Below, piece by piece: positions 1 through 64,000 of a DNA stretch of 64,000 nucleotides. The translations under genes were made by a program, and so were the position numbers. Source of the stretch: Nocardia sp. BMG111209 (GTDB taxonomy: Bacteria; Actinomycetota; Actinomycetes; Mycobacteriales; Mycobacteriaceae); contig NZ_KB907310.1 in NCBI RefSeq assembly GCF_000381925.1, positions 124,001 through 188,000 of the forward strand, in the 5' to 3' direction. Every line of letters begins with the position of its first letter. Positions within the stretch are counted from its first letter, which is position 1. The notes beneath the pieces are model-generated. The model did not search any database, was not told where the DNA came from, and saw only the letters and a program-made list of their open reading frames with translations.

Positions 1-1
1 C

Positions 2-148
2 ACCGTCGACGTGGACGCCGCCGCGGCGACCGATCCGAGTCTGCGCGCGGAGTTCGGCGACCGCCTGCCGGTGGTTTTGCTGGACGGGCGGGAACACAGC
101 TACTTCGACGTGGACGAACCGCGCCTGCGGGCGGATCTGCGACATTGA
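2..148 (+). CDS. Glutaredoxin-family protein, C-terminal fragment
   Basis: This is the last 48 codons of a gene that begins outside the window, in the frame starting at base 2 and ending with TGA. The fragment holds a cis-proline-like LPVVLLDG segment followed by a short acidic tail, the pattern of the C-terminal half of small glutaredoxin/DUF836-type thioredoxin-fold proteins. Genes of this type often precede rex or hemA in mycolic-acid bacteria. The CxxC active site would lie upstream and cannot be checked, so the family call rests on the tail and the context. It is separated from rex by about 355 bases that contain a Rex operator. Confidence 0.6.
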   Translation, partial: TVDVDAAAATDPSLRAEFGDRLPVVLLDGREHSYFDVDEPRLRADLRH

Positions 149-343
149 CGACGGTGTCGTCGGTCACAGCAATGTCGGGTGTGTCCTCGGCCACACCGGC
201 CGGGGCGCACTTCGGCGCGTTGGGCGGCGGCCGTGCCGATCGCCGGGGTTGAATATCCGGGCGCGACCGGGCATCCGCGCGCCCGGCGCCGGTGGATGCG
301 AATAAAAGAACAGTGCGCGTGGGAGTGACCGAATTCACCGACT

Positions 344-361
344 TTGTGCAGGGCTTCACAA
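344..361. promoter_or_regulatory. Rex operator (ROP site)
   Basis: The 18-mer TTGTGCAGGGCTTCACAA matches the Rex operator consensus TTGTGAANNNNTTCACAA at all but one defined base. It lies about 140 bases before the rex start in an otherwise gene-free stretch (149-503). In Streptomyces, Rex represses its own rex-hemACD operon through such a site and lets go when NADH is high; the same autoregulation is inferred here. Confidence 0.85.
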
Positions 362-503
362 GCGGTTACGGTGGTGGCACGCAAGCCGCCTGCCTCGGGC
401 AGCGGAGCACCTGAACCCCGATGAATCGCCACCGGCGCTGTCCCGGCGTCGGCGGAGATGCGACACCGGACACTTATCCCGGCCGGACGAGGAGCCGAAC
501 GAC

Positions 504-1373
504 GTGACAGAGCAGCACGAGACACCAGGTGGTGTCTCCGGCAGGGCTCTGACCGTGCAACGGGATATTCCACAGGCCACGGTTACCCGTTTGGCGACCT
601 ATCTCCGTGTTCTCGCCGCACTCGCCGACGAGGGTGTGCTCATCGTATCGAGTGAGGAACTCGCTGTCGCGGCGGGTGTCGGTTCCGCCAAGCTGCGCAA
701 GGATCTTTCCTTCCTGGGCCCCAACGGAGTCCGCGGTGTCGGCTACGACGTGGCGAGGTTGCGCGGCCGCATCGAGGAGGCGCTCGGCCTGTCCGACGGG
801 CACCGGGTGATCCTGATCGGGGCCGGCAATCTCGGCCGTGCGCTGGTCGGTTACCGGGGCTTCCGGCGGCGGGGTTTCAGCATGGTCGGCGTCTTCGACC
901 GGGATCCGGCGCTGATCGGGGAGTCGATCACCGGCCTGACCGTCCGCGATGTCGCCGGACTGGCCGGTGCGGTGGCCGAACTGGCCCCGACCATCGCGGT
1001 CGTCGCGGTACCGGACGCCGCCGCGCAGGCCGTCTGCGACGATCTGGTAGCCGCCGGGTTGCGCAGCATTCTCAGCTTCTGTTCGATCACGCTGGAGGCC
1101 CCGGCGGCCGTCGAGGTCCGTCGCGTGGACCTGGCCGTCGAACTGCAGATGCTGTCCTTCGAACAGGCGCGTACCGCCGGCGACACCACCGTGGAACCGG
1201 TGGCGCGCAGCCTGGCGGGCGCGACGGTGCATCCCGTCACCTGGTCCCCGGGCCATACGGGACACGGCCGCAGCGGGGCCCCCGCCGCGATGTGCCAGGC
1301 CGTCCACACGGCGGCACAGGCCGGGCAAACGGCAACGGAGCCAAGCAACAAGGGATCGGTGGTTGCACCATGA
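504..1373 (+). CDS. rex: Redox-sensing transcriptional repressor Rex
   Basis: Rex senses the NADH/NAD+ ratio and represses respiratory and haem genes. Residues about 20-95 form the winged-helix DNA-binding domain ([14 protein letters not shown], then [18 protein letters not shown], the conserved Rex signature). A Rossmann fold follows with GAGNLGRAL near residue 105. The protein is 289 residues, longer than the usual 210-255, because of a low-complexity C-terminal tail of about 55 residues. The GTG start is preceded by GAGGAG at about 8 bases. Its stop overlaps the hemA start in an ATGA, so rex leads the hemA-hemC-hemD operon. A near-perfect hairpin (9-bp arms, 519-538) sits in its first codons. 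An operator for itself lies at 344-361. Confidence 0.97.
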
Positions 1374-2743
1374 GCGTGCTTCTGGTCGGTGTGTCACATC
1401 GCAGCGCCCCCGTCGCGGTGCTGGAGAAAGTAGCCGTCACGGAGGACGACCGGCCCAAGCTGACCGATCGGATGCTCGTATCGCAGCACGTCTCCGAGGC
1501 CATGATCGTGTCCACCTGCAACCGGGTGGAGATCTACGCGGTGGTCGACGCCTTCCACGGTGGTCTGGCCGAGATCGGCGATCTGCTCGCCAAGCATTCC
1601 GGGCTGCCGCTGCCGGAACTCACCAAACACGCCTACGTCCGCTACAGCGAGGCCGCCGCCGAGCACCTGTTCGCGGTGTCCAGCGGCCTGGACTCGCTGG
1701 TGGTCGGGGAACAGCAGGTGCTCAGCCAGATCCGCGCCGCCTACGCCGCCGCCGACGCGCAGCAGGCCGCCGGGCGCACGTTGCACGAACTGGCCCAGCA
1801 CGCGCTGCGGGTCGGCAAGCGGGTGCACAGCGAGACCGGGATCGACTCGGCCGGCGCCTCGGTGGTGTCGGTGGCGCTGGATCGCGGCCGCGCGGTGCTC
1901 GGCGACCTCACCGGCCGCACCGCCGTCGTGGTGGGCGCGGGCGCGATGGGCGGCCTGGCGGCGGCGCATCTGGCGCGGGCCGGAGTGGGCCGGATCATCG
2001 TGGTCAACCGCACGCTGGAGCGCGCGCAGCGGCTCGCGCACACCGCCGAGACCATGCACGGCGTACCCGCCACCGCGATGGAACTGTCCGGGCTGGTGTC
2101 CGCGATGGCCGAGGCCGATCTGGTGCTCACCAGCACCGGCGCCATCGGCACGGTCGTCACCCTGGCCGACGTCCACCGGGCGCTGGCCGCGCGGGCCGGT
2201 CGGCATCTGGTCGTCTGCGACCTGGGCCTGCCGCGCGATGTGGACACCACGGTCGCCGGCCTGCCGGACGTCACCGTCATCGACATGGAGACCCTGCAGC
2301 GCGATCCGGCGGCCGGCGCGGCCGCCGCGGACACCCTCGCCGCGCGGGCCATCGTCGCCGAGGAACTCTCGAAGTACCTGTCCGGCCAGCGCGTCGCGGA
2401 GGTGACGCCGACGGTGGCGGCGCTGCGGCAGCGCGCGGCCGAGGTGGTCGAGGCCGAACTGCTGCGGCTGGAATCCCGGCTGCCGGGCCTGGCCACCACC
2501 GAGCGCAACGAGGTGGCCCGGACCGTCCGCCGCGTGGTCGACAAGCTGCTGCACGCGCCGACGGTCCGGGTGAAACAGCTGGCCTCCACCCCCGGCGGCG
2601 GTAGTTACGCCGAGGCGCTGCGGGAACTGTTCGAACTGAAACCCGGTGCGGCACAGGCGGTCGCGGCTCCGATGGAGATCGCGGCGCTGGGTGAGCTCGC
2701 CGACGATTTCACCCCCGGCCACGAGCAGGGGACCCAGGCATGA
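1370..2743 (+). CDS. hemA: Glutamyl-tRNA reductase
   Basis: First committed enzyme of C5 tetrapyrrole synthesis: it reduces glutamyl-tRNA(Glu) to glutamate-1-semialdehyde using NADPH. The start is the ATG overlapping the rex stop, giving 457 residues; a longer in-frame ORF upstream overlaps rex and is not needed. The N-terminal catalytic domain opens with VGVSHRSAP and holds the nucleophilic cysteine at residue 50 in [11 protein letters not shown] Rossmann NADPH domain with [12 protein letters not shown] follows, then the C-terminal helical dimerisation domain. It is coupled upstream to rex and downstream to a 23-codon ORF by ATGA overlaps. The product feeds HemL, encoded about 7.6 kb downstream. 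Confidence 0.98.
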
Positions 2744-2811
2744 CCGGTCGGATGCGGGACCGGATGGACAGGCTGCGCGGGACCGGGGGAACCGGGACGG
2801 ACGCGGCATGA
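2740..2811 (+). CDS. 23-codon relay ORF between hemA and hemC
   Basis: This short frame starts with the ATG that overlaps the hemA stop (ATGA) and ends with the TGA that overlaps the hemC ATG (again ATGA). It encodes a 23-residue, Arg/Gly/Thr-rich peptide starting [14 protein letters not shown]. The exact double overlap suggests a ribosome relay that couples HemC translation to HemA across a gap which would otherwise break coupling. The peptide itself has no recognisable domain. The alternative is that the peptide is incidental and hemC starts independently from its own ribosome binding site at 2838. Confidence 0.45.
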
Positions 2812-3872
2812 GCGAGTCGAGCTTGCAGGAGCAGGACATGTCGCAACCCGGTGGAGTCGATACGTTGCAACCACGCGGCACCGCCGTGGCGCCTTGGCGG
2901 ATCGGCACGCGCGGCAGCCTGCTCGCGCTGACCCAGGCCGGTACGGTCCGGGACGCGTTGATCGCGGCCGGCCAGCAGGCCGAACTGGTGATCGTCACGA
3001 CCGCCGGCGACAAGTCGGCCGATCCGGTCCAGCAGATCGGCGTCGGCGTGTTCACCACCGCGTTGCGCGACGAACTCGCCGCCGAGGCCATCGACCTGAT
3101 CGTGCACTCCTACAAGGACCTGCCGACCGCGCAGGACCCCCGCTTCGTCATCGCGGCCGTCCCGCCGCGGGAGGACCCGCGCGACGCGCTGGTCGCCCGC
3201 GACGGCCTGGTCCTCGGCGAACTGCCGGCCGGCTCCCGGGTCGGCACCTCCGCCCTGCGCCGGATCGCCCAGTTGCGGGCCCTGGGCCTGGGGTTGGAGC
3301 TGGTGCCGCTGCGCGGCAACGTCGACACCCGGCTGCGCAAGGTCGCCGACGGTGAACTCGACGCCGTCGTGGTGGCGCGCGCGGGCCTGGCCCGGCTCGG
3401 CCGGCTCGAGGCCGTCACCGAGGCGCTGGAACCGGTGCAGATGTTGTCCGCCCCCGCTCAGGGTGCGCTGGCGATCGAATGCCGCAGCGACGACACCGGC
3501 CTGGCCGAGGTGCTCGCCGCGCTCGACGATCCGGCGACCCGGGCCGAGATCGTCGCCGAACGCGCACTGCTCGCCGAGTTGGAGGGCGGCTGCAACGCCG
3601 CCGTCGGCGCGCTGGCCGAGGTCGTCGAATCCTTCGACGACGACGATCGGCTCATCGAGGAACTGTCGCTGCGCGGGTGCGCGGCGGCGATCGACGGCTC
3701 GGACGTGCTCCGGGCATCGGTGGTCGGACCGCTCGCGGACGCCGAGCAGCTGGGCCGGTCCCTGGCGCGCGAGCTCCTGGAGCTGGGGGCGCGCGACCTG
3801 CTCACGCAGAGTGACGCCGCCACCACCCCCGCAGACTTCAGCAACCCCAGCCCAATGGAGAACACTCAATGA
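2808..3872 (+). CDS. hemC: Porphobilinogen deaminase (hydroxymethylbilane synthase)
   Basis: Condenses four porphobilinogens into hydroxymethylbilane. The core begins at [21 protein letters not shown] contains the catalytic Asp region, and [11 protein letters not shown] holds the cysteine (residue 262 from this start) that carries the dipyrromethane cofactor. From this ATG the protein has 354 residues, with a roughly 30-residue extension before the conserved core. An alternative ATG at 2838 has a clear AGGAG five bases upstream and gives 344 residues; the 2808 start is favoured only by its ATGA overlap with the relay ORF. The stop overlaps the next start (ATGA at 3869). Confidence 0.96.
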
Positions 3873-5437
3873 GCGTGAGCCGAGCCATCACCAAGAAGCA
3901 CCTCGGTCGGATCCTGTTCGTCGGGTCGGGACCGGGCGACCCGGCGTTGCTCACCGTGCGGGCCCGCGAGGTCCTCGGCCGCGCCGAGCTGGCCTTCACC
4001 GATCCCGACGTCGACCGGGGAGTGCTGGCCCTGGTCGGTTCCGCCGTGGAGCCGGGCCCGGACGGGGAGCGTCCCGTCGACGTGCGCCCCGCGCTGGGCG
4101 ATCCGGCGGAGGTCGCCAAGACGCTGATCGCCGAGGCCCGCAACGGCGCCGACGTGGTACGCCTGGTCTCCGGCGATCCGCTGACCACCGATTCGGTGAT
4201 CGCCGAGGTCAGCGCCGTCACCCGCTCGCACATGACCTTCGAGGTGCTGCCCGGCCTGCCGTCCGGCACCACCGTGCCCTCGTACGCGGGCATCGCGCTG
4301 GGCTCCACGCACACCGAGGTCGACGTGCGCGGCGAGGTCGACTGGGCCTCGGTTGCCGGTTCGCCAGGCCCGCTGGTGCTGCACGCCACCTCCGGACATC
4401 TGGCCGAGACCGCCAGCGCGCTGGTCGAACACGGCCTCGCGCCGCAGACCCCGGTCGCGGTGACCGTGCGCGGCACCACCCGCCAGCAGCGCACCATCGA
4501 GGCCACTTTGGCCACGCTGAACTCCGCCGCCTCCGAACTGGTCGGGCCGCTGGTGGTCACGGTCGGCAAGGAGGTCGAGCGCCGCTCGAAGATGTCCTGG
4601 TGGGAGTCGCGGGCGCTGTACGGCTGGACCGTCCTGGTGCCGCGCACCAAGGAGCAGGCCGGTGAGATGAGCGAGAAGCTCGTCATGCACGGCGCCATCC
4701 CGATGGAGGTGCCGACCATCGCCGTCGAGCCGCCGCGCAGCCCCGCCCAGATGGAGCGGGCGGTGAAGGGCCTGGTGGACGGCCGCTACCAGTGGGTGGT
4801 GTTCACTTCGACCAACGCCGTGCGCGCGGTGTGGGAGAAGTTCGGCGAATTCGGCCTCGACGCGCGCGCCTTCTCGGGTGTGAAGATCGCCTGCGTCGGC
4901 GAGGCCACCGCGGAGCGGGTGCGCGCCTTCGGCATCAATCCGGAACTGGTGCCCAGCGGGGAGCAGTCCTCGGAGGGTTTACTGGCCGATTTCCCGCCGT
5001 ACGACGACGTCTTCGATCCGGTGAACCGGGTGCTGTTGCCGCGCGCGGACATCGCGACCGAAACTCTCGCCGAGGGGCTGCGCGACCGCGGCTGGGAGAT
5101 CGACGACGTGACCGCGTACCGCACCGTCCGGGCCTCGCCGCCGCCGGCGGAGACCCGCGAGATGATCAAGACCGGCGGTTTCGACGCGGTCCTGTTCACC
5201 TCGTCCTCGACGGTCCGGAACCTGGTCGGCATCGCCGGTAAGCCGCATGCCCGCACGATCGTGGCCTGCATCGGCCCGAAGACCGCGGAGACCGCCGTCG
5301 AATTCGGCCTGCGTGTCGATGTGCAGCCCGAGGTCGCCCAGGTCGGCGCGCTGGTCGACGCCCTCGCCGAGCACGCGGCCCACCTCCGCGCCGAAGGCCT
5401 GCTGCCCCCGCCGCGGAAGAAGAGCCGCCGGCGCTAG
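3869..5437 (+). CDS. hemD: Uroporphyrinogen-III synthase fused to a SUMT-like methyltransferase domain
   Basis: A 522-residue two-domain protein. Residues about 10-245 resemble uroporphyrinogen-III C-methyltransferase ([19 protein letters not shown] is the SUMT entry motif; VRLVSGDPL follows). Residues about 250-515 form the HemD fold ([19 protein letters not shown] onward) that cyclises hydroxymethylbilane to uroporphyrinogen III. Such cysG/hemD fusions are usual in mycobacteria and nocardiae. Whether the methyltransferase half is active, which would send uroporphyrinogen toward precorrin-2, cannot be judged by eye. It ends the rex-hemACD operon and is followed 20 bases later by a strong terminator. 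Confidence 0.95.
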
Positions 5438-5456
5438 CCGCCGGAGATCCGTCGAC

Positions 5457-5486
5457 GGCCGCCGGGCACTGTGGTGCCCGGCGGCC
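5457..5486. terminator. Hairpin terminator between hemD and a convergent gene
   Basis: A perfect 13-bp stem, GGCCGCCGGGCAC with its complement, closes on a TGTG loop. It has no U-tract, as is common in actinobacteria. It lies between the hemD stop and the stop of the convergent gene at 5492, so it probably serves both. Confidence 0.85.
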
Positions 5487-5491
5487 GCTGT

Positions 5492-5818
5492 TCAGCGCCG
5501 CGCGCGCATGAGATCGCGGACCAGTCGGCAGGTCTTGTCCGACGGCGGCCGGATGCCCACGAGATCGGCGGTGCGGCGGATGGTCTCGTTGTCGGCGAGA
5601 CTGGCTCGGTAGATGCCCGAATCGAGCAGCGCGATGGCCAGGCGCATCGCCTTCAACCTGCGGTTGTGCATGACGTACCACGCCCGCGGCCGCCCCGGCG
5701 GGAGCTTCCGCTTCTCCAGCGGCAGATAGGGTTCGACGATCCTGGAATCGGAGCGATTCGCCGTGCCCTGCGGCCGAACCGAACCCGGTCGCTGCGAACT
5801 TCTGATGACGGTGGCCAC
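5492..5818 (-). CDS. Small basic hypothetical protein (108 aa)
   Basis: I do not recognise a named family. The GTG start at 5818 is chosen because GGGGAGGG precedes it at good spacing; the open frame extends further upstream without such a site. The protein is Arg/Lys-rich, with a central segment WYVMHNRRLKAMRLAIALL and a tail IRRTADLVGIRPPSDKTC that suggests a small helical protein. No signal peptide or membrane segment is seen. Codon use matches its neighbours. It is convergent to hemD and has the Sel1-repeat gene 257 bases upstream on the same strand. Confidence 0.6.
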   Translation of the reverse strand: MATVIRSSQRPGSVRPQGTANRSDSRIVEPYLPLEKRKLPPGRPRAWYVMHNRRLKAMRLAIALLDSGIYRASLADNETIRRTADLVGIRPPSDKTCRLVRDLMRARR

Positions 5819-6075
5819 GAGCCCTCCCCTCGTCACGGAGATCCTGGACGATCTCCTCGAACACTTCTTCGATTCTATCGCGGGGTACCGACAGAAACCG
5901 CTGGCCGCGAACACTTTTGCGAGCCCGGCGCGCAGCTCGACAGATGGCCGACGGGTTGCTCCTGATCCGGGTCTACCCGTTGTGGGGAGGGCGACACCCC
6001 GGGCGGCGAACGTGCCGATGCCGATGGACGACTGTGGCGGGGGCCGGTTTTCGTGCGGGCAGGCGGCAGGGGAGA

Positions 6076-6876
6076 TCAGTGGTGCAGGATCTCGAGGGCG
6101 AGTGGGTGGCCCGCGGCCGCGGCCCGCTCCAGGAGGAGATCGGATTCCTGATGGCGCTCGGGCTCTTTCGCTTCCCGCAGGTGCAGTGCCAGGCGGACCA
6201 TGGAGGTCGGATCGCCGGACTCGATACCGCGGCGCAGCCAGCGCTCACCGGCCTCGGTGTCGCCGTGTTCCAGGTGGATCGTGCCGAGCACGGCCGCCGC
6301 GTCGGTGCGGCCGCGCCGGAAGGAATCTTCGAGAAGCTCTGTGGCCCTGGTGATTTCGTCGCGACGGGCCAGGCGGATGGCGAGGTTGCGCATGGCCGTC
6401 GGTTCGTGGGCTCGCGCGGCGCGTTCGTACCAGCGTTCGGCCGCGGCGTCGTCACCGCGACGATCGGCGATGGCTCCCATATTGCACATCGCCTCGGGAA
6501 GTCCGGCTTCGGCGGCCGAGCGCAACCAGCGTTCGGCGCTGTCGGGATCGCCGCGTTCCAGGTGCAGGATGCCGAGTTGCTGTGCGGCATCATCGTTTCC
6601 GGCGGCCGCCCCGCGCTCCAGCCAGGTGATCGCCTCGGCGATCCGGCCGTCTCGCCGGGCCAGCGTACCCAGAGTGCCCATCGCGGTGGAACTGCCGAGC
6701 TCGGCGGCGCGGCTCAGCCAGATCTGCGCCTCATCCGGAATGCGCGCATCCAGCAACCGCTGAGCCAACATCTCCATCACCGCCGGATCGCCGCGCTCGG
6801 CCATCGCCCGCAGTGCCCGCACGGCCGGGCCCGGATCCGGTCGCGCCGAATCGTCCCGGCCGTCCACACCGGACAT
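6076..6876 (-). CDS. Sel1-like/TPR repeat protein
   Basis: 266 residues made almost wholly of Sel1-type helical repeats of about 33-36 residues. Recurring units include AQIWLSRAAELGSSTAMGTL, AITWLERGAAAGNDDAAQQL and ERWLRSAAEAGLPEAMCNMG. Sel1/TPR arrays act as protein-binding scaffolds. No enzymatic domain, signal peptide or membrane span is visible, so the protein is probably cytoplasmic. It is divergent from hemB, with about 350 bases between them. Partner and process are unknown. Confidence 0.85.
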   Translation of the reverse strand: MSGVDGRDDSARPDPGPAVRALRAMAERGDPAVMEMLAQRLLDARIPDEAQIWLSRAAELGSSTAMGTLGTLARRDGRIAEAITWLERGAAAGNDDAAQQLGILHLERGDPDSAERWLRSAAEAGLPEAMCNMGAIADRRGDDAAAERWYERAARAHEPTAMRNLAIRLARRDEITRATELLEDSFRRGRTDAAAVLGTIHLEHGDTEAGERWLRRGIESGDPTSMVRLALHLREAKEPERHQESDLLLERAAAAGHPLALEILHH

Positions 6877-7229
6877 CCCGCACCGCCTTCCGAACCGCAG
6901 GGCCCCGTTTCATCATCGGCGACACCATCCATGCGGACCAGCACCGCTGTGTGTGCCGAGCGATCGTGCGACGCAGACGCTGCGAGTGCTGAGCGATCAT
7001 GCGATACAGGGGCTGTTGGCCGAGTGAATGTGCGATGCAGAGCACGGCGTGCGGCGGATGCGATCCGGCGGCCCGCGCGGAGGAGGCGGAGGCCACTGGG
7101 CCGAGTGTCGCGGAGTGCTCACAGTGCCTGTGACCGGCGCGATCATGGCCGACAGGTGGTGTCCGTCACGGCCAGTGGAACGGTGGTACCGCGCGCGAGG
7201 CCGGGGCGGTGCGGGCGTATCGTGCGACT
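6877..7229. other. Gene-free divergent region before hemB
   Basis: About 350 bases between the Sel1-repeat gene and hemB without a convincing coding frame. It contains three degenerate direct repeats (6953-7040). Just before hemB, TATCGT at 7218-7223 could be a -10 element, which would put the transcription start at or next to the hemB ATG (7230) and make the mRNA leaderless. No good -35 is seen. Confidence 0.5.
6953..7040. repeat. Three degenerate 24-bp direct repeats upstream of hemB
   Basis: Copies at 6953-6976, 6986-7009 and 7017-7040 share the core GAGCGATC.TGCGA..CAG; the first two match at 20 of 24 positions and the third is weaker. Start-to-start spacing is 33 and 31 bases, about three helical turns, which would place the copies on the same face of the DNA. 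They could be operator sites for hemB or for the divergent gene. No regulator is assigned. Confidence 0.5.
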
Positions 7230-8207
7230 ATGACCGGAATGGACCGCCCGCGGCGGTTGCGTCGTACCCCAGCCATGCGTCGCCTCGTCGCCGAAACCAC
7301 GCTCCAGCCAAGGCAACTGGTGTTGCCGATGTTCGTGGCCGACGGGCTCGCGGAGCCCCGGGAGATCGGTTCCATGCCGGGGGTCTACCAGCACACCCTG
7401 GACTCGCTGCGGAAGGCGGCGGGGGAGGCCGTGACCGCGGGGGTCGGCGGGCTCATGTTGTTCGGTGTGCCGCGGCCGGAGGACAAGGACGCCACGGGCA
7501 GTCTCGCCAGCGATCCGGCGGGCATCCTGAACCGCGGGCTGCGCGCGCTGGCCGAGGAGGTCGGCGGCGACACCGTCGTGATGGCCGACACCTGTCTGGA
7601 CGAGTTCACCGATCACGGGCACTGCGGCGTGCTGGCCGCCGACGGTTCGGTCGACAACGACGCCACGCTGGACCGCTACGTCGAGATGGCGCTCGCGCAG
7701 GCGGAGGCGGGCGCGGACCTGCTCGGTACCAGCGGCATGATGGACGGCCAGGTCGGCGCGATCCGGGCCGGACTGGATGCGGCCGGGCGCATCGACACCG
7801 GCATCCTGGCCTATTCCGCGAAGTACGCCTCGGCCTTCTACGGCCCGTTCCGGGAGGCGGTCGGCTCCTCGCTGCAGGGCGATCGCCGCACCTACCAGCA
7901 GGATCCGGCCAATCGCCGCGAGGCGATCCGCGAACTGGAACTGGATCTCGCCGAGGGCGCCGACATCGTGATGGTGAAGCCGGCCATGTCGTATCTCGAC
8001 ATCCTGCGCGAGGTGGCGGACCGGTCGATCGTGCCGGTGGCGGCCTACCAGATCTCCGGCGAGTACGCGATGATCACCGCCGCCGCCGAGCGGGGCTGGA
8101 TCGACCGGCGCGGGGCCATCCTGGAATCGCTGGTGGGGATCCGTCGCGCGGGCGCGGATCTGGTGCTCACCTACTGGGCCACCGAAGCCTCGCACTGGTT
8201 GTCGTGA
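7230..8207 (+). CDS. hemB: Delta-aminolevulinic acid dehydratase (porphobilinogen synthase)
   Basis: Joins two 5-aminolevulinate molecules into porphobilinogen, the HemC substrate. From the ATG at 7230 it has 325 residues, the usual size. Recognisable segments are [18 protein letters not shown] at the N-terminus, the metal-binding loop [14 protein letters not shown], and the Schiff-base lysines in [14 protein letters not shown] and [15 protein letters not shown] at 7209 is in frame but lies over the likely promoter. The stop overlaps the next gene's start (GTGA at 8204). Confidence 0.97.
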
Positions 8208-8791
8208 ATCCGGGTCAGCCACCGCCGTATCCGCCGTACCCGCCGCTCGGTCCCGGCGGTCCGGGCATGCCCGGACCCGGCGGTTTCCCTCCGCTCACCG
8301 GCCGTCCCGTACTGCCCGTGCCGGCGGATGTCCGGACCGCGGTGCAATTGTGGTGGGGCGTGGCCGTTTTCGGGGTGCTGCGGCTGATCGCCGATGCGGT
8401 GGACCGGTTCACGCACCGGCACGACCTGGCCCGGCAGATGTACGACCAAATGCGCGAACAACAGCCGCAGACCTCGCTCGCGCAGGTGGAGCTGGTGGTG
8501 ACGCTCCTGGAGGTGGTGATCGTCGTCTTCGGGCTGGGCCTGGCGGTCGGGGTGGTGGCGATCGCCTACCAGTTGCGGCGGGGCCGGTTGTGGGCGCGCA
8601 CCCTGCTCGAGGCCGCCGCCGCGGTGCTGGTGCTCGGGGCGGTCGGCACCCTGTTCGGGCTGAGCACCGAGGGCGTCGCCGCGCTGATCGCCGGCGCCGC
8701 GACCATCCTGCAGGCGGTACTCGCCGCCGGTGCCGTATTCCTTTGCCGCCGAGGCGAATCCGATACCTTCTTCCGTGCCTTCGGGCGGTGA
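8204..8791 (+). CDS. Proline-rich N-terminus membrane protein
   Basis: 195 residues; the GTG start overlaps the hemB stop, so the two are translationally coupled. The first 35 residues are Pro/Gly-rich ([15 protein letters not shown]). Four hydrophobic segments follow, near residues 45-65, 85-110, 125-145 and 150-170, and the tail is short. This architecture of a cytoplasmic proline-rich tail plus four membrane spans is common in uncharacterised actinobacterial membrane proteins. The position after hemB suggests a conserved neighbour, but no function is known to me. Confidence 0.8.
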
Positions 8792-8806
8792 GGTACCCCG
8801 CCGAAT

Positions 8807-8834
8807 TTGTCACGGACCGGGCGGGATGTATCGT
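8807..8834 (+). promoter_or_regulatory. Putative sigma-A-like promoter
   Basis: TTGTCA (8807-8812) and TATCGT (8829-8834) are separated by 16 bases in the 140-base gap before the small membrane protein at 8933. The spacing and hexamers fit a vegetative promoter; this is inferred by eye only. Confidence 0.4.
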
Positions 8835-8932
8835 GAAAGTTGTCACAGTGGACTTGGGAACCGGAAGTCGTTGGCGCAGCGTTGATTCTCGGATCACGTC
8901 GCATCGCACGCTCCGGGGAAGCGGAGGCAACG

Positions 8933-9052
8933 ATGCGAGTGGTCATTGAGCAGCCGCAAAGCCTTCGACGAGACATCCTCTTGGTCAGCGTGCTGATCCT
9001 GCTCGGTCTGCTCACCCTCGCGGTACTCCTGCTCCCGGGCATGAGCCATTGA
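8933..9052 (+). CDS. 39-residue single-pass membrane peptide
   Basis: A short ORF starting MRVVIEQPQSLRRD, with a single strongly hydrophobic helix (ILLVSVLILLGLLTLAVLLL) and a four-residue tail. The ATG at 8933 is preceded by GGAGG with five bases of spacing; a longer frame from a TTG at 8840 lacks such a site. It is probably a tail-anchored small membrane protein. It lies seven bases before the next gene and is likely co-transcribed with it. Function unknown. Confidence 0.65.
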   Translation: MRVVIEQPQSLRRDILLVSVLILLGLLTLAVLLLPGMSH

Positions 9053-9059
9053 TCCGTCC

Positions 9060-9584
9060 GTGACCGGCGGTTTTCCCGAAATCCACGACACGGACGTCGT
9101 GCGTTTCGCCGAACCCGGCGCCCGCTGGCGCAGCGTCGCCTACGGCCCGATCCTCTGCCTGCTGGTGGTCTGCCTGGAACTCGGCCTGCACAGTCATGTG
9201 CACTGGTTCGGCCTGGCGTTCTGTGCGGTGCTGCTGGCCGGATTCGTCGCGCTGCAGGTGGTGGCCGGTCGCCGGCACGTCAGCGTCGAACTCACCGATA
9301 CCGCGCTGCGCGAGGGCACCGAGGTACTGCCGCTGGACCGCGTCGCCGAGGTGCTGCCCGAGCGCGATCCGGACAGCTGGGACGACGAGGAGTGGGAGTC
9401 GGCGCGGGCGCTCGGCGAACTCTCCGGAGTGCCGCGGCGGCGCAAAGGTATCGGTCTCCGATTGCTCGACGGTAGCCTGGTGCAGGCGTGGGCGCGCGAT
9501 CACCGGCGGCTGCGCGCGGAACTCGCCGCGGCCCTGCGACCCGCGGGCGGCGGTATCGGCGACGGCGAGGAGGAACTCCCATGA
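9060..9584 (+). CDS. Conserved membrane protein, two N-terminal spans (Rv0513-like position)
   Basis: 174 residues with two adjacent hydrophobic segments at about 28-47 and 50-68, then a soluble domain with a beta-rich stretch (RHVSVELTDTALREG, VLPLDRVAEVLP) that resembles the PH-like part of small membrane-anchored actinobacterial proteins. The order hemB, this gene, then a roughly 90-residue membrane protein mirrors what I recall of M. tuberculosis Rv0512-Rv0514. It is coupled by ATGA to the next gene. Its role is unknown; co-conservation suggests a link to haem or envelope metabolism. Confidence 0.75.
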   Translation: MTGGFPEIHDTDVVRFAEPGARWRSVAYGPILCLLVVCLELGLHSHVHWFGLAFCAVLLAGFVALQVVAGRRHVSVELTDTALREGTEVLPLDRVAEVLPERDPDSWDDEEWESARALGELSGVPRRRKGIGLRLLDGSLVQAWARDHRRLRAELAAALRPAGGGIGDGEEELP

Positions 9585-9844
9585 AGCGGTGGGTGTGGAT
9601 CACCGCGGACGCCGTGATCACCGTGCTGTTCACGGTCGCCGCGGTGTACGCCTGGCATGCCGGGATCCGGCACACCGCCTTCGTCGCCGACGGTGAGCAG
9701 CCCGCGTTCACGTCCACCCACTATTCGGGCGGGTGGATCGGCCTGTCGGTCCTGCTGGCGACCGGGGCGGGACTGGCCGGGCTGGACCTGGTGGTCCGCG
9801 CCGTCGCCCGGTCCCGCCGCGAGCCGGTTCAGTTCCAGCGCTGA
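9581..9844 (+). CDS. Small two-span membrane protein
   Basis: 87 residues, starting at the ATGA overlap with the preceding gene. Hydrophobic helices lie at about residues 8-26 and 52-72, with a short polar loop between them, and the tail is Arg-rich. There is no enzymatic motif. Its 3' end overlaps the end of the convergent secreted-protein gene by 16 bases. It probably forms a unit with the two preceding small membrane proteins. Confidence 0.75.
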   Translation: MKRWVWITADAVITVLFTVAAVYAWHAGIRHTAFVADGEQPAFTSTHYSGGWIGLSVLLATGAGLAGLDLVVRAVARSRREPVQFQR

Positions 9845-10215
9845 TAGATGTCCAGGACCCGCGGCCCGTGGCTGCCGGGCACGTCCAGGAAGAACGACAC
9901 GCTGCCGTCCTGGTGGTCGGCGGCCTCCATGATCACCTGCCGCAGCGAGGCGTGCACCCCGCCGCGGTCGTCCTTGAACAGCTGGGTGTCCTGATGCAGG
10001 CCCGCACCCACTCGCCCGGCGGGCACGATCATGCCGATCAGCGCCGGCAACGGGCCCTGGGCCAGCGCCTTCGTCTCGCCGTGGTCGAGCTGCACGCCGA
10101 TGCGCGCGTCATCGGGTTGGGCCACCGGAACGATCGCGGCGGCGGTTCCGGCGCCGAACAGCACCGCACCCGCGGCGATGGTGGCACCGGTTGCTCCGAG
10201 CATGATCCTGCGCAT
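9829..10215 (-). CDS. Secreted hypothetical protein
   Basis: 128 residues. The start at 10215 is chosen for the GGGAGG upstream and because it begins a good signal peptide: MRRIMLGATGATIAAG, a hydrophobic core, and an AAA cleavage region near residue 31. The mature part contains RIGVQLDHGETKALAQGPLP and ends VLDIYQRWN, with one likely small beta domain. There are no cysteines after the signal. This type of small Nocardia exported protein has no function known to me. It is divergent from hemL. Confidence 0.75.
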   Translation of the reverse strand: MRRIMLGATGATIAAGAVLFGAGTAAAIVPVAQPDDARIGVQLDHGETKALAQGPLPALIGMIVPAGRVGAGLHQDTQLFKDDRGGVHASLRQVIMEAADHQDGSVSFFLDVPGSHGPRVLDIYQRWN

Positions 10216-10391
10216 GAATCCCTCCCGATATGAGCCTGTGGTTTCCCAGAGGGTACGCATCAGCAATCTGGCAGCGAACTATTTGGGCCCGAAGCGGATC
10301 CGGCGTGTTGTCGCGGGGGATCGACAGCCGTGACCCGGGCCACTACACCCTGTCGTCGATCCGCCGAGGCCGAACTGAGACACTGGAAGCC

Positions 10392-11729
10392 GTGAGTTCT
10401 TCTCCGCGCGCCATCGAGGACGCAGTGTCGGTCTCCGCCCATCTGTACGAACGTGCCGCCGCGATCATCCCCGGCGGGGTGAACTCGCCGGTCCGGGCGT
10501 TCAAATCGGTCGGCGGCACGCCCCGGTTCATCGCGTCGGCGCGGGGCTGCACCCTGACCGACGCCGACGGCAACGAGTACGTCGACCTGGTGTGTTCCTG
10601 GGGCCCGATGATTCTCGGCCACAGCCACCCGGCCGTGGTCGAGGCGGTGCGACAGGCCGCGACCGGCGGGTTGTCGTTCGGCGCGCCGACCGCCGCGGAG
10701 ATCGATCTGGCCGAGGCCATCGCGGCCCGGGTCGAACCCGTGGAACGGGTGCGGCTGGTCAACTCCGGTACCGAGGCGACCATGAGCGCGGTGCGGCTGG
10801 CCCGCGGCTACACCGGTCGCAGCAAGATCGTGAAATTCTCCGGCTGCTACCACGGGCACGTCGACGCGCTGCTCGCCGACGCGGGCTCGGGCGTGGCGAC
10901 GCTGGGCCTGCCGACCTCGCCGGGTGTCACCGGCGCGCAGGCCGCCGACACCATCGTGCTGCCCTACAACGACCTGGACGCGCTCGCCGCGGCGTTCGCG
11001 GCCCGTCCCGGCGAGATCGCGGCCGTGATCACCGAGGCCGCCGCCGGCAACATGGGCACGGTGGCGCCCGCACCCGGCTTCAACGCCGGTCTGCGCCGGC
11101 TGACCGCCGCCGACGGCGCTCTGCTGATCATGGACGAGGTCATGACCGGATTCCGGGTGAGCCCGGCCGGTTGGTACGGCATCGACGGCGTCGCGGGCGA
11201 TCTGTACACCTTCGGCAAGGTGATGAGCGGGGGCCTGCCCGCCGCCGCGTTCGGCGGCCGCGCCGACATCATGAATCGGCTGGCCCCGCTGGGCCCGGTC
11301 TATCAGGCGGGCACGTTGTCGGGGAATCCGGTCGCCGTCGCGGCCGGTCTGGCCACCCTTCGGGCCGCCGACGCCGCGATCTACGCGGCGCTGGACCGCA
11401 ACGCGCAACGGCTGGGCGGGCTGATCACCGCGGCGCTGTCGGCCGCCGGTGTGGCCCATGTGGTCCAGTTCGCGGGCAATATGGTGAGCGTGTTCTTCAC
11501 CGATCACCCGGTCACCGACTATGCCACCGCCAAAGCCAGCGAGACCTGGCGTTTCCCGGCGTTCTTCCATGCTCTGCTGGAGCGCGGCGTCTATCCGCCG
11601 CCGAGCGCGTTCGAGACGTGGTTCGTCTCCGCGGCACTCGACGAGGACGCATTCGACCGTATCGCCGCCGCCCTCCCGGCCGCCGCCGCGGCCGCCGCGG
11701 CCGCCACACCCGAAGGATCCCGCGCGTGA
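10392..11729 (+). CDS. hemL: Glutamate-1-semialdehyde 2,1-aminomutase
   Basis: Converts glutamate-1-semialdehyde, the HemA product, to 5-aminolevulinate. The GTG at 10392 gives 445 residues, the family's normal length; the open frame further upstream is not conserved-looking. Motifs: [17 protein letters not shown] at the N-terminus, [30 protein letters not shown], and [18 protein letters not shown] with the PLP lysine at residue 276. The C-terminal tail is alanine-rich. Its stop overlaps the next start (GTGA), so it leads the hemL-to-ccsA operon. Confidence 0.97.
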
Positions 11730-12496
11730 GCGACGCACAGCAGCAATCCGGACCCGTGGAGACGGCCCAGGCGGGCCCCGAATCGGCCGTCGCGGGATCC
11801 GAACCGACCGGCGCGGCCGGATCCGCGCCGCTCGATCCGGCGGCGGGGCTGCCGGGGGATACCGCGGTGGCGGAGACCATCGTGCACGTGATGCGGCACG
11901 GTGAGGTGCACAACCCGAGAGGCATCCTGTACGGCCGGCTGCCCGGCTTCAGCCTGTCGGTGACGGGCCGGTCGCAGGCCGCGGCCGTCGGCCGCACCCT
12001 CGCCGACCACGACATCGCGTTCGTGGTGGCCTCGCCGTTGCAGCGTGCCCAGGAGACCGCGGGCCCGATCGCGGCGCAGCACGGCCTGACGATCCGTACC
12101 GACGAGAACCTGATCGAGGCCGGTAACACCTTCGAGGGCCTGCGGGTGTCGGTCGGCGACGGCGCGCTGCGCAAGCCGCGGCACTGGTGGAAGCTGCGCG
12201 ACCCGTTCACCCCGTCCTGGGGTGAGCCGTATCTGCAGATCGCGCACCGGATGTTGGCCGCCGTGAACAAGGCCCGCGCGGAGGCGACCGGCCACGAGGC
12301 GGTGCTGGTCTCCCATCAGCTGCCGGTGTGGACGCTGCGCCGGTTCCTCGAGGGCAAGCGGCTGTGGCACGACCCGCGGCAGCGGCAGTGCTCGCTGGCC
12401 TCGCTGACCTCGCTGGTGTACCAGGGCGACACCCTCATCGACATCGTCTACTCCGAACCGGCCGGCGCGTCGGACCCGTTGGTGACCGGGGCGTGA
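11726..12496 (+). CDS. Histidine phosphatase family protein
   Basis: 256 residues, coupled to hemL by a GTGA overlap. After a roughly 50-residue Ala/Pro-rich N-terminus comes the phosphoglycerate-mutase-like core: [20 protein letters not shown] with the phosphorylated histidine, [11 protein letters not shown], and the second histidine in [16 protein letters not shown]. The substrate cannot be told from sequence. The gene sits between hemL and the cytochrome c maturation genes in mycobacteria as well, as I recall. It is coupled to the downstream thioredoxin gene by GTGA. Confidence 0.88.
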
Positions 12497-13101
12497 GCGG
12501 GCGGACCCGGCTGCTCGTACCGCTGCTGCTGTGCGCGGCGGTACTGGCGGCGCTGACCGGCTGTTCCAGCGGTAAGGACGCGGTGGCGCAGGGCGGCACC
12601 TTCGATTTCGTGTCACCGGGCGGTAAGACCGACATCGGGTACGACCCGCCGTCGGCGCGCGGCACCATCGGTACGCTCGCCGGTCCCGACCTGATGAATG
12701 CCGGGAAGACCGTGTCCGTCAGCGATTTCCCGGACCAGGTCGTGGTGCTGAACGTCTGGGGCCAGTGGTGCGGACCGTGCCGTGCCGAGGCGCCCGCGCT
12801 GGAGAAGGTGTACGAGCAGTCGAAGCCCCGCGGCGTGGCCTTCCTCGGGATCAATGTGCGCGATCCGCAGCAGGACAAGGCGCAGGACTTCGTCACCAGC
12901 TTCCACGTCGGATATCCGTCGATCTACGACCCGGAGATGCGCAGCCTGCTCGCCCTCGGCGGCAAATTCCCCACCAGCGTCATCCCGACCACCCTGGTGC
13001 TGGACCGGCACCACCGGGTCGCCGCGGTATTCCTGCGCACCCTCCTCGCCGAGGATCTCCAGCCGGTGGTCGACCGGATCGCCGCGGAGGATCGGTCATG
13101 A
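12493..13101 (+). CDS. ResA/CcsX-like thioredoxin lipoprotein
   Basis: 202 residues. A hydrophobic N-terminus ends in LTGC, a lipobox with the lipidated cysteine at residue 24, so the protein should be anchored on the outer face of the membrane. The thioredoxin fold carries WCGPC (cysteines 93 and 96), and VIPTT supplies the cis-proline. It probably reduces apocytochrome c before haem attachment, receiving electrons from CcdA encoded just downstream. It is coupled on both sides by overlapping stop-start codons (GTGA at 12493, ATGA at 13098). Confidence 0.92.
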
Positions 13102-13706
13102 GGACGAACCGAGCGACACCCTGCGCCTACCGGTACCCGCTGGGCTTCCCGGAGCTGATGCGGCGTTCCAGCATCCTGCCGCCGGAGCTGCGCCCGGACT
13201 TCTGGGCCCCGGGCCTCCGCGCGCCGCAATTCCAGCCGGAGCTGCCGCCCGAGTCGTCGGACGGGACACCGTTGCCGGAGTCGGCGGGCGAGACGCCGTT
13301 GGCGCAGGCACCCGACGAGACACCGCTGACGCAGTCGCCGGACGGGACGCCGTTGCCGCAGTTGCCGGGCACGATCCCATTGCCGCAGTTGCCGGGCACG
13401 ATCCCGTTGTCGGGGTCGCCGGATGCGATGCCGCCGGCGGACGATCTCGCACGCGCTGCCGAACGGTCGCAGGCGGCGTATCCGCCGGTCTCGCCGCAAT
13501 CGCGGCTGGGTGTGCAGTCGCATCCCGAGTTGCGGCCACATGTGGTGGTACCGCCGCTCCCCGAGGCGCAACTCGATGCGAGTTCGCGGTCCGTGCTGCT
13601 GATGCGGGAGCATCGGCCGCGCCGGATCCTGGCTCCCCGGCCCGCCCGGGACGCGACCGAGAAGCGGTGCGTCCGGGGCCGCCGGGCACGGCGGGGGTCG
13701 CGATGA
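13098..13706 (+). CDS. Unrecognised proline-rich protein with nine-residue tandem repeats
   Basis: 202 residues, inserted between the ResA-like gene and ccdA. The ATG overlaps the upstream stop and the TGA overlaps the ccdA ATG, both as ATGA, which together with high third-position GC argues that it is a real gene. Residues 53-115 form seven nine-residue repeats built on PDGTPLPQ (variants [16 protein letters not shown]). The C-terminus is very basic (RRARRGSR). There is no signal peptide, membrane span, cysteine pair or CxxCH. It is probably a disordered cytoplasmic protein. Its co-translation suggests a role in, or tolerance by, the cytochrome c maturation operon; no family is known to me. 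Confidence 0.65.
13254..13442 (+). repeat. Seven in-frame 27-bp coding repeats
   Basis: These bases encode seven successive nine-residue units of the proline-rich protein. The fifth and sixth copies are almost identical in DNA (LPGTIPL twice), which suggests recent slippage or unequal exchange. Confidence 0.7.
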
Positions 13707-14530
13707 CGACGACCGTGCTGGCCTCGGTGGGGGATTCGTTCCAGCAGACCGCCGCGACCGGGCCGTTGCTGCTGGCGCTGGGTGCGTGCGTGCTGGCGGG
13801 ACTGGTGTCGTTCGCGTCGCCGTGTGTCGTGCCGTTGGTGCCCGGATACCTGTCCTATCTGGCCGGGCTGGTCGGCGCCGAGGCGCCGCCGGTCACGGTC
13901 GGCGAGGTCACGGGCCGTCGCGTCACCCTGGCCGAACGGGCCGGCCGGATGCGGGTCGCCGGTGCGGCCGGACTGTTCGTCGCCGGATTCACCGTGGTGT
14001 TCGTGCTGGCGTCGGCCACCGTGTTCGGGGTGATCCAGACCCTGAACGTGAACCGGGATCTGCTGCAGCGGATCGGCGGCGTCGTCACCATCGTGATGGG
14101 CCTGGTGTTCCTCGGACTGGTCCCGGCCCTGCAACGCGACACCCGGATGCACCCGCGACGGCTCACCGGCGTCATCGGCGCGCCGCTGCTCGGCGCGGTG
14201 TTCGCGCTGGGCTGGACACCGTGCCTGGGACCGACGCTGTCCGGGGTGATGGCGGTGTCCGCCGGCACCCAGGGCGCCACCGCCGCCCGCGGTGTGGCGC
14301 TGATCATCGCCTACTGCCTGGGTCTGGGCCTGCCGTTCGTGATCCTGGCGTTCGGGTCGGCCAGCGCGCTGCGCGGGGTCGGCTGGTTGCGCCGCAACTC
14401 GCGGACCATCCAGATCATCGGCGGAATCCTGCTCGTCGCGGTCGGTGCAGCCCTGGTGACGGGGTTGTGGGACCAGTTCGTCGGGTGGATACGCAATGCC
14501 TTCGTCTCCGAAACGACCCTGCCGATCTGA
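13703..14530 (+). CDS. ccdA: Cytochrome c biogenesis protein CcdA
   Basis: 275 residues with about six membrane spans. It carries reducing equivalents from cytoplasmic thioredoxin across the membrane to the ResA-like protein. The two conserved redox cysteines are at residue 41 in [17 protein letters not shown] and residue 174 in [11 protein letters not shown] cytoplasmic loop of about 35 residues follows the first helix pair. The start is the ATG overlapping the upstream stop. resB follows after one base. Confidence 0.95.
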
Positions 14531-14531
14531 T

Positions 14532-16175
14532 ATGACCACCACCATCACCGCCCCCGAGACCGCCCCCCGCCCCGGCCCGCCGCCGCGGGGCAGATTCCCG
14601 GCCCTGCTGCGCAACACCTGGCGTGGCCTCACCAATATGCGCACCGCGCTGGTGCTGCTGTTCCTGCTGGCGCTGGCGGCGATTCCCGGCGCCCTGCTGC
14701 CACAGCGCAGCCTCAACGCGCAGAAGGTCGACAAGTACATCGCCGACCGGCCCACCCTCGGGCACTGGATGGACCGGCTGCAGCTGTTCGGGGTGTTCTC
14801 CAGTTCCTGGTTCACCGCCGTCTACGTGCTGTTGTTCGTCTCGCTCGTGGGCTGCATCGTGCCCCGCGTCTTCGACCACTACCGCGCGCTGCGCACCCCG
14901 CCGGTCGCGGTGCCGCGCAACCTCAGCCGGTTGCCGCACCACTTCGCCACGACGGTCACGGCATCGCCGGAGGAGGTGATCGGCAGCGCGCGCGGCCGGT
15001 TGCGCGGCTGGCGGGTGATCCAGCGGACCGGCACCCGCGAGGGTGAGCTCACGCTGTCCGCGGAGAAGGGGTACGTCCGCGAGCTCGGCAATCTGGTCTT
15101 CCACCTGGCGCTGGTCGGGCTGCTGGTCGCGTTCGCGATCGGAAAGCTGTTCGGCTACGAGGGCAATGTGGTGGTCGTCGCCGACGACGGTCCCGGCTTC
15201 TGCACCACCTCGCCCGCGGTCTTCGACTCGTTCCGGGCGGGCAACGTCAACGACGGCACCGGCCTGGCCCCGATGTGCGTGCGGGTCAAGGATTTCCGCG
15301 CCGACTATCTGCCCAACGGCCAGGCCGAGATGTTCACCGCGAACATCTCGTACCAGACCGGCAAGGATCTGACCGCCGGCACATGGCGCGATACGACCGT
15401 CCAGGTGAACCATCCGCTGCGCGTCGCGGGCGACCGCGTCTACCTGCAGGGACACGGTTACGCGCCGACCTTCACGGTCACCTATCCGAACGGGCAGACC
15501 CGCACCGAGACGGTGCAGTGGCTGCCCGAGGACACCGCGACCTTCCTGTCCAGCGGCGTCATGCGCTTCGATCCGCCCGGCGGCATGTTCGGCACCGAGG
15601 AGGACCGGCGCAAACACCAGATCGCGATCGAGGGCCTGTTCGCGCCGACCGCGCTGTTGCACGGCACCCTGCTCACCTCGTCGTATCCGGCGCTGAACGA
15701 TCCGGCGGTGGCGATCGACATCTATCGCGGCGAGACCGGCCTCGACACCGGCCGCGCGCAGTCGCTGTTCGCCCTGGACCCGGAGATGATCAAACAGGGC
15801 CGACTCGCGAAGGAGCAGCGGGTGAACCTGCGGCCGGGCGAATCGGCGACCTTGGCCGACGGTACCAAGGTGACGTTCGACGGTGCGAAACAGTTCGCGA
15901 ATCTGCAGGTGTCGCACGATCCGGCGCAGGACTGGGTGCTGGTGTGCGCGGTGACGATGATGGCCGGTCTGCTGGTGTCGCTGCTGCTCAAGCGCCGTCG
16001 CGTGTGGATGCGCGCATACCCCGAGATGACCGGCGATGAAGAACGACGTACTGTAGTAGAAATGGGCGGGCTGGCCCGCACCGACCAGGCCGGCTGGGGT
16101 GGCGAATTCGATCGCCTGCGCAGCTCGGTTCTGGGGGAGAGCACACCGTCCGGAACGCAGAACGGGGAGCATTGA
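14532..16175 (+). CDS. resB: Cytochrome c biogenesis protein ResB (Ccs1)
   Basis: 547 residues. The ATG at 14532 lies one base past the ccdA stop. Three hydrophobic segments lie in the first 200 residues (ALVLLFLLALAAIPGALLPQRS; AVYVLLFVSLVGCIVPRVFD; LVFHLALVGLLVAFAIGKLFG), then a large extracytoplasmic domain, then a last span near residue 475 (VLVCAVTMMAGLLVSLLL) and a cytoplasmic tail. This is the Ccs1/ResB layout. With CcsA it forms the system II haem lyase that exports haem and attaches it to apocytochrome c. Confidence 0.95.
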   Translation: MTTTITAPETAPRPGPPPRGRFPALLRNTWRGLTNMRTALVLLFLLALAAIPGALLPQRSLNAQKVDKYIADRPTLGHWMDRLQLFGVFSSSWFTAVYVLLFVSLVGCIVPRVFDHYRALRTPPVAVPRNLSRLPHHFATTVTASPEEVIGSARGRLRGWRVIQRTGTREGELTLSAEKGYVRELGNLVFHLALVGLLVAFAIGKLFGYEGNVVVVADDGPGFCTTSPAVFDSFRAGNVNDGTGLAPMCVRVKDFRADYLPNGQAEMFTANISYQTGKDLTAGTWRDTTVQVNHPLRVAGDRVYLQGHGYAPTFTVTYPNGQTRTETVQWLPEDTATFLSSGVMRFDPPGGMFGTEEDRRKHQIAIEGLFAPTALLHGTLLTSSYPALNDPAVAIDIYRGETGLDTGRAQSLFALDPEMIKQGRLAKEQRVNLRPGESATLADGTKVTFDGAKQFANLQVSHDPAQDWVLVCAVTMMAGLLVSLLLKRRRVWMRAYPEMTGDEERRTVVEMGGLARTDQAGWGGEFDRLRSSVLGESTPSGTQNGEH

Positions 16176-16177
16176 CC

Positions 16178-17137
16178 ATGCCGATCGACGAGAACATCGC
16201 CGGTTACAGCGATCTGGCGTTCAAGTCGGCGATCGTCATCTACGTGCTGGTGTTCGTGTTGCTGCTGGTGCAGTACGCGACCGCCTACACCCGCAAGGCC
16301 GAGGAGCGCGAACCCGCCCTGGTCGGCGCCGGTGCCGGGGTCCCCGGCCGCGTCGATCGGCCGACGGCCCGGCCGCTGGGCGAACGCTTCGGCAACATGG
16401 CCTTCGCGGTGCTGTTCGTCGGCCTGGGCTCGCACATCGTGTCGATCGTGCTGCGCGGCTTCGCGACCCACCGCTTCCCGCTCGGCAACATGTACGAGTT
16501 CGTGACGATGGCGACCGGCACCGCCGTCCTGCTCGGCGTGATCCTGCTGCGCGATCAGCGCTACCGCGGCATGTGGTCGTTCCTGCTGGTTCCCGTGCTG
16601 GTCCTGATGTTCCTGGCCGGCACCGTGCTGTACGCCGGAGCCGCCCCCGTGGTGCCCGCACTGAAGTCCTACTGGCTGCCGATCCACGTGACCGTGGTGA
16701 GCATCGGCAGCGGCGTATTCCTGGTCTCGGGCGTCGCCAGCCTGCTGTTCCTGCTGCGCCTGCGGCAGCCCGCCGGTACGGAATCCGACAGCGTACTGGG
16801 CGCGATCGCCCGCCGCCTGCCCGATGCCCGCACCCTGGACCGGCTCGCCTACCGCACCACCATCATCGGCTTCCCGATCTTCGGCACCGGCATCATCCTG
16901 GGCGCGATCTGGGCGGAATCCGCCTGGGGCCGCTTCTGGGGCTGGGATCCGAAGGAGACGGTCTCCTTCATCGCCTGGGTCATCTACGCCGCCTATCTGC
17001 ACGCCCGCGCCACCTCGGGCTGGCGGGAGACCAAGGCCGCGTGGATCAACATCGCCGGCTTCGTGGCGATGCTGTTCAACCTGTTCATCATCAACATCGT
17101 GGTGAGCGGTCTGCACTCGTACGCCGGGCTCAACTGA
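16178..17137 (+). CDS. ccsA: Cytochrome c synthase CcsA (ResC)
   Basis: 319 residues from the ATG at 16178, which has GGGAG about eight bases upstream; a TTG at 16172 overlapping the resB stop is also in frame. It is a polytopic membrane protein with the haem-handling WWD-type motif WGRFWGWDPKETVSFIAW near residue 250, plus conserved histidines in LGSHIVSIVLRGFATHRFPLG style loops and near the C-terminus. It binds haem and, with ResB, ligates it to CxxCH motifs outside the membrane. It ends the hemL-to-ccsA operon. Confidence 0.96.
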   Translation: MPIDENIAGYSDLAFKSAIVIYVLVFVLLLVQYATAYTRKAEEREPALVGAGAGVPGRVDRPTARPLGERFGNMAFAVLFVGLGSHIVSIVLRGFATHRFPLGNMYEFVTMATGTAVLLGVILLRDQRYRGMWSFLLVPVLVLMFLAGTVLYAGAAPVVPALKSYWLPIHVTVVSIGSGVFLVSGVASLLFLLRLRQPAGTESDSVLGAIARRLPDARTLDRLAYRTTIIGFPIFGTGIILGAIWAESAWGRFWGWDPKETVSFIAWVIYAAYLHARATSGWRETKAAWINIAGFVAMLFNLFIINIVVSGLHSYAGLN

Positions 17138-18587
17138 GCCGTTCGTCGCCACGGCGGTCCCGGTGCATAGGGCCGGTGTTCCGCCTTGCGATGTGCCGGG
17201 CCAGGTCTCCGGTGTCCTGTCGTTCGACGGTTCTGTGCTCGGATCCGGCCGGTTGCCGGATGCACCCCCCGCGCCCGTGCCCTGCCGAGGGTGCAGGGCG
17301 GGCCGTTCCGGTCGGTGCTGTGCCGTCGATGTCCCTTGATGGGTGTCGTCCCTACGTTGCCTGCTCGTGGTGTGTCCAGGGGCGGCAGGCGGCTCGGTGT
17401 CAGGGGGCCTCTTCCGCTCCGTCCGACCGAGTCGGCGGTGACCCGGACCGGGCCGGTGGTGACAGTGCCGGAGCCGGATCGGGTGTGCGGTCGGATAGCG
17501 AATCGTTCGATGCACGGTTGCCGGTAGGGATCGGATCGGTGGTGACGGACGTGTTCGATGTGGGCTCGGCCGCACGCAATACGTATTGCGAAACCGGGGG
17601 CGGGTGTACCGCTGCGCGGAACTGCGGATACTTCTATCCGAAAGCTTCTCTGGCGCAGGTTGTTCGGCCGATCATCCGGTGAATTGATTTCTGCTGGTAG
17701 CAGTCTCGGTATCGAACATCTGTGCCCTCGGTCCGGGAGTGTGGGCACGCGGGCCGGTGGTGCGGGAACCGCTCGACCGTCGTGCGTCCGATGATCGAAC
17801 CTCCGAATATCAAGTGGCCCAGCGCTTTACGAGGTGGCCGTTCGCCCGGATCGGGTTCGGGAAGCGGGCCGGCGGTCCGCGATTCGAGTAGCACGCTCGT
17901 GCCGAATCGATTGCGCGATGCCGCGCCGGACCCGACAGTGTTGTGAAGCAAGGTGTTTCCAGTCGGTAGCAACATTTGCCCGGAGTAATCGCTTCGGCGG
18001 CGTACCGGTGCGCAAATCGGCAAGTGCTGGCGCGCAGGTGTTTCCGGTGCCGTTTCGATTGCGATACGGGCGGAGCGGAACTCGGAAATAGACGATTGTT
18101 TTCGCGACTTTTACGGGAGATTCTGCGGCGTAATAGTTTTCGATCGTCCGCATCGATGTTTCGGGTGGTTCCCACCGAGGCGGTGCGGATCGGGTGCTCG
18201 GATGTGGTCGTCTCTGTTCCGAATATTCAAGGGCCACAAGGGTTTCGGAGACAGACCGGTCCGTGTGCCGGCTCGTTTGCCGTGGGTGTTGTCCAGGGGG
18301 CTTGATCGTTGCGTGCGGAGGGATGCGTCTACCGAGTGTCGTGCCGCTGGTGTGCAGGTCACGAGATCGCGAGTGGCGCCGTGTATTCCGCGTCGCAGTC
18401 GCAACGACGCACGGTAACGGGGTTGTGTGCGTGGTACCGGTGCGGGATCGCGTGGCGCCCGGGTTCTTCGTGCCCGCAACCGGTTACGGTGCGCGCCGCC
18501 CCACGCCGGAAGGCCGGCGCGCTCGTCGGCAGGCGATCGGCAAACGGGTTCGTTCGTTGGAGTGGCGGTCACCGGGAGGCTGGGTTA
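17138..18587. other. Long region without a convincing gene
   Basis: About 1.45 kb. The open frames that cross it are Arg/Cys/Ser-rich and lack the G/C third-position bias of real genes here, and none has a good ribosome binding site. Base composition is visibly lower in GC than the flanks, especially 17,930-18,250. A perfect 16-bp palindrome lies at 17575-17590. The stretch could hold long regulatory DNA, an unrecognised RNA, or the remains of decayed genes. Confidence 0.5.
17575..17590. promoter_or_regulatory. Perfect 16-bp palindrome CGCAATACGTATTGCG
   Basis: A perfect palindrome in non-coding DNA, with the length and symmetry of a TetR- or MerR-type operator. No adjacent promoter or gene makes its target obvious; the nearest downstream genes are the 36-codon ORF and the hemerythrin gene about 1 kb away. 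Confidence 0.45.
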
Positions 18588-18698
18588 ATGTCTGTCATTG
18601 ATTTGACCGAGCGGAGAGTGCGGACCACGAATCTCTTCGAGAAGCTGTGTGCCGCAACATATTTCGGCGGCCTCTGCAATTCCTTGCGGAGGCCGTGA
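18588..18698 (+). CDS. 36-codon ORF (possible leader peptide) before the hemerythrin gene
   Basis: The ATG has GGGAGG eight bases upstream, a strong site for such a short frame. The peptide starts MSVIDLTERRVRTTNLFEKL, has two cysteines near its end (LCAATYFGGLC) and a basic C-terminus. The TGA lies 28 bases before the hemerythrin GTG, so it is probably on the same transcript. It may be a regulatory leader or a small effector. No homologue is known to me. Confidence 0.55.
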   Translation: MSVIDLTERRVRTTNLFEKLCAATYFGGLCNSLRRP

Positions 18699-18726
18699 CA
18701 ACACTTGGAATTCTCCAGGAGCTGCT

Positions 18727-19368
18727 GTGAGCACTTCTCTTTCCAGCTTGCCCAGCGGACATCAGACGATGTTGCTGGCCCATCGTGCCATGGTCACCGA
18801 TCTGCCCCGCATCGCCGAGGCTGCCAACCGACTGGCCGCGAACCCGGATGCGACCCGCGCCGCCGCGCTGAGCGGCTACGTCGATCGGGTGCACACACTG
18901 ATCAACCACCACCACGAGGGCGAGAACGAGTACCTCTGGCCGCGCCTGCGCACCCACGGCGCCGACGAGGCGGCGATCGCCCTGCTCGCCGCGGAGCACG
19001 AGGAACTGGACAAGTTCCTGGCCGAATGGCACCGCATGGCAACGGAATTGGGAACCGACGGCAGTGTCGCGGCCGAACTCGCGCGGATCACGATGGATGT
19101 GCACGAGCGGATCGTCGGGCATGCCGCGGACGAGGAGGCGGAGCTGGTCGGCCGGCTCGCCCCGGCGCTGAACCCCAAGATCTGGAAGGGTTTCGAGACC
19201 CACATGCGCAAGACCGCGCCGCTGTGGACGCTGCGGTTCATGCCCGCGTGGCTGCTGTCCGTGGCCGGGCCCGACGAACTGGGTGGTGTGCCGGCGTTGC
19301 CGATGGCTCGACTGTTCCGCGGCTGGCTGGAGCGCACGCAACGTGCCGCGCTCGGCTCCGCCGCGTGA
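18727..19368 (+). CDS. Hemerythrin-like HHE-domain protein
   Basis: 213 residues from a GTG preceded by CAGGAG. The four-helix HHE domain shows the di-iron ligand pattern: GHQTMLLAHRAM, NHHHEGENEYLWPRL, EHEELDKFLAEW and HERIVGHAADEEAELV. The C-terminal quarter (TAPLWTLRFMPAWLLSVAGPDE) is a hydrophobic extension typical of actinobacterial members. Such proteins bind oxygen, NO or peroxide, and mycobacterial relatives are tied to oxidative and NO stress. It is an isolated gene, preceded only by the 36-codon ORF. Confidence 0.88.
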   Translation: MSTSLSSLPSGHQTMLLAHRAMVTDLPRIAEAANRLAANPDATRAAALSGYVDRVHTLINHHHEGENEYLWPRLRTHGADEAAIALLAAEHEELDKFLAEWHRMATELGTDGSVAAELARITMDVHERIVGHAADEEAELVGRLAPALNPKIWKGFETHMRKTAPLWTLRFMPAWLLSVAGPDELGGVPALPMARLFRGWLERTQRAALGSAA

Positions 19369-19408
19369 GCCGGAAGAAATCTTCCGTACACCAATTTTTT
19401 TCGCGACC

Positions 19409-19426
19409 GCACGAGTAAGCTCGTGC
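19409..19426. promoter_or_regulatory. Inverted repeat before the conservon
   Basis: GCACGAG and CTCGTGC form a perfect 7-bp inverted repeat around TAAG, just after a run of seven T and about 60 bases before cvnA. It could be an operator or part of the 5' leader hairpin. A terminator for the hemerythrin gene is less likely because the T-run precedes the hairpin. Confidence 0.35.
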
Positions 19427-19483
19427 CGGCCATCACCGAGTCCGACGACAGCCCAATCCCTTTCGGGATGGGAATGATTTGAT

Positions 19484-22402
19484 GTGATCAGGATGTCCAA
19501 CATCAAGCGCGTGTTCAGGATCACGCCGAGCGTGCGATTTCGCGTTCTGGCGATTGCCCTCATACCCAGCTCGTCGCTGCTGATTGTCGGTGGTGGCACG
19601 GCCGGATACTTCTTACAGCAGGCCAACTCCATTCAGACCTGGTCGACCGCGATCAACCATACGGCCGGGCCGGCAATGGACTTCGTGGAAGCGGTGCAGA
19701 ACGAGCGCCGCACCAGCATGCTCATACTCGCGGGCGATCAATCCGTGGCCGGTGATCTACCGGCGGAACGGGCGCGGCTCAATGCGTCCATTCCGACGAT
19801 GATGGCCGCCGGTAACGATCTGATCAAACTTTTCCACGGGTCCGTCGGCGATGCCGTCGTGCAAATGCAGGCCACGTTCGGCCAGTTGCCGTTGATCCGG
19901 CAGCGAGTCGATCTGGGCGCGGCCCAGATCGATGAGGTCTACGGCTACTACAACAAGGTCATCCAAACGGTCATCGTCGCGGGCCGACTGGCCGCGCGCA
20001 CGGCCAAGGTGCCCGAGGCGGCGAACGAACAGGACACCGAGATCGGTTTGTTCGAAACCGCCGAGGCGATGTCCCGGAGCAGTTCGCTCGCCGCGGCCGG
20101 TGCTTTCCACGGCGGTTTCACACCGTCGCAGCAAGAGGAATACAGCAAACTGGTCGGTTTTTATCGATACGAACTCGATAATCGCATCGGCGAATTGACG
20201 CCGGGCGAGATGGCGACTTATCAGGCGCTGGTGTCGAGCCCGGCGTGGATGCAGATGGGCGCCATCGAATCCGGCCTCATCCGCCGGTCGGCCGAACTCG
20301 ACGCGTCCGCGCCGTCCACCGAGTCGGGCGGTCCTTCCTCGGGAGCCGGGGGACCGGGGAGCTCCTCCTCGTCCGGTCCGGGCGGTTCGTCCTCGGGCGC
20401 CGCCGGCCCGGGTGGAACCTCGTCCGGCGCGGGTGGTACCTCGTCCGGTCCCGGTGGATCCTCGTCCGGCACCGCCGGTCCCGGTGGATCCGGCACCGCG
20501 CGTCCGGGTGGTTCCGCGTCGGGTCCCGGCGCCGCCCCGTCGGGCGCCGCCGGTCCGAATGCCGCCGGTCCGGGCACGTCGCAGCCGGGCGTCACCTCGC
20601 CGGGCACGTCGCAGCCCGGCGTGTCCGCCGCCCCCGGCCCCTCCTCGCCGAAGACCTCCTCCCCGCGGACATCGCCCCCCGGAGCCCTGTCGCAGAGCGG
20701 TCCGGGCGCCTCGTCCGGCACCGGGCAGACCGGAACCGGCAACTCGTCCAGCGGGACGTCCTCGAACAGCGCCACGGGCGATACCACCACCACCGAAACC
20801 GGCGACACCCCGCCGATGCCTCCCGCCGCCGAATGGCAGGACGCCGCCGATCAGGTCGGCTCCACGCTGCGCGGTATGTGGAACTCGCATCTGCGCTACG
20901 CCGGTGAGGTCGCCGACAAACAGGGCAGCACGCTGTCCCGGCAGTCCGTCGAGGGCGGTGCGGCCGCCCTGGCGCTGTCGCTGGTCGCCTTCGTCGCTGC
21001 GGCGTACCTGTCGCAGCGCCTGATCGGCCGTCTGCGCCGGCTGCGGGCGGAAACGCTGCAGGTCAGCGAGACCCGGTTGCCGCGGATCATGGATCAGCTC
21101 GGCCGTTCCGAATCCGTCGACCTGGACAAGGAACTGCCCAAACTCGATTTCGGCCGCGACGAGATCGGCCAGGTCGCCGATGCCTTCAATCGCGCGCAGA
21201 CGGCCGCCGTCGCCGCCGCGATCAACGAGGCGCACACCCGGCAGGGTGTCCGCGCGGTCTTCGTCAACATCGCGCACCGCAGCCAGGTCACCATGCACCA
21301 GCTGCTGGGTCAGCTGGAGCGCGCGGAGCATCGGCACGACGATCCGGACACCCTGAAGATGCTGTTCGAATTCGACAACCTCGCCACCCGCGAGCGGCGC
21401 AACGCCGAGAACCTGGTGATCCTGGGCGGCGAACAGCCCGGCCGGCAGTGGCGCAATCCGGTGCCGCTGCACGAGTTGGTGCGCAGCGCGGTCACCGAGA
21501 CAGAGCACTACCCCCGGGTCCACATCGTGCGGTTGCCCGAGGTGCGCATCATCGGCTCGGCCGTGGCCGACCTCATCCACCTGCTGGCCGAACTGATCGA
21601 TAACGCCGCGACCTTCTCGCCGCCGCGAACCCGCGTCGAGATCTCCGGTGATCTGGGCGGCTCGGCGGTGATCGTCGCGATCTCCGATCTGGGCGTCGGC
21701 CTGACCAGGGGTGAGATGGCGCGGTTCAACGAGGCGCTGACCAACCCGCCGGACTTCAACATCGAGGCGCTGTCCACCGATCCGCGACTGGGCCTGTTCG
21801 TGGTCGCGCAGCTGGCGAAGCGGCACGAGGTCGCGGTGCGGCTGACCGAATCCGATTTCGGCGGCATCCGCAGCGTCGTGCGGATCCCCTACAACCTGGT
21901 CTCCGACGAGGCGGTCGACGACGAGTCGCTGCCGCCGAGCGAACTCGGTGAGGGCGCCGAGGACAACCTCGGTGAGCTGCGGCGCTGGTCGCATCGGCTG
22001 GGCGGGCAGCAGCCCGGACTGCCCGCGGCGGAGGAGCCCGCCGAGCCGGCTCCCGTCCCGCTGGTTCCGGAGCCCGAACCGGTCGGCGCGATGGCGTCCT
22101 ACGCCGATCAGGCGCCGCCCGAGTCCTGGGGTGAGGAACCGATCGGCGCCGGCGCGGAGGCGCAGGCGTACGACGGTCCGCCGCTGCCCCAGCGCAGACG
22201 GCAGACCCAGGTGATCCCGCGGCCGCCGGCCCCCGATGTCCATCCCAGTGTCGGCAGGCAGCGGGACCGGCCGACGGGACAGGGACGGCCCACCGACCTG
22301 TGGACCTCGCTACAGGCCGGAACGAAGCTCGGTCGCGCGGGTGTACCCGCCGGGTCTCGGCTCGAGGTGGCGACCGAAGGCGAAGGACAGTGGAATGACT
22401 GA
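19484..22402 (+). CDS. cvnA: Conservon sensor kinase-like protein (CvnA type)
   Basis: 972 residues. The order is: a first membrane span near residues 22-46; an extracellular nitrate/nitrite-sensing-like helical domain to about 270; a Gly/Ser/Pro linker of about 175 residues; a second span near 490-515; a HAMP-like segment; and a histidine-kinase-type ATPase region with LIHLLAELIDNAATFSPP (N-box) and SDLGVGL (G1-like). The C-terminal 170 residues are Pro/Glu-rich. CvnA proteins anchor GTPase-linked complexes in Streptomyces. A GTG at 19484 is used; an ATG at 19493 is equally possible. Its stop overlaps cvnB by eight bases. Confidence 0.92.
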   Translation: MIRMSNIKRVFRITPSVRFRVLAIALIPSSSLLIVGGGTAGYFLQQANSIQTWSTAINHTAGPAMDFVEAVQNERRTSMLILAGDQSVAGDLPAERARLNASIPTMMAAGNDLIKLFHGSVGDAVVQMQATFGQLPLIRQRVDLGAAQIDEVYGYYNKVIQTVIVAGRLAARTAKVPEAANEQDTEIGLFETAEAMSRSSSLAAAGAFHGGFTPSQQEEYSKLVGFYRYELDNRIGELTPGEMATYQALVSSPAWMQMGAIESGLIRRSAELDASAPSTESGGPSSGAGGPGSSSSSGPGGSSSGAAGPGGTSSGAGGTSSGPGGSSSGTAGPGGSGTARPGGSASGPGAAPSGAAGPNAAGPGTSQPGVTSPGTSQPGVSAAPGPSSPKTSSPRTSPPGALSQSGPGASSGTGQTGTGNSSSGTSSNSATGDTTTTETGDTPPMPPAAEWQDAADQVGSTLRGMWNSHLRYAGEVADKQGSTLSRQSVEGGAAALALSLVAFVAAAYLSQRLIGRLRRLRAETLQVSETRLPRIMDQLGRSESVDLDKELPKLDFGRDEIGQVADAFNRAQTAAVAAAINEAHTRQGVRAVFVNIAHRSQVTMHQLLGQLERAEHRHDDPDTLKMLFEFDNLATRERRNAENLVILGGEQPGRQWRNPVPLHELVRSAVTETEHYPRVHIVRLPEVRIIGSAVADLIHLLAELIDNAATFSPPRTRVEISGDLGGSAVIVAISDLGVGLTRGEMARFNEALTNPPDFNIEALSTDPRLGLFVVAQLAKRHEVAVRLTESDFGGIRSVVRIPYNLVSDEAVDDESLPPSELGEGAEDNLGELRRWSHRLGGQQPGLPAAEEPAEPAPVPLVPEPEPVGAMASYADQAPPESWGEEPIGAGAEAQAYDGPPLPQRRRQTQVIPRPPAPDVHPSVGRQRDRPTGQGRPTDLWTSLQAGTKLGRAGVPAGSRLEVATEGEGQWND
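20308..20820 (+). repeat. Gly/Ser/Pro low-complexity linker inside cvnA
   Basis: Coding repeat of short GGSSSG, GPGGTSSG and TSQPGV-type units, predicted disordered, between the sensing domain and the second membrane span. It therefore lies on the outer face of the membrane. Confidence 0.7.
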
Positions 22403-22799
22403 GGAATACGGCAAGTTCAATTGGATTCTCGATGATCTGGCGGAACGCCTGAACGGTGTGCGCTACGTCATCATGCTGTCCAACGACGGGCTGATGCTGG
22501 GCCACTGCGCCCAGATCGAGCGCGAGGACGCCGAACGCTTCAGCGCGATGGCATCCGCGTTGCAGAGCCTGGGAACCAGTGCGGGACGCCTGTTCTCGGC
22601 GGGCAATCTGCAACAGGTCATGGTCGAGCTGGACGAGGCGATGCTGTTCGTGACCTCCGCGGGCGCGAACGCTTCCATCGCCGTCCTGGGTGAGGCAACC
22701 GCGGATTGGGGTCTGGTGGCACATGAGATGAATCTGACGGTCCAGCGCATGGGGACGTGGCTTTCCTCCAAACCACGCCACAGCAACGTGACCAGATGA
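22395..22799 (+). CDS. cvnB: Roadblock/LC7-domain protein (CvnB type)
   Basis: 134 residues, a single roadblock/LC7 fold: FNWILDDLAERLNGVRYVIM, then SNDGLMLGHCAQIEREDAER and a central LGTSAGRLFSAGNLQQVMVELD. In MglB-like proteins this fold regulates small GTPases, and in conservons it is thought to pair with the CvnD GTPase. The ATG overlaps the cvnA stop by eight bases, and cvnC follows after nine. Confidence 0.93.
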   Translation: MTEEYGKFNWILDDLAERLNGVRYVIMLSNDGLMLGHCAQIEREDAERFSAMASALQSLGTSAGRLFSAGNLQQVMVELDEAMLFVTSAGANASIAVLGEATADWGLVAHEMNLTVQRMGTWLSSKPRHSNVTR

Positions 22800-22808
22800 T
22801 CGGGCGCC

Positions 22809-23201
22809 ATGGTTCGCGAACGGGACTCCTGGTACGACGACGCAGCCGGTCCGCTGGTCCGGCTGTACGGGTTCACTCGCGGGCGCACCCACGATTCCGC
22901 ACCCGAACTGAGCATGATCACGATCGTGGTCGCGGTGGAGGGCACCGAGGACACCCGCCTGCGCCAAATGGAACACGAGTATCAGCGAATCTTCTCGATC
23001 ACGCGAAAGCCACGGGCGATCGCGGAGATATCTGCCAGACTCGGATTGCCCCTGCGGGTGAGCAGAATTCTGGTCGGTGATCTCATCGCGGACGGTTATC
23101 TGACCATCAGCTCGGACCAGGCGAGGCATGCCGCCGAAAACAACAACCGCGAGACCGCCGATTTGATAAGGGCGATACGTGATGGCCTTCTCAGACTCTG
23201 A
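22809..23201 (+). CDS. cvnC: DUF742 protein (CvnC type)
   Basis: 130 residues of DUF742 type: an N-terminal RDSWYDDAAGPLVRLYGFTRGRT, and a winged-helix-like centre (RKPRAIAEISARLGLPLRVSRILVGDLIADGYL). It is the third member of the conservon. The winged-helix look suggests protein or DNA contact, but no activity is established. Its 3' end overlaps cvnD by 20 bases. Confidence 0.93.
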   Translation: MVRERDSWYDDAAGPLVRLYGFTRGRTHDSAPELSMITIVVAVEGTEDTRLRQMEHEYQRIFSITRKPRAIAEISARLGLPLRVSRILVGDLIADGYLTISSDQARHAAENNNRETADLIRAIRDGLLRL

Positions 23202-23784
23202 CACCATGGCACCGCCGAAGATCACGTCGGCGAAAATCCTCATCGCAGGGGGATTCGGCGTGGGCAAGACGACCATGGTCGGTTCGGTCAGCGAGATCGC
23301 GCCGATGTCCACCGAGGAACTGATCAGCGACAAGAGCGAGGGCGTCGACGATCTGTCCGGTGTGGAGTCGAAGGGGACCACCACGGTCGCACTGGATTTC
23401 GGTCGCATCACGGTGAACCCGAATCTGATCCTCTATTTGTTCGGCACGCCCGGACAGGAACGGTTCTGGTTCTTCTGGGACGAACTCGCGACCGGAGCCC
23501 TCGGCGCGGTCGTCCTCGTCGATGTGCGGCGGCTCGACCAGTCGTTCGCCGCGATCGATTTCTTCGAACAGCGGAACCTGCCGTTCGTGGTGGGGGTCAA
23601 CTACTTCGACGGCGCGCACCGCTATCGCATCGCCGATCTGCGCGCCGCGCTCGATCTCGACGAAGCGGTACCCCTGCGGTATTGCGATGCCCGCAGCCGT
23701 GATTCCAGCAAACGACTGCTCCTCGGCCTCACCGAGCATCTGCTCGATCGGCTCGAGGGCGCCCCCGACGAATCGAAGGTCTGA
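23182..23784 (+). CDS. cvnD: MglA/Ras-like small GTPase (CvnD type)
   Basis: 200 residues. Walker A GGFGVGKTT at residues 23-31, a switch-2-like LFGTPGQERFWFFWD, and VNYFDG at the NKxD position, here lacking the usual lysine as is common in conservon GTPases. It is likely the output switch of the CvnABCD membrane complex. An alternative GTG three bases earlier is in frame. The KAS III-like gene begins 30 bases after its stop, so the conservon and that gene are probably one transcript. Confidence 0.93.
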   Translation: MAFSDSDTMAPPKITSAKILIAGGFGVGKTTMVGSVSEIAPMSTEELISDKSEGVDDLSGVESKGTTTVALDFGRITVNPNLILYLFGTPGQERFWFFWDELATGALGAVVLVDVRRLDQSFAAIDFFEQRNLPFVVGVNYFDGAHRYRIADLRAALDLDEAVPLRYCDARSRDSSKRLLLGLTEHLLDRLEGAPDESKV

Positions 23785-23814
23785 AGCACCACCGCGACCG
23801 ATCCGATTGGATGG

Positions 23815-24861
23815 ATGATCGACGTGAGCGTCACCGTCAGCCTGGCAGATGTGTCCAGTTACCGTCCCGGAGAACCAGTTCCGGCCGAATACTTCACCCG
23901 TTTCCACGAGACCGGCGACAGCGGCAACGCCGTCATGTTCAATCCGCCCCGATTCCGGCACCACGTCGCGGTGGGCGAGTCCCCGGCCGATATGGCCGAG
24001 CAGGCCATCGCGCCGATGCTGGCCCGGCACGGCGCGGAACTGCTGGACGAGGTCGACATCCTGATCGTGCACACCCAGCTGCCGGAGACCTGGTTCGTCG
24101 GTAACGGCGGCGAGGTCGCCGCCCGGCTCGGCATCGTGCCGGAATGGCTGATCGACCTGCACAACGGTGGTTGCGCCAGTTTCGTCTACGCGGTGAAACT
24201 GGCCCGCGAGATCATGCAGAGCACCCCGGCGAAATCGGCCCTGATCGTGAACATCGCGAATACCGCGGGGCAGTTGTTCGACCAGGATCAGGTGCGGCCG
24301 CTGGCCCAGGCGGCCGTTCCCGGCGACGGCGCGGGCGTCGCCTGGCTGACCAGGTCCGATCATTCCCCGATCCTGGATATCGAGGCCCGGCATCTGCCGC
24401 AGTACGCGGGGGAGATGACGCTGGTCTCCGATCCGCCGCGCCGGCATTGGCAGTCCGGCCCGGGACAGATGCACATCGGATTCACCGAGGCGGGTATCGC
24501 CAAGGTGCTGAACCGCGGCAACGAGATCGTTCCCGAGGTGGCGCGCGCGGTCTGCGGCCGGCTCGAGGTGCCCCCCGGCGACGTGGATCTGCTGGTCACC
24601 AATCAGCCGAACCGGAAATTCCTGGAGAACTGGCGGGATTCGCTGGGGGTGCCCGCGGAGCGCCATCCGGACACCTTCGAGGAATGCGGCAATCTGTTCG
24701 GCGTCGCCATGCCGCTGACCTTCGACCATGCGGTCACCTCCGGGCAGGTGCCGGACGGATCCCTGGTCCTGTTCGCGGGTTTCGCGCATGCCGGAGATTT
24801 CGCCGCCGCGGCGGCGGTGCGATGGAACGGCAGACTATCGCCGCGCGACGGCTCATGCTGA
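23815..24861 (+). CDS. KAS III-like thiolase-fold enzyme
   Basis: 348 residues of the 3-oxoacyl-ACP synthase III fold. The active-site cysteine is residue 120 in DLHNGGCASFVYAVKLA, and VPGDGAGVAWL follows. The usual catalytic histidine position reads VTNQPNRKF (Asn263 where FabH has His), and the last catalytic asparagine is kept (ECGNLFG, Asn293). Loss of the histidine suggests an acyltransferase or a non-decarboxylating condensation rather than fatty-acid initiation. A GTG at 23824 is an alternative start. It lies 30 bases after cvnD and overlaps the aminotransferase gene by seven. Confidence 0.88.
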   Translation: MIDVSVTVSLADVSSYRPGEPVPAEYFTRFHETGDSGNAVMFNPPRFRHHVAVGESPADMAEQAIAPMLARHGAELLDEVDILIVHTQLPETWFVGNGGEVAARLGIVPEWLIDLHNGGCASFVYAVKLAREIMQSTPAKSALIVNIANTAGQLFDQDQVRPLAQAAVPGDGAGVAWLTRSDHSPILDIEARHLPQYAGEMTLVSDPPRRHWQSGPGQMHIGFTEAGIAKVLNRGNEIVPEVARAVCGRLEVPPGDVDLLVTNQPNRKFLENWRDSLGVPAERHPDTFEECGNLFGVAMPLTFDHAVTSGQVPDGSLVLFAGFAHAGDFAAAAAVRWNGRLSPRDGSC

Positions 24862-25892
24862 TCGCGCACGATTCTGTCCGTTTTCGGCTCGAACTCAACG
24901 AGAACCCTTACGGCCCACTGCCTTCCGTGCACCGGGCACTGACCGAGGCGCTCGCCTCGGCGAATCGCTATCCGGAATTCCTGCCGCACCGGCTGCCGCA
25001 GCTCATCGCGAGCCGAATCGGTTTCCCGCCCGAGCAGATCGTGGTCGGCGCCGGCGCCACCGGCGTGATCCTGCACATCCTGCAGGCGTTCGTCACGTCG
25101 ATGGGGTACGCGGGGGAGGGCTCCGGTGCGACCGGGGTGGTGCTGGCGGGGCCGACCTTCGACGGCTATCCGCTGCTGACCGAGACGGTCGGCGGGCGGC
25201 CGGTGATCGTGCCGTTGCTGCCCGGCGGATCGCAGGATCTGGCGGCGATGGCGGCCTCGGTCGACGACCGGACCGGCGTCGTCGTGGTGTGCAATCCGCA
25301 CAATCCGACCGGCACCCGCCTCCATCAACACGAGCTGACGGAATTCCTCGATCTGATCGATACCCGGATCGTGGTGATACTCGACGAGGCCTATATCGAA
25401 TTCGCGCCGTCGGATCAGCGCATCGATACCGCGGCCCTGCTGGCGACCTATCCGAATGTGGTCGTGGTGCGCACCTTCTCGAAGGCCTTCGGGCTGGCGG
25501 GCCTGCGGGTGGGATATGCCGTCGCCGCACCACAACTCGCCGCGCGAATCGCACACTGGCAGGTGCCCTACGGAATCAACAATCTCGCCGAGATCGCCGT
25601 GCACGCCTGTTATGCGGCGGAGGCGGAATTGAACGAGCGAATCCGTGCCATCACCGGCGAACGTGATCGGCTCTCGGCCGCGCTCCGGCGATTCGGATAC
25701 GACGTGCCCGACAGTTCGGCGAATCACGTCTTTCTCCCGTTGCGCGATATCGGGCACGCCCGCCGGGTCACGGACGCATTCGATCGCGCGGAGATCCGGG
25801 TCAAGAGCTATCCGACGGGTATGCGGATCACCGTGGGAGACACCGCCGCCAACGACGCGGTGATCACCAGCCTGGCGGGCGTCGGGGGCTGA
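24855..25892 (+). CDS. HisC-like class I/II aminotransferase
   Basis: 345 residues, PLP fold type I. ELNENPYGPLP near the N-terminus, CNPHNPTGT at 146-154, DEAYIEF, the PLP lysine at residue 210 in RTFSKAFGLAGLRVGY, and a C-terminal arginine in YPTGMRITVG. It resembles histidinol-phosphate aminotransferase, but it sits away from his genes and next to a KAS III-like gene, so it more likely acts on another amino or keto substrate in a local pathway. The ATG at 24855 overlaps the upstream stop; an earlier ATG at 24822 is possible. Confidence 0.9.
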   Translation: MLIAHDSVRFRLELNENPYGPLPSVHRALTEALASANRYPEFLPHRLPQLIASRIGFPPEQIVVGAGATGVILHILQAFVTSMGYAGEGSGATGVVLAGPTFDGYPLLTETVGGRPVIVPLLPGGSQDLAAMAASVDDRTGVVVVCNPHNPTGTRLHQHELTEFLDLIDTRIVVILDEAYIEFAPSDQRIDTAALLATYPNVVVVRTFSKAFGLAGLRVGYAVAAPQLAARIAHWQVPYGINNLAEIAVHACYAAEAELNERIRAITGERDRLSAALRRFGYDVPDSSANHVFLPLRDIGHARRVTDAFDRAEIRVKSYPTGMRITVGDTAANDAVITSLAGVGG

Positions 25893-25903
25893 GCCCGCCG
25901 TGG

Positions 25904-27553
25904 TCACGCACCGTCGGTGAGGAACGGTACGAACGGCGGGACCTCGTCGGGATCGCAGTCGACGGCCACGAATCGGGGACCGGAACCGGAATCCGCCAGT
26001 GCGGCAGGGAGTTCCGCGATATCGCGCACCGCGTGACACGGCAGCCCCGGAAACATCGCGGCCATCCCCTCGGCGAGCCTGGACTGCTGGAATCGGTTGC
26101 GGCCGTCGACATTCCGGCAGTACAGCCGCTCCCGCACCACGCACATGGCATGCGAGTTGTTGTTCAGGACGACGAACGTGATCGGCAGGGCGTGCTCGAT
26201 CGCGGTGTGTAACTCCATGCCGTGCATGAAGAACGAGCCGTCACCCGCGATGACGTAGGTCGGCCGCCGGGTCGCGAACACCGAGCCGATCGCGGCGCCG
26301 AAACTGTAGCCCATCCCGCCCATGCCCAGCGCGAGGCCGAACCGGCCGTCCGCGGGCAGTTCGAGATGGTGCACCGCCGCGGCGCCGGTATTGCCCGCGT
26401 CCGCGAAAACCGCACTGCCCGTGGGCAGAAACTCCGAGATCGCCGCCATGACCTCGCGGTAGCGCAGTCCCGGACCGGTCGTGCCGGGCGTCCGCAACCG
26501 GCCCGGGTCGATGGGATGCTCAGCGGAAGCGACTGTGCCACCGGCACTTTCCCGTACGGCGGCGGTGAGCAGCGGCAGCGCGGCGGCCAGATCCGCGGCG
26601 GTGGCGTGCACGGCGGGCCGATACGGCGGCAGCGCGCCGATACCGGCCAGCGGAATATCGCCGAGCGGTATCTGCGCGGTCGCCGGCAGTCGCGTGCCGA
26701 CCAGTAGGCACAGCGCCGCCGAGCCGGCCGCCCGCACCAGTTCCGGATGCCCCATCGTGCCCGCGACCCCGGCGAATCCGGGATCGCGCGGGCCGTGGAC
26801 GTCCTTCGCGTCGGGTGTCACCCCGACCACGGCGTCCAGCGCCACCACCAGATCGCGCAATGCGCCACGGGCATCGTCGCGGGCCACCTGATCACCGGCG
26901 ATCACCAGGATCTTGCCGGTCGACCGCGCCGCGACCAGCGCCGCGGCCACCGCGGCGATCCCGGGCGAATCCACCGCGGGCGGCGCCGGAACCGAGCGCG
27001 TCGGCCGCGCCGCGAGCGGCGTGCGCTGCACATCCTTCGGCAGCAACAGCACCGCCGGCCCGCCGCCGCGCGCGGCCTCGACCGCGGCGGTGAACTGTTC
27101 CGGCAGATCCTCCGCGCGCCGCACCCGCGCGCAGTACCGCGACACCGTGCCGAACAGCCGCGCCGCATCGATACTGCCGGCCCGGCCGCTGGTGTCCTGG
27201 AACGCGCCGAGTCCCTCCTGGCTGCGTGGCGGCTGCCCCACCAGGGCCAGCACCGGTACCTGCGAGGTGAACGATTCCGCCAGTCCGGCAACGAGATTCA
27301 TCGCGCCGCCGCCGGAGGTCGCGACCACCACGCCGAGGCCGCCGGTGGCGCGAGCGTACCCGTCGGCCATCGTCGCGGCGGCGAATTCGTGTTTGGCCAC
27401 CACACCCAGCACCCCGGCTCCGCCGTCGGCGACCGGCCGGGCCGCCGCATCGTAGACGTCCTCGATATTCGCGCCGTCCACCCCGAAGAAGTGCCGGACC
27501 CCCGCTTCGGCACAGGCCTGCACCAGGTACTCGGCCACCCGCCAGTCTTCCAT
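25904..27553 (-). CDS. Thiamine-diphosphate-dependent enzyme (acetolactate synthase/decarboxylase superfamily)
   Basis: 549 residues from the ATG at 27553. The three-domain ThDP fold shows the catalytic glutamate (residue 56, VVAKHEFAAATMADGYARATGG), a glycine-rich ATSGGGAMNLVAGL loop, and the ThDP-binding motif beginning AGDGSFFMHGMELHTAIEH and ending VVLNNN around 435-465. No acetolactate-synthase regulatory subunit is nearby. It probably decarboxylates or ligates a 2-keto acid. The gene ends 11 bases from the end of the convergent aminotransferase gene and lies 215 bases downstream of the SRPBCC gene on the same strand. Confidence 0.9.
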   Translation of the reverse strand: MEDWRVAEYLVQACAEAGVRHFFGVDGANIEDVYDAAARPVADGGAGVLGVVAKHEFAAATMADGYARATGGLGVVVATSGGGAMNLVAGLAESFTSQVPVLALVGQPPRSQEGLGAFQDTSGRAGSIDAARLFGTVSRYCARVRRAEDLPEQFTAAVEAARGGGPAVLLLPKDVQRTPLAARPTRSVPAPPAVDSPGIAAVAAALVAARSTGKILVIAGDQVARDDARGALRDLVVALDAVVGVTPDAKDVHGPRDPGFAGVAGTMGHPELVRAAGSAALCLLVGTRLPATAQIPLGDIPLAGIGALPPYRPAVHATAADLAAALPLLTAAVRESAGGTVASAEHPIDPGRLRTPGTTGPGLRYREVMAAISEFLPTGSAVFADAGNTGAAAVHHLELPADGRFGLALGMGGMGYSFGAAIGSVFATRRPTYVIAGDGSFFMHGMELHTAIEHALPITFVVLNNNSHAMCVVRERLYCRNVDGRNRFQQSRLAEGMAAMFPGLPCHAVRDIAELPAALADSGSGPRFVAVDCDPDEVPPFVPFLTDGA

Positions 27554-27768
27554 ACCCGTATCCGACCATCTCCGGGTCGACGATTCAAGTACCGGAGGCA
27601 TCGAAAGTCGAAACGCGCCCGATGTTTTCGCGAGCGGCCGGTGAAGTTCCGGTATACCGCAAAGAAATACGGCGGTGCCGATCGAAATCGTCACCGCCGC
27701 AGTGATTTACCCGGGTTTCCGGTAGGGGCCTCCCGGTCCGTCTCGCCCTGCCGGAACCCGAAGCGCGA

Positions 27769-28413
27769 TCAGTCCCGGAGCAGATGCGGGCCGACCGGCA
27801 GGTCGTTGTGGTGCCGGTGTTCGAGAATGGCCTTGAGGTTGTTCAACTCCATGGTGTGACCCGCGCCGAATATGCCCCACATGTCGCCCACCCACTGCGG
27901 GCGGTTGGCCGGAGCCGTTTCGGGATAAGGGTTCTCGTTGTAGTAGGGATGCCGGCAGTTGGTCCACGTGATCACCGAGCCGGGCCGCTTGAGGACCAGC
28001 TCGGCCGGGACCACGCGCATCAGGTAGACCATCCAGAGATCGTTGCCCTGGTCCCAGGCGCAGTGGTAGTCGACGGTCAGCGCCTCGGCGTTGGCGACGA
28101 CCTTCATGAAGATCTTGGTATCGATGCCGAGCGTGTCGAGCCCCCGATAGACGCCGGGCAGCTCGGTCGGCTCGAAATCCCGAGTGCTGTAAGTCCATTC
28201 GGAGAGACTGTGGATATTCGAGAGGTACTCGAACGCGGCCTGCGGCGGGCAATCGACGTAACCCTGCACGGTGCAGTACTCGCCGTACACATCGTCGTAC
28301 GAATAGGCGGGTTTGGTGAGCTCCGCCGCGCGCACCATCACCTCGCCGACATCGACCTGTTCTCCTCGCACCAAACCGGGAATGTCGGCGAGCTGTTTTT
28401 CATCGATCCGCAT
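27769..28413 (-). CDS. SRPBCC/START-like ligand-binding protein
   Basis: 214 residues with the helix-grip pattern of polyketide cyclase/SRPBCC proteins: GYVDCPPQAAFEYLSNIHSL, SEWTYSTRDFEPTE, then alternating beta strands with WTNCRHPYYNENP. Such proteins bind hydrophobic ligands or catalyse cyclisation or dehydration. It lies between a 33-codon ORF upstream and the ThDP enzyme downstream on the same strand, so a role in the same small pathway is inferred. There is no signal peptide. Confidence 0.8.
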   Translation of the reverse strand: MRIDEKQLADIPGLVRGEQVDVGEVMVRAAELTKPAYSYDDVYGEYCTVQGYVDCPPQAAFEYLSNIHSLSEWTYSTRDFEPTELPGVYRGLDTLGIDTKIFMKVVANAEALTVDYHCAWDQGNDLWMVYLMRVVPAELVLKRPGSVITWTNCRHPYYNENPYPETAPANRPQWVGDMWGIFGAGHTMELNNLKAILEHRHHNDLPVGPHLLRD

Positions 28414-28539
28414 GAAATCCCAGCCTACGCGGACGCCGAGAAGTGCGGAACCCCAATGATTCTCGCCGTTACGGCATACCTACGCCGGCGCCCGGCCGGA
28501 CCCGCACCGGGCGCCGCGTCACCGGCGTGCACGAATCGC

Positions 28540-28641
28540 TCAGTTCCTGCCGTCGCTGTCGCCGCCGTCGCCGGTCGGGAATTCGTTCCAGTTCTCGTTG
28601 TTCGACTGGCCGTTGGGGCCGGGGCCGAGGAGCCGAGTCAT
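28540..28641 (-). CDS. 33-codon ORF with a near-perfect Shine-Dalgarno: candidate precursor or signal peptide
   Basis: The ATG at 28641 is preceded by GAAAGGAGGTGA, which pairs along its whole length with the 3' end of 16S rRNA, with seven bases after GGAGG. The peptide starts MTRLLGPGPNGQSNNENW and ends in an Asp/Gly-rich tail. It is polar, rich in Asn, Gly and Asp, has no cysteine, and contains one Trp and one Phe. It lies 126 bases upstream of the SRPBCC gene on the same strand, and the ThDP gene follows that. The strength of the site suggests heavy expression. It could be a ribosomal peptide precursor or a small structural peptide; no class is recognised. Confidence 0.65.
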   Translation of the reverse strand: MTRLLGPGPNGQSNNENWNEFPTGDGGDSDGRN

Positions 28642-28702
28642 GGGGTCACCTCCTTTCGTGCTCGATGTGCCATTCGTCGGTGCGGGGGTCGTGGATGGGC
28701 CG

Positions 28703-28730
28703 TTGTCACCACCCGGCAACGCGGTATTGT
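28703..28730 (+). promoter_or_regulatory. Putative promoter for the ABM-domain gene
   Basis: TTGTCA (28703-28708) and TATTGT (28725-28730), 16 bases apart, in the divergent region between the 33-codon ORF and the gene at 28808. Confidence 0.4.
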
Positions 28731-28807
28731 CCGCGCGCGGACGAGGGAGGACGCTGAAGGTACCGGCGGCGCGGCCGGGCGCTGCCCCGAGCCACAAGGG
28801 GTGTGAC

Positions 28808-29431
28808 GTGTTCGCACGTGCTACGACCATCGAGGCGCAACTGTCGGCGATCGACGCCGGTATCGCCTATGTGCGGGACGAGGTACTGCCCGTGGTGACC
28901 GAAATTCCCGGGTGTATCGGGCTGTCACTGCTGGTGGACCGCCAGTCGGGGCGGTGCATCGCGACCACCGCGTGGGAATCCGAGCGGGCCATGCGCGAGA
29001 GCGAGGGGGAGGTCGGCGTGATCCGCGACCGGGCCTCCTACGAGGTGTTCCGGGGCCGCGCGCGGATCGAGGAGTGGGAGATCGCGGTGATGCACCGGGA
29101 CCACCGTTCCCGGCCGGGGGCCTGGGTGCGGGTGGCGTGGGGCCGGGTCGATCCGGCGCGGATGGACGCCACCGTCGCCAACTACAGCCACCGGGCGATT
29201 CCGGCGATCCAGCAACTGGAGGGGTTCTGCAGCGCGAGTCTGCTGGTCGACCGGGCCGCGGGCCGCGGGGTGTCGACGGAGACGTTCGACAGCTCCCTTG
29301 CGATGGAACGCACCCGTCAGGTGTCCGACGCCATGCGCGACGACAACACCATGGAGACCGGGGTCGAGGTCCTGGATATCGGTGAATTCGAGTTGGCGCT
29401 GGCGCACCTGCGGGTTCCGGAGCTGATCTGA
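28808..29431 (+). CDS. Tandem dimeric alpha-beta barrel (ABM-like) protein
   Basis: 207 residues from a GTG with AAGGGG upstream. It is two similar ferredoxin-like ABM units: residues about 5-95 (VLPVVTEIPGCIGLSLLVDR, TAWESERAMRESE) and about 105-200 (AIPAIQQLEGFCSASLLVDR, ETFDSSLAMERTR). Single ABM domains dimerise in cofactor-free monooxygenases and haem-degrading enzymes; here one chain holds both halves. It is divergent from the 33-codon ORF operon, with about 165 bases between starts, which suggests shared control. Confidence 0.78.
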   Translation: MFARATTIEAQLSAIDAGIAYVRDEVLPVVTEIPGCIGLSLLVDRQSGRCIATTAWESERAMRESEGEVGVIRDRASYEVFRGRARIEEWEIAVMHRDHRSRPGAWVRVAWGRVDPARMDATVANYSHRAIPAIQQLEGFCSASLLVDRAAGRGVSTETFDSSLAMERTRQVSDAMRDDNTMETGVEVLDIGEFELALAHLRVPELI

Positions 29432-29443
29432 GCCCGGCGGCCG

Positions 29444-29466
29444 CCGCCCGGAGCCGTTCCGGGCGG
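29444..29466. terminator. Hairpin terminator, convergent genes
   Basis: CCGCCCGGA and TCCGGGCGG form a perfect 9-bp stem around a five-base loop, between the ABM-like gene and the convergent small gene at 29477. It has no T-run. Confidence 0.6.
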
Positions 29467-29476
29467 CCGGCCGGAT

Positions 29477-29755
29477 TCAGAGCGGATGCCGGTCGAGTTC
29501 GGTGTTGGCCAGCCGGGCGGCCTCGGCGGCCTCGTCGTGGGACAGTCGCCGGTCGGCGGCGGGGGTTGCCTCGCGTTCGCGGTCGATCTTGCCCTGCATC
29601 GGCTCCAGGAACGGGGGCGGTGGCTCGGTCCCGGAGATCCTGCGGGATTCGGCTCGATCGGATTCATGGTCGTGACGGTGCTGACGTCGGGCTGCGGCTG
29701 CCTCGGTCTCCTGCTTGCGGCGCGCATCCTGCGACAAGTTCTGCTGCTTGCGCAT
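29477..29755 (-). CDS. Small charged hypothetical protein (92 aa)
   Basis: The ATG at 29755 follows GGAGGTGATC, a full anti-Shine-Dalgarno match at five-base spacing. The protein is very hydrophilic: QDARRKQETEAAAARRQHR near the start and LSHDEAAEAARLANTELDRH at the end, mostly predicted helix or disorder. No domain is recognised. It is probably a small cytoplasmic protein expressed at high level. The LysR gene's 3' end lies 43 bases upstream of its start. Confidence 0.7.
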   Translation of the reverse strand: MRKQQNLSQDARRKQETEAAAARRQHRHDHESDRAESRRISGTEPPPPFLEPMQGKIDREREATPAADRRLSHDEAAEAARLANTELDRHPL

Positions 29756-29798
29756 GATCACCTCCGGTTACGTACGGATCTCTTCAGTATGCGCCTCG

Positions 29799-30686
29799 TC
29801 AGCTGATCGTTTGCCGGGCCGCCGGTGCGGTCACCGCGTGCAGGGCGGCGCGGGCGGCGGCGACGGCGGGGTGGGAGCCGGTGCCGGAGCGGTAGGCGAG
29901 GCGGGTGCGGCGGCGGATCGGCAGCGGGGTGAGGGTCACCGGGGCGGGGACCGTGGTGGCGCCCAGTTCGGGGACGAAGGCGACGCCCTGTCCGGCGGCC
30001 ACCAGCGCCAGGACGGTGCCGAAGTCGTCGGTGTGATGGCGGATGCGGGGGGTGAAGCCGGCGGCCTCGCAGGCGCGGATCGTGACGAGGTGGCAGAGGG
30101 TGCCGGGCGTCCCCGCGATCCAGGGCGAGTCGCGATGCGCGGCGACCTCGGTGGCCGTCGGGGCGGCCAGGTAGACCACCTCCTCGAGCAGCGGATCCGA
30201 GTCCAGACCGGTCTCGGGACCGCGCGGGACGTAGTCGTACTCCTGGACCAGGGCGAGATCCAGGGTCTCGGCGCGCAGCGCGGCGGGGGTGTCGGCCGGA
30301 TCCACCTCCGTGACCAGCAGTTCCAGCCGCGGATGGTCCCGGCTCAGCGCCACCAGCGCGGGCGCGACGATGGTGTGCGCCGCGGTGGCGAAGGCGCCGA
30401 TGCGCAGCGTCCCCGCGAGTTCGCCACGGCCGCTGGACAATTCGGCCTCGGCCTGTTCCAGCACCGCGAGCACCGTCTCGGTGTGTTCCACCAGGCGCAG
30501 CGCCGCGGGGGTGAGGGCGACGCTGCGGCCGGTGCGTTCCAGCAGCGGCACGCCGGCCTCCCGTTCCAGCGCGGTGAGCTGCTGGGAGACCGCGGACGGG
30601 GTGTAGGTGAGGGCCTCGGCCACCGCGGCGATGGTGCCGCGGTGGGCCAGTTCGCGGAGCAGGCGTAACCGCCGCACATCGAGCAT
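29799..30686 (-). CDS. LysR-family transcriptional regulator
   Basis: 295 residues. Residues 1-60 form the winged helix-turn-helix (MLDVRRLRLLRELAHRGTIA, AEALTYTPSAVSQQLTALER); residues about 90-290 form the effector-binding domain. It is transcribed divergently from the DapA-like gene with 70 bases between starts, the usual arrangement for a LysR regulator and its target. Confidence 0.93.
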   Translation of the reverse strand: MLDVRRLRLLRELAHRGTIAAVAEALTYTPSAVSQQLTALEREAGVPLLERTGRSVALTPAALRLVEHTETVLAVLEQAEAELSSGRGELAGTLRIGAFATAAHTIVAPALVALSRDHPRLELLVTEVDPADTPAALRAETLDLALVQEYDYVPRGPETGLDSDPLLEEVVYLAAPTATEVAAHRDSPWIAGTPGTLCHLVTIRACEAAGFTPRIRHHTDDFGTVLALVAAGQGVAFVPELGATTVPAPVTLTPLPIRRRTRLAYRSGTGSHPAVAAARAALHAVTAPAARQTIS

Positions 30687-30756
30687 CAGAACATCTTATG
30701 CTCGAATGCAGAAAGCCGTAATTGACCTACCGATTCCGGGGTCGCAGGCTGGGTCC

Positions 30757-31707
30757 ATGAGTTTCACGGGTTTGTATGTTCCGCTGATCACGCCGTTCAC
30801 GGCCGCGGACGAGGTCGACAGCGCGGCGCTGGCCCGGCTGGCACACGAGGCGCTCGACGCCGGGGCGGCCGGCCTGGTCGCGCTCGGCACCACCGGCGAA
30901 CCCGTGACGCTGACCGCCGCGGAACGGCAACGGGTACTCGACGTCTGCGCCGATATCTGCCGGGAGCGCGGGGTGCCGCTGATCGTCGGCGCGGGGTCGA
31001 ACGGCACCGCCGATTCGGCCCGCGATCTGGCCGCCGTGGATCCGCGCGCGGCCGCGGTGCTCAGCGTGGTGCCGTACTACCTGCGGCCGTCGGAGGAGGG
31101 GGTGGTCGCGCACTTCCGGCAGCTGGCCGCCGCGAGCCCCGTCCCGCTGGTGGTGTACCACATCCCGTATCGCACCGGCCGCGCACTGAGCGCCGAAACC
31201 CTGTGCCGGATAGCCGAATTGCCGAACGTCGCCGGATTCAAACTGGCCGCCGGCGGCATCGACGAGACCGTGATCGCCTTCCTGAGCCGGGCCACCGGCA
31301 CCGACATCCTGGCCGGCGACGATCTGTACACCGCGCCGCTGCTGGCCCTGGGCGCCGCCGGCGCGATCCTGGCCTGCGCCAACGTCGCCCCGGCCGAGTA
31401 CGCCGAACTCGTCGCCGCCTGGCGCGCCGGTGAACTCGAGCGGGGCCGCGTCCTCGGCAACCGGCTGGTCCCGCTGGCACAGGCGCTGTTCGCCGAACCG
31501 AATCCCGTGGTGCTCAAGGCAGTACTGGCCGCGCAGGGCCGGATCGCGACCCCCGCGGTCCGGTTGCCGCTGCTACCGGCCACCGAAACCGCCACCGCCG
31601 CAGCACTTTCCGCTCTCACGCAGCTCGGCCCGGCCGTTCCGGTTCGGAGCGTGCCGAGTGCGGAGCCCAGCGGTTCCACAGCGCGGCAGACCGTTCCGAT
31701 CCAATAG
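30757..31707 (+). CDS. DapA-family (DHDPS/NAL) lyase
   Basis: 316 residues from the ATG at 30757. TIM-barrel motifs: LYVPLITPF, ALGTTGEPVTLTAAER (phosphate/carboxylate loop), Tyr134 in LVVYHIPYRTGR and the Schiff-base Lys162 in NVAGFKLAAGG. It could be a 4-hydroxy-tetrahydrodipicolinate synthase paralogue or another pyruvate-dependent aldolase. Location away from dap genes and control by an adjacent LysR protein favour a catabolic or accessory aldolase. The last 30 residues are a variable tail. Confidence 0.88.
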   Translation: MSFTGLYVPLITPFTAADEVDSAALARLAHEALDAGAAGLVALGTTGEPVTLTAAERQRVLDVCADICRERGVPLIVGAGSNGTADSARDLAAVDPRAAAVLSVVPYYLRPSEEGVVAHFRQLAAASPVPLVVYHIPYRTGRALSAETLCRIAELPNVAGFKLAAGGIDETVIAFLSRATGTDILAGDDLYTAPLLALGAAGAILACANVAPAEYAELVAAWRAGELERGRVLGNRLVPLAQALFAEPNPVVLKAVLAAQGRIATPAVRLPLLPATETATAAALSALTQLGPAVPVRSVPSAEPSGSTARQTVPIQ

Positions 31708-31798
31708 GTGTGCCGTCCGCGCACCTGCCCGATCCGGACCGGCAGACAGCTCGCCGTCCGGCCCATCCGGACCCGTGCAGACGGGCCCATCCGGCCCG

Positions 31799-31963
31799 GT
31801 GCGAACAGCTCGCCGTCCGGCCCCGTGCGAACGGCTCGCCGCTCGGCCCGTGCGAACGGCCCCGTGCGAACAGCTCGCCGCGCGGCCCGGTGCGACCAGC
31901 TCGCCGCGCGGCCCCGTGCGAACAGCTCGCCGCCCGGCCCCGCGCGAACGGCCCGCCGTCCGG
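31799..31963. repeat. 26-bp tandem repeat (minisatellite)
   Basis: Unit GTGCGAACAGCTCGCCG followed by three variable bases and GGCCCC. Copies start at 31799, 31825, 31864, 31890, 31916 and 31942, with one truncated 14-base copy at 31850; weaker relatives extend back to about 31740. A 26-base period is not a multiple of three, so the array is not a coding repeat. It fills the 333-base gap between the DapA-like gene and the convergent reductase gene. Confidence 0.85.
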
Positions 31964-32040
31964 ATGCGACGGTTGCCGGTCGAGTGGAGGCGCGTGCTCG
32001 AACCTCGAGCCGTGCACCGGAACCCGCTGTGCGACAACGG

Positions 32041-32658
32041 TTACCGGTCGGCCTTCAGCGCCGTGAACGCCGCCGCCCAGTCCGGCATCGCCGGACCGTC
32101 GTACAGCTCGAAGGTGGTGCCGTGCGCCTCGGGCCGCAGCAGCGCCTCGACACTCGCTCGCGCGACCGTGTCGCGGCTCACCCGGCCGTCGCCGCGATCG
32201 CCCTGTTCCAGCCGGGCGCCGGTACCGGGGGAGTCGGTGAGCCAGCCCGGCCGCACGACGGCATAGGGCGTACCGCTGTCCCGCAGCGCCTGTTCACCGG
32301 CGGCCCGCGCCTCGATGATGTCCGCCAGATCGGGATGTTCGGCGGCGCGGGTGATGTAGATCTGGGAGACGAGCACCACCGGAACCCGCTGTGCCGCAGC
32401 AAGTTCGGCGAGCCGGGCGATGCCGTGATGCATGACCGCGACGGCCCCGGCCGAATCGGTGGGCGGCTCGACCGAGGCGATCACGCCATCGATGTCGCGC
32501 AGCAGATCCGGGGCGAGGTCGCGGGCCAGATCGACCGTCACCGTGCGGGGCCCGCGGGGACGGCGGCTGCCGACCAGCACGTCGTGGCCGTCCGCGGTCA
32601 GCAACTCCACCGCCCGCCGACCGGTGCGACCGGTCCCACCGACAACCAGGATGGACAC
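32041..32658 (-). CDS. NAD(P)-binding atypical SDR (NmrA-like)
   Basis: 205 residues. The N-terminal ILVVGGTGRTGRRAVELL is a GGTGxxG dinucleotide-binding motif; VLVGSRRPRGPRTV suggests NADP preference. The SDR tyrosine-lysine pair is not evident, as in NmrA-like sensors and NAD(P)H quinone-reductase-like proteins. VPVVLVSQIYITR and PYAVVRPGWLTDSPG fit the family. Substrate unknown. It stands 51 bases downstream of the SDR gene on the same strand and may be co-transcribed. Confidence 0.85.
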   Translation of the reverse strand: MSILVVGGTGRTGRRAVELLTADGHDVLVGSRRPRGPRTVTVDLARDLAPDLLRDIDGVIASVEPPTDSAGAVAVMHHGIARLAELAAAQRVPVVLVSQIYITRAAEHPDLADIIEARAAGEQALRDSGTPYAVVRPGWLTDSPGTGARLEQGDRGDGRVSRDTVARASVEALLRPEAHGTTFELYDGPAMPDWAAAFTALKADR

Positions 32659-32709
32659 GAGAACTCCTTCACCTCGGAACAGCGCACATTATCGATCGTG
32701 GCCGGGCAT

Positions 32710-33393
32710 TCACCAGGGCAGGGGACGGCCGTCGCGGAAGAAGCCACCGGTGGGCCCCGAATCGGGCAGCGTGGCCGCCCACACCACCCCCGCCGCACCC
32801 TCGGCGACCGGCCGCCCGCCGGGTCCACCCATCTCCGTGGCGACCCAGCCGGGGCATACCGAGTTCACCAGGATCCGATCGCCGCGCAGTTCCCCGGCGA
32901 GCATCCGGGTCAGCGCGTTCAGGCCGACCTTGGACGCGGTGTAGGCGGGGGTGCCGCCACCCATCTCGGTCAGCGAGGCCGCCTCGCTGGACACGTTGAC
33001 GATCCGTGGATGCGCGCTGCGCCGCAGCAGCGGCAGGAATGCCTGCACCATCCGCCACGGGCCGTAGAGATTCGTCTCGGCGGCCTCCCGCACCACCGCG
33101 AGATCCGCGGTCGCGGCCCGCTGCCAGGTGTCGTAATCGATCGCGGCGTTGTTGATCAGTACGTCCAGCCGGCCGTGGGTGTCGGCCACGGTCGCGGCGG
33201 CCGCGGCGATCCCGTCCGGATCCGTGACATCGAGTCGCAGGGGCACCGCACCCACCTGCTCGGCGGCGGCCGTGGCGGCCTCGGTCGAGCGGGCGGTCAG
33301 CAGCACGGTGTGCCCGTGCCGCACCAGCTGCGCACACACCTCCAGGCCGATCCCGCGATTGCCGCCGGTGACCAACGCGATGCTCTCGTTCAT
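32710..33393 (-). CDS. Short-chain dehydrogenase/reductase
   Basis: 227 residues from the ATG at 33393. Classical SDR: TGGNRGIG cofactor motif, LINNAAI, the catalytic Ser in VNVSSEAAS, and Tyr/Lys in YTASKVGLNAL. The substrate is not predictable. It is divergent from a LysR-type gene (60 bases between starts) and is its likely target. A longer frame upstream would overlap that promoter and is rejected. Confidence 0.92.
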   Translation of the reverse strand: MNESIALVTGGNRGIGLEVCAQLVRHGHTVLLTARSTEAATAAAEQVGAVPLRLDVTDPDGIAAAAATVADTHGRLDVLINNAAIDYDTWQRAATADLAVVREAAETNLYGPWRMVQAFLPLLRRSAHPRIVNVSSEAASLTEMGGGTPAYTASKVGLNALTRMLAGELRGDRILVNSVCPGWVATEMGGPGGRPVAEGAAGVVWAATLPDSGPTGGFFRDGRPLPW

Positions 33394-33440
33394 GCCTCGA
33401 TCCTCGCCGCCGGACCGGATGCCGTCCAAGATCTTTCGTG

Positions 33441-33455
33441 ATAACCAGGAGTTAT
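33441..33455. promoter_or_regulatory. LysR-type box overlapping the regulator's own start
   Basis: ATAACCAGGAGTTAT is a perfect inverted repeat (5-bp arms) that contains the T-N11-A LysR pattern. It covers the AGGAG ribosome binding site and the start codon of the LysR gene at 33454 and lies in the short divergent region with the SDR gene. A second palindrome, AAGATCTT, is at 33428-33435. Confidence 0.5.
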
Positions 33456-34335
33456 GGATGCGCATCTGCGCGATCTGCGGTACTTCGCGACGGTCGCCGA
33501 CGAGCTCAGCTTCACCCGGGCGGCGGAGCGACTGTACGTGTCGCAGCCCGCGCTGAGCAAACAGATCCGGCGGCTGGAGACCGATCTGCGGGTGCCGCTG
33601 TTCGAGCGGGACGGCCGCGGCGTCCGGCTGACCGCCGCCGGTGCGGCATTACTCCCCGCGGCGCGAAATCTGTTGCGCGACTGGGCAGAAGCGCAACGCG
33701 TGGTCAGCGATGCGGCGGCCGCGGCCGCCTCGGTGCTGACCGTCGGCGTCTCGACCAGTGTCGGCCGCGGCTTGTTCCAGCGTGCCCGGGACCTGTTCGC
33801 CGAGCGCCGGCCCGGCTGGCGGCTGGCGATCCGGCAGATCGACTGGGACGACCCCAGCGCCGGGCTCGCCGGTGGCGACACCGATGTGTCCCTGGTGTGG
33901 TTGCCGATCCCGGACCGGCGCCGCTACGGCGTGCGGGTCGTGGCCACGGAGCCGCGCTGGGTCGCCTTCCGCGACGACCATCGGCTGGCCGGACGCGATC
34001 GGGTGGATTTCGCCGAATTGCTCGGGGAGCCGTTGCTGGCCCTGCCCGAGGATTCCGGTCCGCTGCGCGAGTACTGGCTCGGCGAGCCGGATCGGGCGGG
34101 TGCGCCGGTGCGGATCGGCGCGGTGGTCGCCAATGCCGACGAGACATTCGCCGCGATCGAGGACGGTAGCGGGATCGTCCTGCTCGCGGAGGGTAACGCC
34201 GCCATCTACCACCGTCCCGGCATCCGGGCGGTCCCGGTGGACGGCTTGTCACCGGCCGAGCTGGCCGTCATCTGGAATCGCGCTGATCATCGGCCCGCGG
34301 TCCGGGATTTCGTCGACGCCGTCACGCCGCCGTAG
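33454..34335 (+). CDS. LysR-family transcriptional regulator
   Basis: 293 residues. The helix-turn-helix is at residues 1-60 (LRDLRYFATVADELSFTRAA, LYVSQPALSKQIRRLETDL), followed by an effector-binding domain (VLTVGVSTSVGRGLFQRA onward). It is divergent from the SDR gene and probably controls it and itself through the box at 33441-33455. Confidence 0.93.
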   Translation: MDAHLRDLRYFATVADELSFTRAAERLYVSQPALSKQIRRLETDLRVPLFERDGRGVRLTAAGAALLPAARNLLRDWAEAQRVVSDAAAAAASVLTVGVSTSVGRGLFQRARDLFAERRPGWRLAIRQIDWDDPSAGLAGGDTDVSLVWLPIPDRRRYGVRVVATEPRWVAFRDDHRLAGRDRVDFAELLGEPLLALPEDSGPLREYWLGEPDRAGAPVRIGAVVANADETFAAIEDGSGIVLLAEGNAAIYHRPGIRAVPVDGLSPAELAVIWNRADHRPAVRDFVDAVTPP

Positions 34336-34406
34336 CGCTCGGGAGGGCTGCCGAAGCGAGTTGTGTTGCGGGATCACCGCGACCGGTCAGCGGCCGACGA
34401 TCGCGG

Positions 34407-34610
34407 TCAATGATCGGGGTCCGAGTCGCCGTCGCGGCGGGGGCGCGAGATGCGCCAGAGAAAATCGGGGTCGTCGTCCGGGCCGATGATCCGGTTGCGC
34501 CGCGAAGGGGCCCGGCCGGCATTGATGCGGCGCGCGCGTTCCGGTCCGAATGCTTTCCAGCACAGCACCGCGACTGCTACGACCGCGATGAGTGCCAACA
34601 GGTACGTCAC
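34407..34610 (-). CDS. Small single-span membrane protein (67 aa)
   Basis: The GTG at 34610 is preceded by AAGGAGG at eight bases; an in-frame GTG at 34619 lies inside that site and is rejected. The N-terminal helix YLLALIAVVAVAVLCWKAF is followed by a basic, then acidic, cytoplasmic tail (RRINAGRAPSRRNRI, GPDDDPDF). No family is recognised. It lies downstream of bldC on the same strand. Confidence 0.7.
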   Translation of the reverse strand: MTYLLALIAVVAVAVLCWKAFGPERARRINAGRAPSRRNRIIGPDDDPDFLWRISRPRRDGDSDPDH

Positions 34611-34680
34611 GTCACTCACCTCCTTGCATCGAGGGTAATGCGTGTGCGTACCCGTGGCACCGCCAACATCGAAATAAGGG

Positions 34681-34920
34681 CTATGACCTGGTCGCTTCGG
34701 TGGTCAGCGACTTCAACAGCTGCATTACCTCGGACTCCCGGAAACGGCGGTGGCCGCCCGGCGTGCGCAGCGAGCCCAGCCTTCCGGCGTGTGCCCAACG
34801 GGTGACGGTCTTCGGATCGACATGGAACAGCGCCGCCACCTGGCCCGGGGTCAAGAGGGCCTCCTGGCCGGAGACGGAGACGGAACCCAAAGTGCGGCTC
34901 GCCGCGGTGATCGCAGTCAT
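34681..34920 (-). CDS. bldC: BldC-like MerR-type DNA-binding protein
   Basis: 79 residues: a single winged-helix MerR DNA-binding domain, LLTPGQVAALFHVDPKTVTRWAHAGRLGSLRTPGGHRRF, without the coiled-coil or effector part, as in Streptomyces BldC, which binds cooperatively to direct repeats and controls development. The start at 34920 precedes a short Ala/Ser-rich arm. The 233-base region upstream is AT-rich for this genome and contains an inverted repeat (35019-35055). Confidence 0.9.
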   Translation of the reverse strand: MTAITAASRTLGSVSVSGQEALLTPGQVAALFHVDPKTVTRWAHAGRLGSLRTPGGHRRFRESEVMQLLKSLTTEATRS

Positions 34921-35018
34921 TCGCAAACCTTTCCGTAATCGACAGTCCCTCATCAGATAGCGACATCGTTGCACCGATACCCCCAGGTGTTCGAACGATC
35001 TAACGTTGGTAAAGGGGG

Positions 35019-35055
35019 AGTAATAGACAAATCGGATATACGTACGGCTATTACT
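35019..35055. promoter_or_regulatory. AT-rich control region with inverted repeat upstream of bldC
   Basis: AGTAATAG (35019-35026) and CTATTACT (35048-35055) are perfect 8-bp inverted arms about 21 bases apart, in the AT-rich stretch between the divergent bldC and DUF4229 genes. Their position suggests an operator or looped site for bldC transcription. Confidence 0.4.
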
Positions 35056-35153
35056 GTGCAACGTTCTCCGGCCCAGCTAAATTCCAGCGAACAGGCCGTC
35101 GCGGGGCACCGGGCCGGGCGGTCCCGGCGCGGGCCGTCGCCTAGGCTGGTCAC

Positions 35154-35492
35154 GTGAGTGATGCATCCCGACCCGAGGACGCCGCTGCCGACCGGGCCAC
35201 GGCGTCGGCGGGCCGGCGGCTGGCGCGCAACCTGGCGCTGTACACGGTGGCCCGGTTGCTGCTGGTGGCCGCGATAGCCGCCCTCATCGAGGGTGTCGGT
35301 CGTTTGCTGAAGGTGGACGTCCCGCTGATCGTGGCCCTGCTGTTCGCGGTCCTCGTCGCGCTGCCGGTCTCGATGGTGGCCTTCAAGCGCCTGCGGACCA
35401 ACGTCAACGAGAGCATCACGGCGGTCGACGAGAAGCGCCGCACCGACAAGGCCCAGCTGCGCGCACGCCTGCGCGGCGAGGAGCACGGGTGA
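35154..35492 (+). CDS. DUF4229 membrane protein
   Basis: 112 residues. Two adjacent hydrophobic helices ([21 protein letters not shown] and [22 protein letters not shown]) are followed by a charged helical tail ([15 protein letters not shown]), the DUF4229 layout. The GTG start is at 35154. The stop overlaps the Cds1-like start (GTGA), so the two proteins are made together. In Mycobacterium a DUF4229-type gene also neighbours cds1, as I recall. Confidence 0.85.
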
Positions 35493-36574
35493 AGTACTGC
35501 GATCGCAGTACTCCCCGCGACTGGGTCGACAACGCGGTACGCCTGATCGAGGCCGACGGTCAGCGCAGCGCCGACACCCATCTGCTGCGGTATCCGCTGC
35601 CGCCGCAGTGGGGTGTGCAGCTGTACCTGAAGGACGAATCCACCCACCCCACCGGGAGTCTCAAGCATCGGCTGGCGAGATCGCTGTTCCTGTACGCGAT
35701 CTGCAACGGCTGGGTGACCGAGGGGACCACCGTCGTGGAGGCCTCGTCCGGCTCGACCGCGATCAGCGAGGCGTACTTCGCGAAGTTGCTGGGCCTGGAC
35801 TTCGTGGCGGTGGTGCCGGAGCGGACCTCCGCGGCGAAGATCGCGCTCATCGAGGCGCAGGGCGGCCGGTGCCACTTCGTGCGGCGCCCGCCCGAGATGT
35901 ACACCGAGGCGGCGCGGCTGGCGGCCGAATGCGGCGGCCACTACATGGACCAGTTCACCCACGCCGAGCGCGCCACCGATTGGCGCGGCAACAACAACAT
36001 CGCCGAATCCATCTTCGAGCAGTTGTCGCTGGAGGATCACCCGGTCCCGGACTGGATCGTCGTCGGCGCGGGCACCGGCGGCACCAGCGCCACCATCGGC
36101 CGCTACATCCGGTATCGCCGGCACGCCACCCGCCTGGCGGTGGTGGATCCGGAGCATTCCGCCTTCTACGGCGGCTACGAGACCGGTGATCCCGGCTACG
36201 AGACCGGGATGCCGTCGCGGATCGAGGGCATCGGCCGCCCGCGGGTGGAGCCGTCGTTCATCGGTCAGGTGGTGGATCGGATGATCGAGGTACCCGATGC
36301 CGCCTCGATCGCCGCGGCCCGGCACGCCGGCGCGGTGCTGGGCCGGCGGGTGGGCGGTTCCACCGGCACCAATCTCTGGGGCGCGTTCGCTCTGATCGCC
36401 GAGATGCTCGCGCGATCCCGGACCGGCAGCGTCGTCACCCTGCTCTGCGACGGCGGGGATCGTTACGCCGGAACGTATTTCGACGACGCCTGGACCGCCG
36501 CGCAGGGGCTGGAGCTGACCGCGCCGACGGCCGTGCTCACCGAATTCACCCGTACCGGGACCTGGCTGGGCTGA
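35489..36574 (+). CDS. cds1: L-cysteine desulfhydrase Cds1-like PLP enzyme
   Basis: 361 residues, cysteine-synthase fold (PLP type II). The PLP lysine is residue 59 in [34 protein letters not shown] binds the substrate carboxylate, and [18 protein letters not shown] binds the phosphate. It resembles M. tuberculosis Rv3684/Cds1, which releases H2S, pyruvate and ammonia from cysteine and affects respiration. The cysteine-synthase-like fold alone cannot prove the direction of reaction. It is coupled to the DUF4229 gene by GTGA. Confidence 0.87.
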
Positions 36575-36613
36575 GTGCCGGCCGGTCGTCCCGGATCTTC
36601 CGCGGTCGTCCGT

Positions 36614-36656
36614 GTCAATTTTTGTTGACGTCGGCCGAGTGTCAACGTAAATTGAC
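36614..36656 (+). promoter_or_regulatory. Promoter with two identical-architecture operators
   Basis: GTCAA-N6-TTGAC occurs twice as a perfect inverted repeat, at 36614-36629 and 36641-36656. The first covers the -35 (TTGACG, 36625-36630) and the second covers the -10 (TAAATT, 36648-36653); spacing is 17 bases. The ATG at 36661 lies seven bases past the -10, so the mRNA is probably leaderless. The small HTH protein encoded directly downstream is the obvious candidate repressor. Confidence 0.75.
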
Positions 36657-36660
36657 GTTC

Positions 36661-36882
36661 ATGAGCGAAGCAACCACGCTGGCGACCGCAGCCGGCAGCC
36701 CGGACCCCCAGGTCGGGCTGCGTGCGGTGCTGGCACTACGGCGGTTGCTCGAGCGACTGGAGGCGATCCAGGTGGGCAATGCCCGGCAGCAGGGCTGGTC
36801 CTGGCAGGCGATCGCCGACGCACTCGAGGTCAGCCGGCAAGCGGTCCATCAGAAGTACAACCGGAGAGGCGGGATCCGCTGA
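36661..36882 (+). CDS. Small helix-turn-helix protein paired with a Clp-N protein
   Basis: 73 residues: a helical N-terminus (LRAVLALRRLLERLEAIQVG) and a helix-turn-helix WSWQAIADALEVSRQAVHQKYN. Probably no ribosome binding site is used, because the promoter places the transcript start at the ATG. It overlaps the Clp-N gene by one base (TGATG). The two proteins probably act together: in mycobacterial ClpC2, a DNA-binding part and a Clp-N part are joined in one protein that controls its own expression; here they would be split. Confidence 0.8.
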   Translation: MSEATTLATAAGSPDPQVGLRAVLALRRLLERLEAIQVGNARQQGWSWQAIADALEVSRQAVHQKYNRRGGIR

Positions 36883-37466
36883 TGTTCGAACGATTCGCGG
36901 AGACGACCCGGGCATCGGTCATGACGGCCGCCGAGGAGGCGCGGGACCTGCGGTCGCCGTCGCTGGATGTCGAGCATCTGCTGCTCGGCGTCGTGCGGCA
37001 TGCCGACGACGACCTGCGGGAACTGCTGACCGAACGCGGTCTCGAGGCCGAGGAGATCAGGAAGGTCCTGTACCGCCGGAGTTCGGGTAATCCGCTGGGC
37101 GAGGAGGACGCGGCCGCACTGCGTTCCATCGGGATCGATCTCGACGTGGTGCGGGAGAGTCTGACGGCCACCTTCGGCGAGGACGCCCTCGATCGGGTCC
37201 CCGCCGGCCGGGAGCCGGAGGGCCGCTGGGCGCGCCTGGCCGGTCGGCCGGGATTTCGCACGCCGGTCGCCAAGGATGCGAAAAAGGCCCTGGAGTTGTC
37301 GATCCGGGAAACGTTACTACGCCACAGCAACCGTATCGAAGCCGGACATCTCCTGCTCGGCGTACTCCGAGCAGCCAATCCAGCAACAATAGAGCTACTC
37401 GGAGGAACGGCTGAAAGCCGCCAATTACGACAAGCTGTAGAAGATTTGCTGGACCGGACGGTTTGA
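36882..37466 (+). CDS. Stand-alone double Clp-N domain protein (ClpC decoy-like)
   Basis: 194 residues with two Clp-N repeats: MFERFAETTRASVMTAAEEARDL...LDVEHLLLGVVRH at the start, and TPVAKDAKKALELSIRETLL...IEAGHLLLGVL from about 125. It has no AAA+ ATPase domain. The start closely mimics the N-terminal domain of ClpC1, the adaptor and antibiotic docking site. It could bind ClpC1 substrates or adaptors, or soak up ClpC1-targeting cyclic peptides, as shown for ClpC2 in mycobacteria. It is translationally coupled to the HTH gene. Confidence 0.88.
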   Translation: MFERFAETTRASVMTAAEEARDLRSPSLDVEHLLLGVVRHADDDLRELLTERGLEAEEIRKVLYRRSSGNPLGEEDAAALRSIGIDLDVVRESLTATFGEDALDRVPAGREPEGRWARLAGRPGFRTPVAKDAKKALELSIRETLLRHSNRIEAGHLLLGVLRAANPATIELLGGTAESRQLRQAVEDLLDRTV

Positions 37467-37488
37467 TGTCATGGTCGTCCCGTATGCG

Positions 37489-37521
37489 CCGCGGAATGTG
37501 AAATTCGCACCCGTTCCGCGG
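37489..37521. terminator. Possible hairpin after the Clp-N gene
   Basis: CCGCGGAA and TTCCGCGG, 8-bp arms with a 17-base loop, between the Clp-N stop and the next gene. The long loop makes it a weak terminator candidate, and it could be an operator. Confidence 0.35.
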
Positions 37522-37546
37522 TCGCATTCCGCCGTAGCATGGCGCC

Positions 37547-37936
37547 ATGGTTCACGTGATCCGCTTGATCATCACCGCTGTCGCGATCTGGCTCGCCGCC
37601 CACTGGGTGCACAACATCGAACTCATCAGCCCGGAGAAGAACGGCACCACCGGCAAGATCCTGGTCGTCATCGCCGTGGCGGTGGTGTTCACACTGGTGA
37701 ACGCGCTGGTCCGGCCGGCGATCAAGCTGCTGTCGCTGCCCCTGGTGGTGCTCACCCTGGGACTGTTCCTGCTGGTGATCAACGCGCTCATGCTCTGGCT
37801 GACCGCGAAGATCACCGAGACCACCGACTACGGCCTGCGGGTGCACGGGTTCTGGGCGGCGGTCTTCGGCAGCGTCATCATCAGCCTCGTGAACTGGATT
37901 CTGGGCGCCTTCGTCCCAGACCGGGAGCGGAGCTGA
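37547..37936 (+). CDS. Phage-holin-4-2/YvlD-type membrane protein
   Basis: 129 residues with four hydrophobic segments (IRLIITAVAIWLAAHWV; ILVVIAVAVVFTLVNALV; LVVLTLGLFLLVINALMLWL; FWAAVFGSVIISLVNWILG), matching the small YvlD-like family of chromosomal membrane proteins named phage_holin_4_2. The name does not imply phage origin. A strong bidirectional terminator follows. Confidence 0.85.
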   Translation: MVHVIRLIITAVAIWLAAHWVHNIELISPEKNGTTGKILVVIAVAVVFTLVNALVRPAIKLLSLPLVVLTLGLFLLVINALMLWLTAKITETTDYGLRVHGFWAAVFGSVIISLVNWILGAFVPDRERS

Positions 37937-37950
37937 TCGCACGATACCGC

Positions 37951-37983
37951 GGAGGCCCGGCACCCAGCGGGTGCCGGGCCTCC
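37951..37983. terminator. Strong terminator, convergent with menA
   Basis: GGAGGCCCGGCACCC and its perfect 15-bp complement around AGC, lying between the stops of the YvlD-like gene and menA. It has no T-run. Confidence 0.88.
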
Positions 37984-38004
37984 GGCGTGCCGCGCCCGGT
38001 GTGT

Positions 38005-38874
38005 TCAGCCGAGCCAGAGGGCCAGCGCGGTGAGGATCGACCACAGCAGCATCGCCAGCCCGGTGTCGCGCAGGGAGGGGATCAGCCCCGGCCCGCCGGC
38101 TCCGCCGCGGACCGGATTGTTCGCGCGCACCGCCAGCGGGATCGCCAGGAGTCCGGCCAGTGCCCACGGCGTGCGCGCCACCAGGCCGAGCGAGGCCAGG
38201 AACGGCACCAGCATCAGCGCCAGATGCAGTGTCCGGGTGCGGGTGTCACCGAGTTTCACGGCCAGGGTGGTCTTCCCGGTGACCGTATCGGTGGGGATGT
38301 CGCGCAGGTTGTTGGTGACCAGTACCGCACTGGAGAACGCCCCGACGGCCACCGCGCCGACGATCCCGGCCCAGTCGATCCGCCGCGCCTGCACGAATTC
38401 GGTGCCCAGCACCGCCACCAGCCCGAAGAACACGAATACCGCGATCTCGCCGAAACCGCTGTAGCCGTACGGTTTCCGGCCGCCGGTGTAGAACCAGGCG
38501 CCGGCCAGGCAGGCCGCGCCGACCAGCAGCAGCCACCACGCCGTGGTCAGCGCCAGCACGAGACCGACCACCGCGGCGACCGTCAGGCTCGCGACCGCCG
38601 CGGCGCGCACCGCCGCCGGGCTCGCCACCTTGGATCCGACCAGTCGCAGCGGTCCGACCCGCTCGTCGTCGGTGCCGCGGATGCCGTCGGAATAGTCGTT
38701 GGCGTAGTTGACCCCGACGATCAGCGCCAGCGATACCACCAGCGCCAGCAGTGCCTTCCACCAGACCGCACCGTCGATCGATGCGGCCGCGCCGGTGCCG
38801 ACCAGCACCGGAGCGATCGCATTGGGAAGGGTGCGCGGACGGGCGCCTTCGAGCCATTGAGCTGCACTAGCCAT
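38005..38874 (-). CDS. menA: 1,4-dihydroxy-2-naphthoate polyprenyltransferase
   Basis: 289 residues from the ATG at 38874. A polytopic UbiA-family enzyme with the two aspartate-rich motifs: [24 protein letters not shown] and [22 protein letters not shown]. It attaches the isoprenoid tail to DHNA, making demethylmenaquinone, the MenG substrate. It is divergent from the SARP-type regulator, with about 210 bases between the starts. Confidence 0.96.
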
Positions 38875-38961
38875 AGGCGTCAGCCTAACGCTCACCCGGC
38901 GCGCGGGAGTCGCACGCGGCCGCGCGGGGCCACTCCCACTGACGGTAAATAGGTGTCGCGA

Positions 38962-38979
38962 TGACATCAAGTAGTGTCA
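38962..38979. promoter_or_regulatory. Inverted repeat in the menA/regulator divergent region
   Basis: TGACA-N8-TGTCA, perfect 5-bp arms, near AT-richer sequence between the menA and SARP-type starts. It is a possible operator for either; the arms are short, so chance occurrence is plausible. Confidence 0.3.
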
Positions 38980-39085
38980 GAATTGACGGCACAACACTGT
39001 CGGGGCGATGGCAGCTGGTGTCGCGACGTCGGTCCGCCGTGCGGGCCACCCCGTGGTGGGCCGGTTCCACGAGAGGACGCACCCG

Positions 39086-42000
39086 ATGACACCCCGTCCG
39101 CTCACTTACGATGGCTTCAGGATGTCTGCAGATCACCGTGGCACCCCCAGCGCCGATGCCCCGGCCCGGGCACGCGCGGACGGGGAGGAAACGCACCTGC
39201 GCCCGGCGAGGGAGGAACTCGCGGCGGCGGGTGGGTCCGCGGGCACGGCATCGCCGGCGCTCGGCACGGAAAAGCAGCCGATCGGGGCATCGGCGGCGGC
39301 GCGCGGCGACCGGCACGATTCCCCGGTGCGCATCGCGGTGCTGGGCGAGATCGCGGTGCGCCGCGACCACGAGCTGGCCGCGCTCTCCGGGACCAGGGCC
39401 CGGCTGCTGGTCGCGGCGCTGGCCGCGCACCCCGGCCGCAGCCGCAGCGCCCAGGCGCTCATCGACGACGTGTGGGGCGATCAGCCACCGCGAGCCCCGA
39501 TGAACGCTCTGCACACCCAGGTCTCCCGGCTGCGGTCGGTGCTGCCGGACGGCGTGCTCGAGATCGGCCCGGCGGGCTACCGGCTGGTGCTGACCGAGGA
39601 GCAGGTGGATCTCACGCTGGCCCGCCGCCTGGAACGCCGGGCGCGCGAATTGCACGCTGCCGGTGACGATTCCGGATGCCTCGCACTGGTCGCCCGCGCG
39701 CGTTCGCTGTGGCGCGGCGAACCCGGTGCGGACCTGCCGCCCGGCGCGGTCGCCGCGGAACTGGCCGAACTGGCCGCGACCCGCTGGCACGCCCTCGACG
39801 AACTGGAACTCGCCTCCCGGGAGGCATGCGGCGATCTCGGCACCGCCGCGGCGATCGCCCGGCGGATCGCGGCCGACCGGCCGCTGGACGAACCGGCGCA
39901 CGGCACCCTGATGCGGTTGCTGGCCGCCGCGGGCCGCGCCAACGAGGCGCTCGAGGTGTTCGCCGCACTGCGGGTCCGGCTGGCCGACGGGCTCGGCGCC
40001 GATCCCGGGCAGGCGCTGGTGGCCCTGCACACCGCCATCCTCCGGGGCGAGCCGATGGCCACCCGCGGCGTCACCCGGCCCGCGGCGCCCGAGCCGGAAC
40101 GGCTCGAACCGGCGGTCGCGCCCGGAATCGGCCTGCGCTCGGCGCCCAATCCGCTGCTCGGCCGCGAAGCGGACCTGGTCGCCCTGCAGGAGCATCTGGA
40201 CAGCTCGCGGGTCACCACGATTCTCGGCCCCGGCGGCACCGGCAAGACCCGGGTCGCCAACGAGGTCGGCCTGCGGGCGGCCCGCGGCTTCCCGGTGGTG
40301 CTGGTCGAGCTGGCCTCGGTGCGCACCGACGGCGACGACGCGGAGGCGGCCCGCAGCGAGGTGGAGGCCGCGATCAGCGCGACCCTCGGGGTGTCCGAAT
40401 ACGTCCCCGAGAAGGCGCCGCTACGGCCCGGCCAGCGCATCGACGCGCGCCGGCGGTTGTTCGACGCGGTCGCGACCCGCCCGATGCTGCTCATCCTGGA
40501 CAACTGCGAACATCTGATCGGGGCCGCCGCCGCGGTGGTCGCCGATCTGGTCGGGGTCTGCGACCGGCTGACCGTGCTCACCACCAGTCGCGCGCCGCTC
40601 GAGATCACCGCGGAGACGGTGTATCCGCTGCCGCCGCTGGCCGTCGACGCGCACGGTTCCCCCGCGACCGAACTGTTCGCCACCCGGGCCCGCGCGGTCC
40701 GGCCCTCGGCGCGGCTGGACCCGGAGGTGGTGGCGCGGTTGTGCCGCACCCTCGACGGCCTGCCGCTGGCCATCGAACTGGCCGCGGCCCGCACCCGCAC
40801 CATGAGCGTGGCCGAGATCGAATCCCGCCTCGATCACCGATTCGCGTTGCTGCGCAGCGGCGATCGCAATTCCCCGGAACGGCACCGCACGCTGCACGCG
40901 GTGATCGACTGGAGCTGGAATCTGCTCGACGAACCGCAGCGGATCGCGCTGCGCCGGCTGTCCCGCTTCCCCGGCGGATTCACCCTCGCCGCAGCGGAAT
41001 CCGTGCTCGCCGCCGAACTAGACGATCCGATCTCCGCGGTGGACGGGCTGGTGAGCCAGTCGCTGCTGACGGTGCTCGACGACGAGGACGACGGCACCCG
41101 CTACCGAATGCTGGAAACCGTCAGGGAATTCGGCGAGGAGCAACTGGTCCGAGCCGGGGAGTCGGATGTCGCGATGCGCCGGATGTCGCAGTGGGCCTGC
41201 GATTTCGCGGTCGACGTGCTGCGCCGGTATCCGGTCGACGATCAGGTCGCGGTGGTGCTGTCGGTCGGCGCCGAACTCGACAACCTGACCTCGGTGCTGC
41301 GCTACGCGGCGGAGCACGAGGACGCCGAATCCGTGTATCGGGTGTTTCCGGTACTCAGCGCGCTGTGGATGATGCGCGGTCACCACGTCGAGGTGATGAC
41401 CTGGGGCCGAAGGATTTTCGACCTGACCCCACCGGTGCCGCGGGACCGGATCGCCGCCGATCTGCAGGTCCTGGCCTACGTGATGATGGCGATGCACCTG
41501 ATGGTTCAGGAGTTGTCGCCGCGGCAGCTCGCCCGGTTGCGCATCCGGATGCGGGTGCTGCTGCGATCCGGCGTCGAGATGGACGAGCTGACCCGGTTGA
41601 TGGGCGAACTGATGTCGTGCCGGCCCACGGTCGGGCGGGTGGGGCGGCTGCTGATCACCGCGACCCGGCACCCCGATGCCGAGGTGCGCGCCGCCGCCCT
41701 GCACCTGCGGGCGAACATCTTCGAAAATGCCGGCGCCATCGCGCTTTCCATGCGCGATACCGAACTGGCCATCGCGGCCACCCCGCCCGGCAACATCTGG
41801 ACCGCGGCCATGCTGACCCAGCATCTCGGCCAGCTGGCCGCGCAGGCCGGCCGGGATGCCGCGGCGGCCGATCACTACCGCCGGGCCATGGAGAATCTGC
41901 ACCGGCTGCGGGCCCACGACGAGGCCGTCGAGATCTCCAGCTTCCTCGCGATCGCGCTGATCGGCGCGGGCGACCTCGACCGGGCCCGCCGCGAGCTGGA

Positions 42001-42607
42001 GATCGCCTCCGGCTACGTCGACGACGGTATGGATCCCGACGCGCCGGTCCTGCGCCCGAATCATCGCCGCGCCACGGTACAGGGGGCGCGCGCCGAACTC
42101 GCGCTCGCCGAGGGTGACGTCGAGGCCGGTCTGCAACGCTTCCGCCAGGTCCTGGACCTGTTCGGCTGGCCCACACCGGTGACGCCGACCGGTCCCGGCG
42201 ACGCGATGATGGCCGCCGCCGTCCTCGACGCGCACATCCTGTACGACCGGGTGGACGCGGTGCCCGAGCTGGCGCGGCAGCTGATCACCGAGACGCTCGG
42301 CCGGTTCGCGCAGTATCCGGATCTGCCCCAGATCGGCTCGGTGGCCTGTGCGCTCGGCTCGTATCTGCTTGCGGTGGACCGATATTCGGACCGCGGCCGG
42401 GAACTGCTGGCGCTGGCGCCGCGGGTGGCGGGCCGGCAGGACAGTCCCTCGATGCGCTTCGACCGGCATCTGGCCCGGCACGGGGACGCCACCTCCGACG
42501 CGGCGATGGCCGAACCCCGTCGCCGCGCCGCCCGGCTGGGCCGCCGCTCCGCCGCCGACCGGATCCTCGACCTGGTCCGGGAACTGTCGGCACTGCCCGG
42601 TCTCTGA
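39086..42607 (+). CDS. Large SARP/AfsR-type regulator with ATPase domain
   Basis: About 1173 residues from the ATG at 39086, which has GAGAGGA upstream. After a disordered roughly 75-residue N-terminus comes an OmpR-like winged helix (VRIAVLGEIAVRRDHELAAL), then a bacterial transcriptional activator domain (to about 310), an NB-ARC/AAA-type ATPase with Walker A in TILGPGGTGKTRVANEVG near 380 and LLILDNCEHLIG, a winged-helix segment, and a long helical TPR-like C-terminus. Such regulators often switch on biosynthetic genes. It lies next to a DrrAB-type exporter, convergent. Confidence 0.92.
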   Translation: MTPRPLTYDGFRMSADHRGTPSADAPARARADGEETHLRPAREELAAAGGSAGTASPALGTEKQPIGASAAARGDRHDSPVRIAVLGEIAVRRDHELAALSGTRARLLVAALAAHPGRSRSAQALIDDVWGDQPPRAPMNALHTQVSRLRSVLPDGVLEIGPAGYRLVLTEEQVDLTLARRLERRARELHAAGDDSGCLALVARARSLWRGEPGADLPPGAVAAELAELAATRWHALDELELASREACGDLGTAAAIARRIAADRPLDEPAHGTLMRLLAAAGRANEALEVFAALRVRLADGLGADPGQALVALHTAILRGEPMATRGVTRPAAPEPERLEPAVAPGIGLRSAPNPLLGREADLVALQEHLDSSRVTTILGPGGTGKTRVANEVGLRAARGFPVVLVELASVRTDGDDAEAARSEVEAAISATLGVSEYVPEKAPLRPGQRIDARRRLFDAVATRPMLLILDNCEHLIGAAAAVVADLVGVCDRLTVLTTSRAPLEITAETVYPLPPLAVDAHGSPATELFATRARAVRPSARLDPEVVARLCRTLDGLPLAIELAAARTRTMSVAEIESRLDHRFALLRSGDRNSPERHRTLHAVIDWSWNLLDEPQRIALRRLSRFPGGFTLAAAESVLAAELDDPISAVDGLVSQSLLTVLDDEDDGTRYRMLETVREFGEEQLVRAGESDVAMRRMSQWACDFAVDVLRRYPVDDQVAVVLSVGAELDNLTSVLRYAAEHEDAESVYRVFPVLSALWMMRGHHVEVMTWGRRIFDLTPPVPRDRIAADLQVLAYVMMAMHLMVQELSPRQLARLRIRMRVLLRSGVEMDELTRLMGELMSCRPTVGRVGRLLITATRHPDAEVRAAALHLRANIFENAGAIALSMRDTELAIAATPPGNIWTAAMLTQHLGQLAAQAGRDAAAADHYRRAMENLHRLRAHDEAVEISSFLAIALIGAGDLDRARRELEIASGYVDDGMDPDAPVLRPNHRRATVQGARAELALAEGDVEAGLQRFRQVLDLFGWPTPVTPTGPGDAMMAAAVLDAHILYDRVDAVPELARQLITETLGRFAQYPDLPQIGSVACALGSYLLAVDRYSDRGRELLALAPRVAGRQDSPSMRFDRHLARHGDATSDAAMAEPRRRAARLGRRSAADRILDLVRELSALPGL

Positions 42608-42614
42608 CGCGAAA

Positions 42615-42652
42615 ATGCCCGCCGGATCCGGGATTTCGGATCCGGCGGGCAT
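42615..42652. terminator. Terminator between the regulator and the ABC exporter genes
   Basis: ATGCCCGCCGGATCCG and its perfect 16-bp complement around a six-base loop, between convergent stops at 42607 and 42667. Confidence 0.9.
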
Positions 42653-42666
42653 CGGGTCGCCCGGCC

Positions 42667-43512
42667 TCAGGCCTTGCGCATGTACATCCGCACCGTCAGC
42701 GGCGCGAAGATGAGCACCACGATCACCGCGCCGAGCAGTGACCAGCCCAGATGCGAACTGGCGAAGTTGCCGTCGTTCATCAGGTCCCGGCAGGCGTACA
42801 CCAGGTGGGTGACCGGATTGATGTTCACGAAGTCCTGCAGCCAGTGCGGCATCGTCTTGACCGGGACGAACGCGCTGGACATGAAGGTCAGCGGGAACAG
42901 GATCAGCATCGAGACGCCCTGCACCGACGAGGCGCTGTTCATCAGCACGCCCATCAGCGCGAAGATCCAGCTGACCGCGAACGAGCAGGCGACGATCACC
43001 ACGCCGGCGCCGACCACGCCGATCACGCCGCCGCCGGGCCGGTAGCCCATGATCAGGCCCATCACGACGGTGAGCACGGTGGCGATGCCGTAGCGGACCA
43101 TATCCGCGGTGAGCGCGCCGGCCAGCGCCGCGATCCGGGCGATCGGCAGCGATTTGAACCGGTCGAACACGCCCTTGTCCATATCCTCGCGCAACTGCGT
43201 GCCGGTGACGATGGAGGTGGTGATCACCGTCTGCACCAGGATGCCCGGGATGATCACCGGCAGGTACGCGTGCACGTTCCCGGAGATCGCCCCGCCGAAG
43301 ATGTAGGTGAACATCAGCGTGAAGATGATCGGCTGCAGCGTCACATCGAACAGCTGCTCCGGATTGTGCTTGATCTTCAGGATGCCGCGGTAGGCCATCG
43401 TGAGCGAATTCGCCACGGCCTGACGGAATCCGATGTGATTGCTGACCGTGGGGATGGCGATGCGGGTGACGGGGCGCCCGGTGGCCTGGGGGGTGGCGAT
43501 CGTGGTGGTCAC
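42667..43512 (-). CDS. drrB: ABC-2 type exporter permease (DrrB-like)
   Basis: 281 residues with about six membrane spans and the EAA-like ABC-2 segments (DVTLQPIIFTLMFTYIFGGA; REDMDKGVFDRFKSLPIAR; FPLTFMSSAFVPVKTMPHWL). The GTG start overlaps the ATPase gene's stop (GTGA). It is the membrane partner of the adjacent ATPase; daunorubicin-resistance-type exporters move drugs or lipids such as phthiocerol dimycocerosate. The substrate here is unknown. Confidence 0.92.
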   Translation of the reverse strand: MTTTIATPQATGRPVTRIAIPTVSNHIGFRQAVANSLTMAYRGILKIKHNPEQLFDVTLQPIIFTLMFTYIFGGAISGNVHAYLPVIIPGILVQTVITTSIVTGTQLREDMDKGVFDRFKSLPIARIAALAGALTADMVRYGIATVLTVVMGLIMGYRPGGGVIGVVGAGVVIVACSFAVSWIFALMGVLMNSASSVQGVSMLILFPLTFMSSAFVPVKTMPHWLQDFVNINPVTHLVYACRDLMNDGNFASSHLGWSLLGAVIVVLIFAPLTVRMYMRKA

Positions 43513-44525
43513 GCCGCGCTCCTCTCGGATTCGGTTTCGGTGGAGTCGATTTCGGCGCCGTGGCCGGTGATCGCGAAGAACACCTCGTCCAGGCTGGGCT
43601 TGGCGACGTTGATCTCGTCGACGCGAATATCGTGGTCGCGCAAGCGGATCAGCAGATCCGCGGTGACGCTCGGATCGTCCAGCGGCGCGGTGACCCGGCC
43701 CACCTCGGGGGTGACGCTGGCCTCCACCGGCTTACCGGTCGCGTTGGACAGGAATTCGGCGATCAGGGACCGGGCCTCGTCGAGCCGGTTCCGATCGGCC
43801 AGGGTCAGTTGCAGTGCGGACAGTCCGACGGAGGCCTTCAGCTCGTCGGAGGTGCCGTCGGCGATCACCCGGCCGTGGTCGATGACCGCGATCCGGTCCG
43901 CCAGCTGATCGGCCTCGTCCAGGTACTGGGTGGTGAGCAGCACGGTCGCGCCCTCGCGGACGAGCCGGCGGATGGTCTCCCACATCTGCGCGCGGGTGCG
44001 CGGATCCAGGCCGGTGGTCGGCTCGTCGAGGAACAGCAGCGGCGGGGTGGCGATCAGGCTGGCCGCCAGATCCAGGCGCCGCCGCATACCGCCGGAGAAG
44101 TTCGCCAGGGGTTTGGTCGCGGCCTCGGTCAGGCCGAACTCCTCCAGCAGTTCGGCGGCCCTGCGGCGGGAATCGGCCCGGCTCAGACCGAGCAGGCGGG
44201 AGAAGATGATCAGATTCTCGGTGGCGGACAGCTTCTCGTCGACCGAGGCGTACTGCCCCGTGACGCCGATCAGCGACCGGACCGCGGTGGGCTCGCGCAG
44301 CACGTCGTGGCCGAAGATGCGGGCGTTGCCGCCGTCGGGCCGCAACAGGGTGGCGAGCATGCGGATGGTGGTGGTCTTACCGGCCCCGTTCGGGCCCAGC
44401 ACGCCGTAGACGGCGCCCTGCGGCACCGCCAGGCTGACGCCGTCGACGGCCCGCTGCTCCCCGAAGACCTTGACCAGCCCGTCCGCCTCGATGGCGAGCA
44501 CATCAGCAGGTGCGTTTGAAGTCAT
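43509..44525 (-). CDS. drrA: ABC exporter ATPase (DrrA-like)
   Basis: 338 residues from the ATG at 44525. Walker A GPNGAGKTTT at residues 45-53, signature FSGGMRRRLDLAASLI, Walker B PLLFLDEPTTGLDPRTR, and TTQYLDEADQLADRIAVI (H-loop region replaced by Gln, as is usual in the DrrA group). The C-terminal domain of about 80 residues matches the DrrA extension. It forms a two-gene operon with the permease. Confidence 0.94.
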   Translation of the reverse strand: MTSNAPADVLAIEADGLVKVFGEQRAVDGVSLAVPQGAVYGVLGPNGAGKTTTIRMLATLLRPDGGNARIFGHDVLREPTAVRSLIGVTGQYASVDEKLSATENLIIFSRLLGLSRADSRRRAAELLEEFGLTEAATKPLANFSGGMRRRLDLAASLIATPPLLFLDEPTTGLDPRTRAQMWETIRRLVREGATVLLTTQYLDEADQLADRIAVIDHGRVIADGTSDELKASVGLSALQLTLADRNRLDEARSLIAEFLSNATGKPVEASVTPEVGRVTAPLDDPSVTADLLIRLRDHDIRVDEINVAKPSLDEVFFAITGHGAEIDSTETESERSAA

Positions 44526-44646
44526 ACCGGTAACTGTGCGGGGGTCGTCTTGCACGGCTCTTGCACCGTGATGACGCTGGGACGACAGTCTGCTTGCACG
44601 CTGTCACGGCGACCGGCGGCGACGACAGCGGCCGGTATCCGCGCAG

Positions 44647-44668
44647 GTCCGGGCACACGTGCCCGGAC
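44647..44668. terminator. Hairpin after menE
   Basis: GTCCGGGCAC-AC-GTGCCCGGAC, a perfect 10-bp palindromic stem nine bases beyond the menE stop on its strand and upstream of drrA. Confidence 0.6.
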
Positions 44669-44677
44669 CCGACGCGC

Positions 44678-45838
44678 TCAGCGGGCGGAGTCGGCGAGCA
44701 GGCGTTCGCGCAGCCGGGCCCGGTCCGGTTTGCCGGGACCGCGCATGGGGATCTCGTCGACCAGCGACAGTTCGCGCGGCGCGGCGACCGAATCCAGTTC
44801 GGCCAGCACGTAATCGCGCAGTTCCGCCAGGGTCGGGGTGGTCCCGGGGACCGGCACCACCGCCACCGCGACCCGCTGACCCAGCCGATCGTCGGGCAGG
44901 CCCAGCACGACCACCTGGGCGACGGCCGGATGTTCGGCCAGCACGGCCTCGACCACCTGCGGGATCACCACCAGGCCGCCGGTCGTGATGGCCTCGTCCA
45001 GGCGGCCGGTGATCCGCAGCACACCGTCCTCGAAGACGCCGGCGTCGTCGGTGCGGAACCAGCCCGGTTCGGCGAACGCCGGATGATCGGGCAGGCCGCG
45101 GTAGCCGTTGGCCAGCATCGCGCCGCCGAGCAGCACCCGGCCGTCCTCGATCCGGACCTCGGTGCCGGTCAGCGGCACACCCTCGTAGACGCAGCCGCCG
45201 CAGGTCTCGCTCATGCCGTAGGTGCGCACGATGGTGATGCCGAGTTCCCGGGCGTGTTCCAGCACCGGTTTCGGGGTGGCCGCGCCGCCGACGAGGACCG
45301 CGTCCAGTGCGGCCAGCGCCGACACGCTCGCCGGTTCCTCCAGCGCCTTGATCAACTGGGTGGGCACCAGCGAGGTGTACCGCCGCGACCCCTTCATCCC
45401 GCCGATCGCGGAGGCCAGCCCGTCGGGCAGGAAACCACCGGAGACGTCGAGCACCGCCGGTTCGATACCGGCCAGGATGCTGCGCAACAGCACCTGGATT
45501 CCGGCGATGTGATGGGTCGGCAGCGCGAGCAGCCACTGGCCGGGCCCGCCGAGCCGTTCGTGGGTGGCGTCGCCGCTGGCCCGCAGCGCGGCGGCGGACA
45601 GCATCGCGCCCTTCGGCACGCCGGTGGTGCCCGAGGTGGTGACCACCAGGGCCACATCGTCCTCGATGGCATCGCCGGGCTGCAATGCGCTGGACAGCCG
45701 GTGGGACTCGCGGCGGTCGCCGGTGGGGATGGGGAGCCAGGCCGGACCGCCACCGTCCAGCGCCTCCCGCAGGTGCGGCAGGACTTCACCCACCGCGGCG
45801 CCGGTGGGCATGGGGAGGGTCCGCAGGGTGCTGCTCAC
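44678..45838 (-). CDS. menE: o-Succinylbenzoate-CoA ligase
   Basis: 386 residues from the GTG at 45838; the longer in-frame ORF overlaps the DUF3349 gene and is rejected. An adenylate-forming enzyme: VVTTSGTTGVPKGAML (P-loop) at 66-80, RTYGMSETCGGCVYEG, GWFRTDDAGVFEDGVLRITGR, and the C-terminal catalytic lysine in PMRGPGKPDRARL. At under 400 residues it is the short actinobacterial form of MenE. It makes OSB-CoA, the MenB substrate. Confidence 0.94.
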   Translation of the reverse strand: MSSTLRTLPMPTGAAVGEVLPHLREALDGGGPAWLPIPTGDRRESHRLSSALQPGDAIEDDVALVVTTSGTTGVPKGAMLSAAALRASGDATHERLGGPGQWLLALPTHHIAGIQVLLRSILAGIEPAVLDVSGGFLPDGLASAIGGMKGSRRYTSLVPTQLIKALEEPASVSALAALDAVLVGGAATPKPVLEHARELGITIVRTYGMSETCGGCVYEGVPLTGTEVRIEDGRVLLGGAMLANGYRGLPDHPAFAEPGWFRTDDAGVFEDGVLRITGRLDEAITTGGLVVIPQVVEAVLAEHPAVAQVVVLGLPDDRLGQRVAVAVVPVPGTTPTLAELRDYVLAELDSVAAPRELSLVDEIPMRGPGKPDRARLRERLLADSAR

Positions 45839-45873
45839 GTTCGCGATCGTGTCATGTGTCGAGGGGTCACCAG

Positions 45874-46257
45874 TCAACGGGTCCGTGGTTCCGGTTTCTC
45901 GGGAAGGAGATGGATGGAGGTCGGCCAATCGGACGACGGTGTCCCCAGCGGCCATCCACCGGCGGCGAGCCGGGAGGCTACTCGAGCGATATCGTCCTCG
46001 CCCGGTTGCTCTTTGGCAACTCGGGCGATCGCGGCCTCCACCTCGTGCCGGGCGATCTCCTCGTCGTCGCCGCGTTGGTGCACCAGTTCCTCGACGATCG
46101 AGTGCACCTCGTAGTCGGTCAGCCGGCGATGCAGGACCGCCAGCAGCGCGACATAGTCGGTCTGCGGGATGCCCTGGGGATATCCGGCCCGCAGCCAGGA
46201 CAGCACCCGGCTCAGGACCGACTGCGATTCGGGATCGGCCGGGGTCGGGTCGGTCAC
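45874..46257 (-). CDS. DUF3349 protein
   Basis: 127 residues from the GTG at 46257. Contains LSWLRAGYPQGIPQTDYVALLAVLHRRLTDYEVHSIVEEL and an IARVASRLAAGGWPLG tail, the compact helical DUF3349 fold found in mycobacteria. It sits 35 bases upstream of menE in the same direction, as I recall for Rv0543c and Rv0542c. The structure of a homologue is known but its function is not. Confidence 0.88.
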   Translation of the reverse strand: MTDPTPADPESQSVLSRVLSWLRAGYPQGIPQTDYVALLAVLHRRLTDYEVHSIVEELVHQRGDDEEIARHEVEAAIARVAKEQPGEDDIARVASRLAAGGWPLGTPSSDWPTSIHLLPEKPEPRTR

Positions 46258-46282
46258 GTCGTCGCCTTTCTGTGGTCCGGGA

Positions 46283-46558
46283 TCAGGACTGCCCGAACAG
46301 GTGGATGCCGAACCGGGTGGCGAGGAAGGCCTTGGCCACGAACAGGACTCCCGCGACGGCGATGCCCAGCACCAGCGCGTAGCAGAGCAGCGCACCCGCC
46401 CCGGCGGCGCGGCGCGGCGAGCCGGCGGACGCGGGATCGCGATATCGCGATTGCAGCCGCACGCCGATCGCGAACACCGCAGGCAGTCCGGCGCCGAGCA
46501 GCAGGGCCGCGAGTGTGACCCGGCCCAGATCCTTCAGATCGGTCAGCAAGGTGTGCAC
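46283..46558 (-). CDS. Small two-span membrane protein (Rv0544c-like position)
   Basis: 91 residues from a GTG. Hydrophobic segments near residues 13-32 and 57-77 are separated by a basic loop (RLQSRYRDPASAGSPRR). It lies nine bases downstream of pitA and 25 bases upstream of the DUF3349 gene, in the same order as the M. tuberculosis genes. Its role is unknown; it may act with PitA. Confidence 0.78.
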   Translation of the reverse strand: MHTLLTDLKDLGRVTLAALLLGAGLPAVFAIGVRLQSRYRDPASAGSPRRAAGAGALLCYALVLGIAVAGVLFVAKAFLATRFGIHLFGQS

Positions 46559-46567
46559 GCGCGGCCC

Positions 46568-47773
46568 CTACCCGATCGATTCGGTCATCGGCCGCGGACC
46601 GGCCGGGGGATTCGACGGGGGATTCGGCGGTTCGGGGCCCTGCCAGTCGTCGTTGACGTTGTTCGCGTGCACCGGATGGCGGTGCGCTCGCACGAACAGA
46701 TATCCGGCCAGCAGGACCAGCAGCGCGAAGACGACCAGAACCCCGGCGAGACCGCCGATCCCGTGCGCGACCGTCCGGCACAGCGCGCCGGTGAGCGCGG
46801 CGGCCGGCAGGGTCAGCAGCCACGCCACCACCATCCGGCCCAGCACGCCCCAGCGCACCTCGGCGCCGGGCCGGCCGAGACCGGTACCCAGGATCGCGCC
46901 GGTGACCGTCTGCGTGGTCGACAGCGGCATACCGAAGTGCGCGGAGGTGAGGATGATGGCCGCGCTGGTGGATTCGGCGGCCAGCCCCTGCGGCGGCGCG
47001 ATGTCGACCAGCCCCTTGCCGAGGGTGCGGATGATCCGCCAGCCACCCAGCGCGGTGCCGGCGGCGATGGCGACCGCGCAGGCGGTGATCACCCACAGCG
47101 GTAGCGAATCCGCCGGCGTCCGGGAGCCGTAGGCGATCAGCGCCAGGAAGATGATGCCCATCGTCTTCTGCGCGTCGTTGGTCCCGTGCGCCAGCGATAC
47201 CAGCGACGCCGAGCCGATCTGCCCCCAACGGAAGGCGTTGTCCACCACCCGCCGATCGCTGGTCGCGGTGATCCGGTAGACCAGCCGGGTGGCGATCGCG
47301 GCCACCAGGGCCGCCACCACCGGAGACAGCACGGCCGGCACCAGGATCTTGGTGACGACACCCTGTTTCCCGGCCGACCAGATCACCCCGTCGAAGCCGA
47401 CCGCCGCCACGGTGGCGCCGATCAGACCCCCGAACAGCGCGTGCGAGGAACTGGACGGCAGGCCGAACAACCAGGTCAGCAGATTCCAGGTGATGCCGCC
47501 GACCAGTCCGGCGAACACGATCTCCAGCAGATCCGCGCCGGCGAGATGTTCCAGCCGGACGATCCCCTCCGCGACGGTGGCCGCGACCGCCACGCTGAGA
47601 TATGCGCCGACCAGGTTCAGCACGCCCGACAACACCACGGCGGCACGCGGTTTCAGCGCGCCGGTCGCGATCGAGGTGGCCATCGCGTTGGCGGTGTCGT
47701 GGAATCCGTTGGTGAAATCGAAGCCGAGGGCGGTGATGACGACGATGATCAGGACGGCGAGTTCAGCGGACAC
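46568..47773 (-). CDS. pitA: Low-affinity inorganic phosphate transporter PitA
   Basis: 401 residues, about ten membrane spans. Both PiT signature segments are present: GFDFTNGFHDTANAMATSIATGAL near the N-terminus and SLAHGTNDAQKTMGIIFLALIA in the middle. It imports metal-phosphate in symport with protons. The C-terminal 35 residues are Pro/Asn-rich and cytoplasmic. It leads the pitA, small-membrane, DUF3349, menE run. Confidence 0.94.
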   Translation of the reverse strand: MSAELAVLIIVVITALGFDFTNGFHDTANAMATSIATGALKPRAAVVLSGVLNLVGAYLSVAVAATVAEGIVRLEHLAGADLLEIVFAGLVGGITWNLLTWLFGLPSSSSHALFGGLIGATVAAVGFDGVIWSAGKQGVVTKILVPAVLSPVVAALVAAIATRLVYRITATSDRRVVDNAFRWGQIGSASLVSLAHGTNDAQKTMGIIFLALIAYGSRTPADSLPLWVITACAVAIAAGTALGGWRIIRTLGKGLVDIAPPQGLAAESTSAAIILTSAHFGMPLSTTQTVTGAILGTGLGRPGAEVRWGVLGRMVVAWLLTLPAAALTGALCRTVAHGIGGLAGVLVVFALLVLLAGYLFVRAHRHPVHANNVNDDWQGPEPPNPPSNPPAGPRPMTESIG

Positions 47774-47852
47774 GCCCCAAGTGTTCCCCAGAGATTAGCT
47801 GGATCGCCGCTGCGGCGCCGAGTTGTCGGCGAACCGATACCGGCCGCGGCGC

Positions 47853-48248
47853 TCAGTCCCGGACGGACCCGGGCCCGCGCCGCAGCGGATGTTCGGCCGG
47901 CACCTGCACCAGCACGATCGGCACGCCGTCCGGATCGTGCACCCACGCCTCGATCAGCCCCCACGGTTCCTGCTGCGGCAGCCGATCGATCTCGACGTGC
48001 CGGTCGGCCAGCCGGGCGATCTCGTCGCCGACGTCGCGCACCTGCAACCACAGCGCCCCGGCGAAACCCGCGGGAGCGCCGTCGTCGCGATGGTGCCCGG
48101 CCACCTCGATCAGCGACTGCCCGGCGAAGAACACGGTGCCGCCGGGATACTCCCGCGCGATCGCCAGTTCGAGCGCCTCGCGGTAGAAGACCACCGTTTG
48201 CTCGTAGTTCACCGGACGCAGGATTATGCGGCTGCTGAGAATGTCCAC
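47853..48248 (-). CDS. VOC-family (glyoxalase-like) protein
   Basis: 131 residues, one pair of beta-alpha-beta-beta-beta units: ILRPVNYEQTVVFYREALEL, then GTVFFAGQSLIEVAGHH and GLIEAWVHDPDGVPIVLVQVP. Candidate metal ligands are His and Glu residues in these strands. It could be a small metal-dependent isomerase, dioxygenase or antibiotic-binding protein. A similar gene lies between pitA and menB in M. tuberculosis, as I recall (Rv0546c). Confidence 0.87.
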   Translation of the reverse strand: MDILSSRIILRPVNYEQTVVFYREALELAIAREYPGGTVFFAGQSLIEVAGHHRDDGAPAGFAGALWLQVRDVGDEIARLADRHVEIDRLPQQEPWGLIEAWVHDPDGVPIVLVQVPAEHPLRRGPGSVRD

Positions 48249-48336
48249 ATCAGCGAGCGTCGCATATGCGCCCGTCCTGCGGCACGGCTACGGATCACAC
48301 GCGCATACCGATCGGGCCGGGATCGGAGGTATCCGC

Positions 48337-49236
48337 TCAGAAGTACCAGGGGAACGGGGACCAGTCCGGGGACCGCTTCTCCAGGAAGGCGTCGCGGCCC
48401 TCGACGGCCTCGTCGGTCATGTACGCCAGGCGGGTGGCCTCGCCCGCGAACAGCTGCTGGCCGACCAGGCCGTCGTCGGCGAGATTGAAGGCGTACTTGA
48501 GCATTCGCTGCGCCTGCGGGGATTTGGCGAGGATGTCGGCGGACCAGGCCAGGGCCTCGTCCTCGAGCCGGTCGTGGTCGACGACGGCGTTCACCGCGCC
48601 CATGTGGTGCATCTCCTCGGCGTTGTAGGTGCGGCCCAGGAAGAAGATCTCGCGGGCGAACTTCTGGCCCACCAGCTTCGCCAGATAGGCGCTGCCGTAA
48701 CCGCCGTCGAAACTGCCCACATCGGCGTCGGTCTGCTTGAAGCGGGCGTGCTCACGGCTGGCCAGGGTGAGGTCGCAGACCACGTGCAGGCTGTGCCCGC
48801 CGCCGGCGGCCCAGCCGTTCACCAGCGCGATGACCACCTTCGGCATGAACCGGATCAGCCGCTGCACCTCGAGGATGTGCAGCCGCCCGGACCGGGCCTT
48901 GTCGACGGTCTCGGCGGTCTCCCCGCTGGCGTACTGGTAGCCGCTGCGGCCGCGGATGCGCTGGTCACCGCCGGAGCAGAACGCCCAGCCGCCGTCCTTG
49001 GGGCTGGGACCGTTGCCGGTGAGCAGTACCGCGCCGACATCGGAGGTCATCCGGGCGTGATCCAGTGCGCGGTACAACTCGTCGACCGTATGCGGCCGGA
49101 ACGCGTTGCGCACCTCCGGCCGATCGAAGGCGACCCGCACGGTGCCCTGCTCGATGTGCCGGTGATAGGTGATGTCGGTCAGGTCCTCGAATCCCGCGAC
49201 GGGCTCCCACAGCTTCGGATTGAACACCCGGCCCAT
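48337..49236 (-). CDS. menB: 1,4-Dihydroxy-2-naphthoyl-CoA synthase
   Basis: 299 residues from the ATG at 49236. A crotonase-fold enzyme with long identity to mycobacterial MenB: DLTDITYHRHIEQGTVRVAF, RPEVRNAFRPHTVDELYRAL, CSGGDQRIRGRSGYQYASG, NGWAAGGGHSLHVVCDLTLA and DADVGSFDGGYGSAYLAKLV, ending SPDWSPFPWYF. It closes the second ring of OSB-CoA. An upstream in-frame extension lacks conservation. It is divergent from the hot-dog thioesterase gene. Confidence 0.97.
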   Translation of the reverse strand: MGRVFNPKLWEPVAGFEDLTDITYHRHIEQGTVRVAFDRPEVRNAFRPHTVDELYRALDHARMTSDVGAVLLTGNGPSPKDGGWAFCSGGDQRIRGRSGYQYASGETAETVDKARSGRLHILEVQRLIRFMPKVVIALVNGWAAGGGHSLHVVCDLTLASREHARFKQTDADVGSFDGGYGSAYLAKLVGQKFAREIFFLGRTYNAEEMHHMGAVNAVVDHDRLEDEALAWSADILAKSPQAQRMLKYAFNLADDGLVGQQLFAGEATRLAYMTDEAVEGRDAFLEKRSPDWSPFPWYF

Positions 49237-49340
49237 TCTGCCGCTCGCCCACCGCGGTTCGTGCGCCGCCTCGGGTGTGATGTTCCGATCTTTCCGGACT
49301 GTCCTGTTGACGCCGTAAGAAGCGGGGATAACGTGCAAGT

Positions 49341-49997
49341 ATGAGCGAACGTGTAGAACCTGTTACAGAAACTGGGGTGGCCGGCCCGGATCGATACGAA
49401 CGGCACGGCGGATTCCCGAAGGTCGTCCATGCGCAACCCGGCCCGAATTTCGGCCCGTTCGTCGAGGCCATGCGCACCCTGCAGGATCTGGCGGTGTCCG
49501 CCGACGCACCCGACGAGGTGTTCGGGCAGGCGCGGGCCAAGGCCCGGGAATTGATCGATCTGCTCGAGCTGTACCGCGCGCCGGAGCTGCAGGGCCCGGC
49601 CGGCCGCGTGCCGGAGCTACCCGGCCGCGGCAGCCTGCTGATGCCGCCGTGGACCGTGGTGACCGCCGGGCCGGCCGGTGTGCGGATGCGGGGGGAATTC
49701 CGCCGCTATCACCTCGGCGGCAACGGCGCGGTGCACGGCGGCGTGCTGCCGCTGCTGTTCGACGACCTCTTCGGCTTCCTGGTGCACTACGCCGGCCGCC
49801 CGATCAGCCGCACCGCATTCCTGCATGTCGACTACCGCAAGATCACGCCGCTGTACACGCCGCTGGAGGTCGCCGGCACCGTCGATCGGGTGGAGGGCCG
49901 CAAGACCTTCGTGAGTGCGACCCTGCGGGACGAATCCGGCACTGTGCTGGCCGATTGCGAAGGGCTCATGGTGGAATTGCTTCCGTGGCAACCGTAG
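49341..49997 (+). CDS. PaaI-type hot-dog thioesterase, candidate DHNA-CoA thioesterase
   Basis: 218 residues. The C-terminal hot-dog domain has GGNGAVHGGVLPLLFDDLFGF (the PaaI HGG..D pattern) and AFLHVDYRKITPLYTPLEV. The N-terminal 90 residues are a helical extension. It is divergent from menB, with about 105 bases between starts. Release of DHNA from DHNA-CoA needs a thioesterase, and no other candidate is present among the men genes here, so that role is inferred. Confidence 0.8.
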   Translation: MSERVEPVTETGVAGPDRYERHGGFPKVVHAQPGPNFGPFVEAMRTLQDLAVSADAPDEVFGQARAKARELIDLLELYRAPELQGPAGRVPELPGRGSLLMPPWTVVTAGPAGVRMRGEFRRYHLGGNGAVHGGVLPLLFDDLFGFLVHYAGRPISRTAFLHVDYRKITPLYTPLEVAGTVDRVEGRKTFVSATLRDESGTVLADCEGLMVELLPWQP

Positions 49998-50084
49998 CCG
50001 GGTCGTAGCCGTGTGTCTGGTTCGTCCGGTGCGTATAGTTGCCTGCGCTCGCTCATCGAAAATTTGAACCGGAGGAACCTGAAA

Positions 50085-50534
50085 GTGGTTGCAGCACTGT
50101 CTGAATCCCTGCTGGATGACGCCAAGCGCTCCGCCTTCCTGGCAGATGCACAGGAGGTGCTCAACGCGGAGGTGTCGGACAAGGGAGGCGCGTCCGGACT
50201 CGCTGTCAAGGGTGGCTACGCCGCGATCAAGAAGGTCAGCCCGACGATCGTCGCGGACGCGCTGGAGTCGTTCGCACCGAAGTTCGTCGAGCAGCTCGAG
50301 CCGTATTGGGCCGAGTACCAGACCGCCGCCGGCTCCGGCAGCTTCGCGGATCTGCTGGTCTCCAAGCAGGACCAGGTCGCCGAGTCGCTGCTCGCCGTGA
50401 CCGACTCCCGCGCCGACAAGTCCGATCGTCCGGCCCTGAAGAAGGCCTACTCGGCCCTGCGCTCCTCGGCGAAGAAGAATGTCGTCGAGGCGCTTCCGCG
50501 GCTGGGTGCTCTGATCCAGCGGCACGCCGCCTAG
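50085..50534 (+). CDS. Small alpha-helical hypothetical protein (149 aa)
   Basis: GTG start at 50085 with GGAGG nine bases upstream; the open frame before it is not conserved-looking. The protein is Ala/Lys-rich and mostly helical: LLDDAKRSAFLADAQEVLN, GLAVKGGYAAIKKVSPTIV, LKKAYSALRSSAKKNVVEAL. There is no membrane span. It resembles an actinobacterial family of short cytoplasmic proteins of unknown function whose DUF number I cannot confirm. It lies 87 bases after the thioesterase gene. Confidence 0.75.
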   Translation: MVAALSESLLDDAKRSAFLADAQEVLNAEVSDKGGASGLAVKGGYAAIKKVSPTIVADALESFAPKFVEQLEPYWAEYQTAAGSGSFADLLVSKQDQVAESLLAVTDSRADKSDRPALKKAYSALRSSAKKNVVEALPRLGALIQRHAA

Positions 50535-50712
50535 TATTTCGCGGCTGTCCTCTCGTCGCGGGAATCGCCGCCGCGGCGTTCTCGCGGCATCCGGGGCTCG
50601 TCGTTCAGCGGGCGTGCGCGTGCACACGTCTCGCGCATCCCTTGGACGGCGAGCCGGCCGTGTGTGCCGCGGCGAGCCGGCCGAGTGCTCGGTCCCGCAC
50701 CTCGTCAACAAG

Positions 50713-50727
50713 GTTAGCAAGCCTAAC
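50713..50727. promoter_or_regulatory. Possible iron-box-like inverted repeat before menD
   Basis: GTTAG-CAAGC-CTAAC, a perfect inverted repeat in the 255-base gap before menD. The AGCCTAAC half resembles the DtxR/IdeR consensus (TTAGGTTAGCCTAACCTAA), but the match over 19 bases is only about 12. Confidence 0.35.
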
Positions 50728-50789
50728 TACAGGCCGGTGTGATCGGGTCGACGCCCCGGGACGGCCCGCGGTCTGCAAGGCTCTATTAC

Positions 50790-52442
50790 GTGAATCCCTC
50801 GACTGCCCAGGCTCAGGTCATCGTCGACGAGCTGGCGCGCGGGGGCGTGCGGGACGTCGTGCTGTGCCCGGGATCGCGCAATGCGCCGCTGGCCTTCGCG
50901 CTCCAGGCCGCCGATGCCGCCGGACGGCTCCGGCTGCACATGCGCGTCGACGAGCGCACCGCCGGGTTCCTGGCCCTCGGTCTGGCCATCGCGGACGGCC
51001 GCCCGGTACCGGTGGTGATGACCTCCGGTACCGCCGTCGCCAATCTCGGACCGGCCGTCCTGGAGGCCAACTACGCCCGGCAGCCGCTGGTGGTGCTCAG
51101 CGCCAACCGTCCCTACGAGATGCTCGGTACCGGGGCCAATCAGACCGTCGAGCAGTTCGGCTTCTTCGGCAACCAGGTGCGCGCGGCGATCAGCCTGGGC
51201 CTGGCCGAGCCCGAGGAGGGCTACCGGCAGCAGAACAGCGTGTGGCGGTCGGCCGTGTGCCGGGTGCTGTCCCAGGCCAGCGGCGCGCGTTCGGGTAACG
51301 CCGGTCCGGTGCACTTCGACATCCCGCTGCGCGAGCCGCTGGTGCCCGACGCCTGGGCCGGCGATATCGCGGCGATCGGCCGGGCGGAGGGGATGCCGGC
51401 GGGCCGGCCCGACGGCGCGGCCTGGACCACCACCGGCTTCGCCGCCCTGGATCTGCCGCTGGACCTGGACCTCGGCCCGGACACCGTGGTGATCTCCGGC
51501 CACGGCAGCGGCGTGCGGCCCGAACTCGCGGGCCTGCCGACCGTCGCCGAGCCGACCGCGCCGCGATCGGGCCCGGCCCTGCATCCGCTCGCGTTACCGC
51601 TGCTGCGGCCGAAGCAGGCGATCATCACCGGCCGCCCCACACTGCATCGTCAGGTCTCGAAACTGCTCGCGGATCCGGAGGTCCGGGTGCTGGCGCTGAC
51701 CACCGGCCCGCGCTGGCCCGACGTCTCCGGCAACGTGATCGCCACCGGCACCCGCGCGGTGGTGCACGGTACCCCGCGGCCGGAATGGCTCGAGCAGTGC
51801 CGCGCGGCGGACGCCACCGCCGAACGCGTGGTGCGGGAACAGCTGGCCCGGCATCCGAAACCGACCGGCCTGCACGTGGCCGCGGTGGTGCTGGACGCGC
51901 TGCGCGCGGGTGATCAGCTGCTGCTCGGCGCGTCGAATCCGGTCCGGGACGCGGCCCTGGTGTCGGCCCCGCGGCCGGATGTCGTGGTGCGCTCCAATCG
52001 CGGCGTGGCGGGTATCGACGGCACCGTCTCGACGGCCGTCGGCGCGGCCCTGCGTCACCCCGGCCGGACCATCGCGCTGATCGGCGACCTGACCTTCCTG
52101 CACGATGCCTCGGGCCTGCTGATCGGACCCGGCGAGCCGCGACCGGCCGATCTGACCATCGTGGTCGCCAACGACGACGGCGGCGGCATCTTCGAACTGC
52201 TCGAACAGGGCGATCCGCAGTACGCCGGCGTCTTCGAGCGGGTGTTCGGCACCCCGCACGGCATGGATCTGGCGGCGCTGTGCGCGGCCTACCGGGTGCC
52301 GCACCGCCAGGTGGATCCCGCCCGGCTGGCCACCGAGCTCACCGGCCACGCGCACGGGATGCGGGTGCTCGAGGTCGCCACCGAGCGGTCCAGCCTGCGC
52401 GAACTGCACGCCACGGTCCGCGCGGGCATCACCGAGGGCTGA
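50790..52442 (+). CDS. menD: SEPHCHC synthase MenD
   Basis: 550 residues from the GTG at 50790. A ThDP enzyme: [35 protein letters not shown] with the catalytic glutamate, [36 protein letters not shown] and [14 protein letters not shown] near the cofactor site. It adds the succinic-semialdehyde unit from 2-oxoglutarate to isochorismate, the first committed step to menaquinone. A terminator follows. Confidence 0.95.
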
Positions 52443-52448
52443 GCACGG

Positions 52449-52480
52449 CGGTACCCGTCCGCCGGAGCGGACGGGTACCG
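52449..52480. terminator. Terminator after menD
   Basis: CGGTACCCGTCCG and its perfect 13-bp complement around CCGGAG, between the convergent stops of menD and the gene at 52492. Confidence 0.88.
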
Positions 52481-52491
52481 GATCGAGCGGG

Positions 52492-52788
52492 TCAGTATTC
52501 CGTATCGGCGTAGTCGGCCGGCAGGTCCTCGTAGCCGCCGCCGGATTCGGTGTCGTAATCGTCCGCCAGCGGCACGGCCACGGACTGTTCGAGCACATCC
52601 GCGTCGTCGGCCTCGCGGATCGCGTGCGCGTCCGGGAGCGGGGATCGTGGCGCCGTCCCGGTGTCCGGGGCTCCGAGCGGTGCACCCTCCTCCTCGGGGG
52701 CATCCGGATAGGCCGGGACGGACTGTTCGAGCAGATCGGCTTCCGGGACTTCGCCGAGCGTGCCGGCAACGACAGTGCGATCGGTCAT
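52492..52788 (-). CDS. Small acidic protein with repeated DLLEQSVP motif
   Basis: 98 residues from an ATG preceded by AAAGGAG. Strongly acidic. The motif EADLLEQSVPAYPD recurs as DADVLEQSVAVPL about 40 residues later, with a Tyr/Asp-rich tail (YEDLPADYADTEY). It has no domain known to me, though EAD.LEQ-type small proteins are frequent in mycolic-acid bacteria. It is probably disordered with two short binding motifs; the partner is unknown. Confidence 0.72.
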   Translation of the reverse strand: MTDRTVVAGTLGEVPEADLLEQSVPAYPDAPEEEGAPLGAPDTGTAPRSPLPDAHAIREADDADVLEQSVAVPLADDYDTESGGGYEDLPADYADTEY

Positions 52789-52901
52789 CGGGGCTCCTTT
52801 CCGCGGGCCGGACGGGCTTGTGCGGCCCATCAGTTCGAGGATGCTCCCCCCGGCCGGGACTGGCAACCAGCCGGCGATCCCGCGCGGGTTCCCGCACCCC
52901 C

Positions 52902-53135
52902 TCATTCCCCGGGCAGCGGTCCGTCGTCGGCCGGATATTCGACCAGGGCCAGCGTGCGAGCCGCCATGAAGCGGGCCGTGCGCACCGCCGTACCGCTGCG
53001 GGTGATCTCCGCCACCTCCACGATGCCGCGCGCGATGCGCACCTCGACCCGCCGCCCCGCGCGCGTGGCCGCCACCTCGTATGTGTTAGAACCGCCGCCG
53101 GTGTCGACGACGATCTCCACCCGATCGCCCTTCAT
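52902..53135 (-). CDS. Small hypothetical protein (77 aa)
   Basis: From an ATG with GAGGAG upstream. Beta-rich sequence: DRVEIVVDTGGGSNTYEVAAT, RRVEVRIARGIVEVAEITRSG, then an Ala/Arg helix (TARFMAARTLALVEY). It looks like a short SH3-like or OB-like barrel. No family is recognised. It lies between the acidic protein and the mycolyltransferase-like gene on the same strand. Confidence 0.65.
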   Translation of the reverse strand: MKGDRVEIVVDTGGGSNTYEVAATRAGRRVEVRIARGIVEVAEITRSGTAVRTARFMAARTLALVEYPADDGPLPGE

Positions 53136-53243
53136 CACCCGATTCTCCTCGCTGCCAGCGGTTTTCACCGGTCACGAGTCGGTACCGTTCGGCCGGTGCA
53201 CGCACATTCGCGCGTACACCGGCCGGGTGCGGCGAGGGCTCGG

Positions 53244-54284
53244 TCAGATGCCGAGGCCGGTGGCCAGCACGGGCCACGAGGTGTGCAGATCCTCCTGCCA
53301 GTAACCCCAGGAGTGGGTGCCGCTGTCGCGGTACACGAAGGTGGCCGGGATGTGCAGCGAATCCAGCTTCTTCTGCATGTTCTGGTTGGCCCATTCCACC
53401 CCGGCCTCGATCACGCTGCCGAGCGCGACCACCTTCGGGGTGTCCGAGGGCGCCTCCAGGCGGAACTTGCCGCCGGGCATGTCGTAGATGCCGGGGATGC
53501 CGTTGCCGGTGGAGAAGAACAGGTTGGTGCCGCGCAGCTTCTCGGCGTTCACATAGGGATCGTTCTCGACCCACAGCGGATTGTCGGTCGGGCCCCACAT
53601 GTTGCGGGTGTCGCCGCCGCCCCAGGTCTCCACGGTCAGCTTGACCATGTCCTGGCCGACGTGGTCACTGGTCTGGGTCAGGCCGCTGTAGACGGCCGCG
53701 CTGCGGAACAGGCCCGGATGCGCGATCACCAGATCCAGGACCGGCACGCCCGACATCGACAGGCCCGCAATGGCATTCACCTTGTTGGTGTCCAGCGCGG
53801 CGTCGATCAGCGGGGGCAGCTCGTCGCCGATGTAGGTCTGCCACTTGTTGACCCCGAGCACCGGATCGGTCGCGATCCAGTCCGTGTAGAAACTCCACGC
53901 GCCGCCGATGACCTGCACGACGTTGATGTTCTTGTCGGACAGGAACTGCAGCGCGTCGGTGCGCAGCTGCCAGGAGGCGTCGTCGACGCCGCCGCCGGCC
54001 CCGTTCAGCAGATACAGCGACGGGCGCGGCGACGAGGTGTCGGTCGGCCGCAGCACATCCACGGGGAAGGTCTTGTTCATCGCCGCGGAATGCACCGAGA
54101 GGGTGACGTTGCGGCTGTCCTTCACCTCGACCTTCTCGACATAGGAGCCGTCCGGCGAGGTGATGGCGGGAACCACCACACCGGGGCTGTCGACCGGGTC
54201 GGCCCCGGCGGGAACGCCCGCGCTCAGAACTCCCGCAATAACCGTCGCCGCCAAAGTCATCAGGCTGCCGAATCCGAGTCGCAA
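53244..54284 (-). CDS. Antigen 85-like secreted mycolyltransferase/esterase
   Basis: 346 residues. A signal peptide (hydrophobic LMTLAATVIAGVLSAGV, then AGADP) is followed by an esterase-D alpha/beta-hydrolase domain with the nucleophile serine in AIAGLSMSGVPVLDL and the catalytic histidine in SGTHSWGYWQEDLH, both in the antigen-85 style. It should act outside the membrane on trehalose mycolates. The called start is TTG at 54284; an ATG 24 bases further on would leave a shorter signal. M. tuberculosis lacks such a gene at this menD-menG position, as I recall. Confidence 0.88.
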   Translation of the reverse strand: MRLGFGSLMTLAATVIAGVLSAGVPAGADPVDSPGVVVPAITSPDGSYVEKVEVKDSRNVTLSVHSAAMNKTFPVDVLRPTDTSSPRPSLYLLNGAGGGVDDASWQLRTDALQFLSDKNINVVQVIGGAWSFYTDWIATDPVLGVNKWQTYIGDELPPLIDAALDTNKVNAIAGLSMSGVPVLDLVIAHPGLFRSAAVYSGLTQTSDHVGQDMVKLTVETWGGGDTRNMWGPTDNPLWVENDPYVNAEKLRGTNLFFSTGNGIPGIYDMPGGKFRLEAPSDTPKVVALGSVIEAGVEWANQNMQKKLDSLHIPATFVYRDSGTHSWGYWQEDLHTSWPVLATGLGI

Positions 54285-54438
54285 CGCCCAACCCTCACAG
54301 ATGTCCCGAGCCGCCGACTTGACGGCCCGCGACTGTGATCTAAAACTGAGACGGTTATGTTACGCAAGTGCGGGATTCGGCGCTCGAGCTTTCCGCCGCA
54401 CGCGGCCGTCGCGAATTCCCGCGCTAGGGTGATTCGTC

Positions 54439-55143
54439 GTGGCGAAAACTGAGTCGTTCCGAGCCTCGCTGGACAAGCAGCCCCGAGAGGTCGCGTCGAT
54501 GTTCGACGGTGTCGCGCGCCGGTACGACCTCACCAATACCGTGCTCTCCGGGGGCCGGGATCGGTTCTGGCGGCGGGCGACTCGCTCCGCACTGGCGTTG
54601 CGGCCCGGGGAGCGGGTGCTGGATCTCGCGGCGGGCACGGCGGTCTCGACCGCGGAGCTGCGCAAGTCGGGCGCCTGGTGCGTCGCCACCGACTTCTCCC
54701 AGGGCATGCTGGCCGCGGGCCGGTCGCGGCAGGTGCCGATGGTCGCCGGGGACGCGATGGCGCTGCCGTTCGCCGACGAGGTGTTCGACGCGGTGACCAT
54801 CTCCTTCGGGCTGCGCAACGTGGCCGACACCGGACTCGCGCTGCGGGAGATGCTGCGGGTCACCAAGCCCGGCGGCCGGGTGGTGGTGTGCGAGTTCGCC
54901 ACGCCGGTGATCCCGGGCTTCCGCACGATCTACATGGAATATCTGATGCGCGCGCTGCCCCGGATCGCCCGCGCGGTCTCCAGTAATCCGGACGCCTACG
55001 TGTATCTGGCCGAGTCGATCCGGGCGTGGCCGAATCAGCCGCAACTGGCGCTGCGGTTGTCGGACGCGGGCTGGTCCGCGGTGAAGTGGCGCAATCTCAC
55101 CGGCGGTATCGTCGCGCTGCACCGCGGCTACAAATTCGAGTGA
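54439..55143 (+). CDS. menG: Demethylmenaquinone methyltransferase
   Basis: 234 residues from a GTG. UbiE/MenG family SAM methyltransferase: [40 protein letters not shown] (SAM motif I), [20 protein letters not shown] and [18 protein letters not shown]. It makes the final C-methylation of menaquinone. It is divergent from the mycolyltransferase-like gene. Confidence 0.96.
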
Positions 55144-55289
55144 GCGGCACCCTCGCAAGGGCTGTTGACCAGGTCTTTCGTGGTGTTCGTCACACCTCAC
55201 AGGCACGGCCGGCGATCGTGAGGCGCATCGTCATCTGCCGATAACGTCGGGTAAATTCGGCGCAATCGGTACTCGGGATGATCGGACTC

Positions 55290-58200
55290 ATGTCGGAGTC
55301 ACCCGAGCCCACGAGCACCACCCGCACGGCGTGTTCGTACTGTGGCGTCGGCTGTGGCATCACGGTCGAGACCCGGCCCGGCGCCGACGGGGCCCCGGTC
55401 ATCGCCAAGGTCCGCGGCGACCGGCTGCATCCGGTCAACGCCGGCCGGCTGTGCACCAAGGGCGCCACCCACGCGGAGCTGATGCGCGCACCCGGCCGGA
55501 TGACCACCGCGCACCGGCGGGACGCCCGCGGTCAGGCCGCGGTGCCGGTGCCCGTCGACGACGCGATCGCCGAGGCCGCGGCCCGGCTGCGGGCCGTACT
55601 GGACGAGCACGGCCCGGACGCGATCGCGTTCTACGTCTCCGGGCAGCTCTCGATCGAGGCGCAGTATCTGGCGACCAAACTCGCCAAGGGCCACCTGCGG
55701 ACCGTGCACCTGGAGGCCAATTCCCGGCTGTGCATGGCCAGTGCGGGCACCGGCTACAAGCAGTCGCTCGGCGCCGACGGCCCGCCCGGCTCCTACGACG
55801 ATCTCGACCGCGCCGACGTATTCCTGGTCAGCGGCGCGAATATGGCCGACTGCCATCCGATCCTGTTCCTGCGCATGGTCGATCGGCTCAACGCCGGTGC
55901 GAAACTGATCGTGGTCGACCCCCGGCGCACCGAAACCGCCGCGCGCGCAGACCTTTTCCTGCAGGTCGCGCCGGGCACCGACCTGGCGCTGCTGAACGGC
56001 CTGCTGTACCTGCTCGCCGAGAACGGGCATCTGGACGAGGAATTCATCGCCGAGCACACCACCGGCTGGGCGGCGATGCCGGAATTCCTCGCCGACTACC
56101 CGCCGGACCGGGTCGCGGAGATCACCGGCCTGGCCGAGGCCGACATCCGCACGGCCGCACAGTGGATCGGCGAGGCCGGGGAATGGATGTCGCTGTGGAC
56201 GATGGGCCTGAACCAGTCCACGCATGGCACCTGGAACACCAACGCGCTCTGCAATCTGCATCTGGCCACCGGCGCCCTCTGCCGGCCCGGCAGCGGCCCG
56301 TTCTCGCTCACCGGGCAGCCGAATGCCATGGGCGGTCGGGAGATGGGCTACATGGGACCGGGGCTGCCCGGACAGCGCAGTGTGCTGTCCGCGGCGGACC
56401 GGGCCTTCACCGAGGCCGCCTGGGGCCTGGCGCCGGGCACGATTCGCGACGAGACCGGGCCCGGCACCATCGAGATGTTCCGGGAGCTGGCCGCGGGGAA
56501 GATCAAGGCATGCTGGGTCGTCTGCAGCAATCCGGTTGCGACCGTGGCCAATCGGCGCAACGTGATCGCCGGGCTGGAGGCGGCGGAACTCGTGATCGTG
56601 CAGGACGTCTACACCGAGACCGCCACCACCGCGTACGCGGACCTGCTGCTGCCGGCCACGTTGTGGTCGGAATCCGATGCGGTGATGGTGAATTCGGAGC
56701 GCACCCTGACGCTGTTGCGGCGTTCCACCGATCCGGTGGGCGAGGCGCGGCCGGATTGGCTGCTGATCGCCCAGGTCGCCACCGCGATGGGTTTCGCGGG
56801 TTTCGACTACGCCTCCAGCGCCGAGATCTTCGCGGAGATCCGCGGTTTCAGCAATCCCCGGACCGGCTACGACCTGCGCGGTATCGACTACGCCGCGCTG
56901 CGCGAGGGGCCGATGCAGTGGCCGTGCCCCGATCCGGCGCAGCGCCGCAACCCGATTCGCTACCTCAACGACGGCCGCAGCCGCGAACCGTTCGTCGACG
57001 AATCCGGACATCGGCCGCGACTGGTGTTCCCGACCCCCAGCGGCCGCGCGCAGTTCCATCCCCGCCCGCACCTGCCGGCGGACGAACTGCCGGACGACGA
57101 CTACCCGTTCGTGCTCAATACCGGCCGGCTGCAACATCAGTGGCACACCATGACCAAGACCGGCCGGGTCGCGAAACTGACCAAACTGACCGGTGATCCG
57201 TTCGTCGAGATCCATCCCGCCGACGCCGAACGGCTCGGCGTGCGGGCGGGCGATCAGCTCGAGATCGCCTCCCGCCGTGGACGAGCGGTGCTGCCGGTGC
57301 GGATCGAGGACCGCGTCCTGCCCGGCAACTGCTTCGCCCCCTTCCACTGGAACGACGAACACGGCGAGTACCTGACCGTGAACGCGGTCACCAACGACGC
57401 GGTCGACCCGGACTCGCTGCAACCCGAATTCAAGGTCTGCGCGGTCGCATTGCGCAAGGTGGCCGCGATGCCGGTCGATCCGGCGGCCGCGCTGTATGCC
57501 GCGGCCTCCGCGGGCCCGGGGGCCGGTCCGGCCACGGCGGGATCGCGACCGGCGGTCCATCCGCTGGCCGCCGCGCTCGGCCTGGAAACCACGATCGCGC
57601 CGACGTTCACCGAGCTGGAACGGGTCTACCTGTCCGGTTATCTGGCCGCGCTGCACGAGATTCCGGTGCAGGGGCAGCCGGTACTGCCGGAATCGGCGCC
57701 GCTGTCGCCGTCGCGCCGAGTCTGGATGAACGGTTTGCTCGCCGGGATGTACTCGCGGGCCGCCGCCTCGGAACCCGAGCCCGCCGTGATGGCGGAGGCG
57801 GCTCCCGAAGCCCCGCCGGAGCGTCCGATCACCGTGTTGTGGGCCTCGCAGACCGGTACCGCCGAGGAACTCGCGGCGACCGTCACCACAACCCTCGCCG
57901 AATCCGGCTTCCTGCCGAAACTTTCGGATCTGGACTCCTGCGATCCGGCCCAGCTCGGGGGCGACACCCTGGTGATCACCAGCACCTTCGGCACCGGCGG
58001 CCCGCCGGACAACGGCGCGGCTTTCTGGGACAGCCTGCGCGACAGCGTCATTCGGCTCACCGGCCTGCGCTACGCGGTGTTCGCCCTCGGCGACTCGTCC
58101 TACGACGACTTCTGCGGCTACGGTCGCCGGATCGACGACACCCTGGCGAAACTCGGCGGCACCCGGATGCTGCCGCGGGTCGACAGCGAGCCGGACCACG

Positions 58201-59687
58201 AGGAGCTGTCCGAGCGCTGGCTCGCCGAGGTACTGGCGACGTTCGGCGGGCCCACCGGTGGGCCCGGAGACCCTCGATCGGCCGCATCGGGGACCGCGGC
58301 GGGACCCGCTGTGGGCAGGCCCGGATTGCTGGGGCCGACGGCGAGTGCGGCCGAGCCTACGGCGCTACTGGTGGGTACGGCCGGTCCCGTGGCTGGGCCG
58401 GTGAATGCGGTCGAGCCTGTGGGGCAGCTGGTGGGTACGGCGGGTCCCTCGGTGGCTGGGCCGGTGAATGCGGCCGGGCAGACAGCGGCGACGGTGGGCA
58501 CGAGCGGATCGACGAGTGCGGCCGGACCGGCGGCGACTGCGGCCGCGTCGACCGGGACCCGGCCCGGAAAGGCGCCGGCCGCACCCTTCACCCGGCAGGC
58601 GCCGGTGCCCGCCCCGCTCGCGCGCAACGAGTTGCTGTCCCGGCCCGGCGCGGCGAAAGAGGTGCGGCAGTTCGGATTCGACCTGAGTGGGCTGGGTGTC
58701 GGCTACGAGGTCGGCGATTCGCTCGGGGTGTGGCCCGCCAACGGCGAGGAACTGGTGGCGGAATGGCTCGCGGTCACCGGATTGGACGGTGATCGGACGG
58801 TCACCCCGGACGGCCGGGCCGTGACGCTGGCCGAGGCGCTGCGGACCCGCTACGACATCACCAAGGCCGGATCCGATCTGCTGGCCTTCGTCGCCGCCCG
58901 CAATCCGAGTCCCCGGCTGGCGAAACTGCTGCGCCGCGACAACCGCAACGAACTCGACAACTACCTCTGGGACAAACAAGCGGTCGACGTACTGCGCGAC
59001 TTCCCGGTGGAGGCCGACCCGGTGGACTGGCTCGGTGTGCTGAAAAAGCTTCAGCCACGCCAGTATTCGATCTCGTCCAGTCCGCTGGTGACACCGGCGG
59101 AGGTGCAGTTGACCGTCGGCGTCGTGCGGTACGCGCAGCGCGGCGGGGTGTGCTCGACCTTCCTCGCCGACCGCTGCGGCACCGAGCCGGTGCCGATCTT
59201 CCTCCAGCGCGCGCCGCATTTCCGGCCGCCGCTGGATCCGAACGCCCCGATGATCATGGTGGGGCCGGGGACGGGTATCGCCCCGTTTCGCGGATTCCTG
59301 CACGAGCGCCGGGCGCTGGGCTGCCGCGGCCGCAACTGGTTGTTCTTCGGCGACCAGCACGCGGCCGACAATTTCTATTACCGCGCGGAGCTCGAGGATA
59401 TGTTCCGCAGCGGCTTCCTCACCCGCCTGGATCTGGCGTTCTCCCGGGATCAGCGCGAGCGGGTCTACGTGCAGCACCGGATGATCGAACACGGCGCGGA
59501 GCTGTGGTCGTGGCTGCGCGACGGCGGTCATCTGTACGTCTGCGGTGACGCCGCCCGGATGGCCAAGGATGTCGACGACGCCCTGCTGACCCTCGCCCGC
59601 GTGCACGGCAAACTCGACGAGGACGGCGCGCTGGCCTTCAAGAAGCAACTCGCCGCCGAGAAGCGGTATCTCCGCGACGTGTACTGA
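55290..59687 (+). CDS. nasN: Fused assimilatory nitrate reductase and CysJ-like flavoprotein
   Basis: About 1465 residues. The first half is a molybdopterin nitrate reductase with an N-terminal [4Fe-4S] motif (C15, C18, C22, C55 around CSYCGVGCGITVE and GRLCTKG), NSRLCMASAGTGYK, and a C-terminal molybdopterin-dinucleotide domain. From about 845 comes a flavodoxin domain (ITVLWASQTGTAEEL), then a disordered linker (990-1105), then an FAD/NADPH domain (PRQYSISSSP; MIMVGPGTGIAPFRGFLHERR; KRYLRDVY). NADPH electrons should pass by FAD and FMN to the cluster and molybdenum, reducing nitrate to nitrite without a separate reductase. This corresponds to the M. smegmatis NasN type. Confidence 0.94.
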   Translation: MSESPEPTSTTRTACSYCGVGCGITVETRPGADGAPVIAKVRGDRLHPVNAGRLCTKGATHAELMRAPGRMTTAHRRDARGQAAVPVPVDDAIAEAAARLRAVLDEHGPDAIAFYVSGQLSIEAQYLATKLAKGHLRTVHLEANSRLCMASAGTGYKQSLGADGPPGSYDDLDRADVFLVSGANMADCHPILFLRMVDRLNAGAKLIVVDPRRTETAARADLFLQVAPGTDLALLNGLLYLLAENGHLDEEFIAEHTTGWAAMPEFLADYPPDRVAEITGLAEADIRTAAQWIGEAGEWMSLWTMGLNQSTHGTWNTNALCNLHLATGALCRPGSGPFSLTGQPNAMGGREMGYMGPGLPGQRSVLSAADRAFTEAAWGLAPGTIRDETGPGTIEMFRELAAGKIKACWVVCSNPVATVANRRNVIAGLEAAELVIVQDVYTETATTAYADLLLPATLWSESDAVMVNSERTLTLLRRSTDPVGEARPDWLLIAQVATAMGFAGFDYASSAEIFAEIRGFSNPRTGYDLRGIDYAALREGPMQWPCPDPAQRRNPIRYLNDGRSREPFVDESGHRPRLVFPTPSGRAQFHPRPHLPADELPDDDYPFVLNTGRLQHQWHTMTKTGRVAKLTKLTGDPFVEIHPADAERLGVRAGDQLEIASRRGRAVLPVRIEDRVLPGNCFAPFHWNDEHGEYLTVNAVTNDAVDPDSLQPEFKVCAVALRKVAAMPVDPAAALYAAASAGPGAGPATAGSRPAVHPLAAALGLETTIAPTFTELERVYLSGYLAALHEIPVQGQPVLPESAPLSPSRRVWMNGLLAGMYSRAAASEPEPAVMAEAAPEAPPERPITVLWASQTGTAEELAATVTTTLAESGFLPKLSDLDSCDPAQLGGDTLVITSTFGTGGPPDNGAAFWDSLRDSVIRLTGLRYAVFALGDSSYDDFCGYGRRIDDTLAKLGGTRMLPRVDSEPDHEELSERWLAEVLATFGGPTGGPGDPRSAASGTAAGPAVGRPGLLGPTASAAEPTALLVGTAGPVAGPVNAVEPVGQLVGTAGPSVAGPVNAAGQTAATVGTSGSTSAAGPAATAAASTGTRPGKAPAAPFTRQAPVPAPLARNELLSRPGAAKEVRQFGFDLSGLGVGYEVGDSLGVWPANGEELVAEWLAVTGLDGDRTVTPDGRAVTLAEALRTRYDITKAGSDLLAFVAARNPSPRLAKLLRRDNRNELDNYLWDKQAVDVLRDFPVEADPVDWLGVLKKLQPRQYSISSSPLVTPAEVQLTVGVVRYAQRGGVCSTFLADRCGTEPVPIFLQRAPHFRPPLDPNAPMIMVGPGTGIAPFRGFLHERRALGCRGRNWLFFGDQHAADNFYYRAELEDMFRSGFLTRLDLAFSRDQRERVYVQHRMIEHGAELWSWLRDGGHLYVCGDAARMAKDVDDALLTLARVHGKLDEDGALAFKKQLAAEKRYLRDVY
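58353..58475 (+). repeat. 60-bp tandem duplication in the nitrate reductase linker
   Basis: Two copies, starting at 58353 and 58413, encode EPTALLVGTAGPVAGPVNAV and EPVGQLVGTAGP-SVAGPVNAA; the second has a 3-base insertion. The copies are close in DNA, so the duplication is recent relative to the rest of the gene. Confidence 0.75.
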
Positions 59688-59826
59688 TCCCGCTTCGGCC
59701 GGTACAGCGAATTACTGGCAAAGAATTCGTATCGGACCGTTCCCGATCGGCTCGAACGCCGATTTTCGCGTCTAGTCTGACCCCCTGTCAGGCGGCGTCA
59801 GCCGCGCGTCGCGAAAGGACGGCAAC

Positions 59827-60363
59827 ATGTCGGCTACCGCCTCGCCCGTACCGCCGGAATACGCCGTGGCCCCGGCGCCCGGTCTGCTCGCCACCGATCT
59901 CGGCCTCCTGGTGCTGCGCGTGGTGATCGGCGTGATCATGGCCGCACACGGTGCGCAGAAATTGTTCGGCTGGTTCCACGGCAACGGCCTGTCCGCCACC
60001 GCCCGGTACTTCACCGCCCAGGGCTATCCGGCCGGGAAGACCATGGCGGTGATCGCGGGCCTCAGCGAGGCGCTCGGCGGGCTCGGCCTGATCCTCGGCC
60101 TCCTGACCCCGCTCGCGGCGGCCGCGGTGATCGGCGTGATGATCAACGCGATGGCCACCAAACACGGCTTCTTCGCCCCGCGGGGCTACGAATACGAGCT
60201 GGCCCTGCTGGCCGCCGCCGTCGCCCTGGCGCTGACCGGGCCCGGCCGTCTCGCACTCGATCAGGCCCTCCCGATCCTGCGGATCCGCCGCCTGGTCTAC
60301 GGCATCGCCGCGATCGTCCTCGCCGTCGTGGTCGCGGCGGTGGTGCTGGCCGTGCGCAACTGA
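59827..60363 (+). CDS. DoxX-family membrane protein
   Basis: 178 residues with four membrane spans. LGLLVLRVVIGVIMAAHGAQKLFGWF is the DoxX signature helix, and GLSEALGGLGLILGLLTPLA and ALLAAAVALALTGPGRLALD follow. Mycobacterial DoxX relatives work with thiosulfate transferase and superoxide dismutase in redox homeostasis; neither partner is adjacent here. Tandem terminators follow. Confidence 0.9.
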   Translation: MSATASPVPPEYAVAPAPGLLATDLGLLVLRVVIGVIMAAHGAQKLFGWFHGNGLSATARYFTAQGYPAGKTMAVIAGLSEALGGLGLILGLLTPLAAAAVIGVMINAMATKHGFFAPRGYEYELALLAAAVALALTGPGRLALDQALPILRIRRLVYGIAAIVLAVVVAAVVLAVRN

Positions 60364-60377
60364 CCGCACGACCGGAT

Positions 60378-60415
60378 ACCCGGGGACCGCGATCGGGTCG
60401 TCGCGGGCCCCGGGT
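60378..60415. terminator. First of two tandem hairpins after doxX
   Basis: A 15-bp stem with one mismatch (ACCCGGGG-A-CCGCGA paired with its complement), with a TCGGGTCG loop, starts 15 bases after the DoxX stop. Confidence 0.75.
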
Positions 60416-60426
60416 ACCGTGAACGG

Positions 60427-60467
60427 GCGGCTCCGCCCCGGTTGAGTCGGGGCGGAACCGCTTTTTT
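60427..60467 (+). terminator. Rho-independent terminator with T-tract
   Basis: GCGG-CT-CCGCCCC pairs with GGGGCGG-AA-CCGC, followed at once by TTTTTT (60462-60467). It is oriented to stop doxX transcription before the convergent DUF397 gene. Confidence 0.9.
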
Positions 60468-60486
60468 CGTTATCGAGCCGCCGGCA

Positions 60487-60693
60487 TCACGCCGTGCGGT
60501 CGAACTCCTCGGCCTTCACCCCGGCGGTGAAGGCCGTCCACTCGGCGCCGGAGAAGGTCAGCGCCGGACCGCTCGGGTTCTTCGAATCCCGCACGCCCAC
60601 ACCGCCTTCCGGCAGCCACGAGACCTCCACGCAGTGGGTGGTCTCGCTGAACGAGCTCTTGAACCAGGACGAGTTCGAGATATCAGTGCTCAT
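60487..60693 (-). CDS. DUF397 protein
   Basis: 68 residues: SWFKSSFSETTHCVEVSWLPEGGVGVRDSKNPSGPALTFSGAEWTAFTAGVK is the whole DUF397 fold. DUF397 proteins are the partners of XRE/DUF5753 regulators, and some pairs behave like toxin-antitoxin or BldB-type developmental systems. The ATG overlaps the XRE gene's 3' end by 11 bases. Confidence 0.95.
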   Translation of the reverse strand: MSTDISNSSWFKSSFSETTHCVEVSWLPEGGVGVRDSKNPSGPALTFSGAEWTAFTAGVKAEEFDRTA

Positions 60694-61585
60694 GATCGTA
60701 TTCCTTTGCTACCTGCCGGAGCAGGTCTCGTGTTTCGGATTCCGTGAGAGCCATCGCGCGGATGGCCGCGGACAGCTCGGTGTAGCGATCCACCTCATCC
60801 GGTCGCTCGATGTAGATGTCGCTACTGGGTGCACCTTCGCGGTACACGATCGATGGTTCCGATGAACCTCCTTTCGGGTCGGGACGAAAGCTCAGGATCA
60901 CGAACGGGCCGTGCAGGATTCCCCACGTCAGACCCGCCCGGTACGGATGCACGCGCAGCGTGACGTTCGGCAGCGCGGCGAACTTGTCGAGATGCCGCAG
61001 CTGGGCGGCCATCAGATCGGCGCCGCCCACCAGGCGGTACAGCGCCGATTCGTGCAGCAGTACATCGAGGATCAGCGGCAGTTTCTTCCGGGTGAGCAGG
61101 CTCTGCCGTTTCAGTCGTAATTCCAGGCGCTGTTCGAGTTCCTCCTCGGGAACCCGATCGTGACAGGCGCCGATCATGGCCTCGGCGTAGTCGTCGGTCT
61201 GCAGCAGGCCGGGAATGTGTTCGTTGTAGCAGATCATCTGTTGCGCAGCGGATTCCAGATCGAGATACAGGCCGAAGGTCTCGTCGAAGAGATTGCCGAA
61301 ATCGTGATACCAGCTCCGCTCCCGCGCCTGTTCGGCGAGGGTGACCGCTCGCCGGGTGTCGCGCGCGCCGATGTGGTAGAGCTCGCACAGGGCGCGAACG
61401 TCCTGCTTACGGACTTTCTGCACGCGCCCGGACTCGATCCGTTGCAGCCCTGCGGGACTCAGATCGGTGAGGCCGGAAGCCCGGACGATGGTCAGTCCGG
61501 CGGCCGTTCGCGCATCGCGCAGAAAACGTCCCAGCTGCCGCCTGGGCAGCGTCGACGTAGGAATCTCGTCCCTCTTGGTACCCAT
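60683..61585 (-). CDS. XRE-family regulator with DUF5753 domain
   Basis: 300 residues from the ATG at 61585, which has AGGGGG upstream. The N-terminal helix-turn-helix is FLRDARTAAGLTIVRASGLTDLSPAGLQRIESGRV. Residues about 110-290 form the DUF5753 ligand/partner domain (ICYNEHIPGLLQTDDYAEAMI; VTLRVHPYRAGL). It is paired with the DUF397 gene. Its promoter contains the palindrome GAATATTC over the -10, so autoregulation is likely. Confidence 0.94.
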   Translation of the reverse strand: MGTKRDEIPTSTLPRRQLGRFLRDARTAAGLTIVRASGLTDLSPAGLQRIESGRVQKVRKQDVRALCELYHIGARDTRRAVTLAEQARERSWYHDFGNLFDETFGLYLDLESAAQQMICYNEHIPGLLQTDDYAEAMIGACHDRVPEEELEQRLELRLKRQSLLTRKKLPLILDVLLHESALYRLVGGADLMAAQLRHLDKFAALPNVTLRVHPYRAGLTWGILHGPFVILSFRPDPKGGSSEPSIVYREGAPSSDIYIERPDEVDRYTELSAAIRAMALTESETRDLLRQVAKEYDHEH

Positions 61586-61922
61586 GGTGCCCCCTGGAAA
61601 GTGAATATTCGAAAATTGGCTCACCGCAATATAAATATCCATTCCCTAGCTGCAGCAAATCGAGTGACATCCTGGGGTTTCGCACGACTTCCACCTATTT
61701 TCCAATTCCACTGGTCTTTTCGTCCCGGCCGTGGTCTGCTTGGTACCGGCGGCCGGGTGGTGCTGCAGGTTCGGGGCCTCGAAACACCCTCTGCCACGGA
61801 ATGTACGACAACTTCGGCTGCGAGCCAAGGGTTTTCTCCAAAGTCTTCTCGTGTCGGAGTCCGTCGCCCACCGGCCACCGAACACTTCGACGCCGAATAT
61901 TCAGAACGGGGGATTTCGAATA
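61586..61922. promoter_or_regulatory. Divergent control region with paired GAATATTC palindromes
   Basis: An AT-rich gap of 337 bases. On the minus strand TTGCGG (61624-61629) and TATTCA (61602-61607), 16 bases apart, form a promoter for the XRE gene. GAATATTC (61603-61610) overlaps its -10, and the same palindrome recurs at 61895-61902, just before the divergent gene at 61923. TTCGAA is adjacent to both (61608-61613; 61915-61920). The two sites could be bound by the XRE protein. No gene is seen in the gap. Confidence 0.55.
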
Positions 61923-62294
61923 ATGACTCTTGCCACCGCAATGAATCCGCTAACCCCATCGCCGGCTACCCGCGCCACCCCGCCGCGGCAGCCCGTGGTC
62001 GGATTCGTCCGCACCGACATATCCGGTCCGAACACCGAGCGGCACGCTCGCGAGATTCAGAGATATGCCTGGCGCAACGGTTTTCGCCTGCTGTATACGG
62101 TGCGGCCTCCGATCGACCACGCCGATCCGATCGGTTACGCCCTCGGTCTCGCGGCCGGCCTCGACGTCCCGGTCATCGTCGTCTTCGACCTCGCGCACGT
62201 GGACAACCGCCCCGAACTCGTCTGCGACGACTTCGATCTGGTGACCGTCTGCCCGCCCCAGACCTGGGCCCGCACCGCCGCGGCGGGGTGGTGA
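61923..62294 (+). CDS. Resolvase-N-terminus-like protein without catalytic module
   Basis: 123 residues from an ATG with GGGGGA upstream. VVGFVRTDISGPNTERHAREIQRYAWRNGF and VIVVFDLAHVDNRPELVCDDFDLVTVCP recall the serine-recombinase N-terminal fold, but the usual VSTDxQ serine segment reads RTDISGPN, and the DNA-binding C-terminus is missing. It is probably not a recombinase; similar short proteins occur widely in Nocardia-like genomes. It is coupled by GTGA to the next gene. Confidence 0.7.
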   Translation: MTLATAMNPLTPSPATRATPPRQPVVGFVRTDISGPNTERHAREIQRYAWRNGFRLLYTVRPPIDHADPIGYALGLAAGLDVPVIVVFDLAHVDNRPELVCDDFDLVTVCPPQTWARTAAAGW

Positions 62295-62764
62295 CGATGC
62301 GCCTGCCGACCAAGAACATGGTCATCGCCGCCTGCTGCGGCAACGCCGACCTCGCCCATCCGATCCTCCCCGCGATCGCCCGGTTGTCCGCCCTGCATCG
62401 CGACCGGCTCGCCGCCGACCCGGTCGATCTGCGCGGAATAGACTGCGCCCGAGGCACTCTGGTGCGCGAGATCGATCACTGGGTGGCGCTGGAACACCGC
62501 CAGCGCCCCGCCGCGTACCTGCACACCGAATCCCTGGGTTCCGTCGTGGACCGGATGACCCGGACCCACGCCTGGGCCTGCCAGCTCCTGTTGTCCGCCA
62601 GCGGCGCCGACCTGTCGGTCCACTCGGCCTGGACCGTCCTGGCCGAACTCACCGACGCCTACCAGGATCTGGTGACCGAGGTCGAATGCGGCCGCCGCCG
62701 CCTCCCGCTCACCCAGCCCTGGGAGATCATCGCCGCCGACAGCACCCGATCGGGATGCTGGTAG
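62291..62764 (+). CDS. DUF4254-like protein
   Basis: 157 residues. MRLPTKNMVIAACCGNADLAHPILPAIARLSALHRDRL, LVREIDHWVALEHRQRP and LHTESLGSVVDRMTRTHAW match what I recall of DUF4254, a helical family. The GTG overlaps the upstream stop; an ATG at 62297 is an alternative. Function unknown. It pairs with the resolvase-like protein. Confidence 0.75.
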   Translation: MTMRLPTKNMVIAACCGNADLAHPILPAIARLSALHRDRLAADPVDLRGIDCARGTLVREIDHWVALEHRQRPAAYLHTESLGSVVDRMTRTHAWACQLLLSASGADLSVHSAWTVLAELTDAYQDLVTEVECGRRRLPLTQPWEIIAADSTRSGCW

Positions 62765-62853
62765 CCCGGCCGGGCGAGACCGTGCCGGTGCGGCGATCCG
62801 AGCCGGCCCGGTGGGTCTGGCGGAACCGGTGGCGGAGTTGGAACACTCGTGCG

Positions 62854-64000
62854 GTGCGGGTGAGTGTGCTGGGACCGGTGCGGGTCGACGATGCGGACGG
62901 GACGCCGCTGGTCATCGGTGGTGACCGGGTGCGAATGCTGTTGGCGCGGTTGGCGTTGGCGGGTGGGCGGCCGGTGCCGCCGGAGGCGCTGATCGACGGG
63001 CTGTGGGGTGAGCACCCGCCGGCCGCCGCGGCCGGGGCGTTGCAGGCGCTGGTGTCCCGGCTGCGGCGGGCGCTGCGCGCGGCGGGCGCGGTCGAACTCG
63101 TGGCCGGGGGTTATCGGCTGGCGGAGGTCGAGGTCGACGCGGATCGGTTCGAGGAGCTGGTGCGGCAGGGGCGGCGGGAGCTGGCCGGCGAACGGGCCGC
63201 ACCCGCGGCGGCCACGTTCGGGCGAGCGCTCGGGTTGTGGCGCGGTCCGGCGCTGGGAGATGTGCTGGACGCCCCCTTCGCCCGTGCGGCCGCGATCCGG
63301 CTCGAGGAGCTGCGAACGGCGGCCGAGGAGGATCGTCTCGACGCCGAATTACGGCTCGGGCGACATGCCGAGATCCTGCCCGCGCTGGAGACGGCGGCGG
63401 CCGCGCGGCCGCTGAGCGAACGGCTTGCCGCGCTGCGGATCCGGGCGCTGGCGGCGATCGGGCGGCAGGCCGACGCCTTGGCCGCCTTCGACGAGATCCG
63501 CGCGCGGCTCGACGACGAGTTGGGGATCGACCCGTCGCCGGGACTGCGCGAGGCCCACCTGGCGGTGCTGCGCGGTGAGGTGCGGCGGCCGGCACCATCG
63601 CCGGAACCGATTGCGGCCCTTCCCGTTCCGCTCACCCCGTTCATCGGGCGGGAGCGGGAACTGCGCGAGGTGCAACGACTGTGCGCCACATCGCGACTGG
63701 TCACCGTCGTGGGCCCCGGCGGCGCCGGCAAGACCCGGCTGGCGCTACAGGCCGCGACGAGTATGCCGGAGGTCCGGGTGCACTTCGTATCGCTGGCCGA
63801 ATCCGGCGCGCCGGATCCGCTGGCCGACGCGATCGCCGGTGCGCTGGCCGCCGGATCGCCGCCGGATCGGCTGCTCGGCCTGCTGGATGTCGGTGCGGCG
63901 CTGCTGATCCTGGACAACTGCGAACATGTCCTCGACGCCGTCGCGGCACCGGCCGCCCGGCTGCTCGAGCGGCTGCCGCAGCTGACGATCCTGGCCACCA
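62854..64000 (+). CDS. AfsR/SARP-type regulator, N-terminal part (runs off window)
   Basis: At least 382 residues, open at the window edge. An OmpR-like winged helix (VSVLGPVRVDDADGTPLVIG; LIDGLWGEHPPAAAAGALQALVSRLRRAL) is followed by the bacterial transcriptional activator domain (to about 250) and an ATPase with Walker A VVGPGGAGKTRLALQAA and LLILDNCEHVLDAV. It is the same architecture as the protein at 39086-42607, in a shorter form without the disordered N-terminus. Target unknown. Confidence 0.9.
   Translation, partial: MRVSVLGPVRVDDADGTPLVIGGDRVRMLLARLALAGGRPVPPEALIDGLWGEHPPAAAAGALQALVSRLRRALRAAGAVELVAGGYRLAEVEVDADRFEELVRQGRRELAGERAAPAAATFGRALGLWRGPALGDVLDAPFARAAAIRLEELRTAAEEDRLDAELRLGRHAEILPALETAAAARPLSERLAALRIRALAAIGRQADALAAFDEIRARLDDELGIDPSPGLREAHLAVLRGEVRRPAPSPEPIAALPVPLTPFIGRERELREVQRLCATSRLVTVVGPGGAGKTRLALQAATSMPEVRVHFVSLAESGAPDPLADAIAGALAAGSPPDRLLGLLDVGAALLILDNCEHVLDAVAAPAARLLERLPQLTILAT

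Follow-up and report, generated by a model that had tools for sequence, protein, structure and literature searches.

Four adjacent enzymes encoded in a 64,000-nucleotide stretch of the genome of Nocardia sp. BMG111209 (the window) probably form a carbazole-synthase-type cassette, and a 33-codon ORF beside them is probably a separate, stand-alone small-protein gene rather than a substrate of the pathway. An earlier sequence-only reading had seen here a small-molecule locus with an undescribed gene set, possibly acting on a ribosomal peptide. The enzymes do indicate a small-molecule locus. They correspond to the core set of carbazole biosynthesis, CqsB1/B7/B3/B2, and for this reason the set cannot be called undescribed.

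Gene content of the locus

All of the genes that had been described from the sequence are present in the window. On the forward strand are a KAS III-like enzyme in the position of CqsB1 (23815-24861; PF08541, E = 1.6e-19, and PF08545, E = 9.9e-10) and a HisC/Pat-type aromatic aminotransferase in the position of CqsB7 or NzsD (24822-25892; PF00155, E = 3.4e-44). On the reverse strand are a ThDP-dependent carboligase in the position of CqsB3 or NzsH (25904-27553, starting at MEDWRV; PF02776, PF00205, and PF02775) and an SRPBCC protein (27769-28413), which had no match in Pfam but is a homologue of the carbazole synthase CqsB2. The two gene pairs face each other 11 bases apart, with the stops of the aminotransferase and the ThDP enzyme at 25892 and 25904. 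A scan of the whole window against Rfam gave no match.

Homology to carbazole biosynthesis enzymes

The SRPBCC protein is similar to CqsB2 (E = 2.8e-45); phosphonate and daptide-like readings of the locus were dropped once this match was found. The carquinostatin and neocarazostatin pathways use the same four kinds of enzymes, also clustered (CqsB1, B2, B3, and B7; NzsJ, I, H, and D), and a HisC-like aminotransferase is used in a published carbazole cluster. Of the five residues with proposed catalytic roles in CqsB2 (these roles are taken from a review), the window's protein keeps the equivalents of Tyr144, Tyr172, His206, and Glu209, and has aspartate in place of Glu105. This pattern, with four residues kept and Glu105 replaced by aspartate, holds in all 37 of the SRPBCC sequences that we compared.

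The KAS III-like enzyme has Cys120, Asn293, and an asparagine (Asn263, in the motif NQPN) at the position of the catalytic histidine of FabH. The usual histidine is asparagine in 37 of 37 sequences from the window's clade and is retained in all five CqsB2-type loci. Because this replacement runs throughout the clade, the condensation may differ from that of a canonical KAS III. The five CqsB2-type loci (L217-L221) encode homologues of all four of the window's enzymes, at 25-45% identity: 25-28% for the KAS enzyme and 33-36% for the ThDP enzyme across these loci, and, for L218, 45% for the aminotransferase, 38% for the SRPBCC protein, 35% for the ThDP enzyme, and 25% for the KAS enzyme. Judged by sequence, the window-type cassettes form a clade apart from these loci. 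They lie far from the characterized enzymes, which weighs against the carbazole reading.

The ThDP enzymes with solved structures that are nearest to the window's protein are CsmA and BbmA; our literature search found no paper that names CsmA and BbmA as such enzymes.

In the scytonemin pathway, an aromatic keto acid is carboligated by a ThDP enzyme and the product is then cyclized by ScyC. A ThDP-derived intermediate of scytonemin is mentioned in the literature. The window's SRPBCC protein matches ScyC weakly (E = 1.6e-5, with a score of 24 against a cut-off of 400).

Linkage and distribution of the cassette

The sequence-only reading had joined the two strands into one pathway by inference, and the comparative data favor that link. 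At another place, the same genome encodes the four enzymes a second time, with the genes co-linear on a single strand (ThDP-SRPBCC-KAS-aminotransferase), and all four are present in each of the 27 Nocardia loci that we examined. Furthermore, among 37 loci selected for the SRPBCC gene, the ThDP and KAS genes are always present and the aminotransferase is present in 32. The check for independent occurrence of the two gene pairs thereby spoke in favor of the link. The SRPBCC gene is carried by 124 of the 150 Nocardia genomes and, across the family, by 102 of the 301 genomes sampled, Tsukamurella probably being among these. For the gene set that goes with it, the carbazole reading offers a testable class of product. 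We found no paper on carbazoles from Nocardia in our literature search.

Lipocarbazoles are reported from Tsukamurella pseudospumae, and the window-type cassette is a candidate pathway for such compounds. The likeness comes from the genes of another genus (g5), which is probably Tsukamurella: the nearest named relative of its SRPBCC protein, and the one on which this assignment rests, is from Tsukamurella sp. 8F (81% identity; closer matches are at 83-95%). All three of the g5 loci that we opened encode ThDP, SRPBCC, and KAS proteins of the window's clade, and neither an aminotransferase nor a SigL/RslA pair was detected in them. The link from these genes to lipocarbazoles is a predicted one.

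Genes for SigL/RslA-type redox regulators lie near 17 of the 37 loci, including all 14 type-B Nocardia loci, and are absent from all six type-A loci (the window among them) and all seven type-C loci. The affinity of RslA for SigL is reported to drop upon oxidation. This suggests that a redox switch of this type may control the production of an aromatic antioxidant in some relatives.

A proposed pathway

The sequence-only reading had proposed keto-acid chemistry, acylation, and cyclization, which is the chemistry of the closest characterized pathway; the known carbazole core pathway uses indole-3-pyruvate and pyruvate and yields a carbazole. For the window, the homology, the linkage of the genes, and the conservation of catalytic residues are observed, and all of the substrates and the product given below are inferred. 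The aminotransferase would convert an aromatic amino acid (tryptophan is the likeliest) to its 2-keto acid. The ThDP-dependent carboligase would act on this keto acid, and the KAS III-like enzyme would condense the resulting intermediate with an acyl thioester. This thioester probably comes from fatty-acid synthesis, because we found no dedicated acyl carrier protein or second KAS III beside the cassette: a Pfam search of nine flanking genes, which are part of the window's genes, identified no ACP, KAS III, or prenyltransferase. In contrast, the carquinostatin and neocarazostatin pathways have a dedicated KAS III and ACP (CqsB5/B6) and a prenyltransferase, and L218 also has a dedicated KAS III and ACP, as judged by eye. 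Finally, the SRPBCC protein would fold and aromatize the unstable product to give a carbazole or similar rings with an alkyl chain. The predicted product is an acylated carbazole-type compound, perhaps an oily antioxidant.

A serious possibility, although not the one we favor, is that the same cassette uses phenylpyruvate or 4-hydroxyphenylpyruvate instead of indole-3-pyruvate and that the SRPBCC protein forms some ring system other than carbazole. Among solved structures, the aminotransferase is indeed most similar to a phenylalanine aminotransferase (E = 8.5e-55), but since the aminotransferase of L218, a CqsB2-type locus, is so similar to the window's, the type of aminotransferase alone does not point to phenylalanine. 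Similarly, the asparagine in the KAS enzyme and the aspartate in the SRPBCC protein mark a separate clade, and the low identity of the ThDP enzyme to those of the CqsB2-type loci would also fit a different keto acid; however, four of the five carbazole synthase residues are kept, and the probable Tsukamurella loci belong to the window's own clade.

A broader and rather doubtful extension of the carbazole reading is that Mycobacteriales share a widespread, unrecognized pathway for acylated carbazole-type antioxidant lipids, with the histidine-to-asparagine change in the KAS III-like enzyme and, in several genera, activation by SigL, a sigma factor that is freed by a redox change. The window would then hold a derived form, with two halves of different ancestry (the KAS and aminotransferase genes being near one Nocardia type and the ThDP gene near another), to which a conservon, a quinone-forming ABM protein, and a small protein of a mobile-element type were added.

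Accessory genes

In place of the accessory genes of the Cqs and Nzs clusters, the window has conservon-type genes and an ABM gene. Immediately 5' of the KAS gene, and on the same strand, are a sensor-kinase-like gene (19484-22402; NIT, HAMP, and HATPase_c domains), a DUF742 gene (22809-23201; PF05331, E = 4.6e-25), and a small GTPase gene (23179-23784; PF03029, E = 8.7e-31) with 30 bases between its end and the KAS start. In actinobacterial conservons, genes for a kinase, a roadblock protein, DUF742, and a GTPase stand in a row; our scan identified three of these four kinds, namely the kinase, DUF742, and GTPase genes, which are the ones that it covered. Unlike the usual conservon, this putative one precedes a biosynthetic pair. 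Relatives of the sensor-kinase-like gene lie near the KAS gene in all six type-A loci. The conservon may act as a regulator here.

The ABM-type monooxygenase (28811-29431, forward strand) is divergent from the 33-codon ORF. It most likely starts at the GTG at 28811 rather than at the TTG at 28598, because its two relatives begin there (VFAR...). These relatives adjoin the peptide gene in two other type-A loci (L040 and L041), and none was found in the remaining three. The protein had been described as a tandem ABM: the first copy is matched by PF03992 (E = 2.3e-7), which covers only the first half of the protein, and PF03992 found no second copy, although a tandem repeat is plausible given the protein's length. 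The monooxygenase, which belongs to part of the subtype only, may oxidize the ring towards a quinone.

The 33-codon ORF and its hairpin

The 33-codon ORF (28540-28641, reverse strand) is preceded by the Shine-Dalgarno sequence GAAAGGAGGTGA (28646-28657, reverse strand). As the sequence-only reading had noted, this pairs completely with the end of the 16S rRNA: its complementarity to the anti-Shine-Dalgarno sequence GGATCACCTCCTTTCT, which is present in this genome, extends over 12 bases. In N. aurantia all 33 residues of the peptide are the same, and in Nocardia sp. alder85J 29 of the 33 are; both species encode it next to the same genes. Because of this conservation, a chance ORF is very unlikely, and together with the Shine-Dalgarno sequence it led us to reject that explanation.

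The full Shine-Dalgarno sequence and the conservation beside the same genes would also fit an ORF for a ribosomal precursor peptide on which these enzymes act as modifying enzymes, but this is extremely unlikely. The peptide motif is present in just 3 of 47 cassette loci and is missing from the other 44, including the five CqsB2-type carbazole loci (a much diverged peptide would be missed by this motif scan), and it is absent from three of the six closest orthologous loci. Thus, the ORF is absent where the SRPBCC and ThDP genes are conserved. Conversely, among 150 Nocardia genomes, at least 15 have members of the peptide's family, only 3 of them with the member beside the SRPBCC gene, and one genome (G108) has a family member and no SRPBCC match. 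Furthermore, a hairpin separates the ORF from the SRPBCC gene, and the enzyme set has a complete explanation that does not involve a peptide. We rejected the ribosomal peptide reading because of this distribution.

The terminator-like hairpin (28482-28521, reverse strand) lies between the ORF and the SRPBCC gene, and similar hairpins follow the ORF in L040 and L041. At these three loci, 39, 24, and 14 of 200 shuffled sequences fold equally well, so the energy alone is not beyond that of shuffles; the uninterrupted stem for the most part is, being matched by 8 (the window), 1, and 1 of 200 shuffles. Across the peptide family, dG is -23 or lower at 17 of 24 loci (a count made without shuffles), and at 12 of 21 loci no more than 2 of 200 shuffles attain the stem. 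A downstream hairpin is frequent, though not universal, in the family.

The hairpin's position, and the one tryptophan and one phenylalanine codon in the ORF, would fit a leader-peptide attenuator that senses the charging of tryptophan or phenylalanine tRNA for the SRPBCC and ThDP genes. We consider this very unlikely: there is a single tryptophan codon, the ORF lies at unequal distances from the SRPBCC gene (126, about 297, and about 354 bases), and the same layout of ORF and hairpin recurs at loci without these enzymes.

Instead, the ORF fits a Nocardia small-protein family in which the motif PGP[N/D]G...NWN follows a strong Shine-Dalgarno sequence, with lengths of 28-39 residues (13 members aligned). 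The family has no Pfam or NCBIfam model, and searches of both databases with the peptide gave no match. A pattern scan of genome contigs gave 27 stretches, of which 14 are in Nocardia with a short ORF; the other 13 were removed by eye, most with the match out of frame, and L121, L122, L124, and L129 are among the few removed because the match, although in frame, belongs to a longer protein or to another reading frame context. From a viral collection, we retained four of five pattern matches (L132 was removed). Searching the order with the peptide alignment, and scoring up to 19 candidates per genome, we found matches at E ≤ 0.1 in at least 14 of 397 genomes; the only strong match was the window's own, and the next best had E = 0.0033. 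Most family members are encoded away from these enzymes, and virus-like and XRE/DUF6879 loci are frequent among their locations; our guess is that the peptide is a small regulatory protein. One observation could point instead to a part in the pathway: the peptide lies beside the cassette in three species, two of which have the same DNA there.

A variant of the carbazole-type enzyme set

The four enzymes in the window are a variant of the known carbazole-type set, and new as such. On the plus strand, the KAS III-like gene (23815-24861) is overlapped by an aminotransferase gene (24822-25892). On the minus strand lie the ThDP gene (25904-27553), whose stop faces that of the aminotransferase gene across 11 bases, the SRPBCC gene (27769-28413), and a 33-codon ORF (28540-28641; product MTRLLGPGPNGQSNNENWNEFPTGDGGDSDGRN). 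All of these are where a sequence-only reading had placed them, in a genome of 9.14 Mb (the window is G000:C4:124001-188000). The SRPBCC protein has no Pfam match; compared with the solved carbazole synthase CqsB2 (6ipv), it gives E = 2.8e-45 and 41% identity over the aligned part. The best solved match of the aminotransferase is a phenylalanine aminotransferase.

As the pathway is described in PMC7466098, the aminotransferase CqsB7 yields indole-3-pyruvate, the ThDP enzyme CqsB3 couples it with pyruvate, the KAS III-like CqsB1 condenses the CqsB3 product with acyl-ACP, and CqsB2 performs ring A closure and aromatisation. The substrates of NzsH are given as indole-3-pyruvate and pyruvate (PMC9822442), and a chlorinated-carbazole cluster is described with a HisC-like aminotransferase, a ThDP enzyme, a KAS III, an ACP, and a SRPBCC protein (PMC10100901). 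All four core enzyme kinds of the carbazole pathway are also present in the window. We found no paper on this gene set in Nocardia in the open-access library searched.

Conservon-type genes adjoin the KAS gene in all 6 type-A loci, the Nocardia subtype of the window; in the window these are kinase-like, DUF742, and GTPase genes upstream of KAS. In the three type-A loci where the ORF and the divergent monooxygenase (ABM) gene were not found (L042, L043, L044), a hemerythrin-like gene (by Pfam on L042) lies between the conservon and SRPBCC (L042:7966-8598). Past the ABM gene in the window (29799-36574) are genes for a LysR regulator, a DHDPS-family protein, a NAD-binding protein, a short-chain dehydrogenase, a second LysR, and a PLP enzyme.

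The four enzymes as one pathway

The sequence-only reading had linked the two strands cautiously, and this link is right because ThDP, SRPBCC, KAS, and aminotransferase genes are consecutive on one strand in the genome's second copy of the set (L009) and because the enzymes co-occur. Of 37 loci selected by SRPBCC presence (27 in Nocardia, 10 elsewhere), all have ThDP and KAS genes and 32 an aminotransferase gene; the latter was not detected in L177-L179, L181, and L184. The second cassette occupies L009:7600-13000, with SigL/RslA-type genes nearby. A cassette copy in another genome (L173, G163:C132:13150) matches in several fragments and is probably decayed.

In FastTree trees, the type-A KAS groups with Nocardia type C (support 0.81) and the type-A aminotransferase with all type C (0.997), while the ThDP enzyme groups with type B (0.67, or 0.96 with one more locus). 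With these mixed supports, the two facing gene pairs may differ in ancestry, the four functions having been kept together. Placement of the type-A SRPBCC was unresolved with FastTree (0.12); in an IQ-TREE run it joins one Streptomyces-like sequence (96/96).

A clade separate from CqsB2-type loci

Across the 37 loci (two rows of the comparison extend through a stop), every SRPBCC protein retains the equivalents of CqsB2 Tyr144, Tyr172, His206, and Glu209 and has Asp at the Glu105 position. Every KAS retains Cys and Asn, and has Asn at the position of the FabH His, which is catalytic in KAS III. A search with CqsB2 in the genus of G703, which we infer to be Streptomyces, matched 36 of 392 genomes: 5 at 69-98% identity and the other 31, including G703, at 41-49%. 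The KAS His (THQPN) is present in the five loci of 69-98% identity, versus Asn in six window-like loci opened from that genus. The CqsB2-type locus L218 also has second KAS III, ACP-like, and squalene/phytoene-synthase-like genes (labelled by eye); PF00494 was detected on the squalene/phytoene-synthase-like gene of L217.

In the genomes sampled, enzymes of the window's clade are more widely distributed than CqsB2-type loci. SRPBCC matches occur in 124/150 genomes of the genus, 102/301 of the family (16 of 31 genera), and 19/396 of the phylum, and five other Nocardia have proteins close to the window type (73-88%). Genus g5 has 15 genomes with a match; among named proteins the closest comes from Tsukamurella sp. 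8F (81%), with three other proteins closer still. Lipocarbazoles with antioxidative activity have reportedly been obtained from Tsukamurella pseudospumae; together with the cassette SRPBCC in g5, this makes a carbazole with an acyl chain a natural guess for the product. The lipocarbazole class is mentioned in a carbazole review (PMC7466098).

Regulators near the cassette

At L182, a sigma factor matches M. tuberculosis SigL (E = 4.6e-63) and an anti-sigma factor matches the RslA chain of the SigL-RslA structure (E = 5e-17). Within the fetched stretches, relatives of this pair were found at 17 of 37 loci: all 14 Nocardia type B, plus L182, L183, and L185, where they are directly 5' of ThDP on the same strand. 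No such relatives turned up in the fetched stretches of the 6 type-A loci (window included), 7 type-C, 3 probable Tsukamurella, and 2 g4 loci, L181, or L184. Oxidised RslA is described as having 8-fold lower affinity for SigL (PMC2877774). Such redox-type regulator genes suit an antioxidant product in some relatives only, and are not evidence for the window's copy or for Tsukamurella. Directly 5' of ThDP, the probable Tsukamurella loci L177 (10594-11154), L178, and L179 have a flavodoxin-domain gene (Pfam on L177). A DJ-1/AraC-type regulator gene lies 5' of ThDP at L223:6507-7601, with similar-sized genes there in L224 and L225.

The 33-codon ORF

The 33-codon ORF is a find separate from the enzymes. 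Its Shine-Dalgarno does pair completely, as had been proposed, over 12 bases of the anti-Shine-Dalgarno found in this genome. The proposed check for a short ORF conserved alongside the gene set gave a mostly negative answer: of 47 cassette loci, 44 lack the peptide motif, the five CqsB2-type loci among them, in a scan that a much diverged peptide would escape. In N. aurantia (L040:9204-9305), all 99 of 99 coding bases are identical, against 88% identity for the SRPBCC protein; this suggests either that more than the protein is under constraint or that the ORF was recently exchanged. In alder85J (L041), 29 of 33 residues match.

All three species have a hairpin between the ORF and SRPBCC. The spacing between the ORF and ABM starts (about 170-195 bases) is steadier than that from ORF to SRPBCC (126, about 297, and about 354 bases). 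Conserved blocks occur in all three between the ORF and the ABM gene (28642-28811), as if this were a shared divergent regulatory region.

A wider family of small proteins

The motif PGP[N/D]G...NWN of the peptide marks a small-protein family that corresponds to no Pfam or NCBIfam family. It occurs in at least 15 of the 150 Nocardia genomes, a lower bound as weaker matches were opened only in part. Carriers include N. brasiliensis, N. uniformis, N. otitidiscaviarum, and N. asiatica, as well as four contigs of a viral collection. A member adjoins SRPBCC in 3 of the at least 15 carrier genomes, and one genome, G108, carries the motif twice and gave no match to SRPBCC. Genes were called at 21 family loci outside the cassette, some of which share a genome or come from very close relatives; XRE-type or DUF6879-type genes neighbour 11 of these loci (by clustering, with Pfam names via L081). 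Small resolvase-like or winged-helix-like genes (labelled by eye) lie upstream of family members.

By raw folding energy alone, 17 of 24 family members have a hairpin 3' of the ORF with dG at or below -23. When uninterrupted stems are compared with 200 shuffles each, no more than 2 shuffles equal the stem in 12 of 21 cases, whereas 8 do so for the window. A strong Shine-Dalgarno and a downstream hairpin are frequent among the members (L045-L058, L065, L075:7426-7533, and part of L105-L134), whose settings include virus-like and XRE/DUF6879 loci.
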